A stretch of DNA of 64,000 nucleotides. Source: an uncultured Alphaproteobacteria bacterium (GTDB lineage: Bacteria > Pseudomonadota > Alphaproteobacteria > HIMB59 > GCA-002718135). Under the pieces are notes generated by a model that saw nothing but the letters and a program-made list of their open reading frames with translations, had not been told where the DNA came from and ran no database searches. This document shows positions 1 to 64,000 of this stretch, piece by piece; position 1 is the first letter of the stretch, and each line of letters opens with the position of its first letter. The stretch covers positions 1 through 64,000 of the forward strand of contig CACKRO010000005.1 in the NCBI GenBank assembly GCA_902602695.1, in the 5' to 3' direction. Both the position numbers and the translations under genes were made by a program.

Positions 1-252
1 CTTCACGCAACGTATCATTTATTTCATGCAGGCCTAGGATCAGCAAACGGACATATAGGTTTTAAGCAAATGATGATCAATGATAAGCGAGCAATAGATC
101 TCAGTAATTATAATCATTATCTTCATCATAAATATTTCGAAGTAAATTATGGAAATTTGATGATTCCATTTGATCAATGGTTTGGTACCTATCATGATGG
201 ATCAAAAGAAATGCATGATAAGATGCTTAAAAGAGTTAGTATTAAAAACTAA
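1..252 (+). CDS. C-terminal fragment of sterol desaturase/fatty acid hydroxylase-like protein (5' truncated by window edge)
   Basis: Frame 1 is open from base 1 (LHATYHLFHAG...NYNHYLHHKYFEVNYGNLMIPFDQWFGTYHDGS), with the HxxHH-type motif and NYG-x-FDxxFGT ending typical of this superfamily. Confidence 0.7.
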   Translation, partial: LHATYHLFHAGLGSANGHIGFKQMMINDKRAIDLSNYNHYLHHKYFEVNYGNLMIPFDQWFGTYHDGSKEMHDKMLKRVSIKN

Positions 253-383
253 TTTTATTTAATAATTTCAATTATTTAAATAGATTTCAGCCTTTACACA
301 TTATGCCTTGTTTAAAGGTTAACATTATGTTTATATGGAAATTATATGCTAGCTAGTAGCGTATTTTACTCATAGGAGGAAAT

Positions 384-1991
384 ATGAAAAAACTATATGT
401 GGTTATAGTTGCAGTGTTGGCTCATCTGATGTTCATTTCATCAGCTTCAGCTCAACCTACAAATAGTAACCAACTATCCGATCCTCGTGTTAGACAAGCT
501 TTATGTATGGCTATCGACATGAAAACAATCGGTGAAACATTATTTGAAGATCAAATCATAATGGCGGATAGTTTATTACCAAACGGTCCAATGAAGTCTC
601 CAAATCTACCTGATCTCAGTTACAATCCTGAAAAGGCTCGTCAACTGTTAGCAGAAGCAAATTGGGACTCTGATAGAGAACTTGACATGGTATTCTATTA
701 TGGAGATCAGCTGACTGCTGACTTCATGGCAGCAATTCAAGCATACTTTGCTGATGTTGGTGTTAAAATGACTTACCGTCTATTACAAGGTGATGTTGGT
801 GCACAACTTAATTCAGTTCCTGATGATGGTGTGAACGGACCAGCTGCTGTTGACTATGACTTAGGTTATGGTGCTCGTGCAGCAATTGCAATGCAAGAAT
901 ATTACAATACATTTAAAACAGGTCTAAACCCACAAACTCCTGGTGATCCAACAATGGATGCGCTTATTGAAAAAATTAATTCAAGCGCAGATCCAGAAGT
1001 TCTAAAACCTGCTTTCTTTGAAATACAAGAATATCAAATGCAGCAAGTTAACATTTGCCCATTATACTATCAAAAATTATTCATCTATGAGAGTAATAAA
1101 GTTGATAGAAATGGTGGATCTTATGGTAACGCTCAGTATAACTATAACTGGGGAATTACTGATTGGAATGTGAGTGGTGGCACTATGCAAACTAACACAG
1201 GTCCAGTTGAATTCTTTGAGCAACCTTGGTACAACCTAGGTTTATGGATACACAATAAAGTTGTTTTCGATAGACTTTTAGTTGCTGATGGTGCGTTACA
1301 ACCAGTTGGATGTTCAGCTTGTGAAAGTTATGAGTTATCAGCTGATGGTCTAAGTTTAACATTTAAACTAAAAGATGGTCTTACTTTCCATGATGGAAAC
1401 GATGTGACTGTTGAGGATGTAGCATGGAGTATTCGTACTGCTATGAAAGCACCTCAAATGCACGCTCTTATCGGAAACACAGTTGGTTCGATCAAAGGCG
1501 CTGATGCATTCAAAGATGGTTCAACTGATGATGTTTCAGGTATTAAATACAATATTGCAGACAGAGTTATTTCATTAGAGTTAACTAAAATTGACCCTAA
1601 CATCTTAACTACGTTTACTCAATTTGCTATTTTGCCTAAACATTTATTAGGCGATGTTGATCCTTTGAAATTCCAACAAAGTGATTTCTGGCAAATGCCA
1701 ATAGGATCTGGAGCATTTAAAATTACTGAAGTTAAAATGAACGACTTTGCAAAGTTCGAACCTTTTGACGGCTATCATGGTGGTAAAGCTGGTTTTGATA
1801 TCATTGCTTACCCAAGTTATGATGGTGATGGTAACTTAATTAAAAATGCTGCTGCAGGAAAAATGGACTACGGATTTACTAAAAACGTAGCTGATGTTGC
1901 TGCACTAGATGCTATGGACAACATGGGAACTAAAGCTGTTGATATCCCTTATACTCGTATGATGTGGATTATGCAGTATCCAAAACCATAG
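384..1991 (+). CDS. ABC transporter substrate-binding protein, SBP_bac_5 (Dpp/Opp) family, apparently circularly permuted
   Basis: Signal peptide MKKLYVVIVAVLAHLMFISSASA, then DPRVRQALCMAID...YNPEKARQLLAEANW (normally C-terminal half), then ELSADGLSLTFKLKDGLTFHDGNDVTVEDVAWSI...LPKHLLGD...PIGSGAFKI (normally N-terminal half). Followed by dppBCDF-like genes. Confidence 0.88.
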   Translation: MKKLYVVIVAVLAHLMFISSASAQPTNSNQLSDPRVRQALCMAIDMKTIGETLFEDQIIMADSLLPNGPMKSPNLPDLSYNPEKARQLLAEANWDSDRELDMVFYYGDQLTADFMAAIQAYFADVGVKMTYRLLQGDVGAQLNSVPDDGVNGPAAVDYDLGYGARAAIAMQEYYNTFKTGLNPQTPGDPTMDALIEKINSSADPEVLKPAFFEIQEYQMQQVNICPLYYQKLFIYESNKVDRNGGSYGNAQYNYNWGITDWNVSGGTMQTNTGPVEFFEQPWYNLGLWIHNKVVFDRLLVADGALQPVGCSACESYELSADGLSLTFKLKDGLTFHDGNDVTVEDVAWSIRTAMKAPQMHALIGNTVGSIKGADAFKDGSTDDVSGIKYNIADRVISLELTKIDPNILTTFTQFAILPKHLLGDVDPLKFQQSDFWQMPIGSGAFKITEVKMNDFAKFEPFDGYHGGKAGFDIIAYPSYDGDGNLIKNAAAGKMDYGFTKNVADVAALDAMDNMGTKAVDIPYTRMMWIMQYPKP

Positions 1992-2004
1992 TTAAATTTC
2001 GCAT

Positions 2005-2036
2005 TAAAGCTGAGGCATTTGCCTCAGCTTTTTATT
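2005..2036 (+). terminator. Rho-independent terminator-like hairpin between SBP and permease genes
   Basis: AAAGCTGAGGCA-ttt-GCCTCAGCTTTTTATTTT: near-perfect stem followed by a T-rich tract. Confidence 0.8.
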
Positions 2037-2055
2037 TTAATAACGGGAAGTAATA

Positions 2056-3021
2056 ATGACAACTTACATTGCTCAACGCTTGATTATTTTCTTTCCGATG
2101 CTTCTTGTCATAAGTTTTCTTGTTTATTCGGGATTAGAATTATCTCCCGGTGATGCTGTATCACATATGATTAGCCCAGAACTTGCTTCAACAATAACTG
2201 CTGAACAACTTGATGCAATGCGTGAAGCTTACGGTCTTAATCAAAGTTTCATAACAAGATATTGGATTTGGTTAACCAGCATGGTTCAAGGTGACATGGG
2301 TTACTCCATGGCTGGTGGAGTTGCTATTTCTGAAATAATGGTAAAAACAGTTCCTGCAACTTTGGAACTATCAATGGTTGCTTTATTTTTCTCAACTATT
2401 TTAGGTTGTTCTTTAGGTGTTATTAGTGCACTTAAAAGAGGCTCTGGAACTGATAATTCTCTTACAGTTGCTGGAATGGCTGGAGTCTCTATCCCAGAAT
2501 TTTTCTTTGGATTAGTTGCAATTCTGTTATTTGCCATTGAATTAAAATGGCTTCCTGTGGGAGGAAGACTCATGCCGCATTATGAAACAGTTTGGGATAG
2601 AATTCCAAATATTGTTCTCCCTTCCTTAGTATTAGCATTAATGATGACTGCTGGAGCGATGCGCTATGCACGTTCATCTATGTTAGATGTTCTTGCAAGA
2701 GAATTTATTACTACAGCTCGATCAAAAGGCATGCCAGAGTGGAGAGTAAACATCTTACATGGATTTAGAGTTGCTTTAACACCAGTCGTAGTTTTAATTG
2801 GCTTTCGTCTACCTTTACTTATTGGTGGATCAACTATCATAGAACAGGTTTACCAATGGCCTGGAATTGGTAGTATGTTTATTCGATCTGTTCGTGCATC
2901 AGATTATCCATTAGTTATGACAATATCTCTAATGTATGTATTTGTCGTTCTTACAGCAAGTTTAATTATAGATGTATTAACAGCATTAATTGACCCAAGA
3001 GTCAGATTGGGTAAGGAATAA
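2056..3021 (+). CDS. ABC transporter permease, DppB/OppB family
   Basis: Multi-TM protein; EFITTARSKGMPEWRVNILHGFRVALTPVV (EAA motif) and GGSTIIEQVYQWPGIG. Confidence 0.93.
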   Translation: MTTYIAQRLIIFFPMLLVISFLVYSGLELSPGDAVSHMISPELASTITAEQLDAMREAYGLNQSFITRYWIWLTSMVQGDMGYSMAGGVAISEIMVKTVPATLELSMVALFFSTILGCSLGVISALKRGSGTDNSLTVAGMAGVSIPEFFFGLVAILLFAIELKWLPVGGRLMPHYETVWDRIPNIVLPSLVLALMMTAGAMRYARSSMLDVLAREFITTARSKGMPEWRVNILHGFRVALTPVVVLIGFRLPLLIGGSTIIEQVYQWPGIGSMFIRSVRASDYPLVMTISLMYVFVVLTASLIIDVLTALIDPRVRLGKE

Positions 3022-3935
3022 TGGCAAAGACGTCTTTAGATAAAAAATTTGATCAAATTAAAAAACGTGAAGAAGAAAAATCATTTTCAACTAAAAAAAG
3101 AAGTAGAATAGTCAGTAAATTTTTAAATAACCGCCTAGCAGTTTTTGGTCTAATTATTTTTACTATAATTATTTTAGCCTCTTTATTTGCTCCATTACTG
3201 TCGCCATATGATCCTATGCGTGTTGATCTTCGCTCAATGAGGCAAGCGCCATCTTTTGATCATTGGTTTGGCACAGATAGTACAGGGCGTGATGTTTTTA
3301 CAAGAGTTTTATTTGGTGGAAGAGTCTCAATTTTTATTGGTTTAGGAAGCGCTATATTATCTGCAGTAGTTGGCATCGCCGTTGGTTGCTATGCAGGTTA
3401 TAAAGGTGGTTGGATAGATGTTATTGCTCTTAGAGTTTCTGAAATATTTATGTCATTTCCTCAAATAATATTAGTTTTATTGTTAGTATCAATAACGGGT
3501 CAAAGTTTATTTAATCTTATGGCAATATTTATTCTTACAGGATGGGGAGGAATGTATAGGCTTGCCAGAGCACGAATGTTGTCATTACGTGAGGAAGAAT
3601 ATGTTCAAGCTCTGAGAAGTTTTGGACTGTCGACCTTTACCATTTGCTACAAACATATGTTACCAAATGCTTTAAGTCCTATAATGGTTAATATAACTCT
3701 TTCGACGGCTATGTTTATTTTAACAGAAGCTGGTTTAAGTTTCCTTGGACTAGGAGTGCCATTAAATATTCCAACATGGGGAAATATTCTCAATGTTGCT
3801 CAAGATATTTTAATTTTACAAAACTATTGGTGGATGTGGGGACCGGTTGGATTAGTAATTTCAGTATTTGTACTATGTGTTAACTTTATAGGAGATGGTC
3901 TGAGAGATTCAACAGATCCATCACAACAAGGATAG
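3021..3935 (+). CDS. ABC transporter permease, DppC/OppC family
   Basis: HWFGTDSTGRDVFTRVLFGGRVSIFIG; EEYVQALRSFGLSTFTICYKHMLPNALSPIMV. Confidence 0.93.
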   Translation: MAKTSLDKKFDQIKKREEEKSFSTKKRSRIVSKFLNNRLAVFGLIIFTIIILASLFAPLLSPYDPMRVDLRSMRQAPSFDHWFGTDSTGRDVFTRVLFGGRVSIFIGLGSAILSAVVGIAVGCYAGYKGGWIDVIALRVSEIFMSFPQIILVLLLVSITGQSLFNLMAIFILTGWGGMYRLARARMLSLREEEYVQALRSFGLSTFTICYKHMLPNALSPIMVNITLSTAMFILTEAGLSFLGLGVPLNIPTWGNILNVAQDILILQNYWWMWGPVGLVISVFVLCVNFIGDGLRDSTDPSQQG

Positions 3936-3936
3936 T

Positions 3937-4965
3937 ATGACAGATAAAAATAATATAGCTCTCTCAGTTAAAAATCTCAAAACATTTTTCTACACTAATA
4001 ATAGATGTAATAAAGCAGTGAACGGCGTTTCCTTTGATGTTGAAAAAGGTAAAACACTTTGTATCGTTGGAGAAAGTGGATGCGGGAAAAGTGTGACTGC
4101 AGCAACTATTATGCAACTTCTTCCAACTTTATCAAGAATTGAAGAAGGTGAAATTATTTTTCGTAAGGATGATAAAACCGTCAATATTGAAAAGTTAGAA
4201 AAGAATGGAAAAGAAATGAGAAATATTAGAGGTTCTGATATTGCAATGATTTTTCAAGATCCAATGACTGCTTTAAATCCAGTTTATACAGTTGGTTTTC
4301 AAATAAGTGAAAATTTAAAATATCACACTAACCTTAATAGAAAAGAAATAAGAGAAAAAAGTATTTCTCTTTTGAATGATATGGGGATTCCTTTACCTGA
4401 AAAGAGAGTAGATGAATATCCACATAGTTATTCTGGTGGTATGAGACAAAGAGCTATGATTGCAATGGCGATGGCATGTAATCCAAAAATATTAATTGCC
4501 GATGAACCTACAACAGCTTTAGATGTTACAATTCAAGCTCAAATATTTGAATTGATGGAAAAACTTAAAGAGGAAAATGATACTGCAATCATTCTCATTA
4601 CCCATGATATGGGTGTTGTTGCTGAATTAGCCGACAATGTTGCAGTTATGTATATGGGAAATATTGTCGAAGCAGGTACTGCTGATGATGTTTTAAGACG
4701 GCCTACCCACCCGTATACAAAAGCATTATTAGAATCTGTTCCAGTTCTTGGTAGAGGAAAAAATCAAGATATAAATCCTATAAAAGGATCAACACCCGAC
4801 CCATACAACAGGCCTGTTGGATGCCAGTTTGCACCACGTTGTAATTGGCAAACAGAAAGTTGTGATGTGATGCCTGAAATTACACAAATAAATAAAACTC
4901 ATCAAATTAGATGCCATAAATACGAACAATTTTTTGAAAAGTATGATGAAAAAAGAAATTCTTAA
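3937..4965 (+). CDS. ABC transporter ATP-binding protein, DppD/OppD family
   Basis: Walker A GESGCGKS, signature YSGGMRQRAMIAMAMACNPKILIADEPTTALD, C-terminal GCQFAPRC oligopeptide extension. Confidence 0.95.
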   Translation: MTDKNNIALSVKNLKTFFYTNNRCNKAVNGVSFDVEKGKTLCIVGESGCGKSVTAATIMQLLPTLSRIEEGEIIFRKDDKTVNIEKLEKNGKEMRNIRGSDIAMIFQDPMTALNPVYTVGFQISENLKYHTNLNRKEIREKSISLLNDMGIPLPEKRVDEYPHSYSGGMRQRAMIAMAMACNPKILIADEPTTALDVTIQAQIFELMEKLKEENDTAIILITHDMGVVAELADNVAVMYMGNIVEAGTADDVLRRPTHPYTKALLESVPVLGRGKNQDINPIKGSTPDPYNRPVGCQFAPRCNWQTESCDVMPEITQINKTHQIRCHKYEQFFEKYDEKRNS

Positions 4966-5953
4966 ATTACGCGATGTAAAAGTCTACTTTCCTGTAAAAG
5001 CAGGAGTCTTCAATCGAACAGTCGGACATGTAATGGCAGTCGATGGTGTTGATTTAGATATTTATCGCGGTGAAGTATTAGGTCTGGCTGGTGAAAGTGG
5101 TTGTGGTAAAACTACTCTAGGTAAAGCAATCTTAAGATTGGTTGAGCCAACAAATGGTGAAGTTACATATGTTTCAAAGGAAGATGATGAAACAGAACTG
5201 ACGTCATTAGAAAAAAAAGATATGGATCCTTTTCGAAAAAAACTTCAGATTGTTTTTCAAGATCCACATTCCTCCCTTAATCCTTCTTTTACTATTTTTG
5301 GATCTCTTCAAGATCCATTAAAAAAATTTGGAGTTAATTCAAAAGAAGAAAGAAGAAAGATAATAGGCGATCTATTAGAAGCGGTTAATATGCGTAGAGA
5401 ATATATGGATCGATATCCTCATGAGTTTTCGGGAGGTCAAAGACAGCGAATTGGAATTGTAAGAGCTTTATGTTTAGATCCTGAATTGATTGTATGTGAT
5501 GAAGCCGTCAGTGCATTAGATGTTTCAATTCAGGCTCAAGTTTTACAATTGTTAATGCAGCTTAAAAAAGATAATAATTTAACTTATCTATTTATTACTC
5601 ATGATCTAAGTGTGACAGAATATTTATGTGATAGAATTGCTGTTATGTATTTAGGAAGAATTGTAGAACTTTGTGACTCTGAAGATCTTTATAAAAATAC
5701 TCTTCATCCCTACTCTGAAGCTTTAATATCAGCAATACCAGTCGCAGACCTTGATAAGAAAACTAAGAGGATTGTTTTAGAGGGAGATGTACCAAGCCCA
5801 GTAAATCCACCTAAAGGATGTCCTTTCCATCCTCGTTGCCCTAAAGCAAAAGATGTTTGTAAAACTGAAGTACCAACATTAAAAAAATATTCTACAAATG
5901 GTAATGAGCATTATGCATCTTGCCATTTGATCGATTTACCTGAAATAAGTTAG
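4943..5953 (+). CDS. ABC transporter ATP-binding protein, DppF/OppF family
   Basis: Walker A GESGCGKT, FSGGQRQRIGIVRALCLDPELIVCDEAVSALD, GCPFHPRCP. Start taken at ATG 4943 (ORF track uses TTG 4934). Confidence 0.93.
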   Translation: MMKKEILKLRDVKVYFPVKAGVFNRTVGHVMAVDGVDLDIYRGEVLGLAGESGCGKTTLGKAILRLVEPTNGEVTYVSKEDDETELTSLEKKDMDPFRKKLQIVFQDPHSSLNPSFTIFGSLQDPLKKFGVNSKEERRKIIGDLLEAVNMRREYMDRYPHEFSGGQRQRIGIVRALCLDPELIVCDEAVSALDVSIQAQVLQLLMQLKKDNNLTYLFITHDLSVTEYLCDRIAVMYLGRIVELCDSEDLYKNTLHPYSEALISAIPVADLDKKTKRIVLEGDVPSPVNPPKGCPFHPRCPKAKDVCKTEVPTLKKYSTNGNEHYASCHLIDLPEIS

Positions 5954-5955
5954 TC

Positions 5956-6885
5956 ATGACTAAATACGATCCAAAAGATCTTAACGGTGTTATGCCTGCA
6001 ATGATTACATCCATTAATAAAGATGAAAGTATTAATAAGGAAGGTTTAAGAAAAATAATAAATCATTTGATAGCTGAAAAAGTTAATGGCTTGTACGTAA
6101 CTGGTAGTACAGGTGAGACTTTTTTAATGTCACCAGATGAAAAAAAAGAAGTTCTTGATATTATTGTTGAAGAAGTAAATGGCAGAGTTCCTGTTATTGC
6201 ACATGTTGGGTCTATTGGAACTAAAATTACAACTGATTTAGCAAAATATGCCACTAATGCTGGAGTTGACGCATTATCAGCATTGCCACCTTTCTATTAT
6301 AATTTTTCCAATGAAGAAATTTATAACTATTATAGTGACATAGCTCAATCCTCACATTTACCAATTATTATATATAACATTAGTCATGCAAACTTGATGG
6401 ACATTGATATGTTAAAAAGATTAGCAGCTATAGATAATATTAAAGGGGTAAAATACACAGCAGCAACACATTTTAACTTTGAAAAAATAAAAAAAGAAAT
6501 TGGAGCATATTTTAAAATTTATTCTGGAATGGATGAAATGGCTATTTCTGGTTTGATATCAGGTGCTGATGGAATGATTGGATCATTTTATAATTTAATG
6601 CCAGAAATGTTTGTAGGAATTTTTAAAAATATGAAAAATGGTAATGTTGCAGAAGCAAAAAAATTACAAGACAAAGTCAATATGATCATATTGTATGCTT
6701 TGAAAAAATCAGGGTATCCGTTTATTAAAATGGGATTAAGCTGGATGGGAATTGATGCGGGATATGTAAGAAAACCTTTTTCAAGTATTGTCAATACAGA
6801 GATAGAAAAGGAAATAAAAAATGATTTGAAAAAATTAATTTCAGAAAATGATCTTGAAGAAATAAAATTTTTAAAAGCATTATAA
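5956..6885 (+). CDS. nanA: N-acetylneuraminate lyase-like, DHDPS/NAL family
   Basis: DHDPS-family YVTGSTGE motif, Schiff-base lysine context IKGVKYTA, and adjacency to nanE- and nanK-like genes. Confidence 0.8.
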   Translation: MTKYDPKDLNGVMPAMITSINKDESINKEGLRKIINHLIAEKVNGLYVTGSTGETFLMSPDEKKEVLDIIVEEVNGRVPVIAHVGSIGTKITTDLAKYATNAGVDALSALPPFYYNFSNEEIYNYYSDIAQSSHLPIIIYNISHANLMDIDMLKRLAAIDNIKGVKYTAATHFNFEKIKKEIGAYFKIYSGMDEMAISGLISGADGMIGSFYNLMPEMFVGIFKNMKNGNVAEAKKLQDKVNMIILYALKKSGYPFIKMGLSWMGIDAGYVRKPFSSIVNTEIEKEIKNDLKKLISENDLEEIKFLKAL

Positions 6886-6893
6886 TCAACCTT

Positions 6894-7568
6894 GTGAAAA
6901 AAAATATTTTAAAAAAATTAAAAAATAAAATTATTGTATCATGCCAGCCTAATGAGGGTGGTCCTCAGGATAAGACGTCTATTATTGTCTCTATGGCAAA
7001 AGCAGCAATAATAGGAGGTTGTGGGGGAGTACGAATAGAAGGAGAAAAAAATCTCCGTGCCGTTAAAAAAAATATCTCAGTACCAATAATAGGAATAATA
7101 AAAAACGACTTAACAAATTACAAAGTCAGGATCACTCCTCTCTTAAAAGATGTAGAGAAAATAATTAATAGTGGTGCAGATATAATAGCTTATGATGCCA
7201 CAAATAGGAAAAGGCCTTTTCCAACAAAAGAAATTATTTTAAAAATTAAAAAAGCAAATCGTTTAGCTATGGCAGATTGCTCAAATATAGATGATGCTAA
7301 AAATGCTATTTTAGAGGGTGCGGATATTATTGGGACAACACTTGCCGGCTATGTTGGTAAAAAAGTGAAAGATACGGATAAACCAAATATAAAATTGGTT
7401 AAAGAATTTAAAAAACTTAATTGCTTTGTAATGGCTGAAGGGCGTTACAACTCTCCAGAGCTTGCAAAGAAAGCTATACAAGCAGGAGCAGATGCAGTTA
7501 CAATTGGAAGTGCTATTACGCGTATTGATAATATTACGAGTTGGTTTGTAAAAAAAATTAAAAATTAA
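6894..7568 (+). CDS. nanE: N-acetylmannosamine-6-phosphate 2-epimerase
   Basis: CQPNEGGPQDKTSIIVSMAKAAIIGGCGGVRIEG; DIIAYDATNRKRP; MAEGRYNSPELAKKAIQAGADAVTIGSAITR. GTG start. Confidence 0.87.
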   Translation: MKKNILKKLKNKIIVSCQPNEGGPQDKTSIIVSMAKAAIIGGCGGVRIEGEKNLRAVKKNISVPIIGIIKNDLTNYKVRITPLLKDVEKIINSGADIIAYDATNRKRPFPTKEIILKIKKANRLAMADCSNIDDAKNAILEGADIIGTTLAGYVGKKVKDTDKPNIKLVKEFKKLNCFVMAEGRYNSPELAKKAIQAGADAVTIGSAITRIDNITSWFVKKIKN

Positions 7569-7569
7569 A

Positions 7570-8451
7570 ATGAATAAAAAAATATTTAACAAATCAGGTA
7601 TCGCAATTGATTTTGGAGCAACTAAGATATCAGTATCTCATATAATTAAAGGAAAGTTTAAAAAAACTATAACTAAACCCACTTCAATAAGTAAAATAGG
7701 AAAAAATTACATTCAGCAAATTGAAAAAAATATAAAAATAGTAAATCAATTAAAATTAAAAAAAATAGGTATAGCTATTACTGGTAGAGTTGATCAATCA
7801 GGAAATTGGTACTCAGTAAATAAAGAAAATTTAGGAACTTTTAAAATACCTCTTAAAAAGCTTGTAGAGAAAAAATTTAAAACACCAACTACAATTATTA
7901 ATGATGCTACTGCTGCAGCTTTTGGTGAAGCAATGTATGGAAAAGGCTATAAATATAAACGCGTTGGATATATTACAATTTCAAGTGGTATCGGGGTGGG
8001 TATAGTTTTAAACAATAAACCCTTTCTTTCTGAGACTGGTCTAGCTGGACATTTAGGTTTTACAACCTCAACTCTGGGAACAACAAAATGTGGGAGTGGA
8101 AGAATTGGTACTTTTGAAAGTATCGCTTCTGGTAAAGCAATGAGTAAAATTGCTAGACAAAAAGGTTACAAAAATATCACAGCTAAGGAAATTTTTAAGC
8201 TTAGTTTAAATAATAAAAAATGGGCGAGAGAAATAATTGATTTAAGTGCAAAATCTATCTCAGAATTATGTGCTAATTTAAAAGCTATTTTTGATATAGA
8301 TATAATTATTCTTGGTGGAAGTATTGGAATGGCGAAGGGTTATGTAGAACTTGTTAAAAAAAATTTGGCTCAAGAACCTAAATTATTTCATGTAAAAGTA
8401 GTGAAGTCATCTCTTGGTGTGAAAGCTGCAAAAATGGGTGTTTTGATTTAA
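7570..8451 (+). CDS. nanK: ROK-family sugar kinase, putative N-acetylmannosamine kinase (NanK-like)
   Basis: IDFGATKIS, INDATAAAFGEA, ISSGIGVGIV, GHLGF; located after nanA/nanE. Confidence 0.75.
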   Translation: MNKKIFNKSGIAIDFGATKISVSHIIKGKFKKTITKPTSISKIGKNYIQQIEKNIKIVNQLKLKKIGIAITGRVDQSGNWYSVNKENLGTFKIPLKKLVEKKFKTPTTIINDATAAAFGEAMYGKGYKYKRVGYITISSGIGVGIVLNNKPFLSETGLAGHLGFTTSTLGTTKCGSGRIGTFESIASGKAMSKIARQKGYKNITAKEIFKLSLNNKKWAREIIDLSAKSISELCANLKAIFDIDIIILGGSIGMAKGYVELVKKNLAQEPKLFHVKVVKSSLGVKAAKMGVLI

Positions 8452-8499
8452 ACACAAGAAAGTATTGTGCTTTTAATAAAAATTGCATAGGTTAATAAA

Positions 8500-9801
8500 A
8501 TGGGCAAAGGACAAAAATTATATTCAAAAGCAAAACAGATTGTTGCTGGTGGAAATATGCTTTTGTCAAAAAGACCTGAAATGTTTTTACCCGAACATTG
8601 GCCTGCTTATTTTAGTAAAACAAAAGGCTGTGAGGTTTGGGATCTTGATGGAAATAAATATATTGATACCTTAATGATGCCAGGAACTAATTCACTTGGA
8701 TATAGCCATCCAGAAGTTGATGAAGCTGTGAAGGAAACAATTAGTAATGGTAATATGTCTTCTCTTAATGCTCCAGAAGAAGTTGAACTTACTGAGAGGT
8801 TAGTTGAATTACATCCATGGGCTGATATGGCAAGATTTGCAAGATCTGGTGGTGAAGCTAATTCAGTTGCCATTCGTCTTTCAAGAGCTGCATCTGGAAA
8901 AGACAATGTAGCTTTTTGCGGATATCATGGTTGGCATGACTGGTACTTAGCTTCAAATTTATCTGACTCAAAAGGGTTAGATGGTCACTTACTACCCGGT
9001 TTAGATCCTCATGGTGTACCACAAAATCTAAAAGGAAGTGTATACCCCTTTGAATATAATAATTTTGATAAACTAGAAAACTTAGTCAAAACAAAAAATA
9101 TAGGCGTTATCAAAATGGAAGTTTACCGAAATAAAGAACCAGAAAATAATTTTTTACACCGCGTTAGAAAATTAGCTAATGATAATAATATTGTTTTAGT
9201 TTTTGATGAATGTACATCAGGATTTAGAAAAAATTATGGTGGCTTACATAAGCTATATGATGTTGAGCCTGACGTCGCTATGTTTGGTAAAGCACTTGGT
9301 AACGGATATGCTGTGACTGCTGTTCTTGGAAAAAGAGATGTAATGCAAGCAGCTGAAAAATCTTTTATAAGTAGTACTTTTTGGACTGAAAGAATTGGAT
9401 CTAGTGCTGGACTAGCTACACTAAAAGTTATGGATAACGAAAAGTCTTGGGAAAGGATTTCAAAAACTGGTGAATATGTAAATAGTGAATGGATAAAATT
9501 ATCAAAAGAATTTGATCTTCCAATTACTATTAGTGGTTTAGCGGCACTCACAACCTTTTCATTTAAAAGTGAAAAAGCATTAGCTTATAAAACATTTATT
9601 ACTCAAGAAATGCTTAAAAAAGGCTATCTTGCTGCAACTGCAGTCTATGTTTGTACTGCACACACAAAAGAAATTATTAATGGTTATATTGAAAATATAC
9701 GCCCAATCTTTCAGACAATAAAAGAGTGTGAAGATGGAAAAGATATTATGGATTTATTAGAAGGTCCTATTGCACATAATGGTTTTAAAAGACTAAACTA
9801 A
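8500..9801 (+). CDS. Class III aminotransferase, glutamate-1-semialdehyde aminomutase-like
   Basis: CEVWDLDGNKYID, ARSGGEANSVAIRLSRAA, FCGYHGWHDWY, PLP-lysine context AMFGKALGNGYAV. Confidence 0.85.
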   Translation: MGKGQKLYSKAKQIVAGGNMLLSKRPEMFLPEHWPAYFSKTKGCEVWDLDGNKYIDTLMMPGTNSLGYSHPEVDEAVKETISNGNMSSLNAPEEVELTERLVELHPWADMARFARSGGEANSVAIRLSRAASGKDNVAFCGYHGWHDWYLASNLSDSKGLDGHLLPGLDPHGVPQNLKGSVYPFEYNNFDKLENLVKTKNIGVIKMEVYRNKEPENNFLHRVRKLANDNNIVLVFDECTSGFRKNYGGLHKLYDVEPDVAMFGKALGNGYAVTAVLGKRDVMQAAEKSFISSTFWTERIGSSAGLATLKVMDNEKSWERISKTGEYVNSEWIKLSKEFDLPITISGLAALTTFSFKSEKALAYKTFITQEMLKKGYLAATAVYVCTAHTKEIINGYIENIRPIFQTIKECEDGKDIMDLLEGPIAHNGFKRLN

Positions 9802-11285
9802 TCTAAAGAAATAACTTTATTCCCAATTTTTTTGAAGGGCAATCTTTTTAAGTTACTTGTACATAGACCTTGACTATCAATATAGAAACTCTGAGAAGCA
9901 ATTGGATCGTAAGCATCCTTATGAGACACAGCTGCTTTGATTATTATTAGTTTTGCATCTTTAGGATTAATCCCTTGCGAAATTAGTTGTCCCAAATCCA
10001 TTGGTGGTGTTTTAATTGAAGTAAGCAACAATGTTAATTGATCATTTTTCAAAACAGCTGAGGGACCCATATTAATTTTTGTTCCCATCATTGAAGCTAA
10101 GTGAGATTTTTTATTTTCAAGCTCAAAGGCTCCATCAGAAATTTTTTCCAATTTTGCTTTTATTAAGATAGGCTTACCATGAAATAGATCAAACTTTGCC
10201 CCAATATTTAATTCGATTTCATCATTCATCTGAGCTTTGTGACAAGTATCTGCTGCTTCGGGATCATTTATAATTGCAACAATGCCAGTATGATTAGTTT
10301 GTAATAAGCGATTTAATAAATCAGTTGCATCGCCTGGTGTTCCACCTCCAATATTATCAGCTGGTTCAATTAATAATATTGGTTTTTTAATATCAGTAAT
10401 TTTATCAATTGCTTTTAAAGCTTCATCTAATGAATTTTCTTTTGGATAACCATTCTTAATCTTTGCTTCTAATATAGTTACTAAGTTATCGAGGTATTTT
10501 TTTGCCTGACTAGTATTTCCTCTTGTACAACAATTTATACTAAAACCACATTCCGGAATATCTGCATATGAATATCCTGCCATAACATTGATACAAATAA
10601 TCTCTGGATCGTTTTTCTCTATCTTTAAAGCTTCTTCTAAAATTGTTTTCATCGGATCATTTGCCGTTCCAACACCAGTTGGCGGGAGAATATAATTTGT
10701 ACCTAAATGTATTTGTTCTACCTTTGGATCTAAAAAAAGATCATTTAAAATTGATGCAGCTTTTATTGCCGTTTCTCTTGAATCGCTGTGGGGGTTTTTT
10801 CTATACGCATAGACACACGTACTATTCTTAATCATACTTTCAGAAACATTAGCATGTAAATCTAAAACTGCTACAACTGGAATAGAAATATTTTCTTTAG
10901 ATAAAAAACTTTGAATATCCCTAAGAAAATCACCCTCAAAATCATCGTGATTTTTACTTACCATAGCTCCATGAAGAATTAAAAAAATTGCATCTATATT
11001 GTGACTAGAGAATTTTAATTTTTCAAAAAAATTTTTTTTAAAATAATTTTCTGATTCTTCATCTACTGTACCTGATGGCCTGGCTGACATTTGAATGCCT
11101 GGAATAATATTCCATTTTTTCTGAAAAGCATATTCTATGAAACCATCTGTTGGAGATCCATTGCCAATGTTTTCATTAATTATTTCTTTATCATGATAAA
11201 TAATGAAATCTTTTAAGGTAGTTGGCTCACCTAAAAATGTATGTGTTTCATGATATATGCCTGAAAGAAAAATATTTTTAGACAT
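9798..11285 (-). CDS. M81 family metallopeptidase / MlrC-like protein
   Basis: IFLSGIYHETHTF, HGAMVSKNHDDFEGDFL, LDLHANVS, YRKNPHSDSRETA, PADNIGGGTPGDAT: MlrC hallmarks. Confidence 0.88.
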   Translation of the reverse strand: MSKNIFLSGIYHETHTFLGEPTTLKDFIIYHDKEIINENIGNGSPTDGFIEYAFQKKWNIIPGIQMSARPSGTVDEESENYFKKNFFEKLKFSSHNIDAIFLILHGAMVSKNHDDFEGDFLRDIQSFLSKENISIPVVAVLDLHANVSESMIKNSTCVYAYRKNPHSDSRETAIKAASILNDLFLDPKVEQIHLGTNYILPPTGVGTANDPMKTILEEALKIEKNDPEIICINVMAGYSYADIPECGFSINCCTRGNTSQAKKYLDNLVTILEAKIKNGYPKENSLDEALKAIDKITDIKKPILLIEPADNIGGGTPGDATDLLNRLLQTNHTGIVAIINDPEAADTCHKAQMNDEIELNIGAKFDLFHGKPILIKAKLEKISDGAFELENKKSHLASMMGTKINMGPSAVLKNDQLTLLLTSIKTPPMDLGQLISQGINPKDAKLIIIKAAVSHKDAYDPIASQSFYIDSQGLCTSNLKRLPFKKIGNKVISLD

Positions 11286-12195
11286 TAAGTATTTCTTCTA
11301 ACTCAATATTTGCTTGTTCTTTTATTTTTTCTACATCTTCTGCGGTTGCACCGTCATATGGCCAAAGAACTTTTTCCGATACTGGGCCCCAGCCACCAAC
11401 AGATGCAAGTAACTTATCTAAACCAGTATTCGAAAGCTTGCTAGCAAAGGGTAAAATATATTGTTTCATAAAGTGTAGTACTTTTGCTTCTAATGCTTTT
11501 GCTTTTTCATAGTCTTTTTCAATTAGATCCCAAATTTTAACAGCGCCATTTGGACTTAAACATGCAACATTAGAATAGGATCCATTTGCTCCTATGGGTT
11601 TTCCATATACAACGGTATGTCCAGGTACAAACACAGAAAAGTCCTCTAATAATTCTCTTCTTTTTGAATACCATTGCTCATCACCACCTACACATTTAAT
11701 TCCTACAAGATTTGGAACTGATTTATTTAATAAACTAATCTCTTCAAGAGAAAGAAGGACTTTTGCATGAGGTGGATTATATAAAATCATATATACATCT
11801 TCGACCACTTCTTGCATTCCTAATATAAAATTCTTTGACTCATTAAATGTTGGAGGCCACCAGTCAGGAAGAGTTATTTGAAATCCATTTGGTTTTAGGC
11901 TGACCATACGCTTTGCTCTTTCACGGCATATTCTTGGATTAGTATGACTTAATCCAAGTTGAAATTTTTTTTTCTTCTTTAAAGCAATAGATGAAACTAT
12001 TTCGGATAGCCTATCAAACTCAGTTTCTGTTTGATTATGACATTCGGCAGCAGTTCCGTTTGTATAGATTCCATGAATATTAGAATCACATAAAATATGA
12101 ATTTGTTCTTCAAATGCAGGCCAATCAATTTGATTATTATTTATAGGTAAAAGAATTGTTCCCCAAATTCCCTTTGGCTTCTCTAGTTGTTTCAT
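11278..12195 (-). CDS. Dihydrodipicolinate synthase family protein
   Basis: Second DHDPS-family protein in window; IHGIYTNGTAAECHNQTETEF, VYMILYNPPHAK, VGIKCVGG (Schiff-base Lys). Confidence 0.8.
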   Translation of the reverse strand: MKQLEKPKGIWGTILLPINNNQIDWPAFEEQIHILCDSNIHGIYTNGTAAECHNQTETEFDRLSEIVSSIALKKKKKFQLGLSHTNPRICRERAKRMVSLKPNGFQITLPDWWPPTFNESKNFILGMQEVVEDVYMILYNPPHAKVLLSLEEISLLNKSVPNLVGIKCVGGDEQWYSKRRELLEDFSVFVPGHTVVYGKPIGANGSYSNVACLSPNGAVKIWDLIEKDYEKAKALEAKVLHFMKQYILPFASKLSNTGLDKLLASVGGWGPVSEKVLWPYDGATAEDVEKIKEQANIELEEILNV

Positions 12196-12196
12196 T

Positions 12197-13117
12197 TTAA
12201 TGCTTATGTAATTGATCTTCTGCTTGCTTAATTATGTCTACGCCTACTCTATCACTCCATCCTTGAATTAACCTTTTAGTTACAGGCCCTACTTTTCCAT
12301 CAGCAATAGGCATTCCATTAAATTTTGTTGCAGGCATAATTGAATATGGCGTACTAGTCATAAACATTTCATCTGCAGTAGCTAAATCATAAGGTTGGAT
12401 TACAGCTTCAATTACTTCTATATCTAAGGAACGAGCTATTTCCATAGTTGAATTTCTTGTAAGTCCCTCTAAACAATTTGCAGTGGTTGGTGTGATTAAT
12501 TTTCCATCTTTGATCATAAAAATATTTCCACCTTTATTCTCAGCAACATTTCCATCAATATCAAGAATGACACTTTGAGCATCAGGATCAACCAATTTAG
12601 CTTCAATTTCAGCTAATGTATAAAATAGTCTACTTCTATTCTTAATTCTTGCATCTAATGATTGTGAGGGCACCATTCTTGTTGGAGGAGTTACTGCATG
12701 ACAACCTTTTGTATAAAATGGTGCCCATAAAACTAGATTCATAGGCTGGGTGTAAATCATAACAGTTGGTTTGGAGACTTGTAAAGCTGGGTTTCCTCCA
12801 GTTATTGAATGTCCTCGAGAAATATTATGGACAAGCCAGCAATCCTCATTTGCCTTATATTCATCTTTATTAATCTCTAATAAATCGAGACTTACTTTTT
12901 TCATTTCCTCCATTGTCATTTGAGGATCAATGCGTGTCAGTTTAAAAGACTTATAAAGTCTCTCCAAATGATCGTCTAATTTAAATGGTACGTGATTAAA
13001 AGTTCTTGTTGATTCAGTAACTGTATCACCTAAAAGAACAGCACTATCAAAAATAGAAATTTTGGCCTCTATTTCAGGTACAATTTCACCAGAAATATAC
13101 ACTTTTCTGTTATGCAT
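12197..13117 (-). CDS. Class IV aminotransferase (branched-chain/D-amino acid aminotransferase-like)
   Basis: SIFDSAVLLGDTVTESTRTF, RIKNRSRLFYTLAE, NVAENKGGNIFMIKDGKLITP, CLEGLTRNSTMEIA. Confidence 0.88.
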   Translation of the reverse strand: MHNRKVYISGEIVPEIEAKISIFDSAVLLGDTVTESTRTFNHVPFKLDDHLERLYKSFKLTRIDPQMTMEEMKKVSLDLLEINKDEYKANEDCWLVHNISRGHSITGGNPALQVSKPTVMIYTQPMNLVLWAPFYTKGCHAVTPPTRMVPSQSLDARIKNRSRLFYTLAEIEAKLVDPDAQSVILDIDGNVAENKGGNIFMIKDGKLITPTTANCLEGLTRNSTMEIARSLDIEVIEAVIQPYDLATADEMFMTSTPYSIMPATKFNGMPIADGKVGPVTKRLIQGWSDRVGVDIIKQAEDQLHKH

Positions 13118-13119
13118 TT

Positions 13120-13899
13120 TTATAATTTATTTTTTGATTTTAATTCTGCTTTTAATTGTTCTTGTTCCATTTTCTCTTTCTGTTTGTCGTGTTTTGCAGA
13201 AACACCATGATAAACAAAACCAAAAGCTCTTCGTGATCTAGTTTTGGATTTATTGGGATCAGCAAAATGAATAATTTTAGCATGGTGCATTAAAAACATT
13301 CCAGCTTTACCTTCAAACTTTACGGTATTTTTTTGGTCCTCTTCAGTTCCAAAATCAGTAACCCCTTTTGAAAATCCTAAAATTTCTGATTTGCCATGTG
13401 GTCTATATCCTTCATATTTATGTGAACCTTTGACATAATGAATACATCCATTTTCATCATCAACATCTTCTAAAGCAAGCCATCCTGTTACGGCCTTATC
13501 ATTATTTAAATTAAAATAATAGCCATCTTGATGAGGTGGTGTTGGATTACTTTTACCTGGTGGTTTATTAAAATATTCCATAGCTCTAGGAATCACTTCC
13601 TCACCTAAAGCGTTCGCAGCTAATTCTTTTATTTTACTATAGTGAAATAGATCATGAAAGAAAGCGTCGTATTCTTCTAACTTTTGCATTTGCATTAAAG
13701 TATCTTTGTTCTCTTTATCAACGTAATACACTTCCCCTTCTTTCATTTTAGGAACACAGTCTTTAATATATCTATCAAACTCATTATTTATAAGCTCCAT
13801 ATCAGACTTCGAAAAAAGTTCAGGAATATGATTATAACCATTCTCATCATAAATTTTTTTTAAATCACTTAATTCAGGGGTGTTGGTATTAAAATTCAT
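13120..13899 (-). CDS. Phytanoyl-CoA dioxygenase (PhyH) family protein, copy 1
   Basis: Fe(II) motif HQDGYYF with distal His (HHAKIIHFADPNKS); NGCIHYVKGSHK. Confidence 0.9.
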   Translation of the reverse strand: MNFNTNTPELSDLKKIYDENGYNHIPELFSKSDMELINNEFDRYIKDCVPKMKEGEVYYVDKENKDTLMQMQKLEEYDAFFHDLFHYSKIKELAANALGEEVIPRAMEYFNKPPGKSNPTPPHQDGYYFNLNNDKAVTGWLALEDVDDENGCIHYVKGSHKYEGYRPHGKSEILGFSKGVTDFGTEEDQKNTVKFEGKAGMFLMHHAKIIHFADPNKSKTRSRRAFGFVYHGVSAKHDKQKEKMEQEQLKAELKSKNKL

Positions 13900-14660
13900 A
13901 TTAAATTTTTCTCCTTCATTTCTTTTCGAAGTTTTTCTTGATAAGCATCATGTGCTTCTTGATTTATTTCTGCACTTTCTCCATAATAAATAAATCCCAG
14001 TGCTTTTCTAGTTCTTGTTTGAGATTTATTTCCTTCAGCCCAGTGTATTGTTTTAGCATTGTGAATTAAAAAAGTTCCTGGCTCTCCAGGAAAAAAGACT
14101 GTATTTTTTTTATCTTCCTCATTTCCAAAATCAGTAATACCTTGAGAAAAACCTAACACATTTGATCTACCATGTGGCCTATATTCAGATTTATGAGAAC
14201 CTTTTACATAATGAATACATCCATTTTCTTCATCTACTTTTTCTAGAGCCAACCAACAAGTAACGGCATTGTGTTTTTTTAACATAAAGTAATAACCATC
14301 CTGATGTGGTGGTGTTGGCTTTCCAATTCCTGGTGGTTTATTAAAAAATTGTAAATTTTTGGGCTCAGCTTTTTCTCGTAAAACTATTTCTGCAACTTCT
14401 CTAATAGGGGAATTTTCAATTAATTCTTTAAAGTAATCATCATAAGTAAACATTTGCTGTAGTTGCTTTATAGAAGTTTTGTCATCTTTATTTTCATAAA
14501 ATATATGATGATCAGGTACATTAGGCGTAACTTCTTTTATGTATCTAGATAATTCAATCTTAATCTCTTCTATTTTATCAATTGAAAATAATGGGTTTAT
14601 TGCAATATAGCCGTTGTCATCAAATTTAGATTGAAGATTTTGATCATTAAAAGTTGACAT
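13896..14660 (-). CDS. Phytanoyl-CoA dioxygenase (PhyH) family protein, copy 2 (tandem paralog)
   Basis: HQDGYYFMLKKHNAVTCWLALEKVDEENGCIHYVKGSHKSEYRPHG; strongly similar to the neighbouring ORF. Confidence 0.9.
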   Translation of the reverse strand: MSTFNDQNLQSKFDDNGYIAINPLFSIDKIEEIKIELSRYIKEVTPNVPDHHIFYENKDDKTSIKQLQQMFTYDDYFKELIENSPIREVAEIVLREKAEPKNLQFFNKPPGIGKPTPPHQDGYYFMLKKHNAVTCWLALEKVDEENGCIHYVKGSHKSEYRPHGRSNVLGFSQGITDFGNEEDKKNTVFFPGEPGTFLIHNAKTIHWAEGNKSQTRTRKALGFIYYGESAEINQEAHDAYQEKLRKEMKEKNLI

Positions 14661-14756
14661 AATTTAATAAAATTATGGTAACTGAAATTAAAAAGATAGC
14701 TAGTAAAAATTAATTATTTACCATATTTTCTTAATTAAATTATAAATCATAAGAGA

Positions 14757-15599
14757 ATGCAAAAAAAATATAAAAGAGTTTTTTCTATAAACAATGATCT
14801 AGGATATAGAAATTATACTGTCAGAGATTTAATAAATTTAAAAGGTAAGAAAAAGCTAACGCAAGTAAGAGTTACAACAGTGGAAGAAGCTGCAGCCGCT
14901 GAAGAAGCAGGAATTGATTTATTATTAACTGGACCAGGAAAAGATTTTCCAAATATTAGAAAAGCTGCTTCAAAAACTTTTATAACTGTTGGTGTACCTT
15001 TTATTGAGAACCCATCAAAAAGAGAAGCTACAAAAAAAGCATTCGAAATTATTGAGGCTGGTGCTGATTCACTAATGTGTCAAAATTGGAATCTTGAATG
15101 GATGGCACATTTAAGTAAATTTAGAATTCCCTTTCAAAGTCATGTTGGTTTTATTCCAAGAAGAACAACATGGATAGGTGGCATTAGATCTTTTGGAAAG
15201 ACAGCAATTGAAGCTGCAGAATTATTTAGAGATATAAAGGATATTGAGAAAACTGGTGCATGGGGCATAGAAGTAGAACTCGTTCCAGAAAATATTTTAG
15301 AAGTTATTACAAAGCACACATCACTTGTTACTATTTCAATTGGTTCGGGAATAGCTGCGGATGCTCAATTTTTATTTGCTGAAGATATATTAGGACAGAG
15401 TAAAATAAGTTTTCCAAGACATGCAAAAAAATATAAAAATTTTGATAAAATATTAAGTGATATTCAAAAAGAAAGAATTGATGCTTTCAAAAAGTATAAA
15501 ACAGAAGTTCAAAAAAATAAATTTCCAACAAAAAAACATACTGTTTCAATTAAAAAAATAGAATTAAATAAATTTAGAAAGTTTCTGCAACAACATTAA
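14757..15599 (+). CDS. PanB-like (3-methyl-2-oxobutanoate hydroxymethyltransferase-like / PEP mutase superfamily) protein, copy 1
   Basis: HVGFIPRRTTWIGGIRSFGKTAIEAAELFRDIKDIEKTGAWGIEVELVPENILEVITKHTSLVTISIGSG resembles the C-terminal part of PanB; N-terminal metal motif not conserved. Confidence 0.7.
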   Translation: MQKKYKRVFSINNDLGYRNYTVRDLINLKGKKKLTQVRVTTVEEAAAAEEAGIDLLLTGPGKDFPNIRKAASKTFITVGVPFIENPSKREATKKAFEIIEAGADSLMCQNWNLEWMAHLSKFRIPFQSHVGFIPRRTTWIGGIRSFGKTAIEAAELFRDIKDIEKTGAWGIEVELVPENILEVITKHTSLVTISIGSGIAADAQFLFAEDILGQSKISFPRHAKKYKNFDKILSDIQKERIDAFKKYKTEVQKNKFPTKKHTVSIKKIELNKFRKFLQQH

Positions 15600-15601
15600 T
15601 T

Positions 15602-16447
15602 ATGAAAAATAAATTCAAAAAAGTTTACTCTCTTGCACATGAAGCTGGTTATAGAAACTATACCGTGAAAGATTTAATAAATTTAAAAGGTAAGAAAAAA
15701 TTAACACAGATAAATGTTGTATCGCCTGAAGAAGCTGCAGCTGCAGAAGCTGCGGGCATAGATATGATTATTTGTGGGGTAGATCAGTTAAAAGAAATTC
15801 GTGAAGCTGCACCCAATACATTTTTAACGTGTGGAATAAAATATACTGAGCATGCTTCCAAAGAAAGTATGATGAAGAAGGTATTTGAATTAATAGAAAT
15901 TGGTATAGACTCTATACACACCAATTCTTGGAATATAAATTTTATTAAATATTTAAGTGATTTTAATATCCCTTTTCAAGGGCACGTAGGTTTTGTTCCA
16001 ATGAAATCAACGTGGACAGGGGGTGTGAAACCAGTTGGGAAAAGTTCAGCTGAAGCTATTAAAGTTTATCATGATATAAAAGAATTAGAAAAAATTGGTG
16101 CTTGGGCTATAGAGGTTGAATGTGTACCGGAGGATGTTTTAAAAGAAATAACAAAAGACACCAAAGCTTTGACTATTTCCATAGGATCAGGCAGATATGC
16201 AGATATTCAATTTTTGTTTGGTGAAGATATTTTGGGATATCACTTCAATTCAACTACAACGCCTAGACATGCAAAAAAATATAAAGATTTTAATAAGACA
16301 TACGAAAAGTTACAAAAGGATAGGATAGATGCTTTTAAGGAATATCAGAAGGATGTAGTAAATAAGAAATTTCCATCAAAAAGTAATGTTGTTTTTGCCG
16401 AAAAAAAAGAACTAGAAAAATTTAAAAAATTAATGAAAAAAATCTAA
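15602..16447 (+). CDS. PanB-like protein, copy 2 (tandem paralog)
   Basis: HVGFVPMKSTWTGGVKPVGKSSAEAIKVYHDIKELEKIGAWAIEVECVPEDVLKEIT...ISIGSG; similar to copy 1 along its length. Confidence 0.7.
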   Translation: MKNKFKKVYSLAHEAGYRNYTVKDLINLKGKKKLTQINVVSPEEAAAAEAAGIDMIICGVDQLKEIREAAPNTFLTCGIKYTEHASKESMMKKVFELIEIGIDSIHTNSWNINFIKYLSDFNIPFQGHVGFVPMKSTWTGGVKPVGKSSAEAIKVYHDIKELEKIGAWAIEVECVPEDVLKEITKDTKALTISIGSGRYADIQFLFGEDILGYHFNSTTTPRHAKKYKDFNKTYEKLQKDRIDAFKEYQKDVVNKKFPSKSNVVFAEKKELEKFKKLMKKI

Positions 16448-17260
16448 ATGGAAATTAGTAAATTAGTTAGAAGATTAAATGATAATGAAATATCACAGTA
16501 TGAAGATAAGGGTTATATCAAAGGTCTGCCTGTATTTTCTCAAGATGGTGTTAAAGATCTTCAAAAACTTTTTTTAGATTTAAGTAATAGACTGCCCGCA
16601 GACGTTAACATAAATAAAACTAATATGTGGCATAAAGCGAGTAAAAAATTTTATGATTTAGCACATACGCCGGCTATTCTTGATTATGTGGAGGATCTTT
16701 TAGGGCAAAATTTTTTCCTTTGGGGTGGACAATTTTTTTACAAAGCAGCTAAGAGTAAAGGTGTTGTTCCTTGGCATCAAGATTCTCAATATTGGCCTTT
16801 AAATCCATCAAACTCTGTTACAGTTTGGTTAGCAGTATATGATACAGATAAATCTAATTCAGCAATGAAAATAGTATCGGAAAGTCATAAAACAAAAAAA
16901 TTTTTACATAAAGTTAATGAAGATAAAAATTATGATTTAAACCAAGAAGTATCTAATGATCAAATTGATAAAGAAAAAATAGTATATATGAATTTAAAAG
17001 CTGGTGAAATTTCTCTTCATTCAGATGCTCTTTTACATGGTTCTGATGCAAACCATTCAAATAATCCTAGATGTGGAATTACTTTAAGATATTCTCCTTC
17101 AAATGTTAAAGCAGATTTATCAGAGTGGCCTTTTTTTTCTGTTCAAATAGCTAGAGGTGAAACAAATCACTATTTAAATCCTATTGCTCCTATGCCGAGA
17201 GGTGAAGCAACCCCTGTTAAGGGCTTTCAATTTCATCATGAATTTGAAAGTGAGTGGTGA
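16448..17260 (+). CDS. Phytanoyl-CoA dioxygenase (PhyH) family protein, third copy (divergent)
   Basis: WHQDSQYWPL (HxD), MKIVSESHK, HSDALLHGSDANHSNNPRCGITLRY. Confidence 0.85.
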   Translation: MEISKLVRRLNDNEISQYEDKGYIKGLPVFSQDGVKDLQKLFLDLSNRLPADVNINKTNMWHKASKKFYDLAHTPAILDYVEDLLGQNFFLWGGQFFYKAAKSKGVVPWHQDSQYWPLNPSNSVTVWLAVYDTDKSNSAMKIVSESHKTKKFLHKVNEDKNYDLNQEVSNDQIDKEKIVYMNLKAGEISLHSDALLHGSDANHSNNPRCGITLRYSPSNVKADLSEWPFFSVQIARGETNHYLNPIAPMPRGEATPVKGFQFHHEFESEW

Positions 17261-17290
17261 AGAAATTAAATTTTAACTAGTATAAAATAA

Positions 17291-18370
17291 ATGAAAATAA
17301 TTGATGAAATAATTCTATACGAAAACCCTGATCCTTTACTCGTTAGTAAACAAGGTATTTTTCCGGGTATAGTAAAATTACAGGATAATTCCTTAATTGC
17401 ATTATTTACTATTGGGCAAGCTTTTGATTCTGCTGATCAAAGAACATTTGTTTCAAAAAGTTTTGATGATGGAAGAAGTTGGTCTAAACCAAAACCTTTA
17501 CATAATCATATATATAAAAATAAGGAAGAATCAGAATCTCTTAAACCCCTATTATTACAAAATAATAAATTGCTGGCAATAGGTTATGCTTTTGTAAGAC
17601 CAGATAGTTTAACACCAATTGTTAATCCTAATACATTTGAAATACTGCCGCTCAATAATAAAATAAGTATTTCTAATGATAATGGTGAAAGTTGGTCTAT
17701 GCCAAAAAATTTTAACGTCAATGAAACACCACTTGAAATATCAGGTCCGTGTATTCAATTAAGATCAGGTAGAATATTAGGAGCAGCGCCACCTTTCCAT
17801 TTAAAAGAGTCAGATCATTCAGGATGGATAATTTATAGTGATGATGAAGGTGAAAATTGGAGTAAACTATCTGAATTTTATAAATCCAAGGAAGGACATA
17901 TTTCAACTTGGGAATGTCGATTATGTGAAACGAACAGCAAAATTATTGTTATTTTTTGGGCTTATGACAATAAAAATAAAAAAAATCTTAGCAACCATGT
18001 TGTAATTTCCGATGATGCTGGAAAAACATTTAATTCTGTAATTGATACTAAAATTAGAGGACAAGCGTCTAATGTAATGTTTTATAAAGATGATATAATT
18101 TTTACCATTCATTGTCACAGAGAAAAACCAACAGGATTAATTCTAAGAAAAGTTGATGTAAGAGATAATAAGTTTTCAATTTTAGACGAAATCAATTTGT
18201 TTTCTAAAGATGGTTTATCAAGTGATGATACTAACATAAGTAAACAGTTTGGCTCACTTAAGTTTGGTCAACCATCAATACTTCTTTTAAATAATAATGA
18301 ATTACTAATTTGTTTTTGGTGCATTCATGATAACCAACATATTGTTAAAACATATATCGTAAATATATAG
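17291..18370 (+). CDS. Asp-box/BNR sialidase-family protein (putative exo-alpha-sialidase), no evident signal peptide
   Basis: Asp boxes SFDDGRSW, SNDNGESW, SDDEGENW and a degenerate SDDAGKTF; N-terminus MKIIDEIILYENPD is not a signal peptide. Confidence 0.78.
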   Translation: MKIIDEIILYENPDPLLVSKQGIFPGIVKLQDNSLIALFTIGQAFDSADQRTFVSKSFDDGRSWSKPKPLHNHIYKNKEESESLKPLLLQNNKLLAIGYAFVRPDSLTPIVNPNTFEILPLNNKISISNDNGESWSMPKNFNVNETPLEISGPCIQLRSGRILGAAPPFHLKESDHSGWIIYSDDEGENWSKLSEFYKSKEGHISTWECRLCETNSKIIVIFWAYDNKNKKNLSNHVVISDDAGKTFNSVIDTKIRGQASNVMFYKDDIIFTIHCHREKPTGLILRKVDVRDNKFSILDEINLFSKDGLSSDDTNISKQFGSLKFGQPSILLLNNNELLICFWCIHDNQHIVKTYIVNI

Positions 18371-18378
18371 TCACCAGT

Positions 18379-19704
18379 ATGTTCAATCTAATATCTAATG
18401 AAAAAGAAAAAATGAAAGTAATTAATTATTATCATTTTTCAACTGCACTACAAATGTGTGCTGTTATAGGAACAGTTGCAGCACCTTTAACATTATATTC
18501 TGTAGAATTAGGATTAGATCCAGATAGAATTGGTATTTTAGGTAGTCTCATGGCTTTTTGCCAAGTTTTAGCTTTAATTAGTATCCCTTTAACTCTTTAT
18601 TTTGGTAGTAAAATTTTATCTATTTGGACTTTATTTAGTAGGTATATCTTTCTTCTAATTTTTTTGATTGCCCCATTTTATCTAGAAAATTTAACACTTG
18701 TTTTCTACTTATTATTTTTTGCAATGCTCATGTTTTCAATTTTACGATCATTATCTGAAGCTGCATTTGTTCCTTGGATGCAAGAATTTATACCTAGAGA
18801 TGTAAGAGGCCGAGTTATTGGTATTAATGGCATTGTGTGTACACCCTTTGCTTTAGTTGCATCATATGGAATAAAAATCTGGCTGGATACTAGAGAGGGT
18901 TTAGAGAGATTTTACCCAGTTTTTTTCATAGCAATAATTCTTGGACTAATTTCAGCTTTACTCCTTTTAAAATTAAAAGGAGGAGAAAAGATTAAAGGAA
19001 GAGATGATGATCAGGGTTATTTAAAAAATTTGCTTAAAGCAACTAAAGATAAAAATTTTAACTTATTTTTAGTTTCATCAGGAACACAATATTTAGTCAT
19101 TACAATACTAGCTATTTTCTTAACTCTCTATTTTAAAATTAGAATGAATATTCCAAGTGGAGAATTAATTTTTTCATCAACGTTAATTTTAATTGGAGGG
19201 ACGTGTAGTGGTTTAGTAGTTGGAAGAGTTACAGATAGTTATGGCTGTCGGGGTATAAGAGTATTATTCCAAAGTTTACAAATTTTATTATTACTTACAC
19301 TACCATTTATAAATTCTGATACTCCTTACTTGAGTTATGTAATTGGAATAATTTTCTTTCTATTTGGATTTTTAATGTGGGGCAGTGCATCAATAGGTTA
19401 TATTTTCATGCTAAACTATGTACCAAGTAATAACAAAGAATCATTCATGTCACTTGCTTATAGCTTAGATGGAATAACAGCAGGAGTAACAACAGTGCTA
19501 GCTGGTTATCTTGTTGTTTGGTTAGATAATAATGAGATTATTGTTTTTGACAAATTACTTGGCAGCTATGAAGTTTTATTTGTTATTTGTGCATTTGTTA
19601 TAGCAATATCTATGAATGCTTTTATTCTTATAAGAGAAGAAGGAGCTATGGGAGTTAGAACTTTTTTGAGACAATTAATTTTTTACAGAAAGCAATTACC
19701 ATAA
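18379..19704 (+). CDS. MFS transporter
   Basis: About 12 hydrophobic segments; EAAFVPWMQEFIPRDVRGRVIGING, typical of the MFS loop. Confidence 0.8.
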   Translation: MFNLISNEKEKMKVINYYHFSTALQMCAVIGTVAAPLTLYSVELGLDPDRIGILGSLMAFCQVLALISIPLTLYFGSKILSIWTLFSRYIFLLIFLIAPFYLENLTLVFYLLFFAMLMFSILRSLSEAAFVPWMQEFIPRDVRGRVIGINGIVCTPFALVASYGIKIWLDTREGLERFYPVFFIAIILGLISALLLLKLKGGEKIKGRDDDQGYLKNLLKATKDKNFNLFLVSSGTQYLVITILAIFLTLYFKIRMNIPSGELIFSSTLILIGGTCSGLVVGRVTDSYGCRGIRVLFQSLQILLLLTLPFINSDTPYLSYVIGIIFFLFGFLMWGSASIGYIFMLNYVPSNNKESFMSLAYSLDGITAGVTTVLAGYLVVWLDNNEIIVFDKLLGSYEVLFVICAFVIAISMNAFILIREEGAMGVRTFLRQLIFYRKQLP

Positions 19705-19712
19705 AATATTAT

Positions 19713-20828
19713 TCAAATTTTAAACGTATCCAATGTAGATCCATTTTTTTTATCATTACCCGCATAATAAAAAACTAAAACTTTCCCACTCTGTAAAACA
19801 TCAGCATAGGGCAATCCAAAACTCCATATATTCATGTCAGCTAATAACCCTCCTAGCTCTTTATTATTTTGCTTAATTTTTTTTTGATTAAAAATTGTTA
19901 CCTCAGAAATTTCATCAAAATGGGCATTGAGATTATCTGATACTCTTACTTTTATGCTTTGATTTTTAAATCTATCAACCCATGCTAACACTACCTTACC
20001 ATCCTTTAATAATGCAGGATGAGAAGGTTGATCGGAAATATTTAAATCTTTTGGCTGAGACCATGTTTTACCTTCATCATTACTTATTCTTTGATGAATA
20101 TTAAGGAAAGTTTTTTTTGCCGAATCATATGTCCATGCAAAAGAGGTAATAGTTCCATTTTTATTTACACCACATCTTAAATCCCAGTTAAAAATTCTTC
20201 CAGTTTCATCACCTGCTACTAAATAAGGTTTAGACCATGTTTTTCCATTATCAGAAGAACATATGAAAATATTTTTTTGATACCATTTTGATTCATCATA
20301 ATAATCTTTATTATTTTCAATACTCATAATTAATTTTCCATTTGGTAATTTCATAATAGGATTTGTAAGACTTGGTGGACCAATGTCTTTAGGTAGCTGA
20401 ACTTTTCTAAGTTTTGACCACGTATTCCCATTATCATAAGAATCTGCAATTAGAATTTTCATTGGAAGACAGCCTTCAGTATCAGCATTAAATAATTCTT
20501 TTCCTGGAATAGAAGTTCGATCAATCCACAAAAATGATGCAATAATATGAGAATCAGAAATTTCAGTTAAATAACAAAGTTTTAGACTGCCTTTAAGATT
20601 ATCTATTTTAACATTTTTAAAAGGCTCCCAAGGTTCTGACCATTTCTCACCTTCATCATCTGATCGAAAAAACTCTATTCCCTCTAATTCAGAATCTTTA
20701 TTATTTCCACCTCTTGCAGTGGCAAGAATAGATCCATTACTAAGAGAAACAAATGATGAAAAAGTATAGCATGCTTTATTTGAATCAATTTTTGCAGAAC
20801 ATAAGATGCCTGAAGAATCTATTTTCAT
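19713..20828 (-). CDS. Asp-box/BNR sialidase-family protein (second copy), no evident signal peptide
   Basis: Asp boxes SDDEGEKW, SYDNGNTW, SSDNGKTW, SNDEGKTW; N-terminus MKIDSSGILCSAKID is not a signal peptide. Confidence 0.8.
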   Translation of the reverse strand: MKIDSSGILCSAKIDSNKACYTFSSFVSLSNGSILATARGGNNKDSELEGIEFFRSDDEGEKWSEPWEPFKNVKIDNLKGSLKLCYLTEISDSHIIASFLWIDRTSIPGKELFNADTEGCLPMKILIADSYDNGNTWSKLRKVQLPKDIGPPSLTNPIMKLPNGKLIMSIENNKDYYDESKWYQKNIFICSSDNGKTWSKPYLVAGDETGRIFNWDLRCGVNKNGTITSFAWTYDSAKKTFLNIHQRISNDEGKTWSQPKDLNISDQPSHPALLKDGKVVLAWVDRFKNQSIKVRVSDNLNAHFDEISEVTIFNQKKIKQNNKELGGLLADMNIWSFGLPYADVLQSGKVLVFYYAGNDKKNGSTLDTFKI

Positions 20829-20839
20829 TTAATAAAATT

Positions 20840-21325
20840 TTATTTTTTTTTCTTAGGCCATCCCATTAAAAGTTTGGCATTTTTTTCTTCTTCAATAGCT
20901 TTTTCTTTATCTTTAAAAATTTTCACTACGCATTGAGGTTTATTACGATCAATTACATCATAAACTAGATGGTGATCTACTTTATCAATAAGTGGGCCTA
21001 TCCAACCAGCACAATGATCGCAGTATCTTTTCATAGGCTCTGCATCATTATCCAAAACTTTACTAAGACTTGGACAAACATTCATTCTTAATTCTAATTT
21101 TTCGTCATCTAATTTTAAATCCATATCACAGTTTTCTTCAATTCTAATATGATCCCAGTATTCATACATCCCCTTCAAACCTTTTTCTTTGAATAATTCT
21201 AAAGTATGTTTTTCTTGATTTTTACTGATTTCCAACCAGTAAGCCTCTAGATGCTCTTCGCCTTGATCTTCAAGAAACTTAAACACTTCGTTATAGAAAC
21301 GGGTGAAATGATCACTAGGTATCAT
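20840..21325 (-). CDS. Small conserved-cysteine protein; possibly L-2-amino-thiazoline-4-carboxylate hydrolase-like (tentative)
   Basis: Start taken at MIPSDHF, with ATGA-type overlap to the next ORF. LELRMNVCPSLSKVLDNDAEPMKRYCDHC...PQCVVKI aligns by eye to the adjacent ORF. Confidence 0.5.
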   Translation of the reverse strand: MIPSDHFTRFYNEVFKFLEDQGEEHLEAYWLEISKNQEKHTLELFKEKGLKGMYEYWDHIRIEENCDMDLKLDDEKLELRMNVCPSLSKVLDNDAEPMKRYCDHCAGWIGPLIDKVDHHLVYDVIDRNKPQCVVKIFKDKEKAIEEEKNAKLLMGWPKKKK

Positions 21326-21786
21326 GCTCTTTTCCTTATAGTTTGTCTGCATGCTGCTTCTCCTAAAATTTCAGTTTTAATTTCGTATGGAGTATCTTCA
21401 GCCAGTGCTTCATTTGTTTTAATAGTTTGATCACAAAAGTTAGGTGAAACATTTCCAACCAACTTCTTTACATGCTCATACGCTGTACAACGATTAACTG
21501 TTAAAATAATCTCTTCATCATTAATAGAAATATTATAATCAGCATTTTCCCGATCAAAAAAATGTTGCCAATGTTTAGCTAACATTTTGATATTACCATT
21601 TTTAATATGATCTTTGATGTCCTTATAAACATCATTACCAACTTTTTTGAAGATATCATTCATAGTATCGATACCATATTTATTAATGATAAACTCAATA
21701 GTTGTATTTGTTGCACCGTGAAAATCCATGTGGACATTGCCACCATCATTGTAACGAAGTTTTTGATCTAAATTATTTTTATTCAC
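21322..21786 (-). CDS. Small conserved-cysteine protein, paralog of 20840-21325
   Basis: IILTVNRCTAYEHVKKLVGNVSPNFCDQT...AACRQTI aligns with the neighbour's three Cys. GTG start at 21786 inferred (ORF track start 21822 overlaps nagA by 44 nt). Confidence 0.5.
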   Translation of the reverse strand: MNKNNLDQKLRYNDGGNVHMDFHGATNTTIEFIINKYGIDTMNDIFKKVGNDVYKDIKDHIKNGNIKMLAKHWQHFFDRENADYNISINDEEIILTVNRCTAYEHVKKLVGNVSPNFCDQTIKTNEALAEDTPYEIKTEILGEAACRQTIRKRA

Positions 21787-22957
21787 TTTTATATACAGAT
21801 TTTCCAGCAATATAGGTTTCACTAATCTCCAAATTATCTTTTTGTAAAAGAATAAAATCGGCTAATTTATTTTTTTCAATACTTCCCATAATATTTTCTA
21901 AACCTATTACTCTTGCTGGTACTAAACTTGCAGCAATAGCAACTTGGGATAAAGTTTTTTTTGAAAACTTATAATAATTTTGTAATGCTTCAATAGAAGT
22001 TAATGATGATCCTGCTAATAAACCATTATAAGTAGACGCTTTACCTTTCTCTACTGTACACCATCTCCCAGGAAAAAATTCAAACTTAACAGGTACTGAA
22101 GAACCAGCACCCTTAACAGAATCTGTTTCTAAGAATACTCTATCAGTTGGTAAGTGAGATAGTAGTTCAACTAATTGAGGATGAACATGAATACCATCAC
22201 ATATAACTCCAAGAGCAATTCGTGTTTCAGCAATTAAAGCATCAGTTAGAGATAATACATGAACACCCGTGTCATCTGGAGGATATGTTGGAAGCGCATC
22301 ATACATATGAGTGACGGCATCAACACCCCAATCTGCAAATTTAGGAACATCAATTGGATTGGCTCCACTGTGTCCTAAATGAATTGAAATTTTTTCTTTT
22401 TTAAGTCTCTTTATAAATTCTTCTGAACCATTCATCTCTGGCGCTAAAGTTAGAGCTTTTAATTTACCTTCGCATGCATCTAATAATTCTTCGGCTAACG
22501 GTACTGAAGGATTTCGAAGATTTTTAGGATCATGAGCTCCAGGTAATGCAAAACAAGGTCCTTCTGAATGAATTCCTAAAACACGCGCTCCCTCTTTAGC
22601 TTTATCAATGTCATTTGATAGTGCATTTAATAAAGTTTTAGTTTTTTCAGGTGGTAGGCATGGTGTTGACGGTAAAAAACTTGTCACTCCTACTGATGGT
22701 AGTATTTTTGAATTATCAACAATACAATTTTCTTCTGCATGACCATACAAATAATTTAAAAAACCATGTTGCAGAACATCGATCATTCCTGGAAAGATAA
22801 AGTTATTCTGACCATCAATTATTTTCCAGTCATCAGAGATATTTTCATTCGGATTTAAAATATCAACAATTTTATCGCTATCAATTAGAAGATCTTTATC
22901 TTCTTCCCCATATGGAGTTACTAAAGTAACATTTGTAAATCTTTGTTTGTGTTGCAT
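21779..22957 (-). CDS. nagA: N-acetylglucosamine-6-phosphate deacetylase
   Basis: FPGMIDVLQHG, GIHSEGPCFALPGAHDP, LGHSGA, AVTHMYDALP, ICDGIHVHP, LETDSVKGAG. Confidence 0.85.
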   Translation of the reverse strand: MQHKQRFTNVTLVTPYGEEDKDLLIDSDKIVDILNPNENISDDWKIIDGQNNFIFPGMIDVLQHGFLNYLYGHAEENCIVDNSKILPSVGVTSFLPSTPCLPPEKTKTLLNALSNDIDKAKEGARVLGIHSEGPCFALPGAHDPKNLRNPSVPLAEELLDACEGKLKALTLAPEMNGSEEFIKRLKKEKISIHLGHSGANPIDVPKFADWGVDAVTHMYDALPTYPPDDTGVHVLSLTDALIAETRIALGVICDGIHVHPQLVELLSHLPTDRVFLETDSVKGAGSSVPVKFEFFPGRWCTVEKGKASTYNGLLAGSSLTSIEALQNYYKFSKKTLSQVAIAASLVPARVIGLENIMGSIEKNKLADFILLQKDNLEISETYIAGKSVYKSE

Positions 22958-23027
22958 ATATTTAATTTAATATTAAGGTAAAACCTAAAACAACTATAGT
23001 GAAAAAACAAGAACTAGGGAAAATAAG

Positions 23028-23792
23028 ATGAAAGACCAATGTGTATGTATAACTGGATCTACACATGGTATAGGATTTGGAATTGCAGAAGCATTTGCTA
23101 AAAAAGGAGCAAAAATTGTCATTAATTCTCATGAAAAAGATAATGGCGCTTTAGATAAGCTCAAAAATTTGACAGAGTGTTATTTTGTACAATCAGATCT
23201 ATCAACAATTGATGGAAATAAAAAACTAATTCAAGAAGCAAAAGTTAAACTTGGAAAAATAGATACTCTTATAAATAATGCTGGTACCTTTCAAGACACT
23301 GATTTTGAAAATATTAATGAAGAAAAATTTGATAGAACATTTAATCTGAATGTTAGAGGTTACATGTTTACATCTCAAGAATTTGTAAAACAAATTTCAA
23401 ATGATCAAAATAATAGTAGTATTATTTGTATTGGTTCCTCTAACTCCTTAGCAGCTGAAAAAAACAGCGTCATGTATGATACTTCCAAAGGAGCAGTACT
23501 AATGATGGTTAAATCAATGGCTGTAAGTTTAGCATCAAAGAACATACGTGTTAATGGTATTGGTCCAGGCATACTTGAAACACCATTGACTAGTGCAGGT
23601 CTTAATAAAGGAAATAATAAAAAAGTAATCAGTGCACAAATTCCACTTGGAAGAATTGGGGAGCCATCAGATATTGGTGGAGCAGCTGTATTTTTAGCAT
23701 CTGAAGATGCAAAATATATTACAGGACAAATGTTATACGTCGATGGTGGAATTTTAGCTAATCAATTAAATTGGGATGAGTCACTTTTATAA
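23028..23792 (+). CDS. SDR family oxidoreductase
   Basis: TGSTHGIGFGIAEAFAKKGA, NNAG, YDTSKGAVLMMVKSMA, YITGQMLYVDGG. Confidence 0.92.
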   Translation: MKDQCVCITGSTHGIGFGIAEAFAKKGAKIVINSHEKDNGALDKLKNLTECYFVQSDLSTIDGNKKLIQEAKVKLGKIDTLINNAGTFQDTDFENINEEKFDRTFNLNVRGYMFTSQEFVKQISNDQNNSSIICIGSSNSLAAEKNSVMYDTSKGAVLMMVKSMAVSLASKNIRVNGIGPGILETPLTSAGLNKGNNKKVISAQIPLGRIGEPSDIGGAAVFLASEDAKYITGQMLYVDGGILANQLNWDESLL

Positions 23793-23815
23793 AAAAATTT
23801 AAAAAAGGAGAGAAT

Positions 23816-24205
23816 ATGATTAAAATAATAACCACTGGTGCAAAATCAGTTTTACCTTTTAGTCCAGCAATCAAAGCAGGAGATTTTGTATATGTTTCAG
23901 GTCAAGCATCCGTTGATCGAGAAAATGGTTCAGTCATTGAAGGGACATTTGAAGAAGAAATGAGACGTTCAATTGAAAATTTAGAAGTAATTTTAAAAGA
24001 AGCAGGTCTGACCTTGGATCATGTTATTAATGTGAAAGGCTACGTAGCTGATCAAAAAGATTTAAAAGAATATAATAAAATTTATCCTGAATATTTTAAG
24101 GATCCACTACCGACAAGAAGTACAATTGTAAAAGTGTTGCCTACTTTCTTAAAATTTGAGCTCGATTGTGTTGCTTATGCACCAAATACTAGACAAGAAG
24201 GATAA
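23816..24205 (+). CDS. RidA family protein (reactive intermediate/imine deaminase-like)
   Basis: PFSPAIKAGDFVYVSGQASVD, NLEVILKEAGLTLDHVINVKGYV, PTRSTIVK. Confidence 0.88.
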   Translation: MIKIITTGAKSVLPFSPAIKAGDFVYVSGQASVDRENGSVIEGTFEEEMRRSIENLEVILKEAGLTLDHVINVKGYVADQKDLKEYNKIYPEYFKDPLPTRSTIVKVLPTFLKFELDCVAYAPNTRQEG

Positions 24206-25486
24206 TTAAAAATAAGTTAATATTCCATCAAGAACATTATAGTCATCATCAACAACAGGAATAAACTTCCATTTATCAAACGCTGTGCAAGGATGTGAAA
24301 TACCTGAACAAATCATATCCCCTACCTGCCATTGATGATTATCAGCAAGTTTAACAAAGGCATGCTGATCATTTGTACTAAATATTTCTGCTTCACCAAC
24401 ATCTAAAAAACCTTCACCAGGTCTAAATCTTTTTATAGGTTTTGGTAAACCTGAATCATATGGAGCATCGCGTTTTCCCATAGTTAGAAAAGCAAGATTA
24501 TTTTCAGGAATAGATTGTACATAGGACCAAATTTCAAGAGCTGGTTGGAGAGATTGATCCCATTGTCTATTGGAATCATTTTTAGCTGTCTCAAGTGCAT
24601 CTAAGTAAGGTCCATGGTCATGTGTAATATAACATCCACTTCGTAATAGTACTTTAATAGGAACACTGAGTTTAATTTTTGAAAATCTTTCCCCCACAAT
24701 ATCAAAATGAGTTGATCCACCAGCAGTAATTAATAATTCATTGAGATTAGAGTAATAATTTGAAGGAATATCATTAATAATATCCTCAATCTTTGAACAA
24801 AAATCATGCACAGCATTTGAACCTTTCATAGCAACAGCCGCTATGCCCTCATAAGAAGATATACCTGCAAAAGTAAAATTCTTTGATGAGTCTTCTCCAA
24901 TTATATTAACGAGTTTTAAAAAATCTTCTTTTTTACGTATCCCTGTTCTTCCATTTTCTGCACCTATTTCAGGTAATAAATTTATTGGATTGGTTAAATT
25001 TTGATCACCAAGATTTTTTTTAATATTTAAAAACTGTTCAATAGAATCAACAAAACAATAAAAAGAAAAATTTTTATTTTGCTTAATATATGATGCTATT
25101 GTTTCTAAATGCGATTTACCTAAAAGTTGATTAGCAAGTAAAACTTTATTAATACCAAAATCAAACATAACTTGAATCTGGTTAATGGCACCAGCTGTAA
25201 TGCCCCATGCACCATGTTTTATCTGCTCAGAAAAAATCTGAGGGGCCATGGTAGTTTTACCATGAGGAGAAATATCTAGATTGTGTTTTTCTAAATAATT
25301 AGAAAAAGTTTTTAAGTTATGAAGATAATTTTTTTGTTTTAATACCATTAATGGCATTGGCATATCTTCTTTCAAAATATTCCAATTTTTATTTTTAATT
25401 TCTTTAAGTGGAAATGGCTCACTTGAGCCTGGAATACCTTTAATTCGTCTATCTAAAATAGTATTTTGAATTTCACTCAAATCCAT
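24206..25486 (-). CDS. D-serine/D-threonine-deaminase-like PLP enzyme, alanine racemase N-terminal fold (DSD1-like)
   Basis: MPLMVLKQKNYLHNLKTFSNYLEKHNLDISPHGKTTMAPQIFSEQIKHGAWGITAG; C-terminal ICSGISHPCTAFDKW metal-binding-type motif. Confidence 0.82.
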   Translation of the reverse strand: MDLSEIQNTILDRRIKGIPGSSEPFPLKEIKNKNWNILKEDMPMPLMVLKQKNYLHNLKTFSNYLEKHNLDISPHGKTTMAPQIFSEQIKHGAWGITAGAINQIQVMFDFGINKVLLANQLLGKSHLETIASYIKQNKNFSFYCFVDSIEQFLNIKKNLGDQNLTNPINLLPEIGAENGRTGIRKKEDFLKLVNIIGEDSSKNFTFAGISSYEGIAAVAMKGSNAVHDFCSKIEDIINDIPSNYYSNLNELLITAGGSTHFDIVGERFSKIKLSVPIKVLLRSGCYITHDHGPYLDALETAKNDSNRQWDQSLQPALEIWSYVQSIPENNLAFLTMGKRDAPYDSGLPKPIKRFRPGEGFLDVGEAEIFSTNDQHAFVKLADNHQWQVGDMICSGISHPCTAFDKWKFIPVVDDDYNVLDGILTYF

Positions 25487-26310
25487 TAAGAATTTATTTT
25501 ATCAAATGTATTTATAAGCTCCTCTGCATAGTTAGTTAGCCCTATAACGTCAGAACCGATATTTAAGAGATTATATCCCATATCAATATATTCAGAGGCA
25601 ATGTTTGGTCCACCTGGTGTTGCTGCAATTTTATTATGTTTCCTTGCAAGTTCTGCAACTAGTTTTCTTACTTTAGAAACTTCTGGATGATCCATTTGTC
25701 CAGGAACACCTAAAGCTAGTGAATAATCTCCAGGTCCAAAAAATAAACCGTCAACACCTTCCATTTCTGCAATTGCTTCTATATGATCAAATGCTTCTGG
25801 TGTTTCAATTTGATAAATTACGAGTCTTTCTTCATTAGATTTTGTTAAATACTCTTCAATATCTAATCTGGCATACTTACCATCATTATTACCACCATCT
25901 AAACCTCTGTGTCCTATAGGAGGAAATTTTGTGCTATCTCTAACAAATTTTGCATCTTCATAGTTTTTAATTTGTGGAATTACTAAACCAGCACAATCTA
26001 TTTCTAATCCTCTAATATAAGAACTATAACTACCTCTAGATACTCGTAAGATTGCATCAACATCATATATTTTAGCAGCATTAACTTGATTCTCTGCTTG
26101 AGTGTAATCCAAAGATCCGTGTTCCATATCTAGCCAAATTGCGTCTGGTTGAGCAAGAGAAAAAATTTCGGCAACTTTTGTATCCGAGGTATTACATTTT
26201 AAGGTTATTGCTACTTTACCTTCACTTGTAGTTCTTTTGATTCTACTTTCTCTAAAAGTATCAAAAGGTTTTTTGCTTACTTTTGCCATTGTTCTATCAT
26301 ATCTCGTCAT
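25486..26310 (-). CDS. HpcH/HpaI aldolase/citrate lyase family protein (2-keto-3-deoxy-acid aldolase-like)
   Basis: DAIWLDMEHGSLDYTQAENQV, RVSRGSYSSYIRGLEIDCAGLVIPQI, VYQIETPEA, GPGDYSLALGVPGQMDHPEV. Confidence 0.88.
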   Translation of the reverse strand: MTRYDRTMAKVSKKPFDTFRESRIKRTTSEGKVAITLKCNTSDTKVAEIFSLAQPDAIWLDMEHGSLDYTQAENQVNAAKIYDVDAILRVSRGSYSSYIRGLEIDCAGLVIPQIKNYEDAKFVRDSTKFPPIGHRGLDGGNNDGKYARLDIEEYLTKSNEERLVIYQIETPEAFDHIEAIAEMEGVDGLFFGPGDYSLALGVPGQMDHPEVSKVRKLVAELARKHNKIAATPGGPNIASEYIDMGYNLLNIGSDVIGLTNYAEELINTFDKINS

Positions 26311-26327
26311 AATATTTCTCCCTTTAT

Positions 26328-27119
26328 TTATTTTGCAGTATATCCACCATCAACTGCAATGATTGTTCCTGTTAAGTAAGCGGATGAGTCTGATGCTAAA
26401 AAAATAATTGGCCCTTTTAGATCAGTGCTATTAGCCATTCTACCTAACTGAGTTCTTTTGCTATAATTCTCTACAAACCTATCTGGATGTGAAGGAACTT
26501 TGAAACCTCCTGGTGCCAAACAATTTACCCGAATGTTATGAGGTCCTAACATACTTGCTGCCCATCTTGTAAAATTGTGCATTCCACCTTTTTCATAAAA
26601 GTAGAGAGGTGAAGTAGCAGGTGTGAAATCTGTACCTTCATAATTGCCATTTTCCACACCAACAGTTCCCATCATTGATCCAATATTTATAATAGATCCA
26701 GATTTATTTTTTTTCATTCCTTCAGCAAACATATTTGTGATTTTAAATAATGCTGATGCATTTATTCTTAAACTTTTATCAAAGTCATCTAGACTATTGT
26801 CCCAACCAAGGCTGCCGTGCTCTCTAGAGACTGCATTATTAATCAAGACATCACATTTTCCACTTTTCTGAATAATATCATTATATAGCTTTTCGATTGA
26901 GTCATCCTGAGATAAATCCAATTGTAATGCAGTAACTTTATAACCTCGTTTTGTTTCTTCTTCTGCTACTTGTTGTAAACTTTCAATATTTCGTGACGCT
27001 ATATATGTATCCGCTCCAGCTTCAGCTAATGCTTCCACTATTTGTCTCCCGTAAAGTCCAGCTCCTCCAGTAACAAGTGCAACTTTACCTTTTAAAGAAA
27101 AACTTTCTAACACATTCAT
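26328..27119 (-). CDS. SDR family oxidoreductase
   Basis: VTGGAGLYGRQIVEALAEAGA, NNAVSREHG, YLTGTIIAVDGGYTAK. Confidence 0.92.
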   Translation of the reverse strand: MNVLESFSLKGKVALVTGGAGLYGRQIVEALAEAGADTYIASRNIESLQQVAEEETKRGYKVTALQLDLSQDDSIEKLYNDIIQKSGKCDVLINNAVSREHGSLGWDNSLDDFDKSLRINASALFKITNMFAEGMKKNKSGSIINIGSMMGTVGVENGNYEGTDFTPATSPLYFYEKGGMHNFTRWAASMLGPHNIRVNCLAPGGFKVPSHPDRFVENYSKRTQLGRMANSTDLKGPIIFLASDSSAYLTGTIIAVDGGYTAK

Positions 27120-28079
27120 CTAATTAACCTCACTTAAATTAATTTTTATTCCACCTTCATCTCTACTCTTTATACCAGCAGCAACAAGTTGCATTAATTC
27201 TTTAGTTTCCTCCCATGGAACTGGTTTTACACCTGTTCGTAAATAATGAACGTATGACTCTAATTGTTTTTTAAATGCATAAAAAGTATCATTTGATTTT
27301 ATTTGTATTCCACTTTTAGTTCCAACTAAAGAAACAAGACCAAAACCTCCAATCATATCAGAGACATTAGCAATATTAATATCAATACCTTTTGAATGAT
27401 ATAAATGAACAATATTTCTATCTTTATCTCCTAGATTTTGTATTGAGGTAAAGCCTGGACCAACAATTGGATATAATGTTTCTAAAGCGTGTATCCCATA
27501 TTTTTCCCAACTTTTTGCCATAGTGACATTAATGTATCTTAAATCACCTAGTTCGTAAGTTGATTGATGGTATGGCTCGTACTCTTTACAATATCGCATT
27601 GCAGAAGAACTAATTATCGGCTTTCCTTCATCAATCCACTGTTGAAAAATTTTTAGATCAGTAAAATTATCGCATAATGGTTTATCAACAAAGATTGGTA
27701 CATTTGCCTCTACGAATGGTTTACACCTCTCAACATGCTCTGAACCAATATCGGTTGCAACTAAAACTGCATCGACTTGTCCAATCACATCTTTTGGATC
27801 TTCAACAATATTTTCAATTTCTGCAACTTTAGCAACAAGTTTTGCATCTTCAGGATTGTCTGTCCATACATGTGAAACTTCTACATCTTTTATACCTAGG
27901 GTATTTTTTGGTTGCTTTGAAATGTAATCAATAATTGCTGCATAAGGACATTGTGCTAATGCTTCAGCGTTATATCGACCGTTAATAATTATGCTCCATG
28001 AGTAAGGATGTCCATTTCCTTCCGTCATTCCTAGCATTGCTAATTTGATTTTTTTATTTTCTATGGGAAACTGAGTCAT
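27120..28079 (-). CDS. Gfo/Idh/MocA family oxidoreductase
   Basis: DAVLVATDIGSEHVERCKPFVEANVPIFVDKPLCDN: Gfo/Idh EKP-like motif (DKPL). Confidence 0.82.
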   Translation of the reverse strand: MTQFPIENKKIKLAMLGMTEGNGHPYSWSIIINGRYNAEALAQCPYAAIIDYISKQPKNTLGIKDVEVSHVWTDNPEDAKLVAKVAEIENIVEDPKDVIGQVDAVLVATDIGSEHVERCKPFVEANVPIFVDKPLCDNFTDLKIFQQWIDEGKPIISSSAMRYCKEYEPYHQSTYELGDLRYINVTMAKSWEKYGIHALETLYPIVGPGFTSIQNLGDKDRNIVHLYHSKGIDINIANVSDMIGGFGLVSLVGTKSGIQIKSNDTFYAFKKQLESYVHYLRTGVKPVPWEETKELMQLVAAGIKSRDEGGIKINLSEVN

Positions 28080-28092
28080 TAAATAATATCAC

Positions 28093-28872
28093 TTACCACG
28101 CTGTCCAACCACCATCAACTATAAGTGAATGACCCGTCATATAACTTGATGCATCAGATAAAAGAAAAATTGTTGGTTTTGCGGTTTCGATAGGTTTACC
28201 AAAACGTTTTAACATTGTAGAATTTTTTAAATTACTCAAAAATTTTTTATTATTGTTTGCAGCCTTAGCTATGTTTGGAAAAGGTCCAGGTACAATTGCA
28301 TTAATACGAATATTATTTTTACCATAATACGAGGAAAAATATTTTACCATTTGGTTTAGACCAGCTTTTCCAGCACCATATTCAATGGGATTAGGATTAA
28401 TATTTTTTGGATACATTTCCATTTTTGGTGATACTAATCCATACATTGAAGCAAACATTACGATACTTCCACCTTTTTTCATTTTATTTGCCACACCTCT
28501 CATAAGTAAAAAAGAGCCTGTTAAGTTAATTTGATTAGCTTTATTAAATTTTTCTGCAGTTAATTGAGATAATTTATCAGAAGTTGATCCAAATGTTGCG
28601 TTAACTAATCCATCTATATATTTAAATTTTTGATATGCTAATTTAATATTTTTAAAAATTGATTCAGGCTCAATCATATTTAAGTGAGAAAATATAATTT
28701 TATTTTTAGGATATTTTTTTTGTAATTTTTTTATTACTAATTCAGATCTTTTGATGTCTTGATCAGCTAAAAATATATTTCCTTCCAGTTTCAATATTTC
28801 TTCACATAAAACTGAACCAAGATATCCACTACCTCCAGCAATAAAAATATTTTTATTTTTCAAACTAATCAT
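28093..28872 (-). CDS. SDR family oxidoreductase (PtmA-like by eye)
   Basis: IAGGSGYLGSVLCEEIL, ASMYGLVSPKMEMYP...YGAGKAGLNQMVKYFSSYYGKNNIRINAIVPGP, YMTGHSLIVDGGW. Confidence 0.88.
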   Translation of the reverse strand: MISLKNKNIFIAGGSGYLGSVLCEEILKLEGNIFLADQDIKRSELVIKKLQKKYPKNKIIFSHLNMIEPESIFKNIKLAYQKFKYIDGLVNATFGSTSDKLSQLTAEKFNKANQINLTGSFLLMRGVANKMKKGGSIVMFASMYGLVSPKMEMYPKNINPNPIEYGAGKAGLNQMVKYFSSYYGKNNIRINAIVPGPFPNIAKAANNNKKFLSNLKNSTMLKRFGKPIETAKPTIFLLSDASSYMTGHSLIVDGGWTAW

Positions 28873-28873
28873 C

Positions 28874-29878
28874 TTAACTGATTTTAATTATTTTTTTATC
28901 TTTCCAAGACGATTTAGCAGCCAATACAACTTTTAAATTTAAATAAGCTTCTTCTAAAGTTGCTAAGTCACAATCCTTACCTTCATAACCATCTAAAAAT
29001 CTGTTTGCCTGTAATAGAAAATTATTTTGATGTACTTCCATTGGATCTTGGCCTTTCATATAATCTTTTTGATCTTTCCATTCACCACTATCATCGTCAG
29101 CAAACATTAAAGTAGAATGATCAAGTTTAATATTACCTTTAGTGCCAATAAACTCATATGTATTAATATTTGGTTTCTGAAATTGATTAACAGTTATATT
29201 GGCTAAACATCCATTAGAAAATTTTATATTAATAAGACAAGTATCCTCAGTTTCTGTTCCCTCTAATACTAATCTGTCGTACATACATCCTACCTCTTCA
29301 GGAATACCCAATATCCAAATTAATTGATCAATCATATGAGTAGAAGCATCAAGTATGGCTCCGCCTCCAGTTTCTTCTTTTGCATAATAAATAGTTTGAT
29401 AATCTGGCCTATATTTAGGAAACTCTTGAGAAGAATTAATATAAGCTAATTTAACGTCCCCAATTTTATTATTCATAATTTGATCTTTTAAGGCTCTGGA
29501 GACTAAGCTATTTCTTCTAGTATATCCTACACGAACAAATAATTTTTTTTCTCTGACCTCTTCTATAATGTTTTCCAAACCATCAATTTTTGTAGAAAGA
29601 GGTTTTTCTACCATAAATGATAGATTATTTTTTATACAAAACTGCATATGTTCCATATGCCAATTAGCTGGCGAACATATTATTGCTAGATTAAATTTTT
29701 GATTAACTTCATCAAGAGAATTAAATGTATGTTGAATTTCAAATTCACTATTTAAGTTTTTTTGTTTATTAACATCTGGTTCAACAATAGAAATTTTAGC
29801 TCTACTAGTTCCCAAATAACCTTTAATATGTCTTTTACCAATTCCACCTGCTCCAATTATTAAAATATTATAAATCAT
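28874..29878 (-). CDS. Gfo/Idh/MocA family oxidoreductase
   Basis: IIGAGGIGKRHIKGYLG, AIICSPANWHMEHMQFCIKNNLSFMVEKPLS, GGGAILDASTHMIDQLIWILG. Confidence 0.92.
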   Translation of the reverse strand: MIYNILIIGAGGIGKRHIKGYLGTSRAKISIVEPDVNKQKNLNSEFEIQHTFNSLDEVNQKFNLAIICSPANWHMEHMQFCIKNNLSFMVEKPLSTKIDGLENIIEEVREKKLFVRVGYTRRNSLVSRALKDQIMNNKIGDVKLAYINSSQEFPKYRPDYQTIYYAKEETGGGAILDASTHMIDQLIWILGIPEEVGCMYDRLVLEGTETEDTCLINIKFSNGCLANITVNQFQKPNINTYEFIGTKGNIKLDHSTLMFADDDSGEWKDQKDYMKGQDPMEVHQNNFLLQANRFLDGYEGKDCDLATLEEAYLNLKVVLAAKSSWKDKKIIKIS

Positions 29879-29966
29879 TATTTATATAAAACTAACTTGA
29901 CCACTTTATAATAGTATGATGTTATATGAATAAGTAAATTGATAATATAAATAAATTCAAAAAAAA

Positions 29967-30623
29967 ATGACTCTTAATTTTGAAGAATACAAAATGAAAC
30001 TTTATTCAGCTGTATTAGCTGATACATTAGATAGTTTGGGTTATCATAAACAAACATTAACACCTGGTATCAAATCAATAAAGCCAGATGTAATTATATG
30101 TGGGCTTGCGAGAGTTGGTTTGTATATGCCTATTTATCATGATGATGAAAATACAAATATTTACGAACATGAAATAGCATTGATTGATAGTTTAAAAGAA
30201 AGTGAAATTGCTGTTTTATGTTGTCATGGAAATGAAAAGATAGCTCCATGGGGAGAATTATTATCAACTCGAGCAACTTATCTAAAATCAGCAGGTTGTT
30301 TAACAGATGGCTGTGTTCGTGATATAAAAATGATAAATGAAATTGGTTTTCCAGTTTTTGCAAAAGGCACTAATCCTGTTGATACAAAATTTAGAGGTAA
30401 AATGATGATGGCAGATGTGCCAGGTGAAATAGCAAATGTCTATGTTGAAAGTGGAGATTTGGTATTTGGCGATAATGATGGTGTTGTTATTGTACCATCT
30501 AAAGTTATTGATGAAGTAATAAGAAAAGCTCTAGAAAAAGTAAGTAGTGAAAATACTGTTAGAGATGAACTAAAAAAAGGAGATAGTTTAACTGCCGTAT
30601 TTGAGAAACATAAAATTTTATAA
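29967..30623 (+). CDS. RraA-like / HMG aldolase family protein
   Basis: GELLSTRATYLKSAGCLTDGCVRDI (aldolase-type RD motif), PVFAKGTNPVD, GDLVFGDNDGVVIVP. Confidence 0.87.
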   Translation: MTLNFEEYKMKLYSAVLADTLDSLGYHKQTLTPGIKSIKPDVIICGLARVGLYMPIYHDDENTNIYEHEIALIDSLKESEIAVLCCHGNEKIAPWGELLSTRATYLKSAGCLTDGCVRDIKMINEIGFPVFAKGTNPVDTKFRGKMMMADVPGEIANVYVESGDLVFGDNDGVVIVPSKVIDEVIRKALEKVSSENTVRDELKKGDSLTAVFEKHKIL

Positions 30624-31451
30624 TTTTATATTATTATTTTCAGCAACTGCTACCCATAAATTTGGATAAGTTTTAAGAAAAGAATTTTTTGCATTTTCAG
30701 CTTTAAGTTTATTTTCAAAAACTGAAAAAATACATGATCCACTACCTGTTAGTCTTGTAAAAATAGTATCTTCTAAATTATCCATCTTATTATAAATAGA
30801 ATTAAAATCAGGCTCGAGTTTTTTAATTACTTTTTCAAAATCATTCCCGTTATCGTTATCGTTAATTTCTTCAATATCTTCCTCGACATTATAATCAAAA
30901 TCAGAAGGAATGAAAGTGTCGTACATTTTTTTTGTGGAGCAATTAAAATTAGGTTTTGTTATTAAGAAAAAATATTTTGGGAAGACAATATTTGAAATTA
31001 AGTCTCCCCTTCCTCTTACCAAACTATCGTGTTGATTAAGAAAAAAAGGAATATCAGAACCTAAATCTGTATAGTCAAAAATATTTTTTTTATTAATAAT
31101 TTCTAGATTTTCTAGGATCTTTATTACCGTTGCTGCATTTGAAGATGCCGAGCCCAATCCAGCTTGATAGGGAAAGTTTTTTGTAATTGAAAACGAAATG
31201 TTTGGAGGTGAAATATTCAAAAAACTAAATATTTTTTTTATAATACAATCATCAAATATATTATTTTCTGGAGCAAATGCACCCCTGTATTCAATATTGA
31301 ATTGATTGCTTGGCTTTACCTCTATTTCATCACATAAATCAATACTGGTTATTCCTGTTCTAATATTATGATAATTATCTTCTCTTCGATTTAAAATTTT
31401 AAGAAATAAATTTATTTTTGCAGGTGACTTCTCAGTAATACTATTATCCAT
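30618..31451 (-). CDS. ispE: 4-(cytidine 5'-diphospho)-2-C-methyl-D-erythritol kinase
   Basis: SPAKINLFLKILNRREDNYHNI, PYQAGLGSASSNAATV, LGSDIPFFL, LTGSGSCIFSVF. Confidence 0.92.
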   Translation of the reverse strand: MDNSITEKSPAKINLFLKILNRREDNYHNIRTGITSIDLCDEIEVKPSNQFNIEYRGAFAPENNIFDDCIIKKIFSFLNISPPNISFSITKNFPYQAGLGSASSNAATVIKILENLEIINKKNIFDYTDLGSDIPFFLNQHDSLVRGRGDLISNIVFPKYFFLITKPNFNCSTKKMYDTFIPSDFDYNVEEDIEEINDNDNGNDFEKVIKKLEPDFNSIYNKMDNLEDTIFTRLTGSGSCIFSVFENKLKAENAKNSFLKTYPNLWVAVAENNNIKL

Positions 31452-32751
31452 TAAATTTTTCTAATTTAATTTTAACATCTTCTTCAATTTCATCTTCAGG
31501 TTCAGCTAACTCTAGTGCTTGTTGCCAGAAATGAATAGCTTCTCTTTTTCTATTCATAGCATAATAAATATCTCCTAGGTGGTCTAGAGATATTGCTTCA
31601 CCTGGTGCAATATCTATTACCATTTCCATTAAACGAGCAGCTTCTGAAAGATTATTTTTTTTAAAATGTGCCCAGGCAAGACTGTCAATAATATAGAAAC
31701 TTTCAGGGTTAGCTTCATACGCTTCTTCTAACATTTGCAAAGAACGATCTAATTTCATTTCTCTTTCAACCCAGCCATAAGCGAGATAATTTAAAACATT
31801 TGGACTATCAGGTTTTATTTCAAGTGATTTTAAAAAATCTTTTTCTGCTAAATCCCAATCACCTAATTGTTCAAAACATATACCTCTCATATAATATATA
31901 TTCCAAACATCGCCTCGGTTTTCTTCAATCATCTGGTTATAAATTGATAAAGCTAAATCATATTTTTTATTGTACCGATAAAAATCACCAAGAATTTTTT
32001 TAAGTGAATAATTGTTATTGTTATTTTCTAGAATAGATAAAATTTTATTTTCAGCATCTTCATACGAACTATTATATAAATAATTTATTGCTAAACTACT
32101 TTGTGCATCTAAATAATATGGACTTTGTTGACCAATCTTCTCAAAAGTATCTCTTGCCACTTCGAATTGACCAACTTGATCAAATAGTTCAGCCTTAATA
32201 ATTATTGCTCTTTCATTTTTTGGATCAATTAATTTGGCAAGTGAAGTATAAAATAATAAAAAATTATAATTTAAACGTCTTTGCTCATTGTTTGAAAAAG
32301 ATGATGCCACAATTTCAACAAGTGAACGACTAATGGTAATACCATCCTTAAGTCTATTATTTGTGTAGAAAATAAAATCTAGTAATTCATTTGGTTGGTC
32401 TAAATTATCTCGTAATTCTTTTATCTGATTAAATTTTTTATCTAAAAATAAGGATGAAATTTTAATTATATATGCTTCTTGATTTTTTTTGTTTTTTTCC
32501 AAAATTTTATTAGCAATATCTTTAGCTAAATTAATGTCTTCGGTAATAATCGCCGCTATTGCTTTATCAAGTAGTTGATCTTGAGATAGTTTTATTTTAT
32601 CAGCATTAAAATTCAATAATGTTGCAGGATAGTCATAATTTTTAAAGGCTAGTTGTGAGATTAAAAAGTTAGAACTACTTGTTGCAAAAACATTAGTATT
32701 AAAGGAGATAAGAAGACAAATAAAAAACCATTTTTTAATCAAATTAATCAT
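31444..32751 (-). CDS. Tetratricopeptide repeat protein with N-terminal signal peptide
   Basis: WNIYYMRGICFEQLGDWDLAEKDFLKSLEIKPDSPNVLNYLAYGWVER... and similar TPR units; signal peptide-like N-terminus. Confidence 0.88.
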   Translation of the reverse strand: MINLIKKWFFICLLISFNTNVFATSSSNFLISQLAFKNYDYPATLLNFNADKIKLSQDQLLDKAIAAIITEDINLAKDIANKILEKNKKNQEAYIIKISSLFLDKKFNQIKELRDNLDQPNELLDFIFYTNNRLKDGITISRSLVEIVASSFSNNEQRRLNYNFLLFYTSLAKLIDPKNERAIIIKAELFDQVGQFEVARDTFEKIGQQSPYYLDAQSSLAINYLYNSSYEDAENKILSILENNNNNYSLKKILGDFYRYNKKYDLALSIYNQMIEENRGDVWNIYYMRGICFEQLGDWDLAEKDFLKSLEIKPDSPNVLNYLAYGWVEREMKLDRSLQMLEEAYEANPESFYIIDSLAWAHFKKNNLSEAARLMEMVIDIAPGEAISLDHLGDIYYAMNRKREAIHFWQQALELAEPEDEIEEDVKIKLEKFNG

Positions 32752-32798
32752 TTTAAATATACTAGAGTTGCACTATGAATAGATAATTGTAATTTTGC

Positions 32799-33509
32799 AT
32801 GAATCAATCAAATAAAAAAAATTTAGAATTCATAGTTAATTCTGGAGTAAACTATTTTCTTCAAGATTCTCCAAGAAACTGGTTTGAAAATGAGAAAAAA
32901 TCTGAATTACCTGATCCCAATATCAATGCTGGGGATAAAAAAAAGAAAATTGATGATGTGATTAAAGACCTAAAAGATCACAAATCTAATCTTCAAAAAA
33001 CTGCAAAAAATTTAGTTGTCTATGATGGAAATTTAAATGCAAAAGTTATGTTAATTGGTGAGGCTCCAGGAAGAGATGAGGATCAGCAAGGTATTCCATT
33101 TGTTGGCAGAGCCGGGCAACTATTAAATAAAATGCTTTTAGCAATTAATTTACAAAGAGAAGACGTCTATATTACTAATGTTGTTAATTGGCGTCCGCCT
33201 GATAATAGAACTCCTAATGATGAAGAAATTTTAGAATTTTTGCCATTTTTACAAAGACAAATTGATATTGTTAAGCCGAAATTTATCTTCCTATTAGGAG
33301 GTGTTGCAGCAAAAGCAATTTTATCAACACCTCTAGCCCTTGGAAAACTGAGAGGTAAATGGCATGAATACAAATCACTGAATATAGATAGATCAATTCC
33401 TACAATAGCTTCCTATCATCCTGCTTTTTTACTTCGATCTCCTCAGTATAAAAAGCACTCTTGGGAGGATTTACAAATGCTAGAAGAAAAATTGAAAAAT
33501 GTATCATAA
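32799..33509 (+). CDS. Uracil-DNA glycosylase, family 4-like
   Basis: MLIGEAPGRDEDQQGIPFVGRAGQLLNKML, NVVNWRPPDNRTP, ASYHPAFLLRSP. Confidence 0.88.
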   Translation: MNQSNKKNLEFIVNSGVNYFLQDSPRNWFENEKKSELPDPNINAGDKKKKIDDVIKDLKDHKSNLQKTAKNLVVYDGNLNAKVMLIGEAPGRDEDQQGIPFVGRAGQLLNKMLLAINLQREDVYITNVVNWRPPDNRTPNDEEILEFLPFLQRQIDIVKPKFIFLLGGVAAKAILSTPLALGKLRGKWHEYKSLNIDRSIPTIASYHPAFLLRSPQYKKHSWEDLQMLEEKLKNVS

Positions 33510-35244
33510 AAAATTTTTAATTTTTTGTTTTTTTATATTCTTTGTAATTTTTTCAAAACAAATCTATGCTTACCAGCAAGATTTAGTCACCAAATACGAT
33601 AATATATTCTCATCAAAGGTGCTTAGTGAAGAAGATGTTTATAACTATCAACAAGCATACAAGTTTCAAGACATATGCAAATGGAAAAGTGCAAACAATT
33701 TTATTTTAAAAATTAAAAATAAATCTTTACTAGGACACATTTATGCGCAAAAGTTTTTGCATCCAAATTGTTATCGATCAAAGTATTTAGAACTATACTA
33801 TTGGCTAAAAAAATATAATGACCACCCACAAGCAAAACAAATTTATAAATTGGCTATTCGAAGAATGCCAGAGGGTTATAAAAGCCCGACGAAACCAAGC
33901 ATTCCAATTGGAATAGAGTCAGAACAGGTAACCAGTAAAAAGACTAGTAAATATAAAAGTTCTAAAAAACTCTCTAACAATCAAAGAGCTGAAAAAAGAA
34001 AATTAATTAACGGAATTAAATCAAGAGTTAATAAAGGATGGCCGACAGGCGCAGTACAATTATTAAATCAAAGAGATGTAGATCTATTATTAGATCAAGT
34101 TGAGATAGATCAACAAAAAGAATTAATCGCCAAAGGATATTTCTTAGCAAATAAAAATGACTTGGCAATCCAATACGCTTCTGAAGCTCTTGTTAATTCT
34201 GCAAAATATGTTCCTTATGCAGCTTGGACAGCTGGTCTATGTTCATGGAGACTAGAAAAATATGAAGATGCTGCAAAATATTTTTCTCTTTTTTCCATTA
34301 GCTTAAAAGATGATGCATGGCACCAAACGTCAGGTAGTTTTTGGACAGCTAGATCATATGCAAAACTTGGTCGGTATGATGATATTAATTTTTGGTTAAA
34401 AAGAGCATCAAATAATCCGAATAGTTTTTATGGTATGCTTGCACTAGAAATTTTAGGGATAGATAAAAAAATTGAATGGGTAGAGCATACTGATCTTAAT
34501 AAAAACAATAGTACTATTTTAAATATACCAGCAGGAAAAAGGATACAGACACTGATTCAGGTTGGTTTTGCGGATGAATTAGAAAAGGAAATTGTTCATA
34601 TCAATTCTATTTTAAATAGAGAAATAGCAAAGGAGTCTATTCAAATTGCTGAAAATTTTGACCTTGCCTATACTCAATTAAAAATTGTCAATAAGTTAGA
34701 AAATTTTGGTATGGATGTTCCTACCTACCTTTATTACCCTACCAGTGTTTGGAAGCCACGAGATGGTTTCAAATTAGAAAAAGAATTACTTCACGCTTTC
34801 ATGCATCAGGAATCTATGTTTAACATAAAAGCAAAAAGTAAAGATGGTGCCATAGGGTTAATGCAAGTGTTACCTTCAACAGCAAAGTTTATTACGTCTA
34901 GTAAAGATGTCAAAAGAAGTAACAGTAATATTCTTAAAAATCCTGAAATTAATTTAGAAGTTGGTCAAGAATATTTAACCTACCTTCTTGATCTAGAACA
35001 GGTATCAAGAAATCTTATTTTTCTTGCAACAGCGTATAATGGTGGTCCAGGAAATTTACAAAAGTGGAAAAATGAAACAAACTATATGGATGATTCACTA
35101 TTTTTTATGGAAAGTATTCCTTCAAGAGAAACAAGATGGTTTATTGAAAAGATTTTAACTAAATATTGGATTTACCAAAATAAAAATAATAAAGAAATGC
35201 GTTCTTTAAAAATGCTAGCAAATGGAAATGATCCCCTTTATTAA
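33499..35244 (+). CDS. Lytic transglycosylase (Slt70-like)
   Basis: C-terminal SLT domain: HAFMHQESMFNIKAKSKDGAIGLMQVLPSTAKFI...FLATAYNGGPGNLQKW; upstream helical repeats. Confidence 0.9.
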   Translation: MYHKKFLIFCFFIFFVIFSKQIYAYQQDLVTKYDNIFSSKVLSEEDVYNYQQAYKFQDICKWKSANNFILKIKNKSLLGHIYAQKFLHPNCYRSKYLELYYWLKKYNDHPQAKQIYKLAIRRMPEGYKSPTKPSIPIGIESEQVTSKKTSKYKSSKKLSNNQRAEKRKLINGIKSRVNKGWPTGAVQLLNQRDVDLLLDQVEIDQQKELIAKGYFLANKNDLAIQYASEALVNSAKYVPYAAWTAGLCSWRLEKYEDAAKYFSLFSISLKDDAWHQTSGSFWTARSYAKLGRYDDINFWLKRASNNPNSFYGMLALEILGIDKKIEWVEHTDLNKNNSTILNIPAGKRIQTLIQVGFADELEKEIVHINSILNREIAKESIQIAENFDLAYTQLKIVNKLENFGMDVPTYLYYPTSVWKPRDGFKLEKELLHAFMHQESMFNIKAKSKDGAIGLMQVLPSTAKFITSSKDVKRSNSNILKNPEINLEVGQEYLTYLLDLEQVSRNLIFLATAYNGGPGNLQKWKNETNYMDDSLFFMESIPSRETRWFIEKILTKYWIYQNKNNKEMRSLKMLANGNDPLY

Positions 35245-35250
35245 TAGATT

Positions 35251-35778
35251 ATGCCTATTGATACTTCCCTAGAATTTGTTCCTATTAATATTGCTGTTAT
35301 TACAATCTCAGATTCAAGAACAAAAGAAAATGATACGTCAGGAGACACTTTAGAAAAACGTATCATAGATGCAGGTCATCAAATGATTAAACGAACAATC
35401 ATTCCTGATGATGTATCAAAAATAAAAGATACTTTAAATGCTATGTCGAAAGAAAAAGAAATAGATTGTATTATAACAACTGGTGGTACAGGTTTGACAG
35501 GAAGAGATACGACACCAGAAGCTGTAAAAGAAATTGCAAATAAACATATTGATGGATTTGGCGAGTTATTCAGACAAGTAAGTTTTGAAAAAATTGGTAC
35601 ATCCGCAATTCAATCACGAGCTGTTGCCGCATTAATAAATAATACGTATGTTTTTTGCTTACCTGGGTCCACAGGAGCATGCAAAGATGGATGGGATGAA
35701 ATATTACAATATCAATTAGATATTAGACATAAGCCCTGCAATTTTGTTGAAATCATGCCAAGACTAAATGAAAAATAG
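35251..35778 (+). CDS. moaB: Molybdenum cofactor biosynthesis protein B
   Basis: AVITISDSRTKENDTSGDTL, CIITTGGTGLTGRDTTPEAV, FCLPGSTGACKDGWDEIL. Confidence 0.92.
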   Translation: MPIDTSLEFVPINIAVITISDSRTKENDTSGDTLEKRIIDAGHQMIKRTIIPDDVSKIKDTLNAMSKEKEIDCIITTGGTGLTGRDTTPEAVKEIANKHIDGFGELFRQVSFEKIGTSAIQSRAVAALINNTYVFCLPGSTGACKDGWDEILQYQLDIRHKPCNFVEIMPRLNEK

Positions 35779-36392
35779 TGGCTGATTTTTCAATCGAAAA
35801 ATCAATTGATGGACCGGTTATTGGTTTAGATGAGGTAGGACGTGGACCATTAGCAGGACCAGTTGTTAGTTGTGGTTGTCATTATCTAAATTATGATGAT
35901 TTAGAATCAGAGATTCCCATAACTGATTCAAAAAAACATACACCGAGACAAAGAGAGAAGTTATTTTTATTTTTTAAAAATCTACAAAAAGAGAATAAAC
36001 TTCAATACCACTTGGGGTATGCAAGTGTAGAAGAAATAGATAAAATGAATATTTTGGAAGCAACAAAACTGTCAATGAAAAGAGTGATAAATAAATTTAG
36101 TATTGATAATCCCAATCTTATTATTGATGGAAATTTTTCATTGAATTATAAAAATGAAAAATCAGTCATTGGAGGAGATAAAAAATCATTATCAATCGCA
36201 ACTGCTTCGATTATAGCAAAAGTTCACCGCGATAGATTAATGAATATTCTTGATAATAAATTTAATTATTATCATTGGAAAAGTAATGCTGGTTATGGAA
36301 CAAAAAAACATATTGAAGCAATTCATAAACATGGAATAACACTATTCCATCGTAAATCTTTTGAGCCTATTAAATCATTATTAAATAAATAA
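35778..36392 (+). CDS. rnhB: Ribonuclease HII
   Basis: GLDEVGRGPLAGPVV, ITDSKKHTPRQREKL, IIDGNF, ASIIAKVHRDRLM, GYGTKKHIEAIHKHG. GTG start. Confidence 0.95.
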   Translation: MADFSIEKSIDGPVIGLDEVGRGPLAGPVVSCGCHYLNYDDLESEIPITDSKKHTPRQREKLFLFFKNLQKENKLQYHLGYASVEEIDKMNILEATKLSMKRVINKFSIDNPNLIIDGNFSLNYKNEKSVIGGDKKSLSIATASIIAKVHRDRLMNILDNKFNYYHWKSNAGYGTKKHIEAIHKHGITLFHRKSFEPIKSLLNK

Positions 36393-36517
36393 TGATTACT
36401 ATTTGAGCCATGCAAGTTATGCATACCAATTATTATTTTATTATGCTTCAAAAAGATGCGACAAATATTAAATAGATATTAAGTTTCATCATTCCTCCCA
36501 ATTTTGATGAGCTATTC

Positions 36518-36544
36518 AAGGGGTCTTCGGACCCCTTTTTTATG
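36518..36544 (+). terminator. Rho-independent terminator with UUCG tetraloop
   Basis: AAGGGGTC-TTCG-GACCCCTTTTTTATG. Confidence 0.9.
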
Positions 36545-36579
36545 TTTTTAGGCAAATTTTAAGGTTATCCCTACCTAAA

Positions 36580-36677
36580 GATTCCCCCTGTTGATAACTC
36601 AATTGACCTGATTCCATATCTGCTTAAAGATTCTTTTTATCAATTATGAAGAAAAATCAAATTATTTTAGGTGATTC
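36580..36677. promoter_or_regulatory. Cluster of four GATTC (GANTC) sites in ccrM promoter/start region
   Basis: GATTC at 36580-36584, 36610-36614, 36629-36633 and, inside the ORF, 36673-36677. Confidence 0.6.
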
Positions 36678-37716
36678 CATTAAGGAAATGAAAAAATTAA
36701 AAGATCATTCTGTTGATCTTGTTTTCGCTGACCCACCCTACAACCTCCAATTAAAAGATACTTTATACAGACCGGATCAAACAACGGTAGAAGCTGTTAC
36801 ACAGGATTGGGACAAGTTTAATACGTATAAAGAATATGATCAGTTTACCAATGCTTGGCTTAGTGAATGTAAACGTGTTTTAAAAAAAGGTGGAGCGCTT
36901 TGGGTCATAGGAAGTTACCATAATATTTTACGTGTAGGCTCTACTATTCAAGATGAAGGATTATGGATTTTAAATGATATCATTTGGCATAAAACAAATC
37001 CTATGCCAAATTTTCGTGGTACACGTTTTACAAATGCCCATGAAACATTATTGTGGTGCACAACATCAAGAGAAGCGAAATACACATTCAACTATCAAAA
37101 CCTCAAAGAACTAAATGAAGGAAAACAAATGCGTAGTGACTGGTATATTCCTATTTGTTCAGGAAAAGAAAGATTACGTAAAGATAACAATAAACGATCA
37201 CACCCAACACAAAAACCAGAAGCTCTCCTTTACCGAATTCTATTAGCCTCGACAAACAAAGGTGATCTTGTTCTTGATCCTTTTTCTGGAAGTGGGACAA
37301 CAGCTGTTGTTGCAAAAAAATTACAAAGAAACTTTATTGGCATAGAAAAAGATAAAGATTACGTTAAACTTTCAAAAGAACGATTAAAGAATACAAAAGT
37401 ATTGAAAGAAGAAGTTGTGACTATTGCAAAGAGCAGAAAAGAATTACCAAAAGTTCCTTTTGGTGAATTAGTAGAGCAAGGAATTATTCCACCTGGGGCA
37501 GTATTAACTGATAAAAAAGAACGCTTTAAAGCAACAGTTAGTATTGATGGAACACTTAAAATAAAAGATTTATCAGGTTCTATTCATCAAATGGGAGCAA
37601 AAATACAAGGACTGCCAAGTTGTAATGGCTGGGATTTTTGGCATATAAAAGATAAGTCAAAATCAATCCTACTTGACGAAATACGATCTAATTATCGTAA
37701 AGATAAACTGAATTAA
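36646..37716 (+). CDS. ccrM: CcrM-type adenine DNA methyltransferase (GANTC)
   Basis: [35 protein letters not shown]-terminal RAMA-type domain [24 protein letters not shown]...GWDFWHIK typical of CcrM. Confidence 0.93.
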
Positions 37717-37752
37717 AAAAAATTTTCATTTTAAACTATTAAGTTTTCTGCT

Positions 37753-37779
37753 AGTTTTATTATTGTTCAAAATAAAACT
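37753..37779. other. AT-rich perfect inverted repeat (9-bp stem, 9-nt loop) between ccrM and rhodanese gene
   Basis: AGTTTTATT-attgttcaa-AATAAAACT. Confidence 0.5.
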
Positions 37780-37802
37780 GCTTATTAAATAAAAGGACTA
37801 TT

Positions 37803-38171
37803 ATGAAAAAATTTGAAGACTTAATGAGTGTTAAAAATGAAATTGAAAATATAACTGCAGAAGAAGCAAAAGAAAAACTTAATGATCCAAATGTGCAATT
37901 TATTGATGTTAGAGATAAAGAGAGTTTTGAAAAAGAAACTATTGGAAATGCAATGCATTTGGACAAGGCTTTTCTTGAATTTTATTTAGCCGAGGGTAGT
38001 CCTTTAGAAAATGAATTTTTTAAAAATAACCCAGATAAAGAATATGTGGTATTTTGTGGTGTTGGAGGGCAAGGAACTTTAGCCACTAAAACAATGCAGG
38101 ATATGGGTATTAAAAACGTTAAGAATATTACTGGCGGTATGGCAGAATGGAAAAAATTAAAAAATAATTAA
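37803..38171 (+). CDS. Rhodanese-like domain protein
   Basis: VQFIDVRDKESFEKETIGNAMHLDKAFLEFYL; active-site-type VVFCGVGGQGTLATKTMQDMG; NITGGMAEWK. Confidence 0.88.
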   Translation: MKKFEDLMSVKNEIENITAEEAKEKLNDPNVQFIDVRDKESFEKETIGNAMHLDKAFLEFYLAEGSPLENEFFKNNPDKEYVVFCGVGGQGTLATKTMQDMGIKNVKNITGGMAEWKKLKNN

Positions 38172-38182
38172 TTATAAGGAAT

Positions 38183-38599
38183 ATGCATAAAATATTACTT
38201 ATTTTTATAATTTCATATTTTTTTTCATTGCCAGCCATAACTTTTACAAATAAAAATTTTAAAGATAAGCAATTACTGTGTCCTAAATTATTATGGGGAG
38301 TTGAATTTATTTCTTCTAATAAAGTCAAAGTAATTGAAACAGATTTAAACAAGAATACTTCAATTAACGAATATTTCTATGAAACTGATTTAGATCTATC
38401 ATTTATTAATATATTCCAAAATGAAAATAATATTAGAGATAGAGTCTACTCTATTGAATTAAATACTCTGAGAGTTGATGTATGGGCAATGACAGGAGGA
38501 GGCTTTACAACAAGAGAAATGTTTCCCATGGGTTTGTGCGAATTTGTAGAAAATGATGATATTTTTTCCCAGATAAAAAATTTAAAATCAAACCAATAA
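38183..38599 (+). CDS. Hypothetical secreted protein
   Basis: Signal peptide-like MHKILLIFIISYFFSLPAITF; no recognised domain. Confidence 0.55.
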   Translation: MHKILLIFIISYFFSLPAITFTNKNFKDKQLLCPKLLWGVEFISSNKVKVIETDLNKNTSINEYFYETDLDLSFINIFQNENNIRDRVYSIELNTLRVDVWAMTGGGFTTREMFPMGLCEFVENDDIFSQIKNLKSNQ

Positions 38600-38621
38600 A
38601 TTTAAACCTTCATTAGTATTT

Positions 38622-41450
38622 CTAAAAATTGTACGTCAGCATTAATTCCGCCTCTTGATTTGGTTTAGCGCTAAAAGACTCACTAGCATTAAATCCTAAA
38701 TTAAAACCATGTATATTTTTTGATATACCAAGTTTAGCCTCTGCATTTTCATCACCAGCTAATGACAGGCTATATTGTGTCTCACGATTTGAAATAAAGT
38801 TAATAGCAAAGTCTATAGTATCTCTTTGTTCACTCTTGTTACCTTGAACCCTTCTATAACTGGAGTTAATATTTAAATAATCTCCAGCGATATATGTTAA
38901 CCCAATCATAGAGCTTAATAAATGATCAGAATTTGCTTTATGTGTGTATGTGTAAATTGTTGAAGTATCTGCTACATAATTCATCTTGGCATCTGATGAA
39001 TTACTAAAATTAGTAATAAATGTAAGCGAGCCAAATGGTCTTAATTTATTTTCATTAAGTTTAATATTATCACTAAATTCAAATCCAAATGAGGCTAAGC
39101 CATTTTCTATTCGTTGTTTTGCATAAGATAAAGCATCTGTTCCAGTTTCGGTATATCCATCAAGTTCAGTTAAACCTAAATCAAGTCGTCCAATTGGTGT
39201 TATATTAAAATCACCTCGGTCAATTGTTTTACCATAATTGATAGAACCAAATATTTGTGTTCCGTCTCGTGAGCCAGTTAATATATTTGAATTATGAACT
39301 CTTTTTAAATCACTTTCTATTAACCCAACGCCTAAGAATGTTTCGATAAAATTATTATCATCAAGTGGTCTTGTACGGTAGATGGAAAAATTCATATTTT
39401 CACTATCAATACTCGTTCCATTTGTTCCAATATCCGTATCTCTCTGACCATACTGAATAGCAAAACCAAGGAAGTCACTATCACTTAATTTTTTATCAAA
39501 TCCTAAAGCGACTGTTTGACCTTCAGTTTCTTGTGATGATGAATTTGTACTATCGCCAACTTTTGATACGCTTATTGTACCTGATGACCACGCGGACCAA
39601 TTATCAGGAATGATGGAAGGGGTATTTTTTTGTATACTGTCATTCGCTAACGAGGTGAGTATTGTATTGCCAACATCTATTTGTAAATTTTGGCTTGATA
39701 AATAGTCACTCAATCTATTTTGTCTTAAATATCGTAACCGATTTGAGACTGTATCAATAGACTGGCTAATATAATTTTTTGCTGTTTCACTTTGGGCATC
39801 TATTGAGCCAACAACATCTTTAATTGTTGTTGGATCCACCCTATTATTTACTGTAAAACTAAGGGCTGTTGTTGACGTTATACCCGTATAATCCTCATCA
39901 TTAGCATCGTCGAAAGCTCCAGAGTCAATTAAGACATAATATTCAACGCCATATTCAAAATCTGCAGATGGATTAATAGTTATTTGTGATGTTCCGCTTC
40001 CCGTTACATTACTCGCTGTAGAAGCAATTGTTTCAACCGTAGTACCACCAGATGTTTTATAAATTACTATATCACCATCATCAGCATTAACACTTTCACT
40101 AAAATTTAGAACTATATTAGCATCAATTGCAACATCTGTTGCGTCATCAGCTGGTACGGATGAAACTAAAGTTGGGGCTGAATTTGCTGTTGTAAAACTT
40201 AATGCTGTTGTTGAAGTTATGCCCGCATAAGATGCATCACTTCCATCATCAAAAGCGTCTTCATGAATTAAAACATAATATTCTGTATTCTCTTCTAAAT
40301 CCGAGCTTGGATTAATTGTTATTGTGGTTGTTCCAGTTCCTGTAACTTGATCACTTGTGACATCAATTGTTTCAACAGTAGTGTCACCAGATGTTTTCTT
40401 AATAGTTATATTACCCTCTTCCACATCCATAGCTTCACTAAAAGTAAGAACTATATTAGCATCAAGTGCAACATTTGTAGCATTATCTGCTGGTGAAAAA
40501 GTTACTGTTGGGGTCGATAAATTATAAGCTGCAGGTAATCGATGTTGTCTTATTCTATCCTGATGATTTACAGCAAGAAACAATTCTCTTCCATCACAAC
40601 TACTACATCTATTTAATTCTATAGCAAAGGCCCCGGTACCTGTACCACCCTTACTTTCAACGAATGTAGCAGTTGTAAGATCATAACCCGTTGTTAAAAC
40701 ATATTCATCTACTTGACCATCCTGTAATACAAACATTGTCGTTCCATCACGGCTAAATATCACTGATCGTGGATTTGCAGATTCCGCTGAAATATCAAGG
40801 CTTTGGCTTGACTGATAACTAATGGTTGAATTGGTTGAATCTAAATCAAATCCAACTGATAAACTATACACATCAATCCGATCATTTGTTAAATCAGCAA
40901 CAAATAATTTGGTACCATCACTATTGAACGCAAAGCCCGAGGAGTTACCAGCACTTGAATTTGGTGTAGTTAATATTAAATCAACGGGATCTGTTAATGT
41001 GAGAATATCAAAAGCTGTAGTAAGAGTAAATTCTCTTAAAGTGGTGCTAGCTCCTGCCAAAAAAAACATTTTGGTACCATCACTATTGAAACGAAGTGAA
41101 TAAGGAAATTCTACTTTACTATTAAGTACATCACCCTCATTTTTACCAACCTTAGATCTTGGGGTGATAGTTGATGATAAATCAAAACCTACTGATAAAT
41201 CAAATTGACGTATTCCCTGCTGTGTACCACCTGCTCCAGAAACAAACATTTTCGTACCATCATTATTGAATGTTATACCTCTAGGGTACTTAATTACATT
41301 ATCTCCACTGTTAGGAACCTGGTATTCAGTTGGATTAGCTAAATTTCCTGCTTCAACAGTATTAGTAAAAAAACAATTTAAGAATAATAATAATAATAAT
41401 AATAAAAGATAAATTGAATATTTTTTTATTTTGACCAAACTTACAAACAT
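38622..41450 (-). CDS. Autotransporter-like surface protein: beta-propeller-like repeats, two SbsA/Big_5-like Ig domains, C-terminal beta-barrel
   Basis: Repeated FN(S/N)DGTKMFV units; two copies of (P/S)ADxATxVAxDANIVLxFSExx...AxSFT; aromatic-terminated C-terminal strand ELMLTYNF. Confidence 0.78.
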   Translation of the reverse strand: MFVSLVKIKKYSIYLLLLLLLLFLNCFFTNTVEAGNLANPTEYQVPNSGDNVIKYPRGITFNNDGTKMFVSGAGGTQQGIRQFDLSVGFDLSSTITPRSKVGKNEGDVLNSKVEFPYSLRFNSDGTKMFFLAGASTTLREFTLTTAFDILTLTDPVDLILTTPNSSAGNSSGFAFNSDGTKLFVADLTNDRIDVYSLSVGFDLDSTNSTISYQSSQSLDISAESANPRSVIFSRDGTTMFVLQDGQVDEYVLTTGYDLTTATFVESKGGTGTGAFAIELNRCSSCDGRELFLAVNHQDRIRQHRLPAAYNLSTPTVTFSPADNATNVALDANIVLTFSEAMDVEEGNITIKKTSGDTTVETIDVTSDQVTGTGTTTITINPSSDLEENTEYYVLIHEDAFDDGSDASYAGITSTTALSFTTANSAPTLVSSVPADDATDVAIDANIVLNFSESVNADDGDIVIYKTSGGTTVETIASTASNVTGSGTSQITINPSADFEYGVEYYVLIDSGAFDDANDEDYTGITSTTALSFTVNNRVDPTTIKDVVGSIDAQSETAKNYISQSIDTVSNRLRYLRQNRLSDYLSSQNLQIDVGNTILTSLANDSIQKNTPSIIPDNWSAWSSGTISVSKVGDSTNSSSQETEGQTVALGFDKKLSDSDFLGFAIQYGQRDTDIGTNGTSIDSENMNFSIYRTRPLDDNNFIETFLGVGLIESDLKRVHNSNILTGSRDGTQIFGSINYGKTIDRGDFNITPIGRLDLGLTELDGYTETGTDALSYAKQRIENGLASFGFEFSDNIKLNENKLRPFGSLTFITNFSNSSDAKMNYVADTSTIYTYTHKANSDHLLSSMIGLTYIAGDYLNINSSYRRVQGNKSEQRDTIDFAINFISNRETQYSLSLAGDENAEAKLGISKNIHGFNLGFNASESFSAKPNQEAELMLTYNF
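39843..40500. repeat. Two tandem copies of a ~300-bp Ig-like-domain coding unit
   Basis: Encoded TSTTALSFT, DANIVL(T/N)FSE, (T/S)xSGxTTVETI, TGxGTxxITINPS occur once per unit in the 38622-41450 protein. Confidence 0.7.
41383..41403. repeat. (AAT)7 trinucleotide microsatellite inside signal-peptide coding sequence
   Basis: aataataataataataataat; reads as seven TTA Leu codons on the minus strand (YLLLLLLLLFLN). Confidence 0.95.
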
Positions 41451-41559
41451 AAAAAACTTTAAGTAACGTTTGGCCTTTTTTGTTTTGAAATAGGGCTAGT
41501 GACCGACCTATTTATATAATTATCAGTCTTTTTAAGTATTTTTTTTAAATTTAATAGAA

Positions 41560-42876
41560 TTATTCTTGGATGCGGCCATAAATTCTAGGCATGTAGACAA
41601 ACAGAGTGAGTGCTCTTGCAATAAAGAAAAGGCAAAGAGACAACCATAATCCTGTATTCCCAAAACTTGCAATTAAAAAGAAAGAGACAACAATATAGAT
41701 GGCAACAGAGACGATCATGGCATTTCGCAGTTCAGTTGTTTGCGAAGCGCCAACAAAGATACCATCAAATTGAAAACAAAAAGAAGCCGCAAAAGGAATA
41801 ATAATAATCCAGTAAGAATAAGAAAAGCTGATCTCTCTTATATTTGGTAAGTCTGTCATTGTGATAATGTAATAATTTTTGCTCAAGAAAAAGATGACAC
41901 AAATTATTAATCCTGTTGCCGTACTTAAAATAAAGGAATTTTTTATCACGTCATTTAATAACTGTCGGTTTTTTGATCCAATAGAGTATCCAACAATCCC
42001 TTCTGTGGAGAAGGCATAAGCATCAAGAACATAAGCAGATAACATAATAAAATTTAGGAGAATTGTATTGGCGGCTACTGTTTCTTCACTAATGGAATTA
42101 CCAAGATAGGTAAAATATAAGAAGGCAAAAGCAAGAAGAAGGGACCTAATAAATATATTTACATTAATATTAAAAATGGTTTTAACTTTTTTTGGATCAA
42201 ATATTTTGTTTGTACTGAATTCTAATTTCGTAATCTTACTAAGTGCAAAGAAAGTATAAAATAAAAAAATAATTGTTGTAAGAGTTGAGGCAACAAGTGT
42301 TCCTAAAGCAACACCGAAAACATTAAAATTAAAATATAAAACAAAAACTAAACTAAAAATTATATTTGCAATTGAATAAAAACCCACAATAATGCTTGAT
42401 GTTTTTGTTTTTTGGAGACCAATGAATAAACCAGTAATGACAAAAATAGTAAGCTCGCCAAAAGTAGAATAAATACGAAGATTAAAATAATCTTTAAAAT
42501 ATCTTTTGGTGTCTGATGATAACTCAAATACTGATAAAGAAACCTGAAAGATATAACTTTGTAAAAGTATTAAGAGTAAAGAAATAATAATGACAAAAGC
42601 TATGTTTCTAAGAAAAATATTTACAACCTCTTGATAATCATTTGAACCATCTGCTTGTGCTACTAAGCCAACTGTTCCTGATCGCAAAAAACCAAAACTA
42701 CCAAAAAGAATAGAGAAGACACTTGCTGCAATACTCGTTGCAACCAAATAACTTGCATTGTCTAGATTACCCATTAATCCTGTATCAACGATAGCTACAA
42801 ATGGAATGACTAAGTTGGCAAAAAAAATAGGAATGGATAATTTAAAAATATTTTGGATCGATGATCTTGGAGTCAT
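41560..42876 (-). CDS. MATE family efflux transporter
   Basis: ANLVIPFVAIVDTGLMGNLDNASYLVATSIAASVFSI...FGFLRSGTVGLVAQA: DinF/MATE hallmarks. Confidence 0.9.
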   Translation of the reverse strand: MTPRSSIQNIFKLSIPIFFANLVIPFVAIVDTGLMGNLDNASYLVATSIAASVFSILFGSFGFLRSGTVGLVAQADGSNDYQEVVNIFLRNIAFVIIISLLLILLQSYIFQVSLSVFELSSDTKRYFKDYFNLRIYSTFGELTIFVITGLFIGLQKTKTSSIIVGFYSIANIIFSLVFVLYFNFNVFGVALGTLVASTLTTIIFLFYTFFALSKITKLEFSTNKIFDPKKVKTIFNINVNIFIRSLLLAFAFLYFTYLGNSISEETVAANTILLNFIMLSAYVLDAYAFSTEGIVGYSIGSKNRQLLNDVIKNSFILSTATGLIICVIFFLSKNYYIITMTDLPNIREISFSYSYWIIIIPFAASFCFQFDGIFVGASQTTELRNAMIVSVAIYIVVSFFLIASFGNTGLWLSLCLFFIARALTLFVYMPRIYGRIQE

Positions 42877-42995
42877 GTTAAAGATAAATTTTATATTAGT
42901 AAAATTTGATAATAAACTATTTATCTAATGTCTAAAGGATCAAATTTATCACTATCTTTATTTCGAAAATCTTATAAAGCTCAAATTAATTTAAG

Positions 42996-43475
42996 ATGAA
43001 AATTGGCAGATACAAATACGAATTTGATTTCTTTAGTTGGATAAAAAAAACAGAACTAGTTGAACTAGAAAGTGTGAACCCAACTGATGATCCAGTGCGT
43101 CCAGAACTTGATAACGAATTTCGTACTTCAAAGGGCAGAAAAATTTTTGGTCTGAAATATAAAGATGACATTGAAGGTATTGCCTGTTTTGCTTTTACGA
43201 ATGAAATTCCTGCAACCATTAAGGAAATGGATTTGATGAGTGTGAAGGAAGATGAAGCTTCTATTCCAATCGCCTATACAGTTTGGTCATTTAAAAAAGG
43301 TGCTGGAAAGAAAATTATGAAGGAATTACAAAAATATATTAAATCAAAAGATCAATTTGAAAGTATCGTTACTCTTTCTCCTTTAACTCCAGTGGCAACA
43401 CACTATCATATTCGTAATGGAGCACGATTAATAAAAATTAATCCAACAACACAAAATTTTGAGTATAAAATTTAA
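42996..43475 (+). CDS. Hypothetical protein (possibly GNAT-like, tentative)
   Basis: Long ORF with a good start; no decisive motif. Confidence 0.5.
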   Translation: MKIGRYKYEFDFFSWIKKTELVELESVNPTDDPVRPELDNEFRTSKGRKIFGLKYKDDIEGIACFAFTNEIPATIKEMDLMSVKEDEASIPIAYTVWSFKKGAGKKIMKELQKYIKSKDQFESIVTLSPLTPVATHYHIRNGARLIKINPTTQNFEYKI

Positions 43476-43481
43476 AAGTAA

Positions 43482-44165
43482 TTAGTCTGTTAAAGCAATA
43501 CTGACTGTTGGTTCATTCGGCCACATTCTACAAGTTCCACCTGCATCAACTGCGCCACCTACTGCTGTCGATACATCAAATGATACTTTTATTTTTGGAG
43601 ATACAAGACCAACTGTATAACTACTAGTTAAGGCGTAAATTAATTGCATTTGAGTAGCTGATGGTGAACCCACGCTCATAGACACTGCTGAACTTGGACT
43701 AGAATAGGCAATTTGAATATTGCTTCCAGAGCCATAATTACCGGCATCAACTATTTCAAAAGTTGTATTAGTTTTACCAGAAGTATCATCTTTTGTTCCT
43801 ACATGCATGGTTGTTGCATTAGCCTCCGTACTTCCATCAGTAGTACATGTTCCATTTGATCCATCAGTAACAGTTCCGCTTATTGTAAATGTTCTATCAA
43901 GAGTAACCCTCAAATGACTGAAAGTTTGTCCAATTGGTAATCCAGATGTTGATCCAAATTTTGCTGCTTCAGCACCTGCTGAAAGATTTGCAATATTAAC
44001 ACTCTGCGAACCTGAAGCCACTTCCGTTGGCGAAGAACATGTCACTTCTCCACACAGTTCTACTTTTAGCATAGTAACAGTGTAAGTATCTGCAGAACCA
44101 GAAGCTCCAAAAAGTTTAAAAGAAATTAATATAAATGAACAAAAAACTATTAGAAAATTTTTCAT
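43482..44165 (-). CDS. Hypothetical secreted protein, Ser/Thr/Gly-rich
   Basis: Signal peptide MKNFLIVFCSFILISFKLFGASG; low-complexity beta-rich composition; directly downstream of the inverse-autotransporter-like gene. Confidence 0.65.
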   Translation of the reverse strand: MKNFLIVFCSFILISFKLFGASGSADTYTVTMLKVELCGEVTCSSPTEVASGSQSVNIANLSAGAEAAKFGSTSGLPIGQTFSHLRVTLDRTFTISGTVTDGSNGTCTTDGSTEANATTMHVGTKDDTSGKTNTTFEIVDAGNYGSGSNIQIAYSSPSSAVSMSVGSPSATQMQLIYALTSSYTVGLVSPKIKVSFDVSTAVGGAVDAGGTCRMWPNEPTVSIALTD

Positions 44166-45049
44166 TAATTTGACCTTGCCATTACTACACCTGATCCTTC
44201 AGACTCAATTATTTGTTTATTAGTTCTTCTAACTATACTTAATAATTCAGTGCTCATATCAAACTGAACAAAAGCTTTTTCACTTACAAATTCTGTTGAA
44301 GCAGTTGGTGTTTCTCTTGGAGGATAGATAAAGGTTATTTTTGCAAAATTATCGGTTCCAGAAATATTATTATCATCAAAACCCACTTCGGCTATTAAAT
44401 TTGGCGTTAATGCCATTTCTAAGCTTAATTTTTCACCTTTAGAATCTTTAGAATTTTTTTCAGCTTCCCAATTATAAGAGTTCCCGATTACATTAACCCA
44501 TGGAATATAAGGAACTTGACCAACAACACTAATATCATATCCATCAAGTGTTCTTTCAGTAAAACTACCAACAGTTTTTGCGCCACTAATTCCAGAATAG
44601 TAATTACCTAATACTTCAAAAGTAGATGATCGAAGTTCCACTCCAATACTAGACCTTGCATTTCCTTCTTCATCATAATCAAAGAAAACATTTGCGCCTG
44701 TCATGGAATTTTTACTATCTGATAATTTTCTGTATCCAACACCAATATTTCCGGCTAATCTGCTATCACCTCTTATTTTGTGATCACTTAATTGTAACTG
44801 GATAAATGTTGCATCAACACTGTGGTGTATGGCTATTGGTCTTACAGTAACAATAGAAAACTCAGGCTTGTAATCCTCTCCCATATCAATGCGAACCTGG
44901 GTATCACCTTCACCATCTAATATATTTTCTACAGCGTTAGATAATCCAGAGGTAAATCTTTCAACTAGTCCTTGTTTAACTTTTTCTTCATCGCCGGCAA
45001 AAACATTAAAGGAAATAACAAAAGTTGTTAAGAATATTACTAAACGCAT
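44165..45049 (-). CDS. Inverse autotransporter (intimin/invasin-type) beta-barrel domain protein without passenger
   Basis: Signal peptide, then NIGVGYRKLSDSKNSMTGANVFFDYDEEGNARSSIGVELRSSTFEVLGNYYSGIS...ERTLDGYDISVVGQVPYIPWVNVIGNSYNWE; closing linker-like STELLSIVRRTNKQIIES. Confidence 0.78.
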   Translation of the reverse strand: MRLVIFLTTFVISFNVFAGDEEKVKQGLVERFTSGLSNAVENILDGEGDTQVRIDMGEDYKPEFSIVTVRPIAIHHSVDATFIQLQLSDHKIRGDSRLAGNIGVGYRKLSDSKNSMTGANVFFDYDEEGNARSSIGVELRSSTFEVLGNYYSGISGAKTVGSFTERTLDGYDISVVGQVPYIPWVNVIGNSYNWEAEKNSKDSKGEKLSLEMALTPNLIAEVGFDDNNISGTDNFAKITFIYPPRETPTASTEFVSEKAFVQFDMSTELLSIVRRTNKQIIESEGSGVVMARSN

Positions 45050-45099
45050 AATTATTTATAATCTAATATTGAAAAAATATAAGTATTTTTTAAAAATAT

Positions 45100-45987
45100 T
45101 TACTTCCACTCTCGAAACCAATTAGTTTCAGCATATTCTGATAACTTATATGTACACCAATAAGAATTTTTTTTTATTTTGTTAAACTTTTTATGATTAT
45201 ATCTTTTTGGCCAATCATCTTCAAAACCATAAGATCCTCCATGAGCCCTACCTGATCTTTCTGCTAAATAACAGACCATAGGCAATGGATCATATGGATC
45301 ATCAGACGTTGGCGTCATATAAACTGAGTCTTTCAAATCAGGGCAACTTTCATCACCATGTTCATAAATCATTTTACCAAGAATATAATGATTGTTTTCA
45401 TTACTGAGAACACTAGGGCCACTAACATGGCCGTTTCGATTTCCTTTCGTACATTTCCATGAAAAACCATTACCATGAAGTAATTCGTGAATTGTAATTT
45501 TTATAATATCTTCTCTGGAGCCAGCTCTCTTTATAAATGTATAACCTGAGTGAACACCCATTTGCCCACCATCCCTATGTGTAAAGCTATCAACAAATGA
45601 GTAATATAATTTTTTCGGATTATTAAAACCAAGATTTTGAATAAAATAATCTGGATAATTATTATTCCATCCTTTTTTTGTGCCTTTCTTATCAAGTCTT
45701 ACAAAAGAAATATCTAATTTACCATCTTGCCTATAATCTAATTTATATTTCTGTTTATTACCGGTAAGCTCAAACATTTTCTGATTCATTTCTTCAATTA
45801 TTTTTTCCAATTCACCATTAATGTCTAACTCATTGTCTTTTCCATTTATATCAAGCATATAAATAAAATGGATTTGGTAATCATCATTTGTATCTGGTTG
45901 GTCTTCAAAAAATCTACCATTTTTAAGATCTGAAGCATTTGCTGAATTAAAGATTAAAATCAGGGTAATTATAAAAATATATTTCAT
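45100..45987 (-). CDS. Hypothetical secreted protein with HExxH motif (putative metallopeptidase-like)
   Basis: Signal peptide MKYIFIITLILIFNSANA; IKITIHELLHGNGFSW. Confidence 0.55.
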   Translation of the reverse strand: MKYIFIITLILIFNSANASDLKNGRFFEDQPDTNDDYQIHFIYMLDINGKDNELDINGELEKIIEEMNQKMFELTGNKQKYKLDYRQDGKLDISFVRLDKKGTKKGWNNNYPDYFIQNLGFNNPKKLYYSFVDSFTHRDGGQMGVHSGYTFIKRAGSREDIIKITIHELLHGNGFSWKCTKGNRNGHVSGPSVLSNENNHYILGKMIYEHGDESCPDLKDSVYMTPTSDDPYDPLPMVCYLAERSGRAHGGSYGFEDDWPKRYNHKKFNKIKKNSYWCTYKLSEYAETNWFREWK

Positions 45988-46105
45988 AATATAATTAAAT
46001 ATTAAATTTTTTATTAACTCAACTAAGTTTAAAAAATATTCCCTTTTAATTTTAAAATATGAACTATTTACTTAACAAATCGATATAAATTAAATATTGT
46101 TGGAA

Positions 46106-47212
46106 ATGGCCTACCAGATAAATACTAATTATTCCGTTACTTTTGATGATGTTTTGCTCTCACCAGCGTATTCGGAGATAAAACCAAAAGATGTAGATAC
46201 AACGATTACCATTGGAAAAGTCAAATTATATATTCCTATACTCTCTGCTGCTATGGATACCGTGACAGAGAACAAAATGGCGATCAATTTAGCACTTAAT
46301 GGTGGTCTTGGTGTTATTCACCGTAATATGCCAATTGATAAACAAGCAAGTGAAGTCAAAAAAGTTCATAGTTTTAAATTTAACATTAAAAAATTTCAAA
46401 ATGCCGCAATTAATTCTAATAAACAGATTGCGGTAGGAGCTGCAATCGGTGTTGAAAATAATGCGTACTTACGACTATTAGAATTATTAAAAGTCGGCGT
46501 TGATATAGTCTTTGTTGATGTTGCTCATGCACATACAAAAACAACTTTACAGTTTATTGAAAAAGCAAAAAAAGTTTTAAAGAAAACCCCTCTCATAGTT
46601 GGAAACATTGCTACAAAAAAAGCCGCATCAGATTTAATTAGTGCTGGCGTTGATGCTATTAAAGTAGGTATTGGACCAGGATCAATTTGTACAACAAGGG
46701 TTGTGACTGGTGTTGGTATTCCTCAACTCTCAGCAGTGATGGAGACATTTCAAGTTGCCAAAAAATTTAAAATTCCAGTAATTGCAGATGGAGGTATAAA
46801 AACATCAGGTGATATTGCAAAAGCTATAGCAGGTGGCGCAAGTGCATGCATGATAGGCTCTTTATTTGCCGGCACTGAAGAGTCACCAGGGAAATTATTA
46901 ATGATTAAAGGTAAAAAATTTAAATCATATAGAGGTATGGGTTCTGTAGGAGCAATGCAAAAAGGGTCTTTTGATCGATACTCCCAAGAAGAAACAAAGA
47001 ATGCAAAAAAATTAGTAGCAGAAGGTGTGGAAGGGATGGTTCCATATAAAGGTAAAATAGAAGATGTAGCGTATAAACTTGTTGGTGGTTTAAAGTCTTC
47101 TATGGGTTACACAGGTCATAAAACGATTAAGAAAATGCAAGGCAATTGTAAATTTGTCTTTATCTCTAAAGCAGGAGCCCGCGAAAGTAATGTTCACGAT
47201 GTCATTATGTAA
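46106..47212 (+). CDS. guaB: IMP dehydrogenase lacking the CBS/Bateman domain
   Basis: [43 protein letters not shown], catalytic loop [33 protein letters not shown] 46106 preferred over TTG 46097. Confidence 0.92.
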
Positions 47213-47215
47213 TAA

Positions 47216-47243
47216 TGTATCGAATCATCATTGAATTGATACA
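47216..47243. other. Imperfect 28-bp palindrome between guaB and purE
   Basis: TGTATCgaaTCA-tcat-TGAattGATACA. Confidence 0.5.
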
Positions 47244-47254
47244 ATAATAAATAA

Positions 47255-47746
47255 ATGACGTCAGCATCTACAAAACATAAGGTAGCAATCGTGATGGGTA
47301 GTAAATCTGATTATACTACCATGAAAAATTGTGAGAAAATTTTAAAATTACTGAAAGTTAAATTTGAAACTAAAATCGTTTCTGCACACCGAACCCCGGA
47401 GAGAATGTTTAAATTTGCCAAAAGTGCTGAAGAAAATAATATTTCTGTCATCATTGCTGGTGCTGGAGGTTCTGCGCATTTACCTGGGATGATTGCATCC
47501 TTGACAACTATACCTGTGATCGGTGTACCTATAGAAAGTCGTAAATTAAAGGGATTAGATAGTTTATTATCAATAGTACAAATGCCAAAAGGCATTCCTG
47601 TTGGCAGTGTTGCAATTGGTGAGGATGGAGCAATGAATGCCGGTTTATATGCAGCATCTATTATTGCTCTTTCAAATAAAGAGATAAAGAAAAATTTAAA
47701 AAATCATCGAAGTAAACAATCAAAAGCTGTTAAACAAAAACCATAA
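47255..47746 (+). CDS. purE: 5-(carboxyamino)imidazole ribonucleotide mutase
   Basis: [64 protein letters not shown]. Confidence 0.95.
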
Positions 47747-47749
47747 GTC

Positions 47750-48793
47750 ATGAACAAACCCACACTTGGCATTATCGGTGGTGGACAATTAGGAAGTCTT
47801 TTAGCAGATGCTGCAAAAAAAATAGATATTAGAACTGTCATATTGAGTGATGATCCTGATGCGCCTGCAAAACACTTTGCTACTAAATTTATTTTTGGTC
47901 AGTATGATGATGATACAACAATAAATAATTTTATTAATGAAATTGATCTTGTTACGTATGAATTTGAAAATATACCCTTTGCAATATTGAAAAAAATTAA
48001 TGAAAAGAAAAAAGTTTTACCAAAACCAGAAATTAATCAACTCATTCAACACCGAGAAACAGAAAAAAATTTTCTTAATGACAATAATATAACAACAACA
48101 AAATATATGACTGTTAAAAATGAAAAAGATTTAAATGAAAATCTAGACTTGCTTCCTGGTTTGTTAAAAACCACAACATTAGGATACGATGGTAAAGGTC
48201 AGTATAAATTAAACACTATAGATGATATTACGAACGAGATTGATTTTACAAAAGAATATATCTTAGAAAAGCTCATTCATCTTAAAAAAGAAATTTCAGT
48301 CGTCATTACGCGTTATGATCAAAATAGTTATGAGATCTATGATCCTATTGAAAATGTTCATGAAGAACAAATTTTAAAATATTCAACAATACCAAGTGAT
48401 ATTCCTGATAATATACGAACAAAATCAATTGAGTGGGCAAGACAAGTTGTAGAAAAGCTAGATTATATTGGAACGTTATGTGTAGAATTTTTTATTGATG
48501 CTGATGATAATTTATATGCGAATGAAATTGCTCCTCGTGTTCATAATTCTGGGCATCTTACAATGAACTCTCATAATATTAGTCAATTTGAAAATCATGT
48601 ACGAGCGGTATGCGGCCTAGAAAAGATTAAGACAAAAAAATTGTATAATGCCAAAATGATTAATTTAATTGGGGATGAAATAACACCTTATCGAAATAAA
48701 ACATTTAAGAATAACGAATTTTTTTATGATTATTTAAAAACAGAAATTAAAAATAAAAGAAAAATGGGTCATATAACGATTATTGAAAAATAA
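47750..48793 (+). CDS. purK: 5-(carboxyamino)imidazole ribonucleotide synthase
   Basis: LGIIGGGQLGSLLADAAKKI, TTTLGYDGKGQYKL, NEIAPRVHNSGHLTMNS. Confidence 0.95.
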   Translation: MNKPTLGIIGGGQLGSLLADAAKKIDIRTVILSDDPDAPAKHFATKFIFGQYDDDTTINNFINEIDLVTYEFENIPFAILKKINEKKKVLPKPEINQLIQHRETEKNFLNDNNITTTKYMTVKNEKDLNENLDLLPGLLKTTTLGYDGKGQYKLNTIDDITNEIDFTKEYILEKLIHLKKEISVVITRYDQNSYEIYDPIENVHEEQILKYSTIPSDIPDNIRTKSIEWARQVVEKLDYIGTLCVEFFIDADDNLYANEIAPRVHNSGHLTMNSHNISQFENHVRAVCGLEKIKTKKLYNAKMINLIGDEITPYRNKTFKNNEFFYDYLKTEIKNKRKMGHITIIEK

Positions 48794-48803
48794 TTTATTA
48801 ACT

Positions 48804-49700
48804 TTAATTAAATTGATTGGTTAACTTTGTTACCAATTGATATTTATTGGCAACATTTACTAAATCTTCTCCTTCACGAAAAGATTGTTTATCTAATTGT
48901 TTGGTTGGATCTCCTCCTGGCCATATTCGCCAACTATCATTATCAACTACATCAGATAAAACTAAAGAATTATCTGATACTTTAAAACCAAGTTCAAACT
49001 TAATATCTACTAAATGTATAGGGCCATCAATTGTGTTAATATTTTTCCATTTGTTTTCAATGAGCTCGAAACTTGGAAGAATAATTCCATTAATAGCTAT
49101 TTCTAATTCTTTATCAGACAATAATTTTTTGGTTTTCATCAAACTTTTACTTGTCAAAGGTTGTTTGGCAGAAAATAATTCCCACTCTTCTCCAGTTTTT
49201 ACAAAAGGATCCGTAAATACACCCTCTTCCCATTTTCCATCTTTTAAAAATTGTCTTCTCGCTTCACTCTCATCCATTTGAATGGGTTCTCCAACATGAG
49301 GAGGGATAACAACAGCTTGTTTATGAAATATTTCCCAAACTAAGTTTTCAAATTGATGAGGATTACTTTTATCTTTTGAAAATTCAGTGTTTCTACTTAA
49401 ATAACTTCCCCATGCATAACGTCTCACTACAAATTCTAAAGGCAGCATATGACAGTTGTAACTTAAAAGACTATTTGGGGAATCTTGCTCAATAAATGAT
49501 GTTGCAATTCCTGCATTGGTTAGCATACTAAAAACATTACTTGTTTGTTTTGTCTTTTGAATTCCAATATCTTTAATTTCCTCTTTCTTCGCTGCATCCC
49601 CACCTGTTAAAAAATCTTTTGTTACAATTCGAACGATATTTTGTTCATTTGTTTTCTCAATAATTTTTGTTTTTCCTTCAACTAAAAAAGAATTACTCAT
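48804..49700 (-). CDS. purC: Phosphoribosylaminoimidazole-succinocarboxamide synthase
   Basis: LVEGKTKIIEKT, LEFVVRRYAWGSYLSR, LVDIKFELGF, LSDVVDNDSWRIWP. Internal ATG start at 49700 preferred over 49742. Confidence 0.93.
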   Translation of the reverse strand: MSNSFLVEGKTKIIEKTNEQNIVRIVTKDFLTGGDAAKKEEIKDIGIQKTKQTSNVFSMLTNAGIATSFIEQDSPNSLLSYNCHMLPLEFVVRRYAWGSYLSRNTEFSKDKSNPHQFENLVWEIFHKQAVVIPPHVGEPIQMDESEARRQFLKDGKWEEGVFTDPFVKTGEEWELFSAKQPLTSKSLMKTKKLLSDKELEIAINGIILPSFELIENKWKNINTIDGPIHLVDIKFELGFKVSDNSLVLSDVVDNDSWRIWPGGDPTKQLDKQSFREGEDLVNVANKYQLVTKLTNQFN

Positions 49701-50970
49701 CAATATATCTCCAACCAATATCTTTTCGATAATATCCCTCATTCCAATTAATTTGATTGATTACTTCATGAATAGTTTCTCTAATAGTTTTTAAATCTTT
49801 ACCCGTACTAGAGATATTTAATACGCGCCCACCATTAGAGAGCCATTTGTTTTCTTTGAGCATTGTTCCTGCATGAAACAGATACTCACCTTTTGTTAAA
49901 GTAAGATTTTCCAAGTTATTAATTGATGTGAATTTTTTATAATCCTCAGGATAACCATTAGCTGCCATTACTACTGTCATGGCATAATCATTTTTCCACT
50001 TAATTTTCTCTATTTCATTTAAAGTGCCTATCGCCGAAGCATGAAGGAGTTCTAATAAATCTGTTTCTAATAGTGGGATGATTGCTTGAGTTTCAGGATC
50101 ACCAAAACGAACATTAATTTCGAGTAAATTTGGACCCTTATCCGTTAAAATTAATCCTGCATAAAACATTCCTTGATAGTTGATACCTTGTTCAGCAAGA
50201 TGTTGGATAATAGGCTCAACAAATGTTTTGGATAATTCATTCATTTTATTTGATGAAATAGAAGGAACAGGTGTGTAGGCTCCCATACCACCAGTGTTTA
50301 ACCCTTTTTCTCCTTCTAAGATTTTTTTATGATCTTGTGCTGTAGTAAGTGGTAACACAAATCCATTTTTATCAACAAGTGAAAATAAACTTACCTCTTC
50401 ACCAACTAAAAACTCCTCAATAACAACAACTGAACCAGCATCACCAAAAGAATTATCTTTAAAACATTTAATCAGTGCATCTTTTGCATCCTCCTTTGTT
50501 TGACAAATAATGACTCCTTTTCCCGCTGCTAAACCATCAGCTTTAATAACAAGAGGATAGGATTGGTTTTGACAAAAATTTAAGCCGTCATCATAGTTGT
50601 CAAATACGTCATAAGCAGCTGTTGCAATATTTAATTTTTTACAAATATCTTTTGTAAACTTTTTTGATTTTTCTAGCTCAGCTCCCATCTGATCAGGGCC
50701 AAAAACTAATATAGAATTGTTCATTAAGAGGTTTGATAAACCTTTAGTTAAAGGTAACTCGGGACCAATCACCACCAGATCAATTTTACTTTCTGCACAA
50801 AATTGAAGAATAGCATTTTGATCATTAACATCTGTATTTATCGATGAAGCAATTTTACTGATAGCATCACTACCTGGGATGCAATATAAATTAGAACAAT
50901 TTGGAGATCGTTCTATACCATAACATAGGGCGTGCTCCCTTCCACCATTACCTATTACAAGTACATTCAT
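49693..50970 (-). CDS. purD: Phosphoribosylamine--glycine ligase
   Basis: VLVIGNGGREHALCYGI, VIGPELPLTKGL, KADGLAAGKGVIIC, NTGGMGAYTPVP, INVRFGDPETQAI. Confidence 0.95.
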   Translation of the reverse strand: MNVLVIGNGGREHALCYGIERSPNCSNLYCIPGSDAISKIASSINTDVNDQNAILQFCAESKIDLVVIGPELPLTKGLSNLLMNNSILVFGPDQMGAELEKSKKFTKDICKKLNIATAAYDVFDNYDDGLNFCQNQSYPLVIKADGLAAGKGVIICQTKEDAKDALIKCFKDNSFGDAGSVVVIEEFLVGEEVSLFSLVDKNGFVLPLTTAQDHKKILEGEKGLNTGGMGAYTPVPSISSNKMNELSKTFVEPIIQHLAEQGINYQGMFYAGLILTDKGPNLLEINVRFGDPETQAIIPLLETDLLELLHASAIGTLNEIEKIKWKNDYAMTVVMAANGYPEDYKKFTSINNLENLTLTKGEYLFHAGTMLKENKWLSNGGRVLNISSTGKDLKTIRETIHEVINQINWNEGYYRKDIGWRYIDE

Positions 50971-50990
50971 GAAAAAAGATAATTCATTTA

Positions 50991-52478
50991 TTAGTTATTT
51001 GAAGCAAGACTTAAAAATGATAGTTTTTTTAAACTTTCGTCGTTCAAGTAATCTAAAGGCCTAATAGGATACTCTCCTGTGAAATAATGATCTGTGAATT
51101 GAGGGTTATCATTATCCCTACCATCATATCCAAGAGCTTTATACAAACCATCTAATGATAAAAATTTTAATGATTTAGCTCCAATATATTTACGCATTTC
51201 GTCTAAATTTTTATTTGCTGCCAATAATTCATCTTGCGTAGGAGTATCAACTCCATAAAAATCGGGGTATTTAATGGCTGGTGAAGCAATACGCATATGG
51301 ACTTCTTTCGCTCCAAAATCATAGAGCATTTTTATTATCTTAGTGGATGTTGTTCCTCTAACCAATGAGTCGTCAATTAAAACAACTTTCTTATTTTTAA
51401 TAGAACTTTGGTTTGGATTTAATTTTAACTTAACACCTAAACTTCTAATTTGCTGAGTTGGTTCAATAAATGTCCTACCCACATAATGATTTCGTATTAA
51501 TCCTAACTCAAAAGGAATGCCAGATTCTTGACTAAAGCCAAGTGCAGCAGGAACACCAGAATCTGGAACTGGGACAACTACATCAGGTTTAATATCAGTT
51601 TCTTTTGCTAAGTATGTTCCTAAATTTTTTCTGTATTCATAGGCGGTTTTATTTTTTAAAATACTATCTGGTCGCGAAAAATAAATATATTCAAAAACGC
51701 ATGGCTTTATTTGTTTTTTTGGGAATGGTCTTCTACTCTCAACTTTATTATCTTTAATTATTACAACTTCACCATTTTCAATTTCGCGAATAAATTTTGC
51801 ACCAATAATATCTAAAGCACAAGTTTCAGAAGCAAGGATAAATGCATTTTTAAATTTACCTAAAACAAGTGGGCGAATACCTAAGGGATCTCTTGCGCCA
51901 ATCAGTGTACCATTAGCAACAATTGATAAAGCGTAACCACCTTGAATTTGCATTAAAGCATCAATGATTTTATTTAGAATATCTTTCTTTTTTGAACGAG
52001 CAACAAGTTGGACAATAGTTTCAGTATCTGATGTTGTTTGAAATATTGCCCCTTCACGTACCATTTGCTCACGAAGCAAAAGTGCGTTTGTTAAATTACC
52101 ATTGTGAGCAATACTAATCGCTCCTCCATGAAGGTCCGCATAAAAAGGTTGTATGTTTCTTATCGTTTCACCGCCTGTTGTCGAATAACGATTGTGCCCG
52201 ATTGCAATTTTTCCTTTTAATTTTTCTAGTGATTGTTTTTTTGTAAAATTATCTCCAACCAATCCAAATTTTCTTTCTGAATGATAAGAATTACCATCAT
52301 AACTTACTATTCCACAACCTTCTTGACCACGATGTTGTAAGGCATGTAAACCAAGAGCTGTTAAGGCTGCTGCATCTTTAGTTCCACTTATTCCAAAAAC
52401 TCCACACTCCTCATGAAATCTTGGAAAATGAGATTGCCCTATTTCTAATTTTTTTAGGAAATGTAGTCTATTTTTCAT
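50991..52478 (-). CDS. purF: Amidophosphoribosyltransferase
   Basis: ECGVFGISGTKDAAALTALGLHALQHRGQEGCGI, IGHNRYSTTG, PRT motif VVLIDDSLVRGTTSTKI. Confidence 0.95.
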   Translation of the reverse strand: MKNRLHFLKKLEIGQSHFPRFHEECGVFGISGTKDAAALTALGLHALQHRGQEGCGIVSYDGNSYHSERKFGLVGDNFTKKQSLEKLKGKIAIGHNRYSTTGGETIRNIQPFYADLHGGAISIAHNGNLTNALLLREQMVREGAIFQTTSDTETIVQLVARSKKKDILNKIIDALMQIQGGYALSIVANGTLIGARDPLGIRPLVLGKFKNAFILASETCALDIIGAKFIREIENGEVVIIKDNKVESRRPFPKKQIKPCVFEYIYFSRPDSILKNKTAYEYRKNLGTYLAKETDIKPDVVVPVPDSGVPAALGFSQESGIPFELGLIRNHYVGRTFIEPTQQIRSLGVKLKLNPNQSSIKNKKVVLIDDSLVRGTTSTKIIKMLYDFGAKEVHMRIASPAIKYPDFYGVDTPTQDELLAANKNLDEMRKYIGAKSLKFLSLDGLYKALGYDGRDNDNPQFTDHYFTGEYPIRPLDYLNDESLKKLSFLSLASNN

Positions 52479-52482
52479 CTTG

Positions 52483-53049
52483 CTATTGTCTTGTTAAAAG
52501 TGTTTTTGCAACCATCTGTAATGCTCTTGGATAAACCTTATGCTCTTCTATCAATATTTTCTTTGAGAGTGATTCGGTATTATCTTTCTTCAAAATCTTT
52601 ACTTTTTTTTGCAATATAATCTTTCCAGAGTCAATTTTAGCGCTAACGTAATGAACACTACAACCAGAATAGCTTGCTTTAGCCTTTATGGCCTGATCCT
52701 GTGCATTTAACCCTTTGAAAGCTGGTAGATAAGATGGATGAATATTGATTAATCGCGATCGCCACTTCCTTACAAATTTTGAGTCTAAAACTTGCATAAA
52801 ACCAGCCAAACAAATGATATCTATATTTTTTAGATACTTCATGACTTTATTTTCGAAATTTTTTCTTGAAATAAAATGTATGAATGGAATTTTATTTTTT
52901 TTTGCAATTATTAAACCTTTTGCTTTGGAGTTATTAGAGACTACTAATTGAACCTCTACTAAACTTTGTTTTTTAACTGATGATTGTATTAGTGATTCTA
53001 AATTTGAACCTCTTCCCGATATGAAAATAGCAACTTGTAATTTTTTCAA
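52483..53049 (-). CDS. purN: Phosphoribosylglycinamide formyltransferase
   Basis: VAIFISGRGSNLESLI, ICLAGFMQVL, INIHPSYLPAFKGLNAQDQAI, GCSVHYV. Confidence 0.93.
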   Translation of the reverse strand: MKKLQVAIFISGRGSNLESLIQSSVKKQSLVEVQLVVSNNSKAKGLIIAKKNKIPFIHFISRKNFENKVMKYLKNIDIICLAGFMQVLDSKFVRKWRSRLINIHPSYLPAFKGLNAQDQAIKAKASYSGCSVHYVSAKIDSGKIILQKKVKILKKDNTESLSKKILIEEHKVYPRALQMVAKTLLTRQ

Positions 53050-54080
53050 CTAATTGTGCACCTTGATGATTTGTTAACTTCTATTTTCCCAATTTCAAAA
53101 ATATCTAAATTTTCTTCTTTTTTTAATTGTTCAAATTCTTTGTAATTATTTTTTGAAATAGTCATTATCAAACCTAATCCACAATTAAAGGTATTCAACA
53201 TTTCTTCATCTGAAATGTTAGCTAAACTTTGAAACCATTGGAAAATTTCTTCATCACAAATAAATTTTTTATCAATCCTTGCTGATAAATTTTCAGAGAG
53301 CATTCTTGGTGCATTACCAATAATACCTCCACCTGTTATATGCGAAATACCATTGATAAGATTTGTTGTTAAAATTTTTTTTAAAAACGGAAAATATAAT
53401 TTTGTTGGAGCCATTAAGGCTGCTGCATTTGTTTCGTAAGATGATTGAAATTCTGTTTTTTTATGTAGATCTATATTTTTATCTTTTAAAACCTTTCTAA
53501 TGAGAGAATATCCATTTGAATGAAAACCCGAAGATCTAATCCCATATAGAAGATCACCTTCTTTCATGATATCTCTTTTGGGTAGAATTTTTTTTCTCTC
53601 TACTGCACCAACACAAAATCCAGCAAAATCAAAATCATCTTTTTTATAGAGCCCAGGCATCTCTGCTGTTTCACCACCAATAAGAGAGCAATTATTTATC
53701 TTGCAAGCTTCAGTGATGCTTTTCATAATTTTTAAAAAAGAATTTTTATCAATCTTGGAAGAAGCATAGTAATCTAAAAAAAATAATGGCTCTGCACCGT
53801 GGCAAAGAATATCATTAAGGCACATACCAACAAGATCATGACCCAAACCATCTAAAATTTCAGTTTCAATCCCTAGTAATATTTTTGTCCCTATGCCATC
53901 TGTTCCAGACACTAATAAAGGGTCTTCATATCCACAATTTTTAAGATCAAAAATCCCGCCAAATCCGCCAATTTTATCAAAATTTCCGTTTCTGTTTGTT
54001 GATTTGCTTAGCTCAGAAATATCTTCAACAAGGGCATCTGTATTTTCTATATCAACACCTGCTTCTTTATATGTTGTCAT
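53046..54080 (-). CDS. purM: Phosphoribosylformylglycinamidine cyclo-ligase
   Basis: YKEAGVDIENTDALV, LVSGTDGIGTKILLG, GGETAEMPGLY, SSGFHSNGYSLIRKVL, HITGGGIIGNAPRML. Confidence 0.95.
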   Translation of the reverse strand: MTTYKEAGVDIENTDALVEDISELSKSTNRNGNFDKIGGFGGIFDLKNCGYEDPLLVSGTDGIGTKILLGIETEILDGLGHDLVGMCLNDILCHGAEPLFFLDYYASSKIDKNSFLKIMKSITEACKINNCSLIGGETAEMPGLYKKDDFDFAGFCVGAVERKKILPKRDIMKEGDLLYGIRSSGFHSNGYSLIRKVLKDKNIDLHKKTEFQSSYETNAAALMAPTKLYFPFLKKILTTNLINGISHITGGGIIGNAPRMLSENLSARIDKKFICDEEIFQWFQSLANISDEEMLNTFNCGLGLIMTISKNNYKEFEQLKKEENLDIFEIGKIEVNKSSRCTIS

Positions 54081-54153
54081 ATTTAATTAGTTTTAAACGA
54101 ATCGTTAACGAGTAAACTATTAATATAGTAAATTAAGTTGATTCGTACTCATA

Positions 54154-57081
54154 ATGACAAATACAATTCAAATTCTTTCCATTGAGAAGACAGGGAAAGA
54201 AAGTTCACTACAAAAAGAACATAATAATAAATCCATCAAAATTATAGATGGATATTTCTTTTCGACAAATCTTGATTATCAAAAGTTTACTAAAATAAGT
54301 AAACTTATTTCTAATGACGTTTCGCAAACAATATTAACTAAAAAAAATGTAAATAAGATTTTATCTAGTTATAGTAAATTCAATTGGGTTGTAGAAATAA
54401 AATTTTTACCAGGTGTAACTGATAATATAGCTACAACTGTAAAAGAAATAATCAAAGATAATCTAAAAAGTAGTTTTAAAAGCTTTGAACTTGGTTCAAC
54501 AAAAATTATTTTAATAAAAGGAAGAAAAGAAGATATTACCAAAATATCTAAAAATGAAGCAAATCCCTTAATTCAAACAATTAAGATTTATCCATTTAAA
54601 AAATATTTAAATAATTTTAAAAAAAATCAGTTCAAAATAGAAAAGGTAAAATTACCGAAAAAAAAATATAGTAAAAAAGAAATTAATTTAGATATTTCTG
54701 ATTATCATCTCAGCCTCATTGGTAAACTTGGTATTGAAGAAAATGATAAATCTAGAAGAGGAACACTTGGTCTAGATCTAGAATCTTTAAAAGCCATAAG
54801 AAATTATTTTTTCACTCTAAAACGTAAACCAACAGATGTAGAAATTGAAACATTAGCACAGACGTGGTCAGAACACTGTAAACACAAAATATTTTCAGCT
54901 AGAATTGATGATATTCAAGAAGGTATATTTAAAAAATACATTAAAGGTGCTACTGAAAAAATTATTCAATTAAGAAAAGATAATTTTTGTGTTTCTCTTT
55001 TTACGGATAATGCCGGCGGGATAGAATTCAATAAAGATTGGATTATTTGTCATAAAGTTGAAACACATAATACACCTTCAGCCTTAGATCCCTTTGGCGG
55101 TGCAATCACTGGAATTGTTGGTGTAAATAGGGATTGTCTTGGATTTGGAAAAGGAGCAAAACCTATAGCTAATACGTATGCATATTATTTAGCAGACCCA
55201 AATAAAAAATATCAATTGTATCGTCAAAAAAATAAGGATCCAATGCTTCCAGCAAATTTTATTGCTAAGGGCGTTATTAGTGGTGTTAGGGTTGGGGGAA
55301 ATTGCTCAGGTATTCCTACTCCTCAAGGCAATGTGTATTTTGATGACCGGTTTGCAGGAAAGCCTCTTGTATTTTGTGGAACAGTTGGGATTATTCCAAA
55401 AAAAATAAAAGGAAAATTATCGCATAAGAAAAAAGCTAATCCAGGAGATATTATACTAATGGCTGGAGGTAGAGTGGGAAAAGATGGTATTCACGGTGCA
55501 ACATTTTCATCAGAGGAATTAGATCCTAATAGTCCAGTTTCTGCAGTACAAATTGGTGATCCAATAACACAAAAGAAAATGTCTGACGTCATCATTAGAG
55601 AATTGCGTGATGAAAATCTTTACTCAAGTATAACAGATAATGGAGCAGGAGGATTATCATCATCAATAGGAGAGATGGCAAAAGAGAGTGGTGGTTTTAT
55701 AGTTAATATTGAAAAAGTTCCTCTCAAATATAATGGATTATATCCGTGGGAGATCTGGATTTCTGAATCACAAGAAAGAATGACACTAGCAATACCTCCA
55801 GCTAATGTAAAAAAAGTTATAAAGAGATTTAATGCAAGAGGTGTGGAAGCAACAATAATTGGTAAATTTATTAAAAAAGAAAAAGCCATAGTAAAATATA
55901 ATAAAATTGAAATTCTTAATTTAGATATGGAATTTCTTCATGATGGTTATCCCAAATTAAATTTAAAAACATCTTTTCCAAAAATTAAAAAAGAAAAGAA
56001 AAAAGTAATTAAGAAAAGTTCTTTGATAGATAAATTACATAAACTTCTTTCTAGTCCAAATATTGTATCAAAAGAATTTATAGCAACACAGTATGATCAC
56101 GAAGTACAAGCAACTTCTATTGTAAAACCATTACAAGGCGAAGGTAGGATTTTTGGAAATGCTACAGCGATCAAACCTCTTTTTGATGATGAAAAATCAA
56201 TAGCTCTATCTCAAGCTGCTTACCCTCAATATGCCGAAACAAATCCTTATGACATGGCTGGATGTTCAATTGATACAGCATTTAAAAACTTAATTGTAAG
56301 TGGTGCTAATTCAAAAAAAATTGCAATTCTTGACAACTTTTGTTGGTGCAGTTCTGATGAACCAGAGAGATTGTATCAATTAAAAGAAGCAGCAAAAGCT
56401 TGTTATGATTATGCAGTTGCTTACCAAACGCCTTTTATTTCAGGAAAAGATAGTATGTTTAATGATTTTAAAGGTTTTGACAAAAATGGAAAATCAGTAA
56501 AAATTTCAATACCTCCAACATTACTCATTTCTTCTATTGGAATAGTAGATAAAATTTCGTATTTAACAAAAATAACACCAAGTGATGATGATATACTTAT
56601 AGTTTTAGGCAATACTCTTAATGAATTAGAGGATAGTGTTTATTCCAAAATTATAGGTTATGAACATTCAAAAAATCCAGTTGTAGATAGTAAGGTTGCA
56701 CTTCGAACATATAAAAATTTTGAAAAAGCTAATAAACTGGGAATTATAAATTCTGCAATTGGAATAGATTTGGGCGGACTTGGAATTGCAGTTACGAAAA
56801 TGGCAATAGCTTCAAAGAAAGGTTTAATCATTGATTTAAAACTAAAAAATAAAATCTCTGTTGATCAATTTTTATTTTCTGAAACACAAAGTAGAATTGT
56901 TGTTTCTCTTAAAAAAAATAAGTTAGCCAATTTTAAAAAAATATTTAAAATTTCCGATTATACAATTATTGGTAAATGCACGGGTTCAGATGTAATTGAG
57001 TTTAAAGATAGCAAAAAAATTATAAGAGGTAAAATTTCAGATTTTGCAAATTCATACAAACAAAATATTAAAGGGTTATGA
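54154..57081 (+). CDS. purL: Phosphoribosylformylglycinamidine synthase, PurL with N-terminal PurS-like region (PurSL-type)
   Basis: PurS-like VVEIKFLPGVTDNIATTVKEII; TLAQTWSEHCKHKIFSA; HKVETHNTPSALDPFGGAITGIVG; GGRVGKDGIHGATFSSEEL. Confidence 0.9.
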   Translation: MTNTIQILSIEKTGKESSLQKEHNNKSIKIIDGYFFSTNLDYQKFTKISKLISNDVSQTILTKKNVNKILSSYSKFNWVVEIKFLPGVTDNIATTVKEIIKDNLKSSFKSFELGSTKIILIKGRKEDITKISKNEANPLIQTIKIYPFKKYLNNFKKNQFKIEKVKLPKKKYSKKEINLDISDYHLSLIGKLGIEENDKSRRGTLGLDLESLKAIRNYFFTLKRKPTDVEIETLAQTWSEHCKHKIFSARIDDIQEGIFKKYIKGATEKIIQLRKDNFCVSLFTDNAGGIEFNKDWIICHKVETHNTPSALDPFGGAITGIVGVNRDCLGFGKGAKPIANTYAYYLADPNKKYQLYRQKNKDPMLPANFIAKGVISGVRVGGNCSGIPTPQGNVYFDDRFAGKPLVFCGTVGIIPKKIKGKLSHKKKANPGDIILMAGGRVGKDGIHGATFSSEELDPNSPVSAVQIGDPITQKKMSDVIIRELRDENLYSSITDNGAGGLSSSIGEMAKESGGFIVNIEKVPLKYNGLYPWEIWISESQERMTLAIPPANVKKVIKRFNARGVEATIIGKFIKKEKAIVKYNKIEILNLDMEFLHDGYPKLNLKTSFPKIKKEKKKVIKKSSLIDKLHKLLSSPNIVSKEFIATQYDHEVQATSIVKPLQGEGRIFGNATAIKPLFDDEKSIALSQAAYPQYAETNPYDMAGCSIDTAFKNLIVSGANSKKIAILDNFCWCSSDEPERLYQLKEAAKACYDYAVAYQTPFISGKDSMFNDFKGFDKNGKSVKISIPPTLLISSIGIVDKISYLTKITPSDDDILIVLGNTLNELEDSVYSKIIGYEHSKNPVVDSKVALRTYKNFEKANKLGIINSAIGIDLGGLGIAVTKMAIASKKGLIIDLKLKNKISVDQFLFSETQSRIVVSLKKNKLANFKKIFKISDYTIIGKCTGSDVIEFKDSKKIIRGKISDFANSYKQNIKGL

Positions 57082-57842
57082 ACGTATTAGTTTTATCAGG
57101 TTATGGTATTAATTGTGAAAATGAAACTCTCCATGCTTTTGAAGTAGTAGGATTTAAAGGAAAGATTGTACATATTAATGATCTGATACAAAATCCAAAA
57201 CAACTTAATAATTATCAAGTATTCGCTATACCCGGTGGCTTTTCATATGGTGATGATACAGGCTCAGGAAATGCTATGGCAAAAAAAATTATGACCAATT
57301 TGTATGATCAGCTAATAGATTTTTCATCAAAAGATAAATTAATCATAGGCATTTGTAATGGATGCCAAATATTAATTAATCTTGGTTTAGTTCCCAGCAT
57401 TAACAAAAAAGATCCAGAAGTAGCAATGATTGAAAATAAATCTGGAAACTATGAATGTCGATGGGTGGATGTAAAAGTGGGGAATAATAAATCGCCATGG
57501 CTAAAAAATATTAACACCTTGAACTTGCCTGTCGCTCATCAAGAGGGTCAATTCATGATACCTATTAATATACTTAAAAGCATTAAAACTAATAAGCTTA
57601 TTGGTTTACAATATATTGATGACGATAAAAAATTAGCAAGAGGTAAGTTTCCCTTTAATCCTAACGGGTCTAAGGATGATATAGCTGCTTTAACAAATCA
57701 AAATGGTAACGTTCTTGCAATGATGCCTCATCCAGAAAGAGCCTTATATAATTATCATATTCCTGATTGGCAAAATAATACTTCAAAAAAATTTGGAGAT
57801 GGACATAAAATTTTTATGAATGCAAAAAATTACTTTGTATAA
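57078..57842 (+). CDS. purQ: Phosphoribosylformylglycinamidine synthase, glutaminase subunit
   Basis: VLVLSGYGINCENETLHAFE, PGGFSYGDDTGSGNAMA, IIGICNGCQILINLGL, MMPHPERA. Confidence 0.93.
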   Translation: MNVLVLSGYGINCENETLHAFEVVGFKGKIVHINDLIQNPKQLNNYQVFAIPGGFSYGDDTGSGNAMAKKIMTNLYDQLIDFSSKDKLIIGICNGCQILINLGLVPSINKKDPEVAMIENKSGNYECRWVDVKVGNNKSPWLKNINTLNLPVAHQEGQFMIPINILKSIKTNKLIGLQYIDDDKKLARGKFPFNPNGSKDDIAALTNQNGNVLAMMPHPERALYNYHIPDWQNNTSKKFGDGHKIFMNAKNYFV

Positions 57843-57843
57843 A

Positions 57844-58893
57844 TTATACTGCCATTTCTACTATTTTTTTCATAACAGTTGGCATTCTGGAATTAGTATA
57901 TGAAGATTTCTTAATCCAATTACTTTTTGATAGTTTTTCTTTTTTAATATTTCCATAAAAAATCTCTGTTTCTAAATCAAAATGACTAAATGAATATTCA
58001 ATTGAACCTTTAGATTTTAATTTTGTTTTTATTTTTTTTATGTCTTGATCTGTGGTTAATAATTTTTTGTTTTTAACCCAAACATCATTAGGCACTTCAA
58101 GCATGGATGCTAACATTCCTTTATTTGGTCTACTTCGTACAAGGATTTCGTTCTTTTCATTCACAATTACATAAGCTCTAGTGTACTTTATTGGCTTAAT
58201 GGTTTTCCTCTTTAATTTTATTGGAATTTTTAGCTGTAAATTTTTTTTGTATGATTGGCAAAATTTATTAATTCCACAAATATTACATTTAGGATTTCTT
58301 GGAAGACAGATCTCTGATCCATAATCCATAAAAGACTGAATTAGATTTGAAGAGTATTTATCTGATATGAATTTATTTCCTAAATCTTTGAGTTTAATTT
58401 TTACTTTATTAATTGGCTTATCGATAGCGTGTAACCTTACCAAAATTCTCTCAATATTAGCATCAAGTGGCATTACTGATTTATTAAATCCTATTCCAAG
58501 AATTGCTTTTGCAGTGTAATCTCCAATACCGGGAAGTTTGATGAGTTCATCATAAGCTTGTGGTATTTTATTTTTAAAATTTTTGTTAATTATTTTTGCA
58601 GACTTAAGTAAATTTCTAGCTCTTGAATAATAACCAAGGCCTGACCAGAACTTTAAAATATTTGGCTCTGACGTTTGCGCTAGTTTAGTTACTGAAGGCC
58701 ATTTTAAAATAAAATCATTAAATTTATTTTTTACGGTATTTACTGTTGTTTGTTGAAGCATATACTCGCTTACAAACACAAAGTATGGATAAGGTAAGTT
58801 AAAATTATTTTTCTTCCGCCACGGTAAATTTCTAGCATTCACGGAATACCATTGAAGTAAGAACTTTATTACTTGTGTTTCGTGTTTAAACAT
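57844..58893 (-). CDS. mutY: A/G-specific adenine glycosylase
   Basis: NARNLPWRKKNNFNLPYPYFVFVSEYMLQQTTVNTV, LPGIGDYTAKAI, Fe-S motif CLPRNPKCNICGINKFC. Confidence 0.95.
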   Translation of the reverse strand: MFKHETQVIKFLLQWYSVNARNLPWRKKNNFNLPYPYFVFVSEYMLQQTTVNTVKNKFNDFILKWPSVTKLAQTSEPNILKFWSGLGYYSRARNLLKSAKIINKNFKNKIPQAYDELIKLPGIGDYTAKAILGIGFNKSVMPLDANIERILVRLHAIDKPINKVKIKLKDLGNKFISDKYSSNLIQSFMDYGSEICLPRNPKCNICGINKFCQSYKKNLQLKIPIKLKRKTIKPIKYTRAYVIVNEKNEILVRSRPNKGMLASMLEVPNDVWVKNKKLLTTDQDIKKIKTKLKSKGSIEYSFSHFDLETEIFYGNIKKEKLSKSNWIKKSSYTNSRMPTVMKKIVEMAV

Positions 58894-58932
58894 ATTGCTT
58901 TCATATTTAGGTACTATAAATTATTTATGTAT

Positions 58933-59448
58933 ATGGACAAAAAAAATATAAAGCAAAAAAGAACATTTGTTCCACAATCTATTGGTGATACTCTGAAGAA
59001 AGTTAATAGAAAATTTTCCTCTAAATATAATCGAACAGAATTTATAATTAACTCCAAATGGCCTGAAATTGTTGGTAGTTATTTTAAAGAATATTCAGAG
59101 CCGTTAAATGTTTCAAGGGTGAGTAATTTTGAAAATGATTTAGGTGAGACAGTATATAAAAATTATCTAAATGTGAGTGTCACACCTGCCGCAGCCATTG
59201 AATTTCAACACTTCAAAGACACTATAATAGAAAAAATTAATACTTATTTTGGCTATAAAGCTATAATAGACTTGAGAATTCATCAAAATTACATACCTAA
59301 ACATAGTCATATGGAACGAAATAAGAAAAAACAAATAGATAAAGGCGACATAGAATTTGTTAAGAAAAACGTTGAAGATTTTCAAAATTCCAATTTGAAA
59401 CAATCACTATTAAATTTAGGTAATAAAATTACAACTGAGGACAAATAA
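58933..59448 (+). CDS. DUF721 family protein
   Basis: WPEIVGSYFKEYSEPLNVS; genomic position between mutY and dsbA as in other alphaproteobacteria. Start trimmed to MDKKNIKQKR. Confidence 0.75.
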   Translation: MDKKNIKQKRTFVPQSIGDTLKKVNRKFSSKYNRTEFIINSKWPEIVGSYFKEYSEPLNVSRVSNFENDLGETVYKNYLNVSVTPAAAIEFQHFKDTIIEKINTYFGYKAIIDLRIHQNYIPKHSHMERNKKKQIDKGDIEFVKKNVEDFQNSNLKQSLLNLGNKITTEDK

Positions 59449-60059
59449 TGAAAATTAAAATTTTATTTATTTCTATTATACTATCACTACTTTTTTTTAA
59501 TGCCAAAGCAGCTGAAAACTCAATAATAGATGTCAAAGATAATGATTTTTATATTGGAGAAGAAAATGCTCCGATCACAATTATAGAATATGCTTCAATG
59601 TCTTGTAGTCACTGTGCAGATTTTCATAATGATACTCTAGCAGAGTTAAAAAAAGAGTTTATTGATACTGGTAAGGTTAAGTTTATTTTTCGTGATTTTC
59701 CTTTCAATTATCCTGCCCTTGCTGGAAGTATGATTTTAAGATGTGTGCCAGAAGATGTAAGATACGATTATATGAATGGGCTTTATAAGCTTCAAAATAG
59801 TTGGGTTAATAGAGATCACTCCAAAACAAGATCTGAGTTATACAAAATTATGCAAAGTGGTGGTATGCAACAAGATGATTTTGATGCATGTTTAAGTAAT
59901 GTGGATTTAGAAAATCAATTACTTGAGGGTGTAATGGAAGCACAAAGAGAATATAAAATAGGCTCCACACCATCATTCATTGTTAATGGAGTTTTGTATT
60001 CCGGGAATAAAAACATAAAAGAGTTTAGACAAATCATCGATAAAATATTATCACAATAG
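59448..60059 (+). CDS. DsbA family thiol:disulfide interchange protein
   Basis: Signal peptide, ITIIEYASMSCSHCADFHNDTL (CSHC active site), GSTPSFIVNGVLYSG. Confidence 0.9.
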   Translation: MKIKILFISIILSLLFFNAKAAENSIIDVKDNDFYIGEENAPITIIEYASMSCSHCADFHNDTLAELKKEFIDTGKVKFIFRDFPFNYPALAGSMILRCVPEDVRYDYMNGLYKLQNSWVNRDHSKTRSELYKIMQSGGMQQDDFDACLSNVDLENQLLEGVMEAQREYKIGSTPSFIVNGVLYSGNKNIKEFRQIIDKILSQ

Positions 60060-60062
60060 TTG

Positions 60063-62708
60063 ATGATTAATTTTAGGACCCTTAAAGTCAAAGGCTTTAA
60101 GTCTTTTGTTGAACCTACAGAAATTTTGATTGAAAATGGTTTAACAGGTATTGTTGGTCCAAACGGATGTGGTAAATCCAACCTTGTAGAAGCTTTTAGG
60201 TTTGTTATGGGTGAACTTTCCCCAAAACAAATGAGAGGAAGTGAATTAGACGATGTCATCTTTAATGGAACAGATGATAGGCCAGCTTGGGATATTGCTG
60301 AAGTTACTATAGATTTAGATAATAAAGCAAGAAAAGCACCAAGTATTTTCAATGAAAATGATACCATTGAAGTAACTAGAAGAATTTGGCGTGGCGAGGG
60401 ATCGGAATATAGAGTGAATGGCAAAGAGGTGCGATTAAAGGATGTACAATTACTATTTGCTGATGCAGCAACAGGTGCTCGTTCAACATCAATGGTTAGT
60501 CAAGGTAGAGTTGGTGCTATTATCTCAGCTAAGCCTGAACAAAGAAGGACGTTACTAGAAGAAGCTGCAGGAATTACAGGTCTTCATTCAAGACGACACG
60601 AAGCTGAATTACGATTAAATGCTACTGAAAATAACTTAGAGCGCGTAAAGGACGTTTTAAAAGCTCAAGACGAACAACTTACAATATTAAAAAAGCAATC
60701 TAAACAAGCAGAAAGGTATAAGTACATTCAAAAAGATATTACAAAAGCAAGAGCAAGATTATTTTATAAAAAATGGATTGATGAGAAAGATAAACTAAAA
60801 CATGCTAGTGAAAAAATTCAATCTGAAACAAATTTTGTAAATGATCAAACACAAGTAGTTGCACAAATAAATGTAGAGTTTGAAAAAGTGCAAGAAAGCC
60901 TTCCAAACCTTAGACTTCAAGAAAGTAAGGTTGCAGCTGAACTTCAGAAATATTCTATTAGTTTAGAAAATCAAGAAAAAGAAATTGAAAGAGCTAATAT
61001 TGCTGTAGACGAAACAAAAGTCCGTATTGAGCAAATTAAAAATGACATTAATAGAGAGAAGTTTTTATTTGAAGATGCAAAACAAAATCTTGAAAGAGTA
61101 CAAGAAGAAAAATCAATTCTGTTAAAACAACAAGGTGATCTTTTTATTCAAACAGATGATGATATAGGTAATGAAAATGTTTCTAATAAAAAAAATAATA
61201 ATCCAATAATTGATTATCTAGACTTTGAAGATGGTCTTGAAAAAGCAATTGCTGCAGTTTTTTCAGATGAGTTAATTGCATCTATTGATGAAGAACAAAG
61301 TATTTTTTGGAGAAAATTAGATGTAGAAGATTCTTCCTTTAATTTAGAAATTACAAAATTTTCATCTCTGATTAAAGCTCCGGATAATTTGAAAAAAAAA
61401 TTAGAATTTATTGGTTTAATAGAAAATAAAGAAAATGTATTAGAAATTCAAAAAAGTTTAAAACCAGGTCAAATATTAGTAAGCAAATTAGGAGAAATTT
61501 GGAGATGGGATGGATATGTTTCTAAAGGTAAGCAAAATAATTCTACTAAAGCAATATTAGACCAGCTTAAAAATAGAAGAATTAAACAATTAAGTGCTGA
61601 GGAAAAACAATGGAATGATATTTCTGAAAAAGCAAATCAAAGAATAGAAGAGTTAAATTCAAGGGAAAATTCTTTAATTAGTGATTTATCAAATCTTCAA
61701 TCTGTCCCTGAAGATGTATCAAGTGAAAAGTTAAAAATACAAAAATTGATTGATGAAAACAAGAATTCTTATCAGCAAATAGCTGAGCAACTTCGTCAAA
61801 CTGAACAAAATTCTAATGAGGTTAATAAAAAATTGAAACTAGAAGAAATTAAATTAAATGAACTAAGAGAAGAAAGAATTAGGACTGAGGGTCAAATTAA
61901 TACAATTAATGAAGCAATTAAATTACTGTCTACTCAAGTTAGAGAAAGATTAAGTATAGAGTTAGATGAACTTTATAATATTGGAGAAATTGATCCAAAT
62001 AAAATTTTAGGTGAAACTGAGGATTTAGAAAAAAAATTAGAAAGACTAATTTCTGAGCAAGAACGTTTAGGAGGTGTTAATCTATTAGCTGAAAATGAAG
62101 CAAAAGATCTAGAAGAAAAAGTAAATACAATTAAAAATGATCAAAACGACTTGTTGAGTGCAATTGCAAAACTAAGAGAAGCTATTGATTCATTAAATAC
62201 AGAAGGTAGACAAAGATTACTAGCTGCTTATGCGATAGTAAATGAAAATTTTCAAAAATTATTTGTAAGACTTTTTGGAGGTGGAAAAGCTTACCTAAAA
62301 TTTACTGATGAATCAGATCCTCTTCAGGCAGGTTTAGAAATATTTGCAAGCCCTCCAGGAAAAAAATTACAAAACTTGACGCTTCTTTCAGGAGGTGAAC
62401 AAGCACTTACAGCCTTATCATTGTTATTCGCTGTATTCTTATCTAACCCTGCTCCAATTTGTGTTCTAGATGAGGTTGACGCTCCCCTAGATGATACCAA
62501 TGTCGATAGATTTTGTTCATTAGTTGAGGAAATAGCTAAAACTTCTTCAACAAAATTCTTGGTTATAACTCACCATAGAATGACAATGGCTAGAGTAAAT
62601 AGATTATTTGGTGTTACAATGCCTGAGAAAGGTGTATCACAATTAGTTTCCGTTGATCTTGAAAAGGCAATCGAGATAAAAGAGCAAGATACTACAAATG
62701 AATTATAA
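60063..62708 (+). CDS. smc: Chromosome segregation protein SMC (short-armed)
   Basis: KGFKSFVEPTEILIENGLTGIVGPNGCGKSNLVEA, hinge-proximal LGEIWRWDGYVSKG, LSGGEQALTALSLLFAVF, CVLDEVDAPLDDTNV. Confidence 0.95.
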   Translation: MINFRTLKVKGFKSFVEPTEILIENGLTGIVGPNGCGKSNLVEAFRFVMGELSPKQMRGSELDDVIFNGTDDRPAWDIAEVTIDLDNKARKAPSIFNENDTIEVTRRIWRGEGSEYRVNGKEVRLKDVQLLFADAATGARSTSMVSQGRVGAIISAKPEQRRTLLEEAAGITGLHSRRHEAELRLNATENNLERVKDVLKAQDEQLTILKKQSKQAERYKYIQKDITKARARLFYKKWIDEKDKLKHASEKIQSETNFVNDQTQVVAQINVEFEKVQESLPNLRLQESKVAAELQKYSISLENQEKEIERANIAVDETKVRIEQIKNDINREKFLFEDAKQNLERVQEEKSILLKQQGDLFIQTDDDIGNENVSNKKNNNPIIDYLDFEDGLEKAIAAVFSDELIASIDEEQSIFWRKLDVEDSSFNLEITKFSSLIKAPDNLKKKLEFIGLIENKENVLEIQKSLKPGQILVSKLGEIWRWDGYVSKGKQNNSTKAILDQLKNRRIKQLSAEEKQWNDISEKANQRIEELNSRENSLISDLSNLQSVPEDVSSEKLKIQKLIDENKNSYQQIAEQLRQTEQNSNEVNKKLKLEEIKLNELREERIRTEGQINTINEAIKLLSTQVRERLSIELDELYNIGEIDPNKILGETEDLEKKLERLISEQERLGGVNLLAENEAKDLEEKVNTIKNDQNDLLSAIAKLREAIDSLNTEGRQRLLAAYAIVNENFQKLFVRLFGGGKAYLKFTDESDPLQAGLEIFASPPGKKLQNLTLLSGGEQALTALSLLFAVFLSNPAPICVLDEVDAPLDDTNVDRFCSLVEEIAKTSSTKFLVITHHRMTMARVNRLFGVTMPEKGVSQLVSVDLEKAIEIKEQDTTNEL

Positions 62709-62985
62709 AAATAAAAATTTAGAAGAATTAGCTAAAAGAATTAATAATTTAGATAACCAAAACAAAGAACCTAATATTAAAAAAAAAGAAAGTGGCGCTG
62801 GATTTGGCTTTAAAATTAGTACCGAAATTATCGCTGCACTAGTTGTTGGAGTTGGAATTGGGCTTATTGTGGATAATTACTTTAATACTAAACCAATAGG
62901 GTTAATTATTTTCTTCATATTTGGCGCATTGGCTGGATTTTTAAATGTTTATCGTGTAATGCGTCGCATTGAAAAGCAAAGGTAA
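62698..62985 (+). CDS. AtpZ/AtpI-like F0F1 ATP synthase accessory protein
   Basis: Two TM segments, GFKISTEIIAALVVGVGIGLIVDNYFNTKPIGLIIFFIFGALAGFLNVYR; directly upstream of atpB. Confidence 0.87.
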   Translation: MNYKNKNLEELAKRINNLDNQNKEPNIKKKESGAGFGFKISTEIIAALVVGVGIGLIVDNYFNTKPIGLIIFFIFGALAGFLNVYRVMRRIEKQR

Positions 62986-63006
62986 TTTTAATATTCAGTA
63001 TCTATT

Positions 63007-63741
63007 ATGGCCGCAAAAGATAGTCCCCTTAAACAATTCGAGATAGATCCAATATCTAACATAGAACTTGCTGGTTATAATATTTCATTCACAAATTCAT
63101 CCTTTTCAATGCTTATTACTGTTCTAGCAATTACTCTATTTTTAACTTTAACAGTTAATACAAAATCAATTATTCCTTCAAGAATGCAACTTGTCTCAGA
63201 GTTAATGTATAATTTTATTGCTCAATTACTCTCCGATACAGTTGGAGATAATGGAAAGAAATATTTTCCATTTGTCTTCTCTATATTCATGTTTGTTTTA
63301 ATTGGAAATATGGTTGGCATGATACCATACCAATTTACTTTCACGAGCCATATTATTGTTACATTCGCTTTAGCAGCTGTTGTATTTATTGGTGTAACTA
63401 TTCTTGGATTTGTAAATCATGGTATTAAATTTTTTACCTTCTTTTATATACCAGGTGTCCCATTTTACATGCATCCACTTCTCATTCCTATTGAAGTAAT
63501 TTCTTACTTATCAAGACCTATAAGTTTATCAGTAAGATTATTTGCAAACATGCTAGCGGGTCACACACTACTAAAAGTATTTGCGGGCTTTGTTGTTTCA
63601 ATGCCATTTTTTACAGGAGTTTTTCCTTTAGCTTTCATTGTAGCTTTAACAGGATTAGAAATTTTAATAGCTTTTTTGCAAGCATATGTGTTTGCAATAC
63701 TGACGTGTTTATATATTAACGATGCTTATCATTTACATTAA
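63007..63741 (+). CDS. atpB: F0F1 ATP synthase subunit a
   Basis: FVFSIFMFVLIGNMVGMIPYQFTFTSHI, SLSVRLFANMLAGHTLLKVF, LEILIAFLQAYVFAILTCLYINDA. Confidence 0.96.
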   Translation: MAAKDSPLKQFEIDPISNIELAGYNISFTNSSFSMLITVLAITLFLTLTVNTKSIIPSRMQLVSELMYNFIAQLLSDTVGDNGKKYFPFVFSIFMFVLIGNMVGMIPYQFTFTSHIIVTFALAAVVFIGVTILGFVNHGIKFFTFFYIPGVPFYMHPLLIPIEVISYLSRPISLSVRLFANMLAGHTLLKVFAGFVVSMPFFTGVFPLAFIVALTGLEILIAFLQAYVFAILTCLYINDAYHLH

Positions 63742-63759
63742 TTTAAAATAGGAGGACTT

Positions 63760-63984
63760 ATGGAAATTGAAGCAGCAAAAGTAATCGGAGCGGGTCTAGC
63801 CGTTATCGGTGTTATCGGATCAGGTATTGGAATTGGGAATATTTTCTCATCTTTTATTCAAGCAGTTGGAAGAAATCCAGCAGCAAGAAGTGAGGTTTTC
63901 ACAATGACAATGTTAGGTTTCGCATTAGTTGAAGCGATTGCACTTTTCGCACTAGTTATAGCTTTAGTTATTTTGTTTGGATAA
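63760..63984 (+). CDS. atpE: F0F1 ATP synthase subunit c
   Basis: GAGLAVIGVIGSGIGIGNIFSSFIQAVGRNPAARSEVFTMTMLGFALVEAIALFALVIALVILF. Confidence 0.97.
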   Translation: MEIEAAKVIGAGLAVIGVIGSGIGIGNIFSSFIQAVGRNPAARSEVFTMTMLGFALVEAIALFALVIALVILFG

Positions 63985-64000
63985 AACTTAATAGTTAATT

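Follow-up and report, generated by a model that had tools for sequence, protein, structure and literature searches.

A natural, very probably functional circular permutation in an Opp/Dpp-type substrate-binding protein of one marine alphaproteobacterial genus

Our analysis of a 64,000 nucleotide stretch of DNA from an uncultured alphaproteobacterium (the window) identified a gene at 384-1991 whose product is very probably a functional periplasmic binding protein, exported through Sec and serving an ABC importer of the Opp/Dpp type, built on a circularly permuted chain. Its segments homologous to a canonical SBP_bac_5 (PF00496) protein follow each other in swapped order, and the old termini are joined. 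Its ORF is preceded by a ribosome-binding-site-like AGGAGG motif just 5′ of the start codon, and the interval from the stop of the upstream gene (about 250) to 384 contains no other listed ORF. The sequence-only reading that drew attention to this gene had reported a 535 aa product and nothing coding between 252 and 384; these details, and the sequences and coordinates it quoted, were correct on re-reading. The segments of the gene are as follows.

384..1991, + strand: permuted SBP_bac_5 (cluster C) substrate-binding protein, ATG start, 535 aa
384..452, + strand: signal peptide, aa 1-23 (MKKLYVVIVAVLAHLMFISSASA), read from the sequence
453..1052, + strand: main part of lobe 2, aa 24-223 (canonical C-terminal block), lobe assigned from the AccA limits
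1053..1070, + strand: crossover B, where the chain would pass from lobe 2 into lobe 1 (approximate), aa 224-229 (ICPLYY), placed from AccA hinge 490-493
1071..1175, + strand: tail of lobe 1 that is C-terminal in canonical members and here leads into the new join, aa 230-264
1176..1940, + strand: remainder of lobe 1 from the canonical mature N-terminus (GGT...) onwards, with ESYELSADGLSLTFKLKDGLTFHDG inside it, aa 265-519
1941..1952, + strand: crossover A, where the chain would pass from lobe 1 into lobe 2 (approximate), aa 520-523, placed from AccA hinge 281-284
1953..1988, + strand: C-terminal strand TRMMWIMQYPKP, aa 524-535, the canonical first strand of lobe 2, now a free C-terminus

The signal peptide, which is likely to be cleaved after A-S-A and appears to be without a lipobox, is fused directly 5′ of the canonical C-terminal block. 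Residues 24-28 (QPTNS) lie between the likely cut and the first clearly homologous residue, as homology to the block begins at about N29 (SDPRVRQAL). At the other end of the protein, the YPKP that closes the C-terminal strand is invariant among the orthologues, and the new-join region (aa 230-264) shows in places the highest variation among them.

The PF00496 match to this protein (E 1.2e-48, 166.6 bits against a cutoff of 32.4) falls into two stretches, with profile positions 209-326 matching aa 27-136 (nt 462-791) ahead of profile positions 7-204, which match aa 313-527; the search of the whole genome gave this second stretch as profile 7-207 at nt 1320-1973. The swapped order is far beyond chance. 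The earlier reading had proposed that the halves were exchanged and had named a single collinear full-length match among the results that would speak against it; no such match occurred, and collinear order along the chain was regained only after un-permuting. Profile-profile comparison (hhalign) of the orthologue profile with a profile of 15 canonical relatives gave two blocks for the protein as encoded, aa 273-529 against template positions 40-281 (probability 99.8) and aa 27-241 against positions 284-497 (probability 99.7). When the chain was un-permuted in silico, these became a single block of 454 columns with a probability of 100, and the score of the rotated protein (395) was close to the sum of the two half scores. 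In an alignment to DppA the seam made by joining P535 to N29 is gap-free, which leaves room for little or no loss or duplication of residues at the cut. This seam, together with the nearly identical ends of the orthologues, bears out the proposal that the native termini were joined and the chain opened at the canonical junction. Identity to canonical relatives is ~20-33%.

The same genome encodes five other PF00496 proteins, each with one collinear match (~1-366), and only the protein at 384-1991 is split. Separate half profiles resolved both halves in 79 alphaproteobacterial relatives with canonical order and in none with permuted order. Across the phylum, the PF00496 matches listed for 60 genomes (56 with matches) were all single stretches spanning most of the profile. 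When 386 genomes from the class and 399 from the phylum were searched with profiles, no permuted relative turned up outside the genus; these searches score the best few candidates per genome, and divergent permuted relatives could escape them. The viral contigs scanned held no permuted relative and only four canonical ones; the matches in plasmid records were all below 60% identity, and the best of them comes as separate pieces. As far as seen, the permuted order appears confined to one genus.

Within that genus the arrangement recurs. A pattern scan of GTDB genomes identified 28 loci encoding relatives, mostly full length and 80-100% identical, mainly in single-cell genomes of marine Alphaproteobacteria; two of the records are titled Pelagibacteraceae, and the name SAR11/Pelagibacter that we use for the lineage rests on such titles of related-locus records. 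The permuted gene is present in 26 of the 162 genomes of the order, all belonging to the genus of the window and none to the other six genera. All 21 distinct full-length orthologues, from this one genus, are permuted, with lengths of 535-536 aa and nearly identical ends, and they share a common operon, divergent loci included. Canonical order in close relatives, which would have counted against the earlier reading, was thus seen in none of the 21. Whole-gene pairwise dN/dS is ~0.05-0.13 and is low in both halves; in some pairs the signal peptide and the join region are the most variable parts. The gene is under purifying selection. Near-identical copies (94-97% identity) also occur in two MAGs, one labelled Euryarchaeota (ARS96; L020) and the other Gammaproteobacteria (L033), and because of this identity both are most likely mis-binned SAR11 contigs.

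The solved structure of AccA gives the anatomy against which the cut can be placed: lobe 1 comprises residues 29-280 and 494-521, lobe 2 comprises residues 285-489, and the hinge segments lie between (PMC4526662). A phmmer alignment to AccA matched query fragment 4-179 to chain positions 192-367 with no net gaps. If chain position 1 of AccA is residue 29, hinge A would fall at about aa 520-523 of the permuted protein, a mapping that a tag at the other end of AccA would shift by about six residues. The new termini would then fall within lobe 2, some 7-15 residues on from hinge A, between the first strand of that lobe and the helix beginning near DPRVRQAL, so that both inter-lobe crossovers appear to be kept. 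This mapping, onto DppA as well as AccA, agrees with the earlier proposal that the new termini opened beside an inter-lobe crossover. Both of the old termini belong to lobe 1 and are probably joined head to tail near aa 243-265 with no added domain. Homology to the PF00496 profile makes the two-lobe cluster C fold very likely. AlphaFold2 models were of low confidence, both from 12 orthologues (pLDDT 45.8) and with the addition of eight fragments of four canonical proteins from viral contigs (pLDDT 40.0); MAFFT overlays the two kinds of half-fragment on each other unless few are supplied.

We favour a model in which the chain runs from the signal peptide through the canonical C-terminal block, which supplies most of lobe 2 together with the tail of lobe 1, and across the join into the N-terminal block. 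The old C- and N-termini would meet head to tail inside lobe 1, leaving lobe 2's first strand at the very end of the chain. The resulting two-lobe fold would be canonical with both crossovers covalent, while the strand of about 12 residues past hinge A would dock into the lobe-2 sheet without covalent continuation. A protein of this kind would act as a normal Venus-flytrap receptor feeding the OppBCDF transporter.

The genetic context fits such a role, as the gene for an exported protein (the export signal being read from sequence) is followed directly by Opp/Dpp permease and ATPase partners and by a set of nan-like genes.

2006..2031, + strand: terminator-like hairpin with a T-rich tail, in the gap between the SBP gene and oppB
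2056..3021, + strand: OppB/DppB-type permease
3021..3935, + strand: OppC/DppC-type permease (NCBIfam Opp4C, 335.7 bits against a cutoff of 350)
3937..4965, + strand: OppD-type ATPase
4934..5953, + strand: OppF-type ATPase
5956..6885, + strand: NanA, N-acetylneuraminate lyase family (NF003164 above cutoff)
6894..7568, + strand: NanE, N-acetylmannosamine-6-phosphate 2-epimerase (NCBIfam cutoff passed)
7570..8451, + strand: NanK-like ROK kinase (best model below its cutoff)
8500..9801, + strand: class III aminotransferase (HemL-like), kept in divergent permuted loci too

Four of the five canonical paralogues in the genome (two on contig C3 and one each on C10 and C13) lie no more than a few kilobases from a permease match, which makes the permuted protein the natural partner of the adjacent transporter. 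For the fifth, on contig C6, that search found no nearby permease match, and this paralogue could in principle serve the OppBCDF transporter too. The hairpin after the SBP gene fits production of the binding protein in excess of the permease. Such sites occur at chance frequency in a hairpin scan, so the support for this element is its conservation: it is kept in five related loci, where the stem changes are compensatory, and in two of the loci (L024 and L025) the stem is longer (GTACTGAGGC...GCCTCAGTAC). Beyond the operon, a companion set that is also kept in related loci occupies 9798-17260 of the window and includes M81/MlrC, DapA-like, class IV aminotransferase and PhyH dioxygenase proteins, as well as two PanB-like proteins whose scores fall well short of the PanB cutoffs. 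Further along, 38622-41450 on the - strand encodes a protein of 942 aa that combines an autotransporter beta-domain with bacterial Ig-like repeats and is unexpected in a small SAR11-type genome.

Could the swapped order have arisen during sequencing? The assembly of the window is incomplete (73.9%, 35 contigs), and single-cell amplification can generate chimaeras, so a rearranged contig deserves mention. Yet the same order, lengths, seams and neighbours recur across independent genomes, in 21 distinct proteins that are as little as 80% identical, and the permuted gene is under purifying selection; this recurrence under constraint excludes an assembly or amplification artefact, to which we attach next to no probability. 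It is also highly improbable that the gene is a decaying or non-functional remnant. Its patchy presence in the order would suit such decay, but the frame is open over its full length, dN/dS is low in both halves, the motifs and ends are conserved, the operon is intact and the hairpin after the gene has been retained.

Permutation by duplication is the usual route to circular permutants and agrees with the exact seams seen here: an ordinary gene would have been tandem-duplicated and fused, and the outer ends trimmed. No tandem-duplicated intermediate was found among the genomes searched. Alternatively, the gene could be a chimaera, in which a lobe-2 block from one SBP gene was fused in swapped order to a lobe-1 block from another. 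The scores of the two halves against canonical relatives are negatively correlated, and their top matches differ, as two parents would lead one to expect, and the low identities make parentage hard to fix; however, because the relatives were chosen by total score, the negative correlation is partly a selection effect. Moreover, separate trees of the two halves both place the protein near the same canonical group (L094, L102, L143 and L172), and this shared position, although weakly supported (0.60 and 0.70), favours a single parent gene. The distance correlation between the halves (0.45) is inside the range of ordinary proteins (0.43-0.66), and the seams fit without loss. We therefore regard a chimaeric origin as improbable and permutation of one gene by duplication as the likeliest route. 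It is somewhat more conceivable, though still doubtful, that the permutation changes function, with the free lobe-2 strand loosening hinge A and shifting the balance of open and closed states or the release of ligand, an adaptation, for instance, to substrates at very low concentration. The position of the cut so close to hinge A and its retention in the lineage are compatible with this idea. Against it, a permuted glucose-binding protein, TpMglB-2, retained both glucose binding and the ligand-induced conformational change, and its authors saw no evident mechanical advantage (PMC4990184).

The genes around the transporter offer some indication of what the permuted receptor may bind. The NanA, NanE and NanK context, together with BNR sialidase-like genes, suggests a nonulosonate or a related amino-sugar acid as the putative ligand, which NanA may process. 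The solved structures nearest to the operon NanA are N-acetylneuraminate lyases, and the sialidase-like genes, with BNR_2 repeats, lie at 17291-18370 (+ strand) and 19713-20828 (- strand), ~15 kb downstream. A BNR_2 sialidase-like protein is also encoded in a related incomplete locus (L202:2173-3294), and such proteins are unexpected in streamlined SAR11. NanE and NanK are often part of the operon among the orthologues, but at the divergent loci L022, L025 and L030, where NanA and the aminotransferase are kept, nanE and nanK are outside it, with nanE elsewhere or not seen. The PanB-like, PhyH and M81 genes near the operon fit a plain sialic acid pathway poorly. We give a sialic-acid-like ligand about an even chance. 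Two further observations concern the nan genes of the genus. Four loci (L196, L197, L198 and L199) encode a second NanE-like protein, 51-56% identical to that of the window, which in these other genomes belongs to an amino-sugar cluster that also encodes SBP_bac_1, a kinase, amidohydrolase and SIS proteins. In addition, the NanA orthologue at L023:11576-12502 has GMDQM where the other five aligned have GMDEM, a position that adjoins a conserved aspartate.

SBP_bac_5 proteins form a large receptor family of bacterial nutrient uptake and were collinear in every other case examined. A fixed permutation in abundant ocean bacteria would indicate that the fold tolerates new termini beside the hinge, and its confinement to one lineage makes the permutation-by-duplication route testable. 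The protein represents a natural test of whether chain order matters in such receptors, and nature here supplies a template for sensors built from permuted binding proteins. A warning comes with it, as ordinary annotation splits or half-aligns permuted receptors.

Comparison with known systems makes the protein a member of PF00496 by homology, but one without the collinear order of all other members examined. DppA, AppA and AccA (cluster C) resemble it in near-whole-length homology once it is un-permuted, in their OppBCDF-type partners and in their similar size, and differ in that the permuted protein has a swapped chain, new termini inside lobe 2 just behind its first strand, and its old termini joined. 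SatA, the receptor of the sialic acid ABC transporter SatABCD of Haemophilus ducreyi (PMC11364026; structures 5z99, 5yyb and 5za4), is likewise of the SBP_bac_5 type, and the adjoining nanA, nanE and nanK genes make similar ligands possible for the permuted protein. However, SatA is itself in canonical order and matches only at ~33 bits, whereas the nearest solved relatives are 8upi (81.8 bits) and AppA (79.7 bits), and the ligand of the permuted protein is proposed from context. Among the open-licence papers covered, the only natural permuted ABC binding protein was TpMglB-2 (Tp0684) of Treponema pallidum, with none in cluster C, and we consider it likely that the present protein is the first natural circular permutation in that cluster, a functional variant fixed in one lineage of SAR11, in which a strand of lobe 2 would be kept in place beyond the hinge by non-covalent contacts only. 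TpMglB-2 is likewise an ABC binding protein that is circularly permuted in nature, with the permutation conserved in its lineage (PMC4990184). It belongs to another class of periplasmic binding protein (cluster B/type I), to which our protein does not belong, as PF00496 and its solved relatives match instead. Lastly, the permutation of TpMglB-2 adds a fourth inter-lobe crossover (PMC4990184), whereas in the cluster C protein described here the two usual crossovers appear to have been kept.
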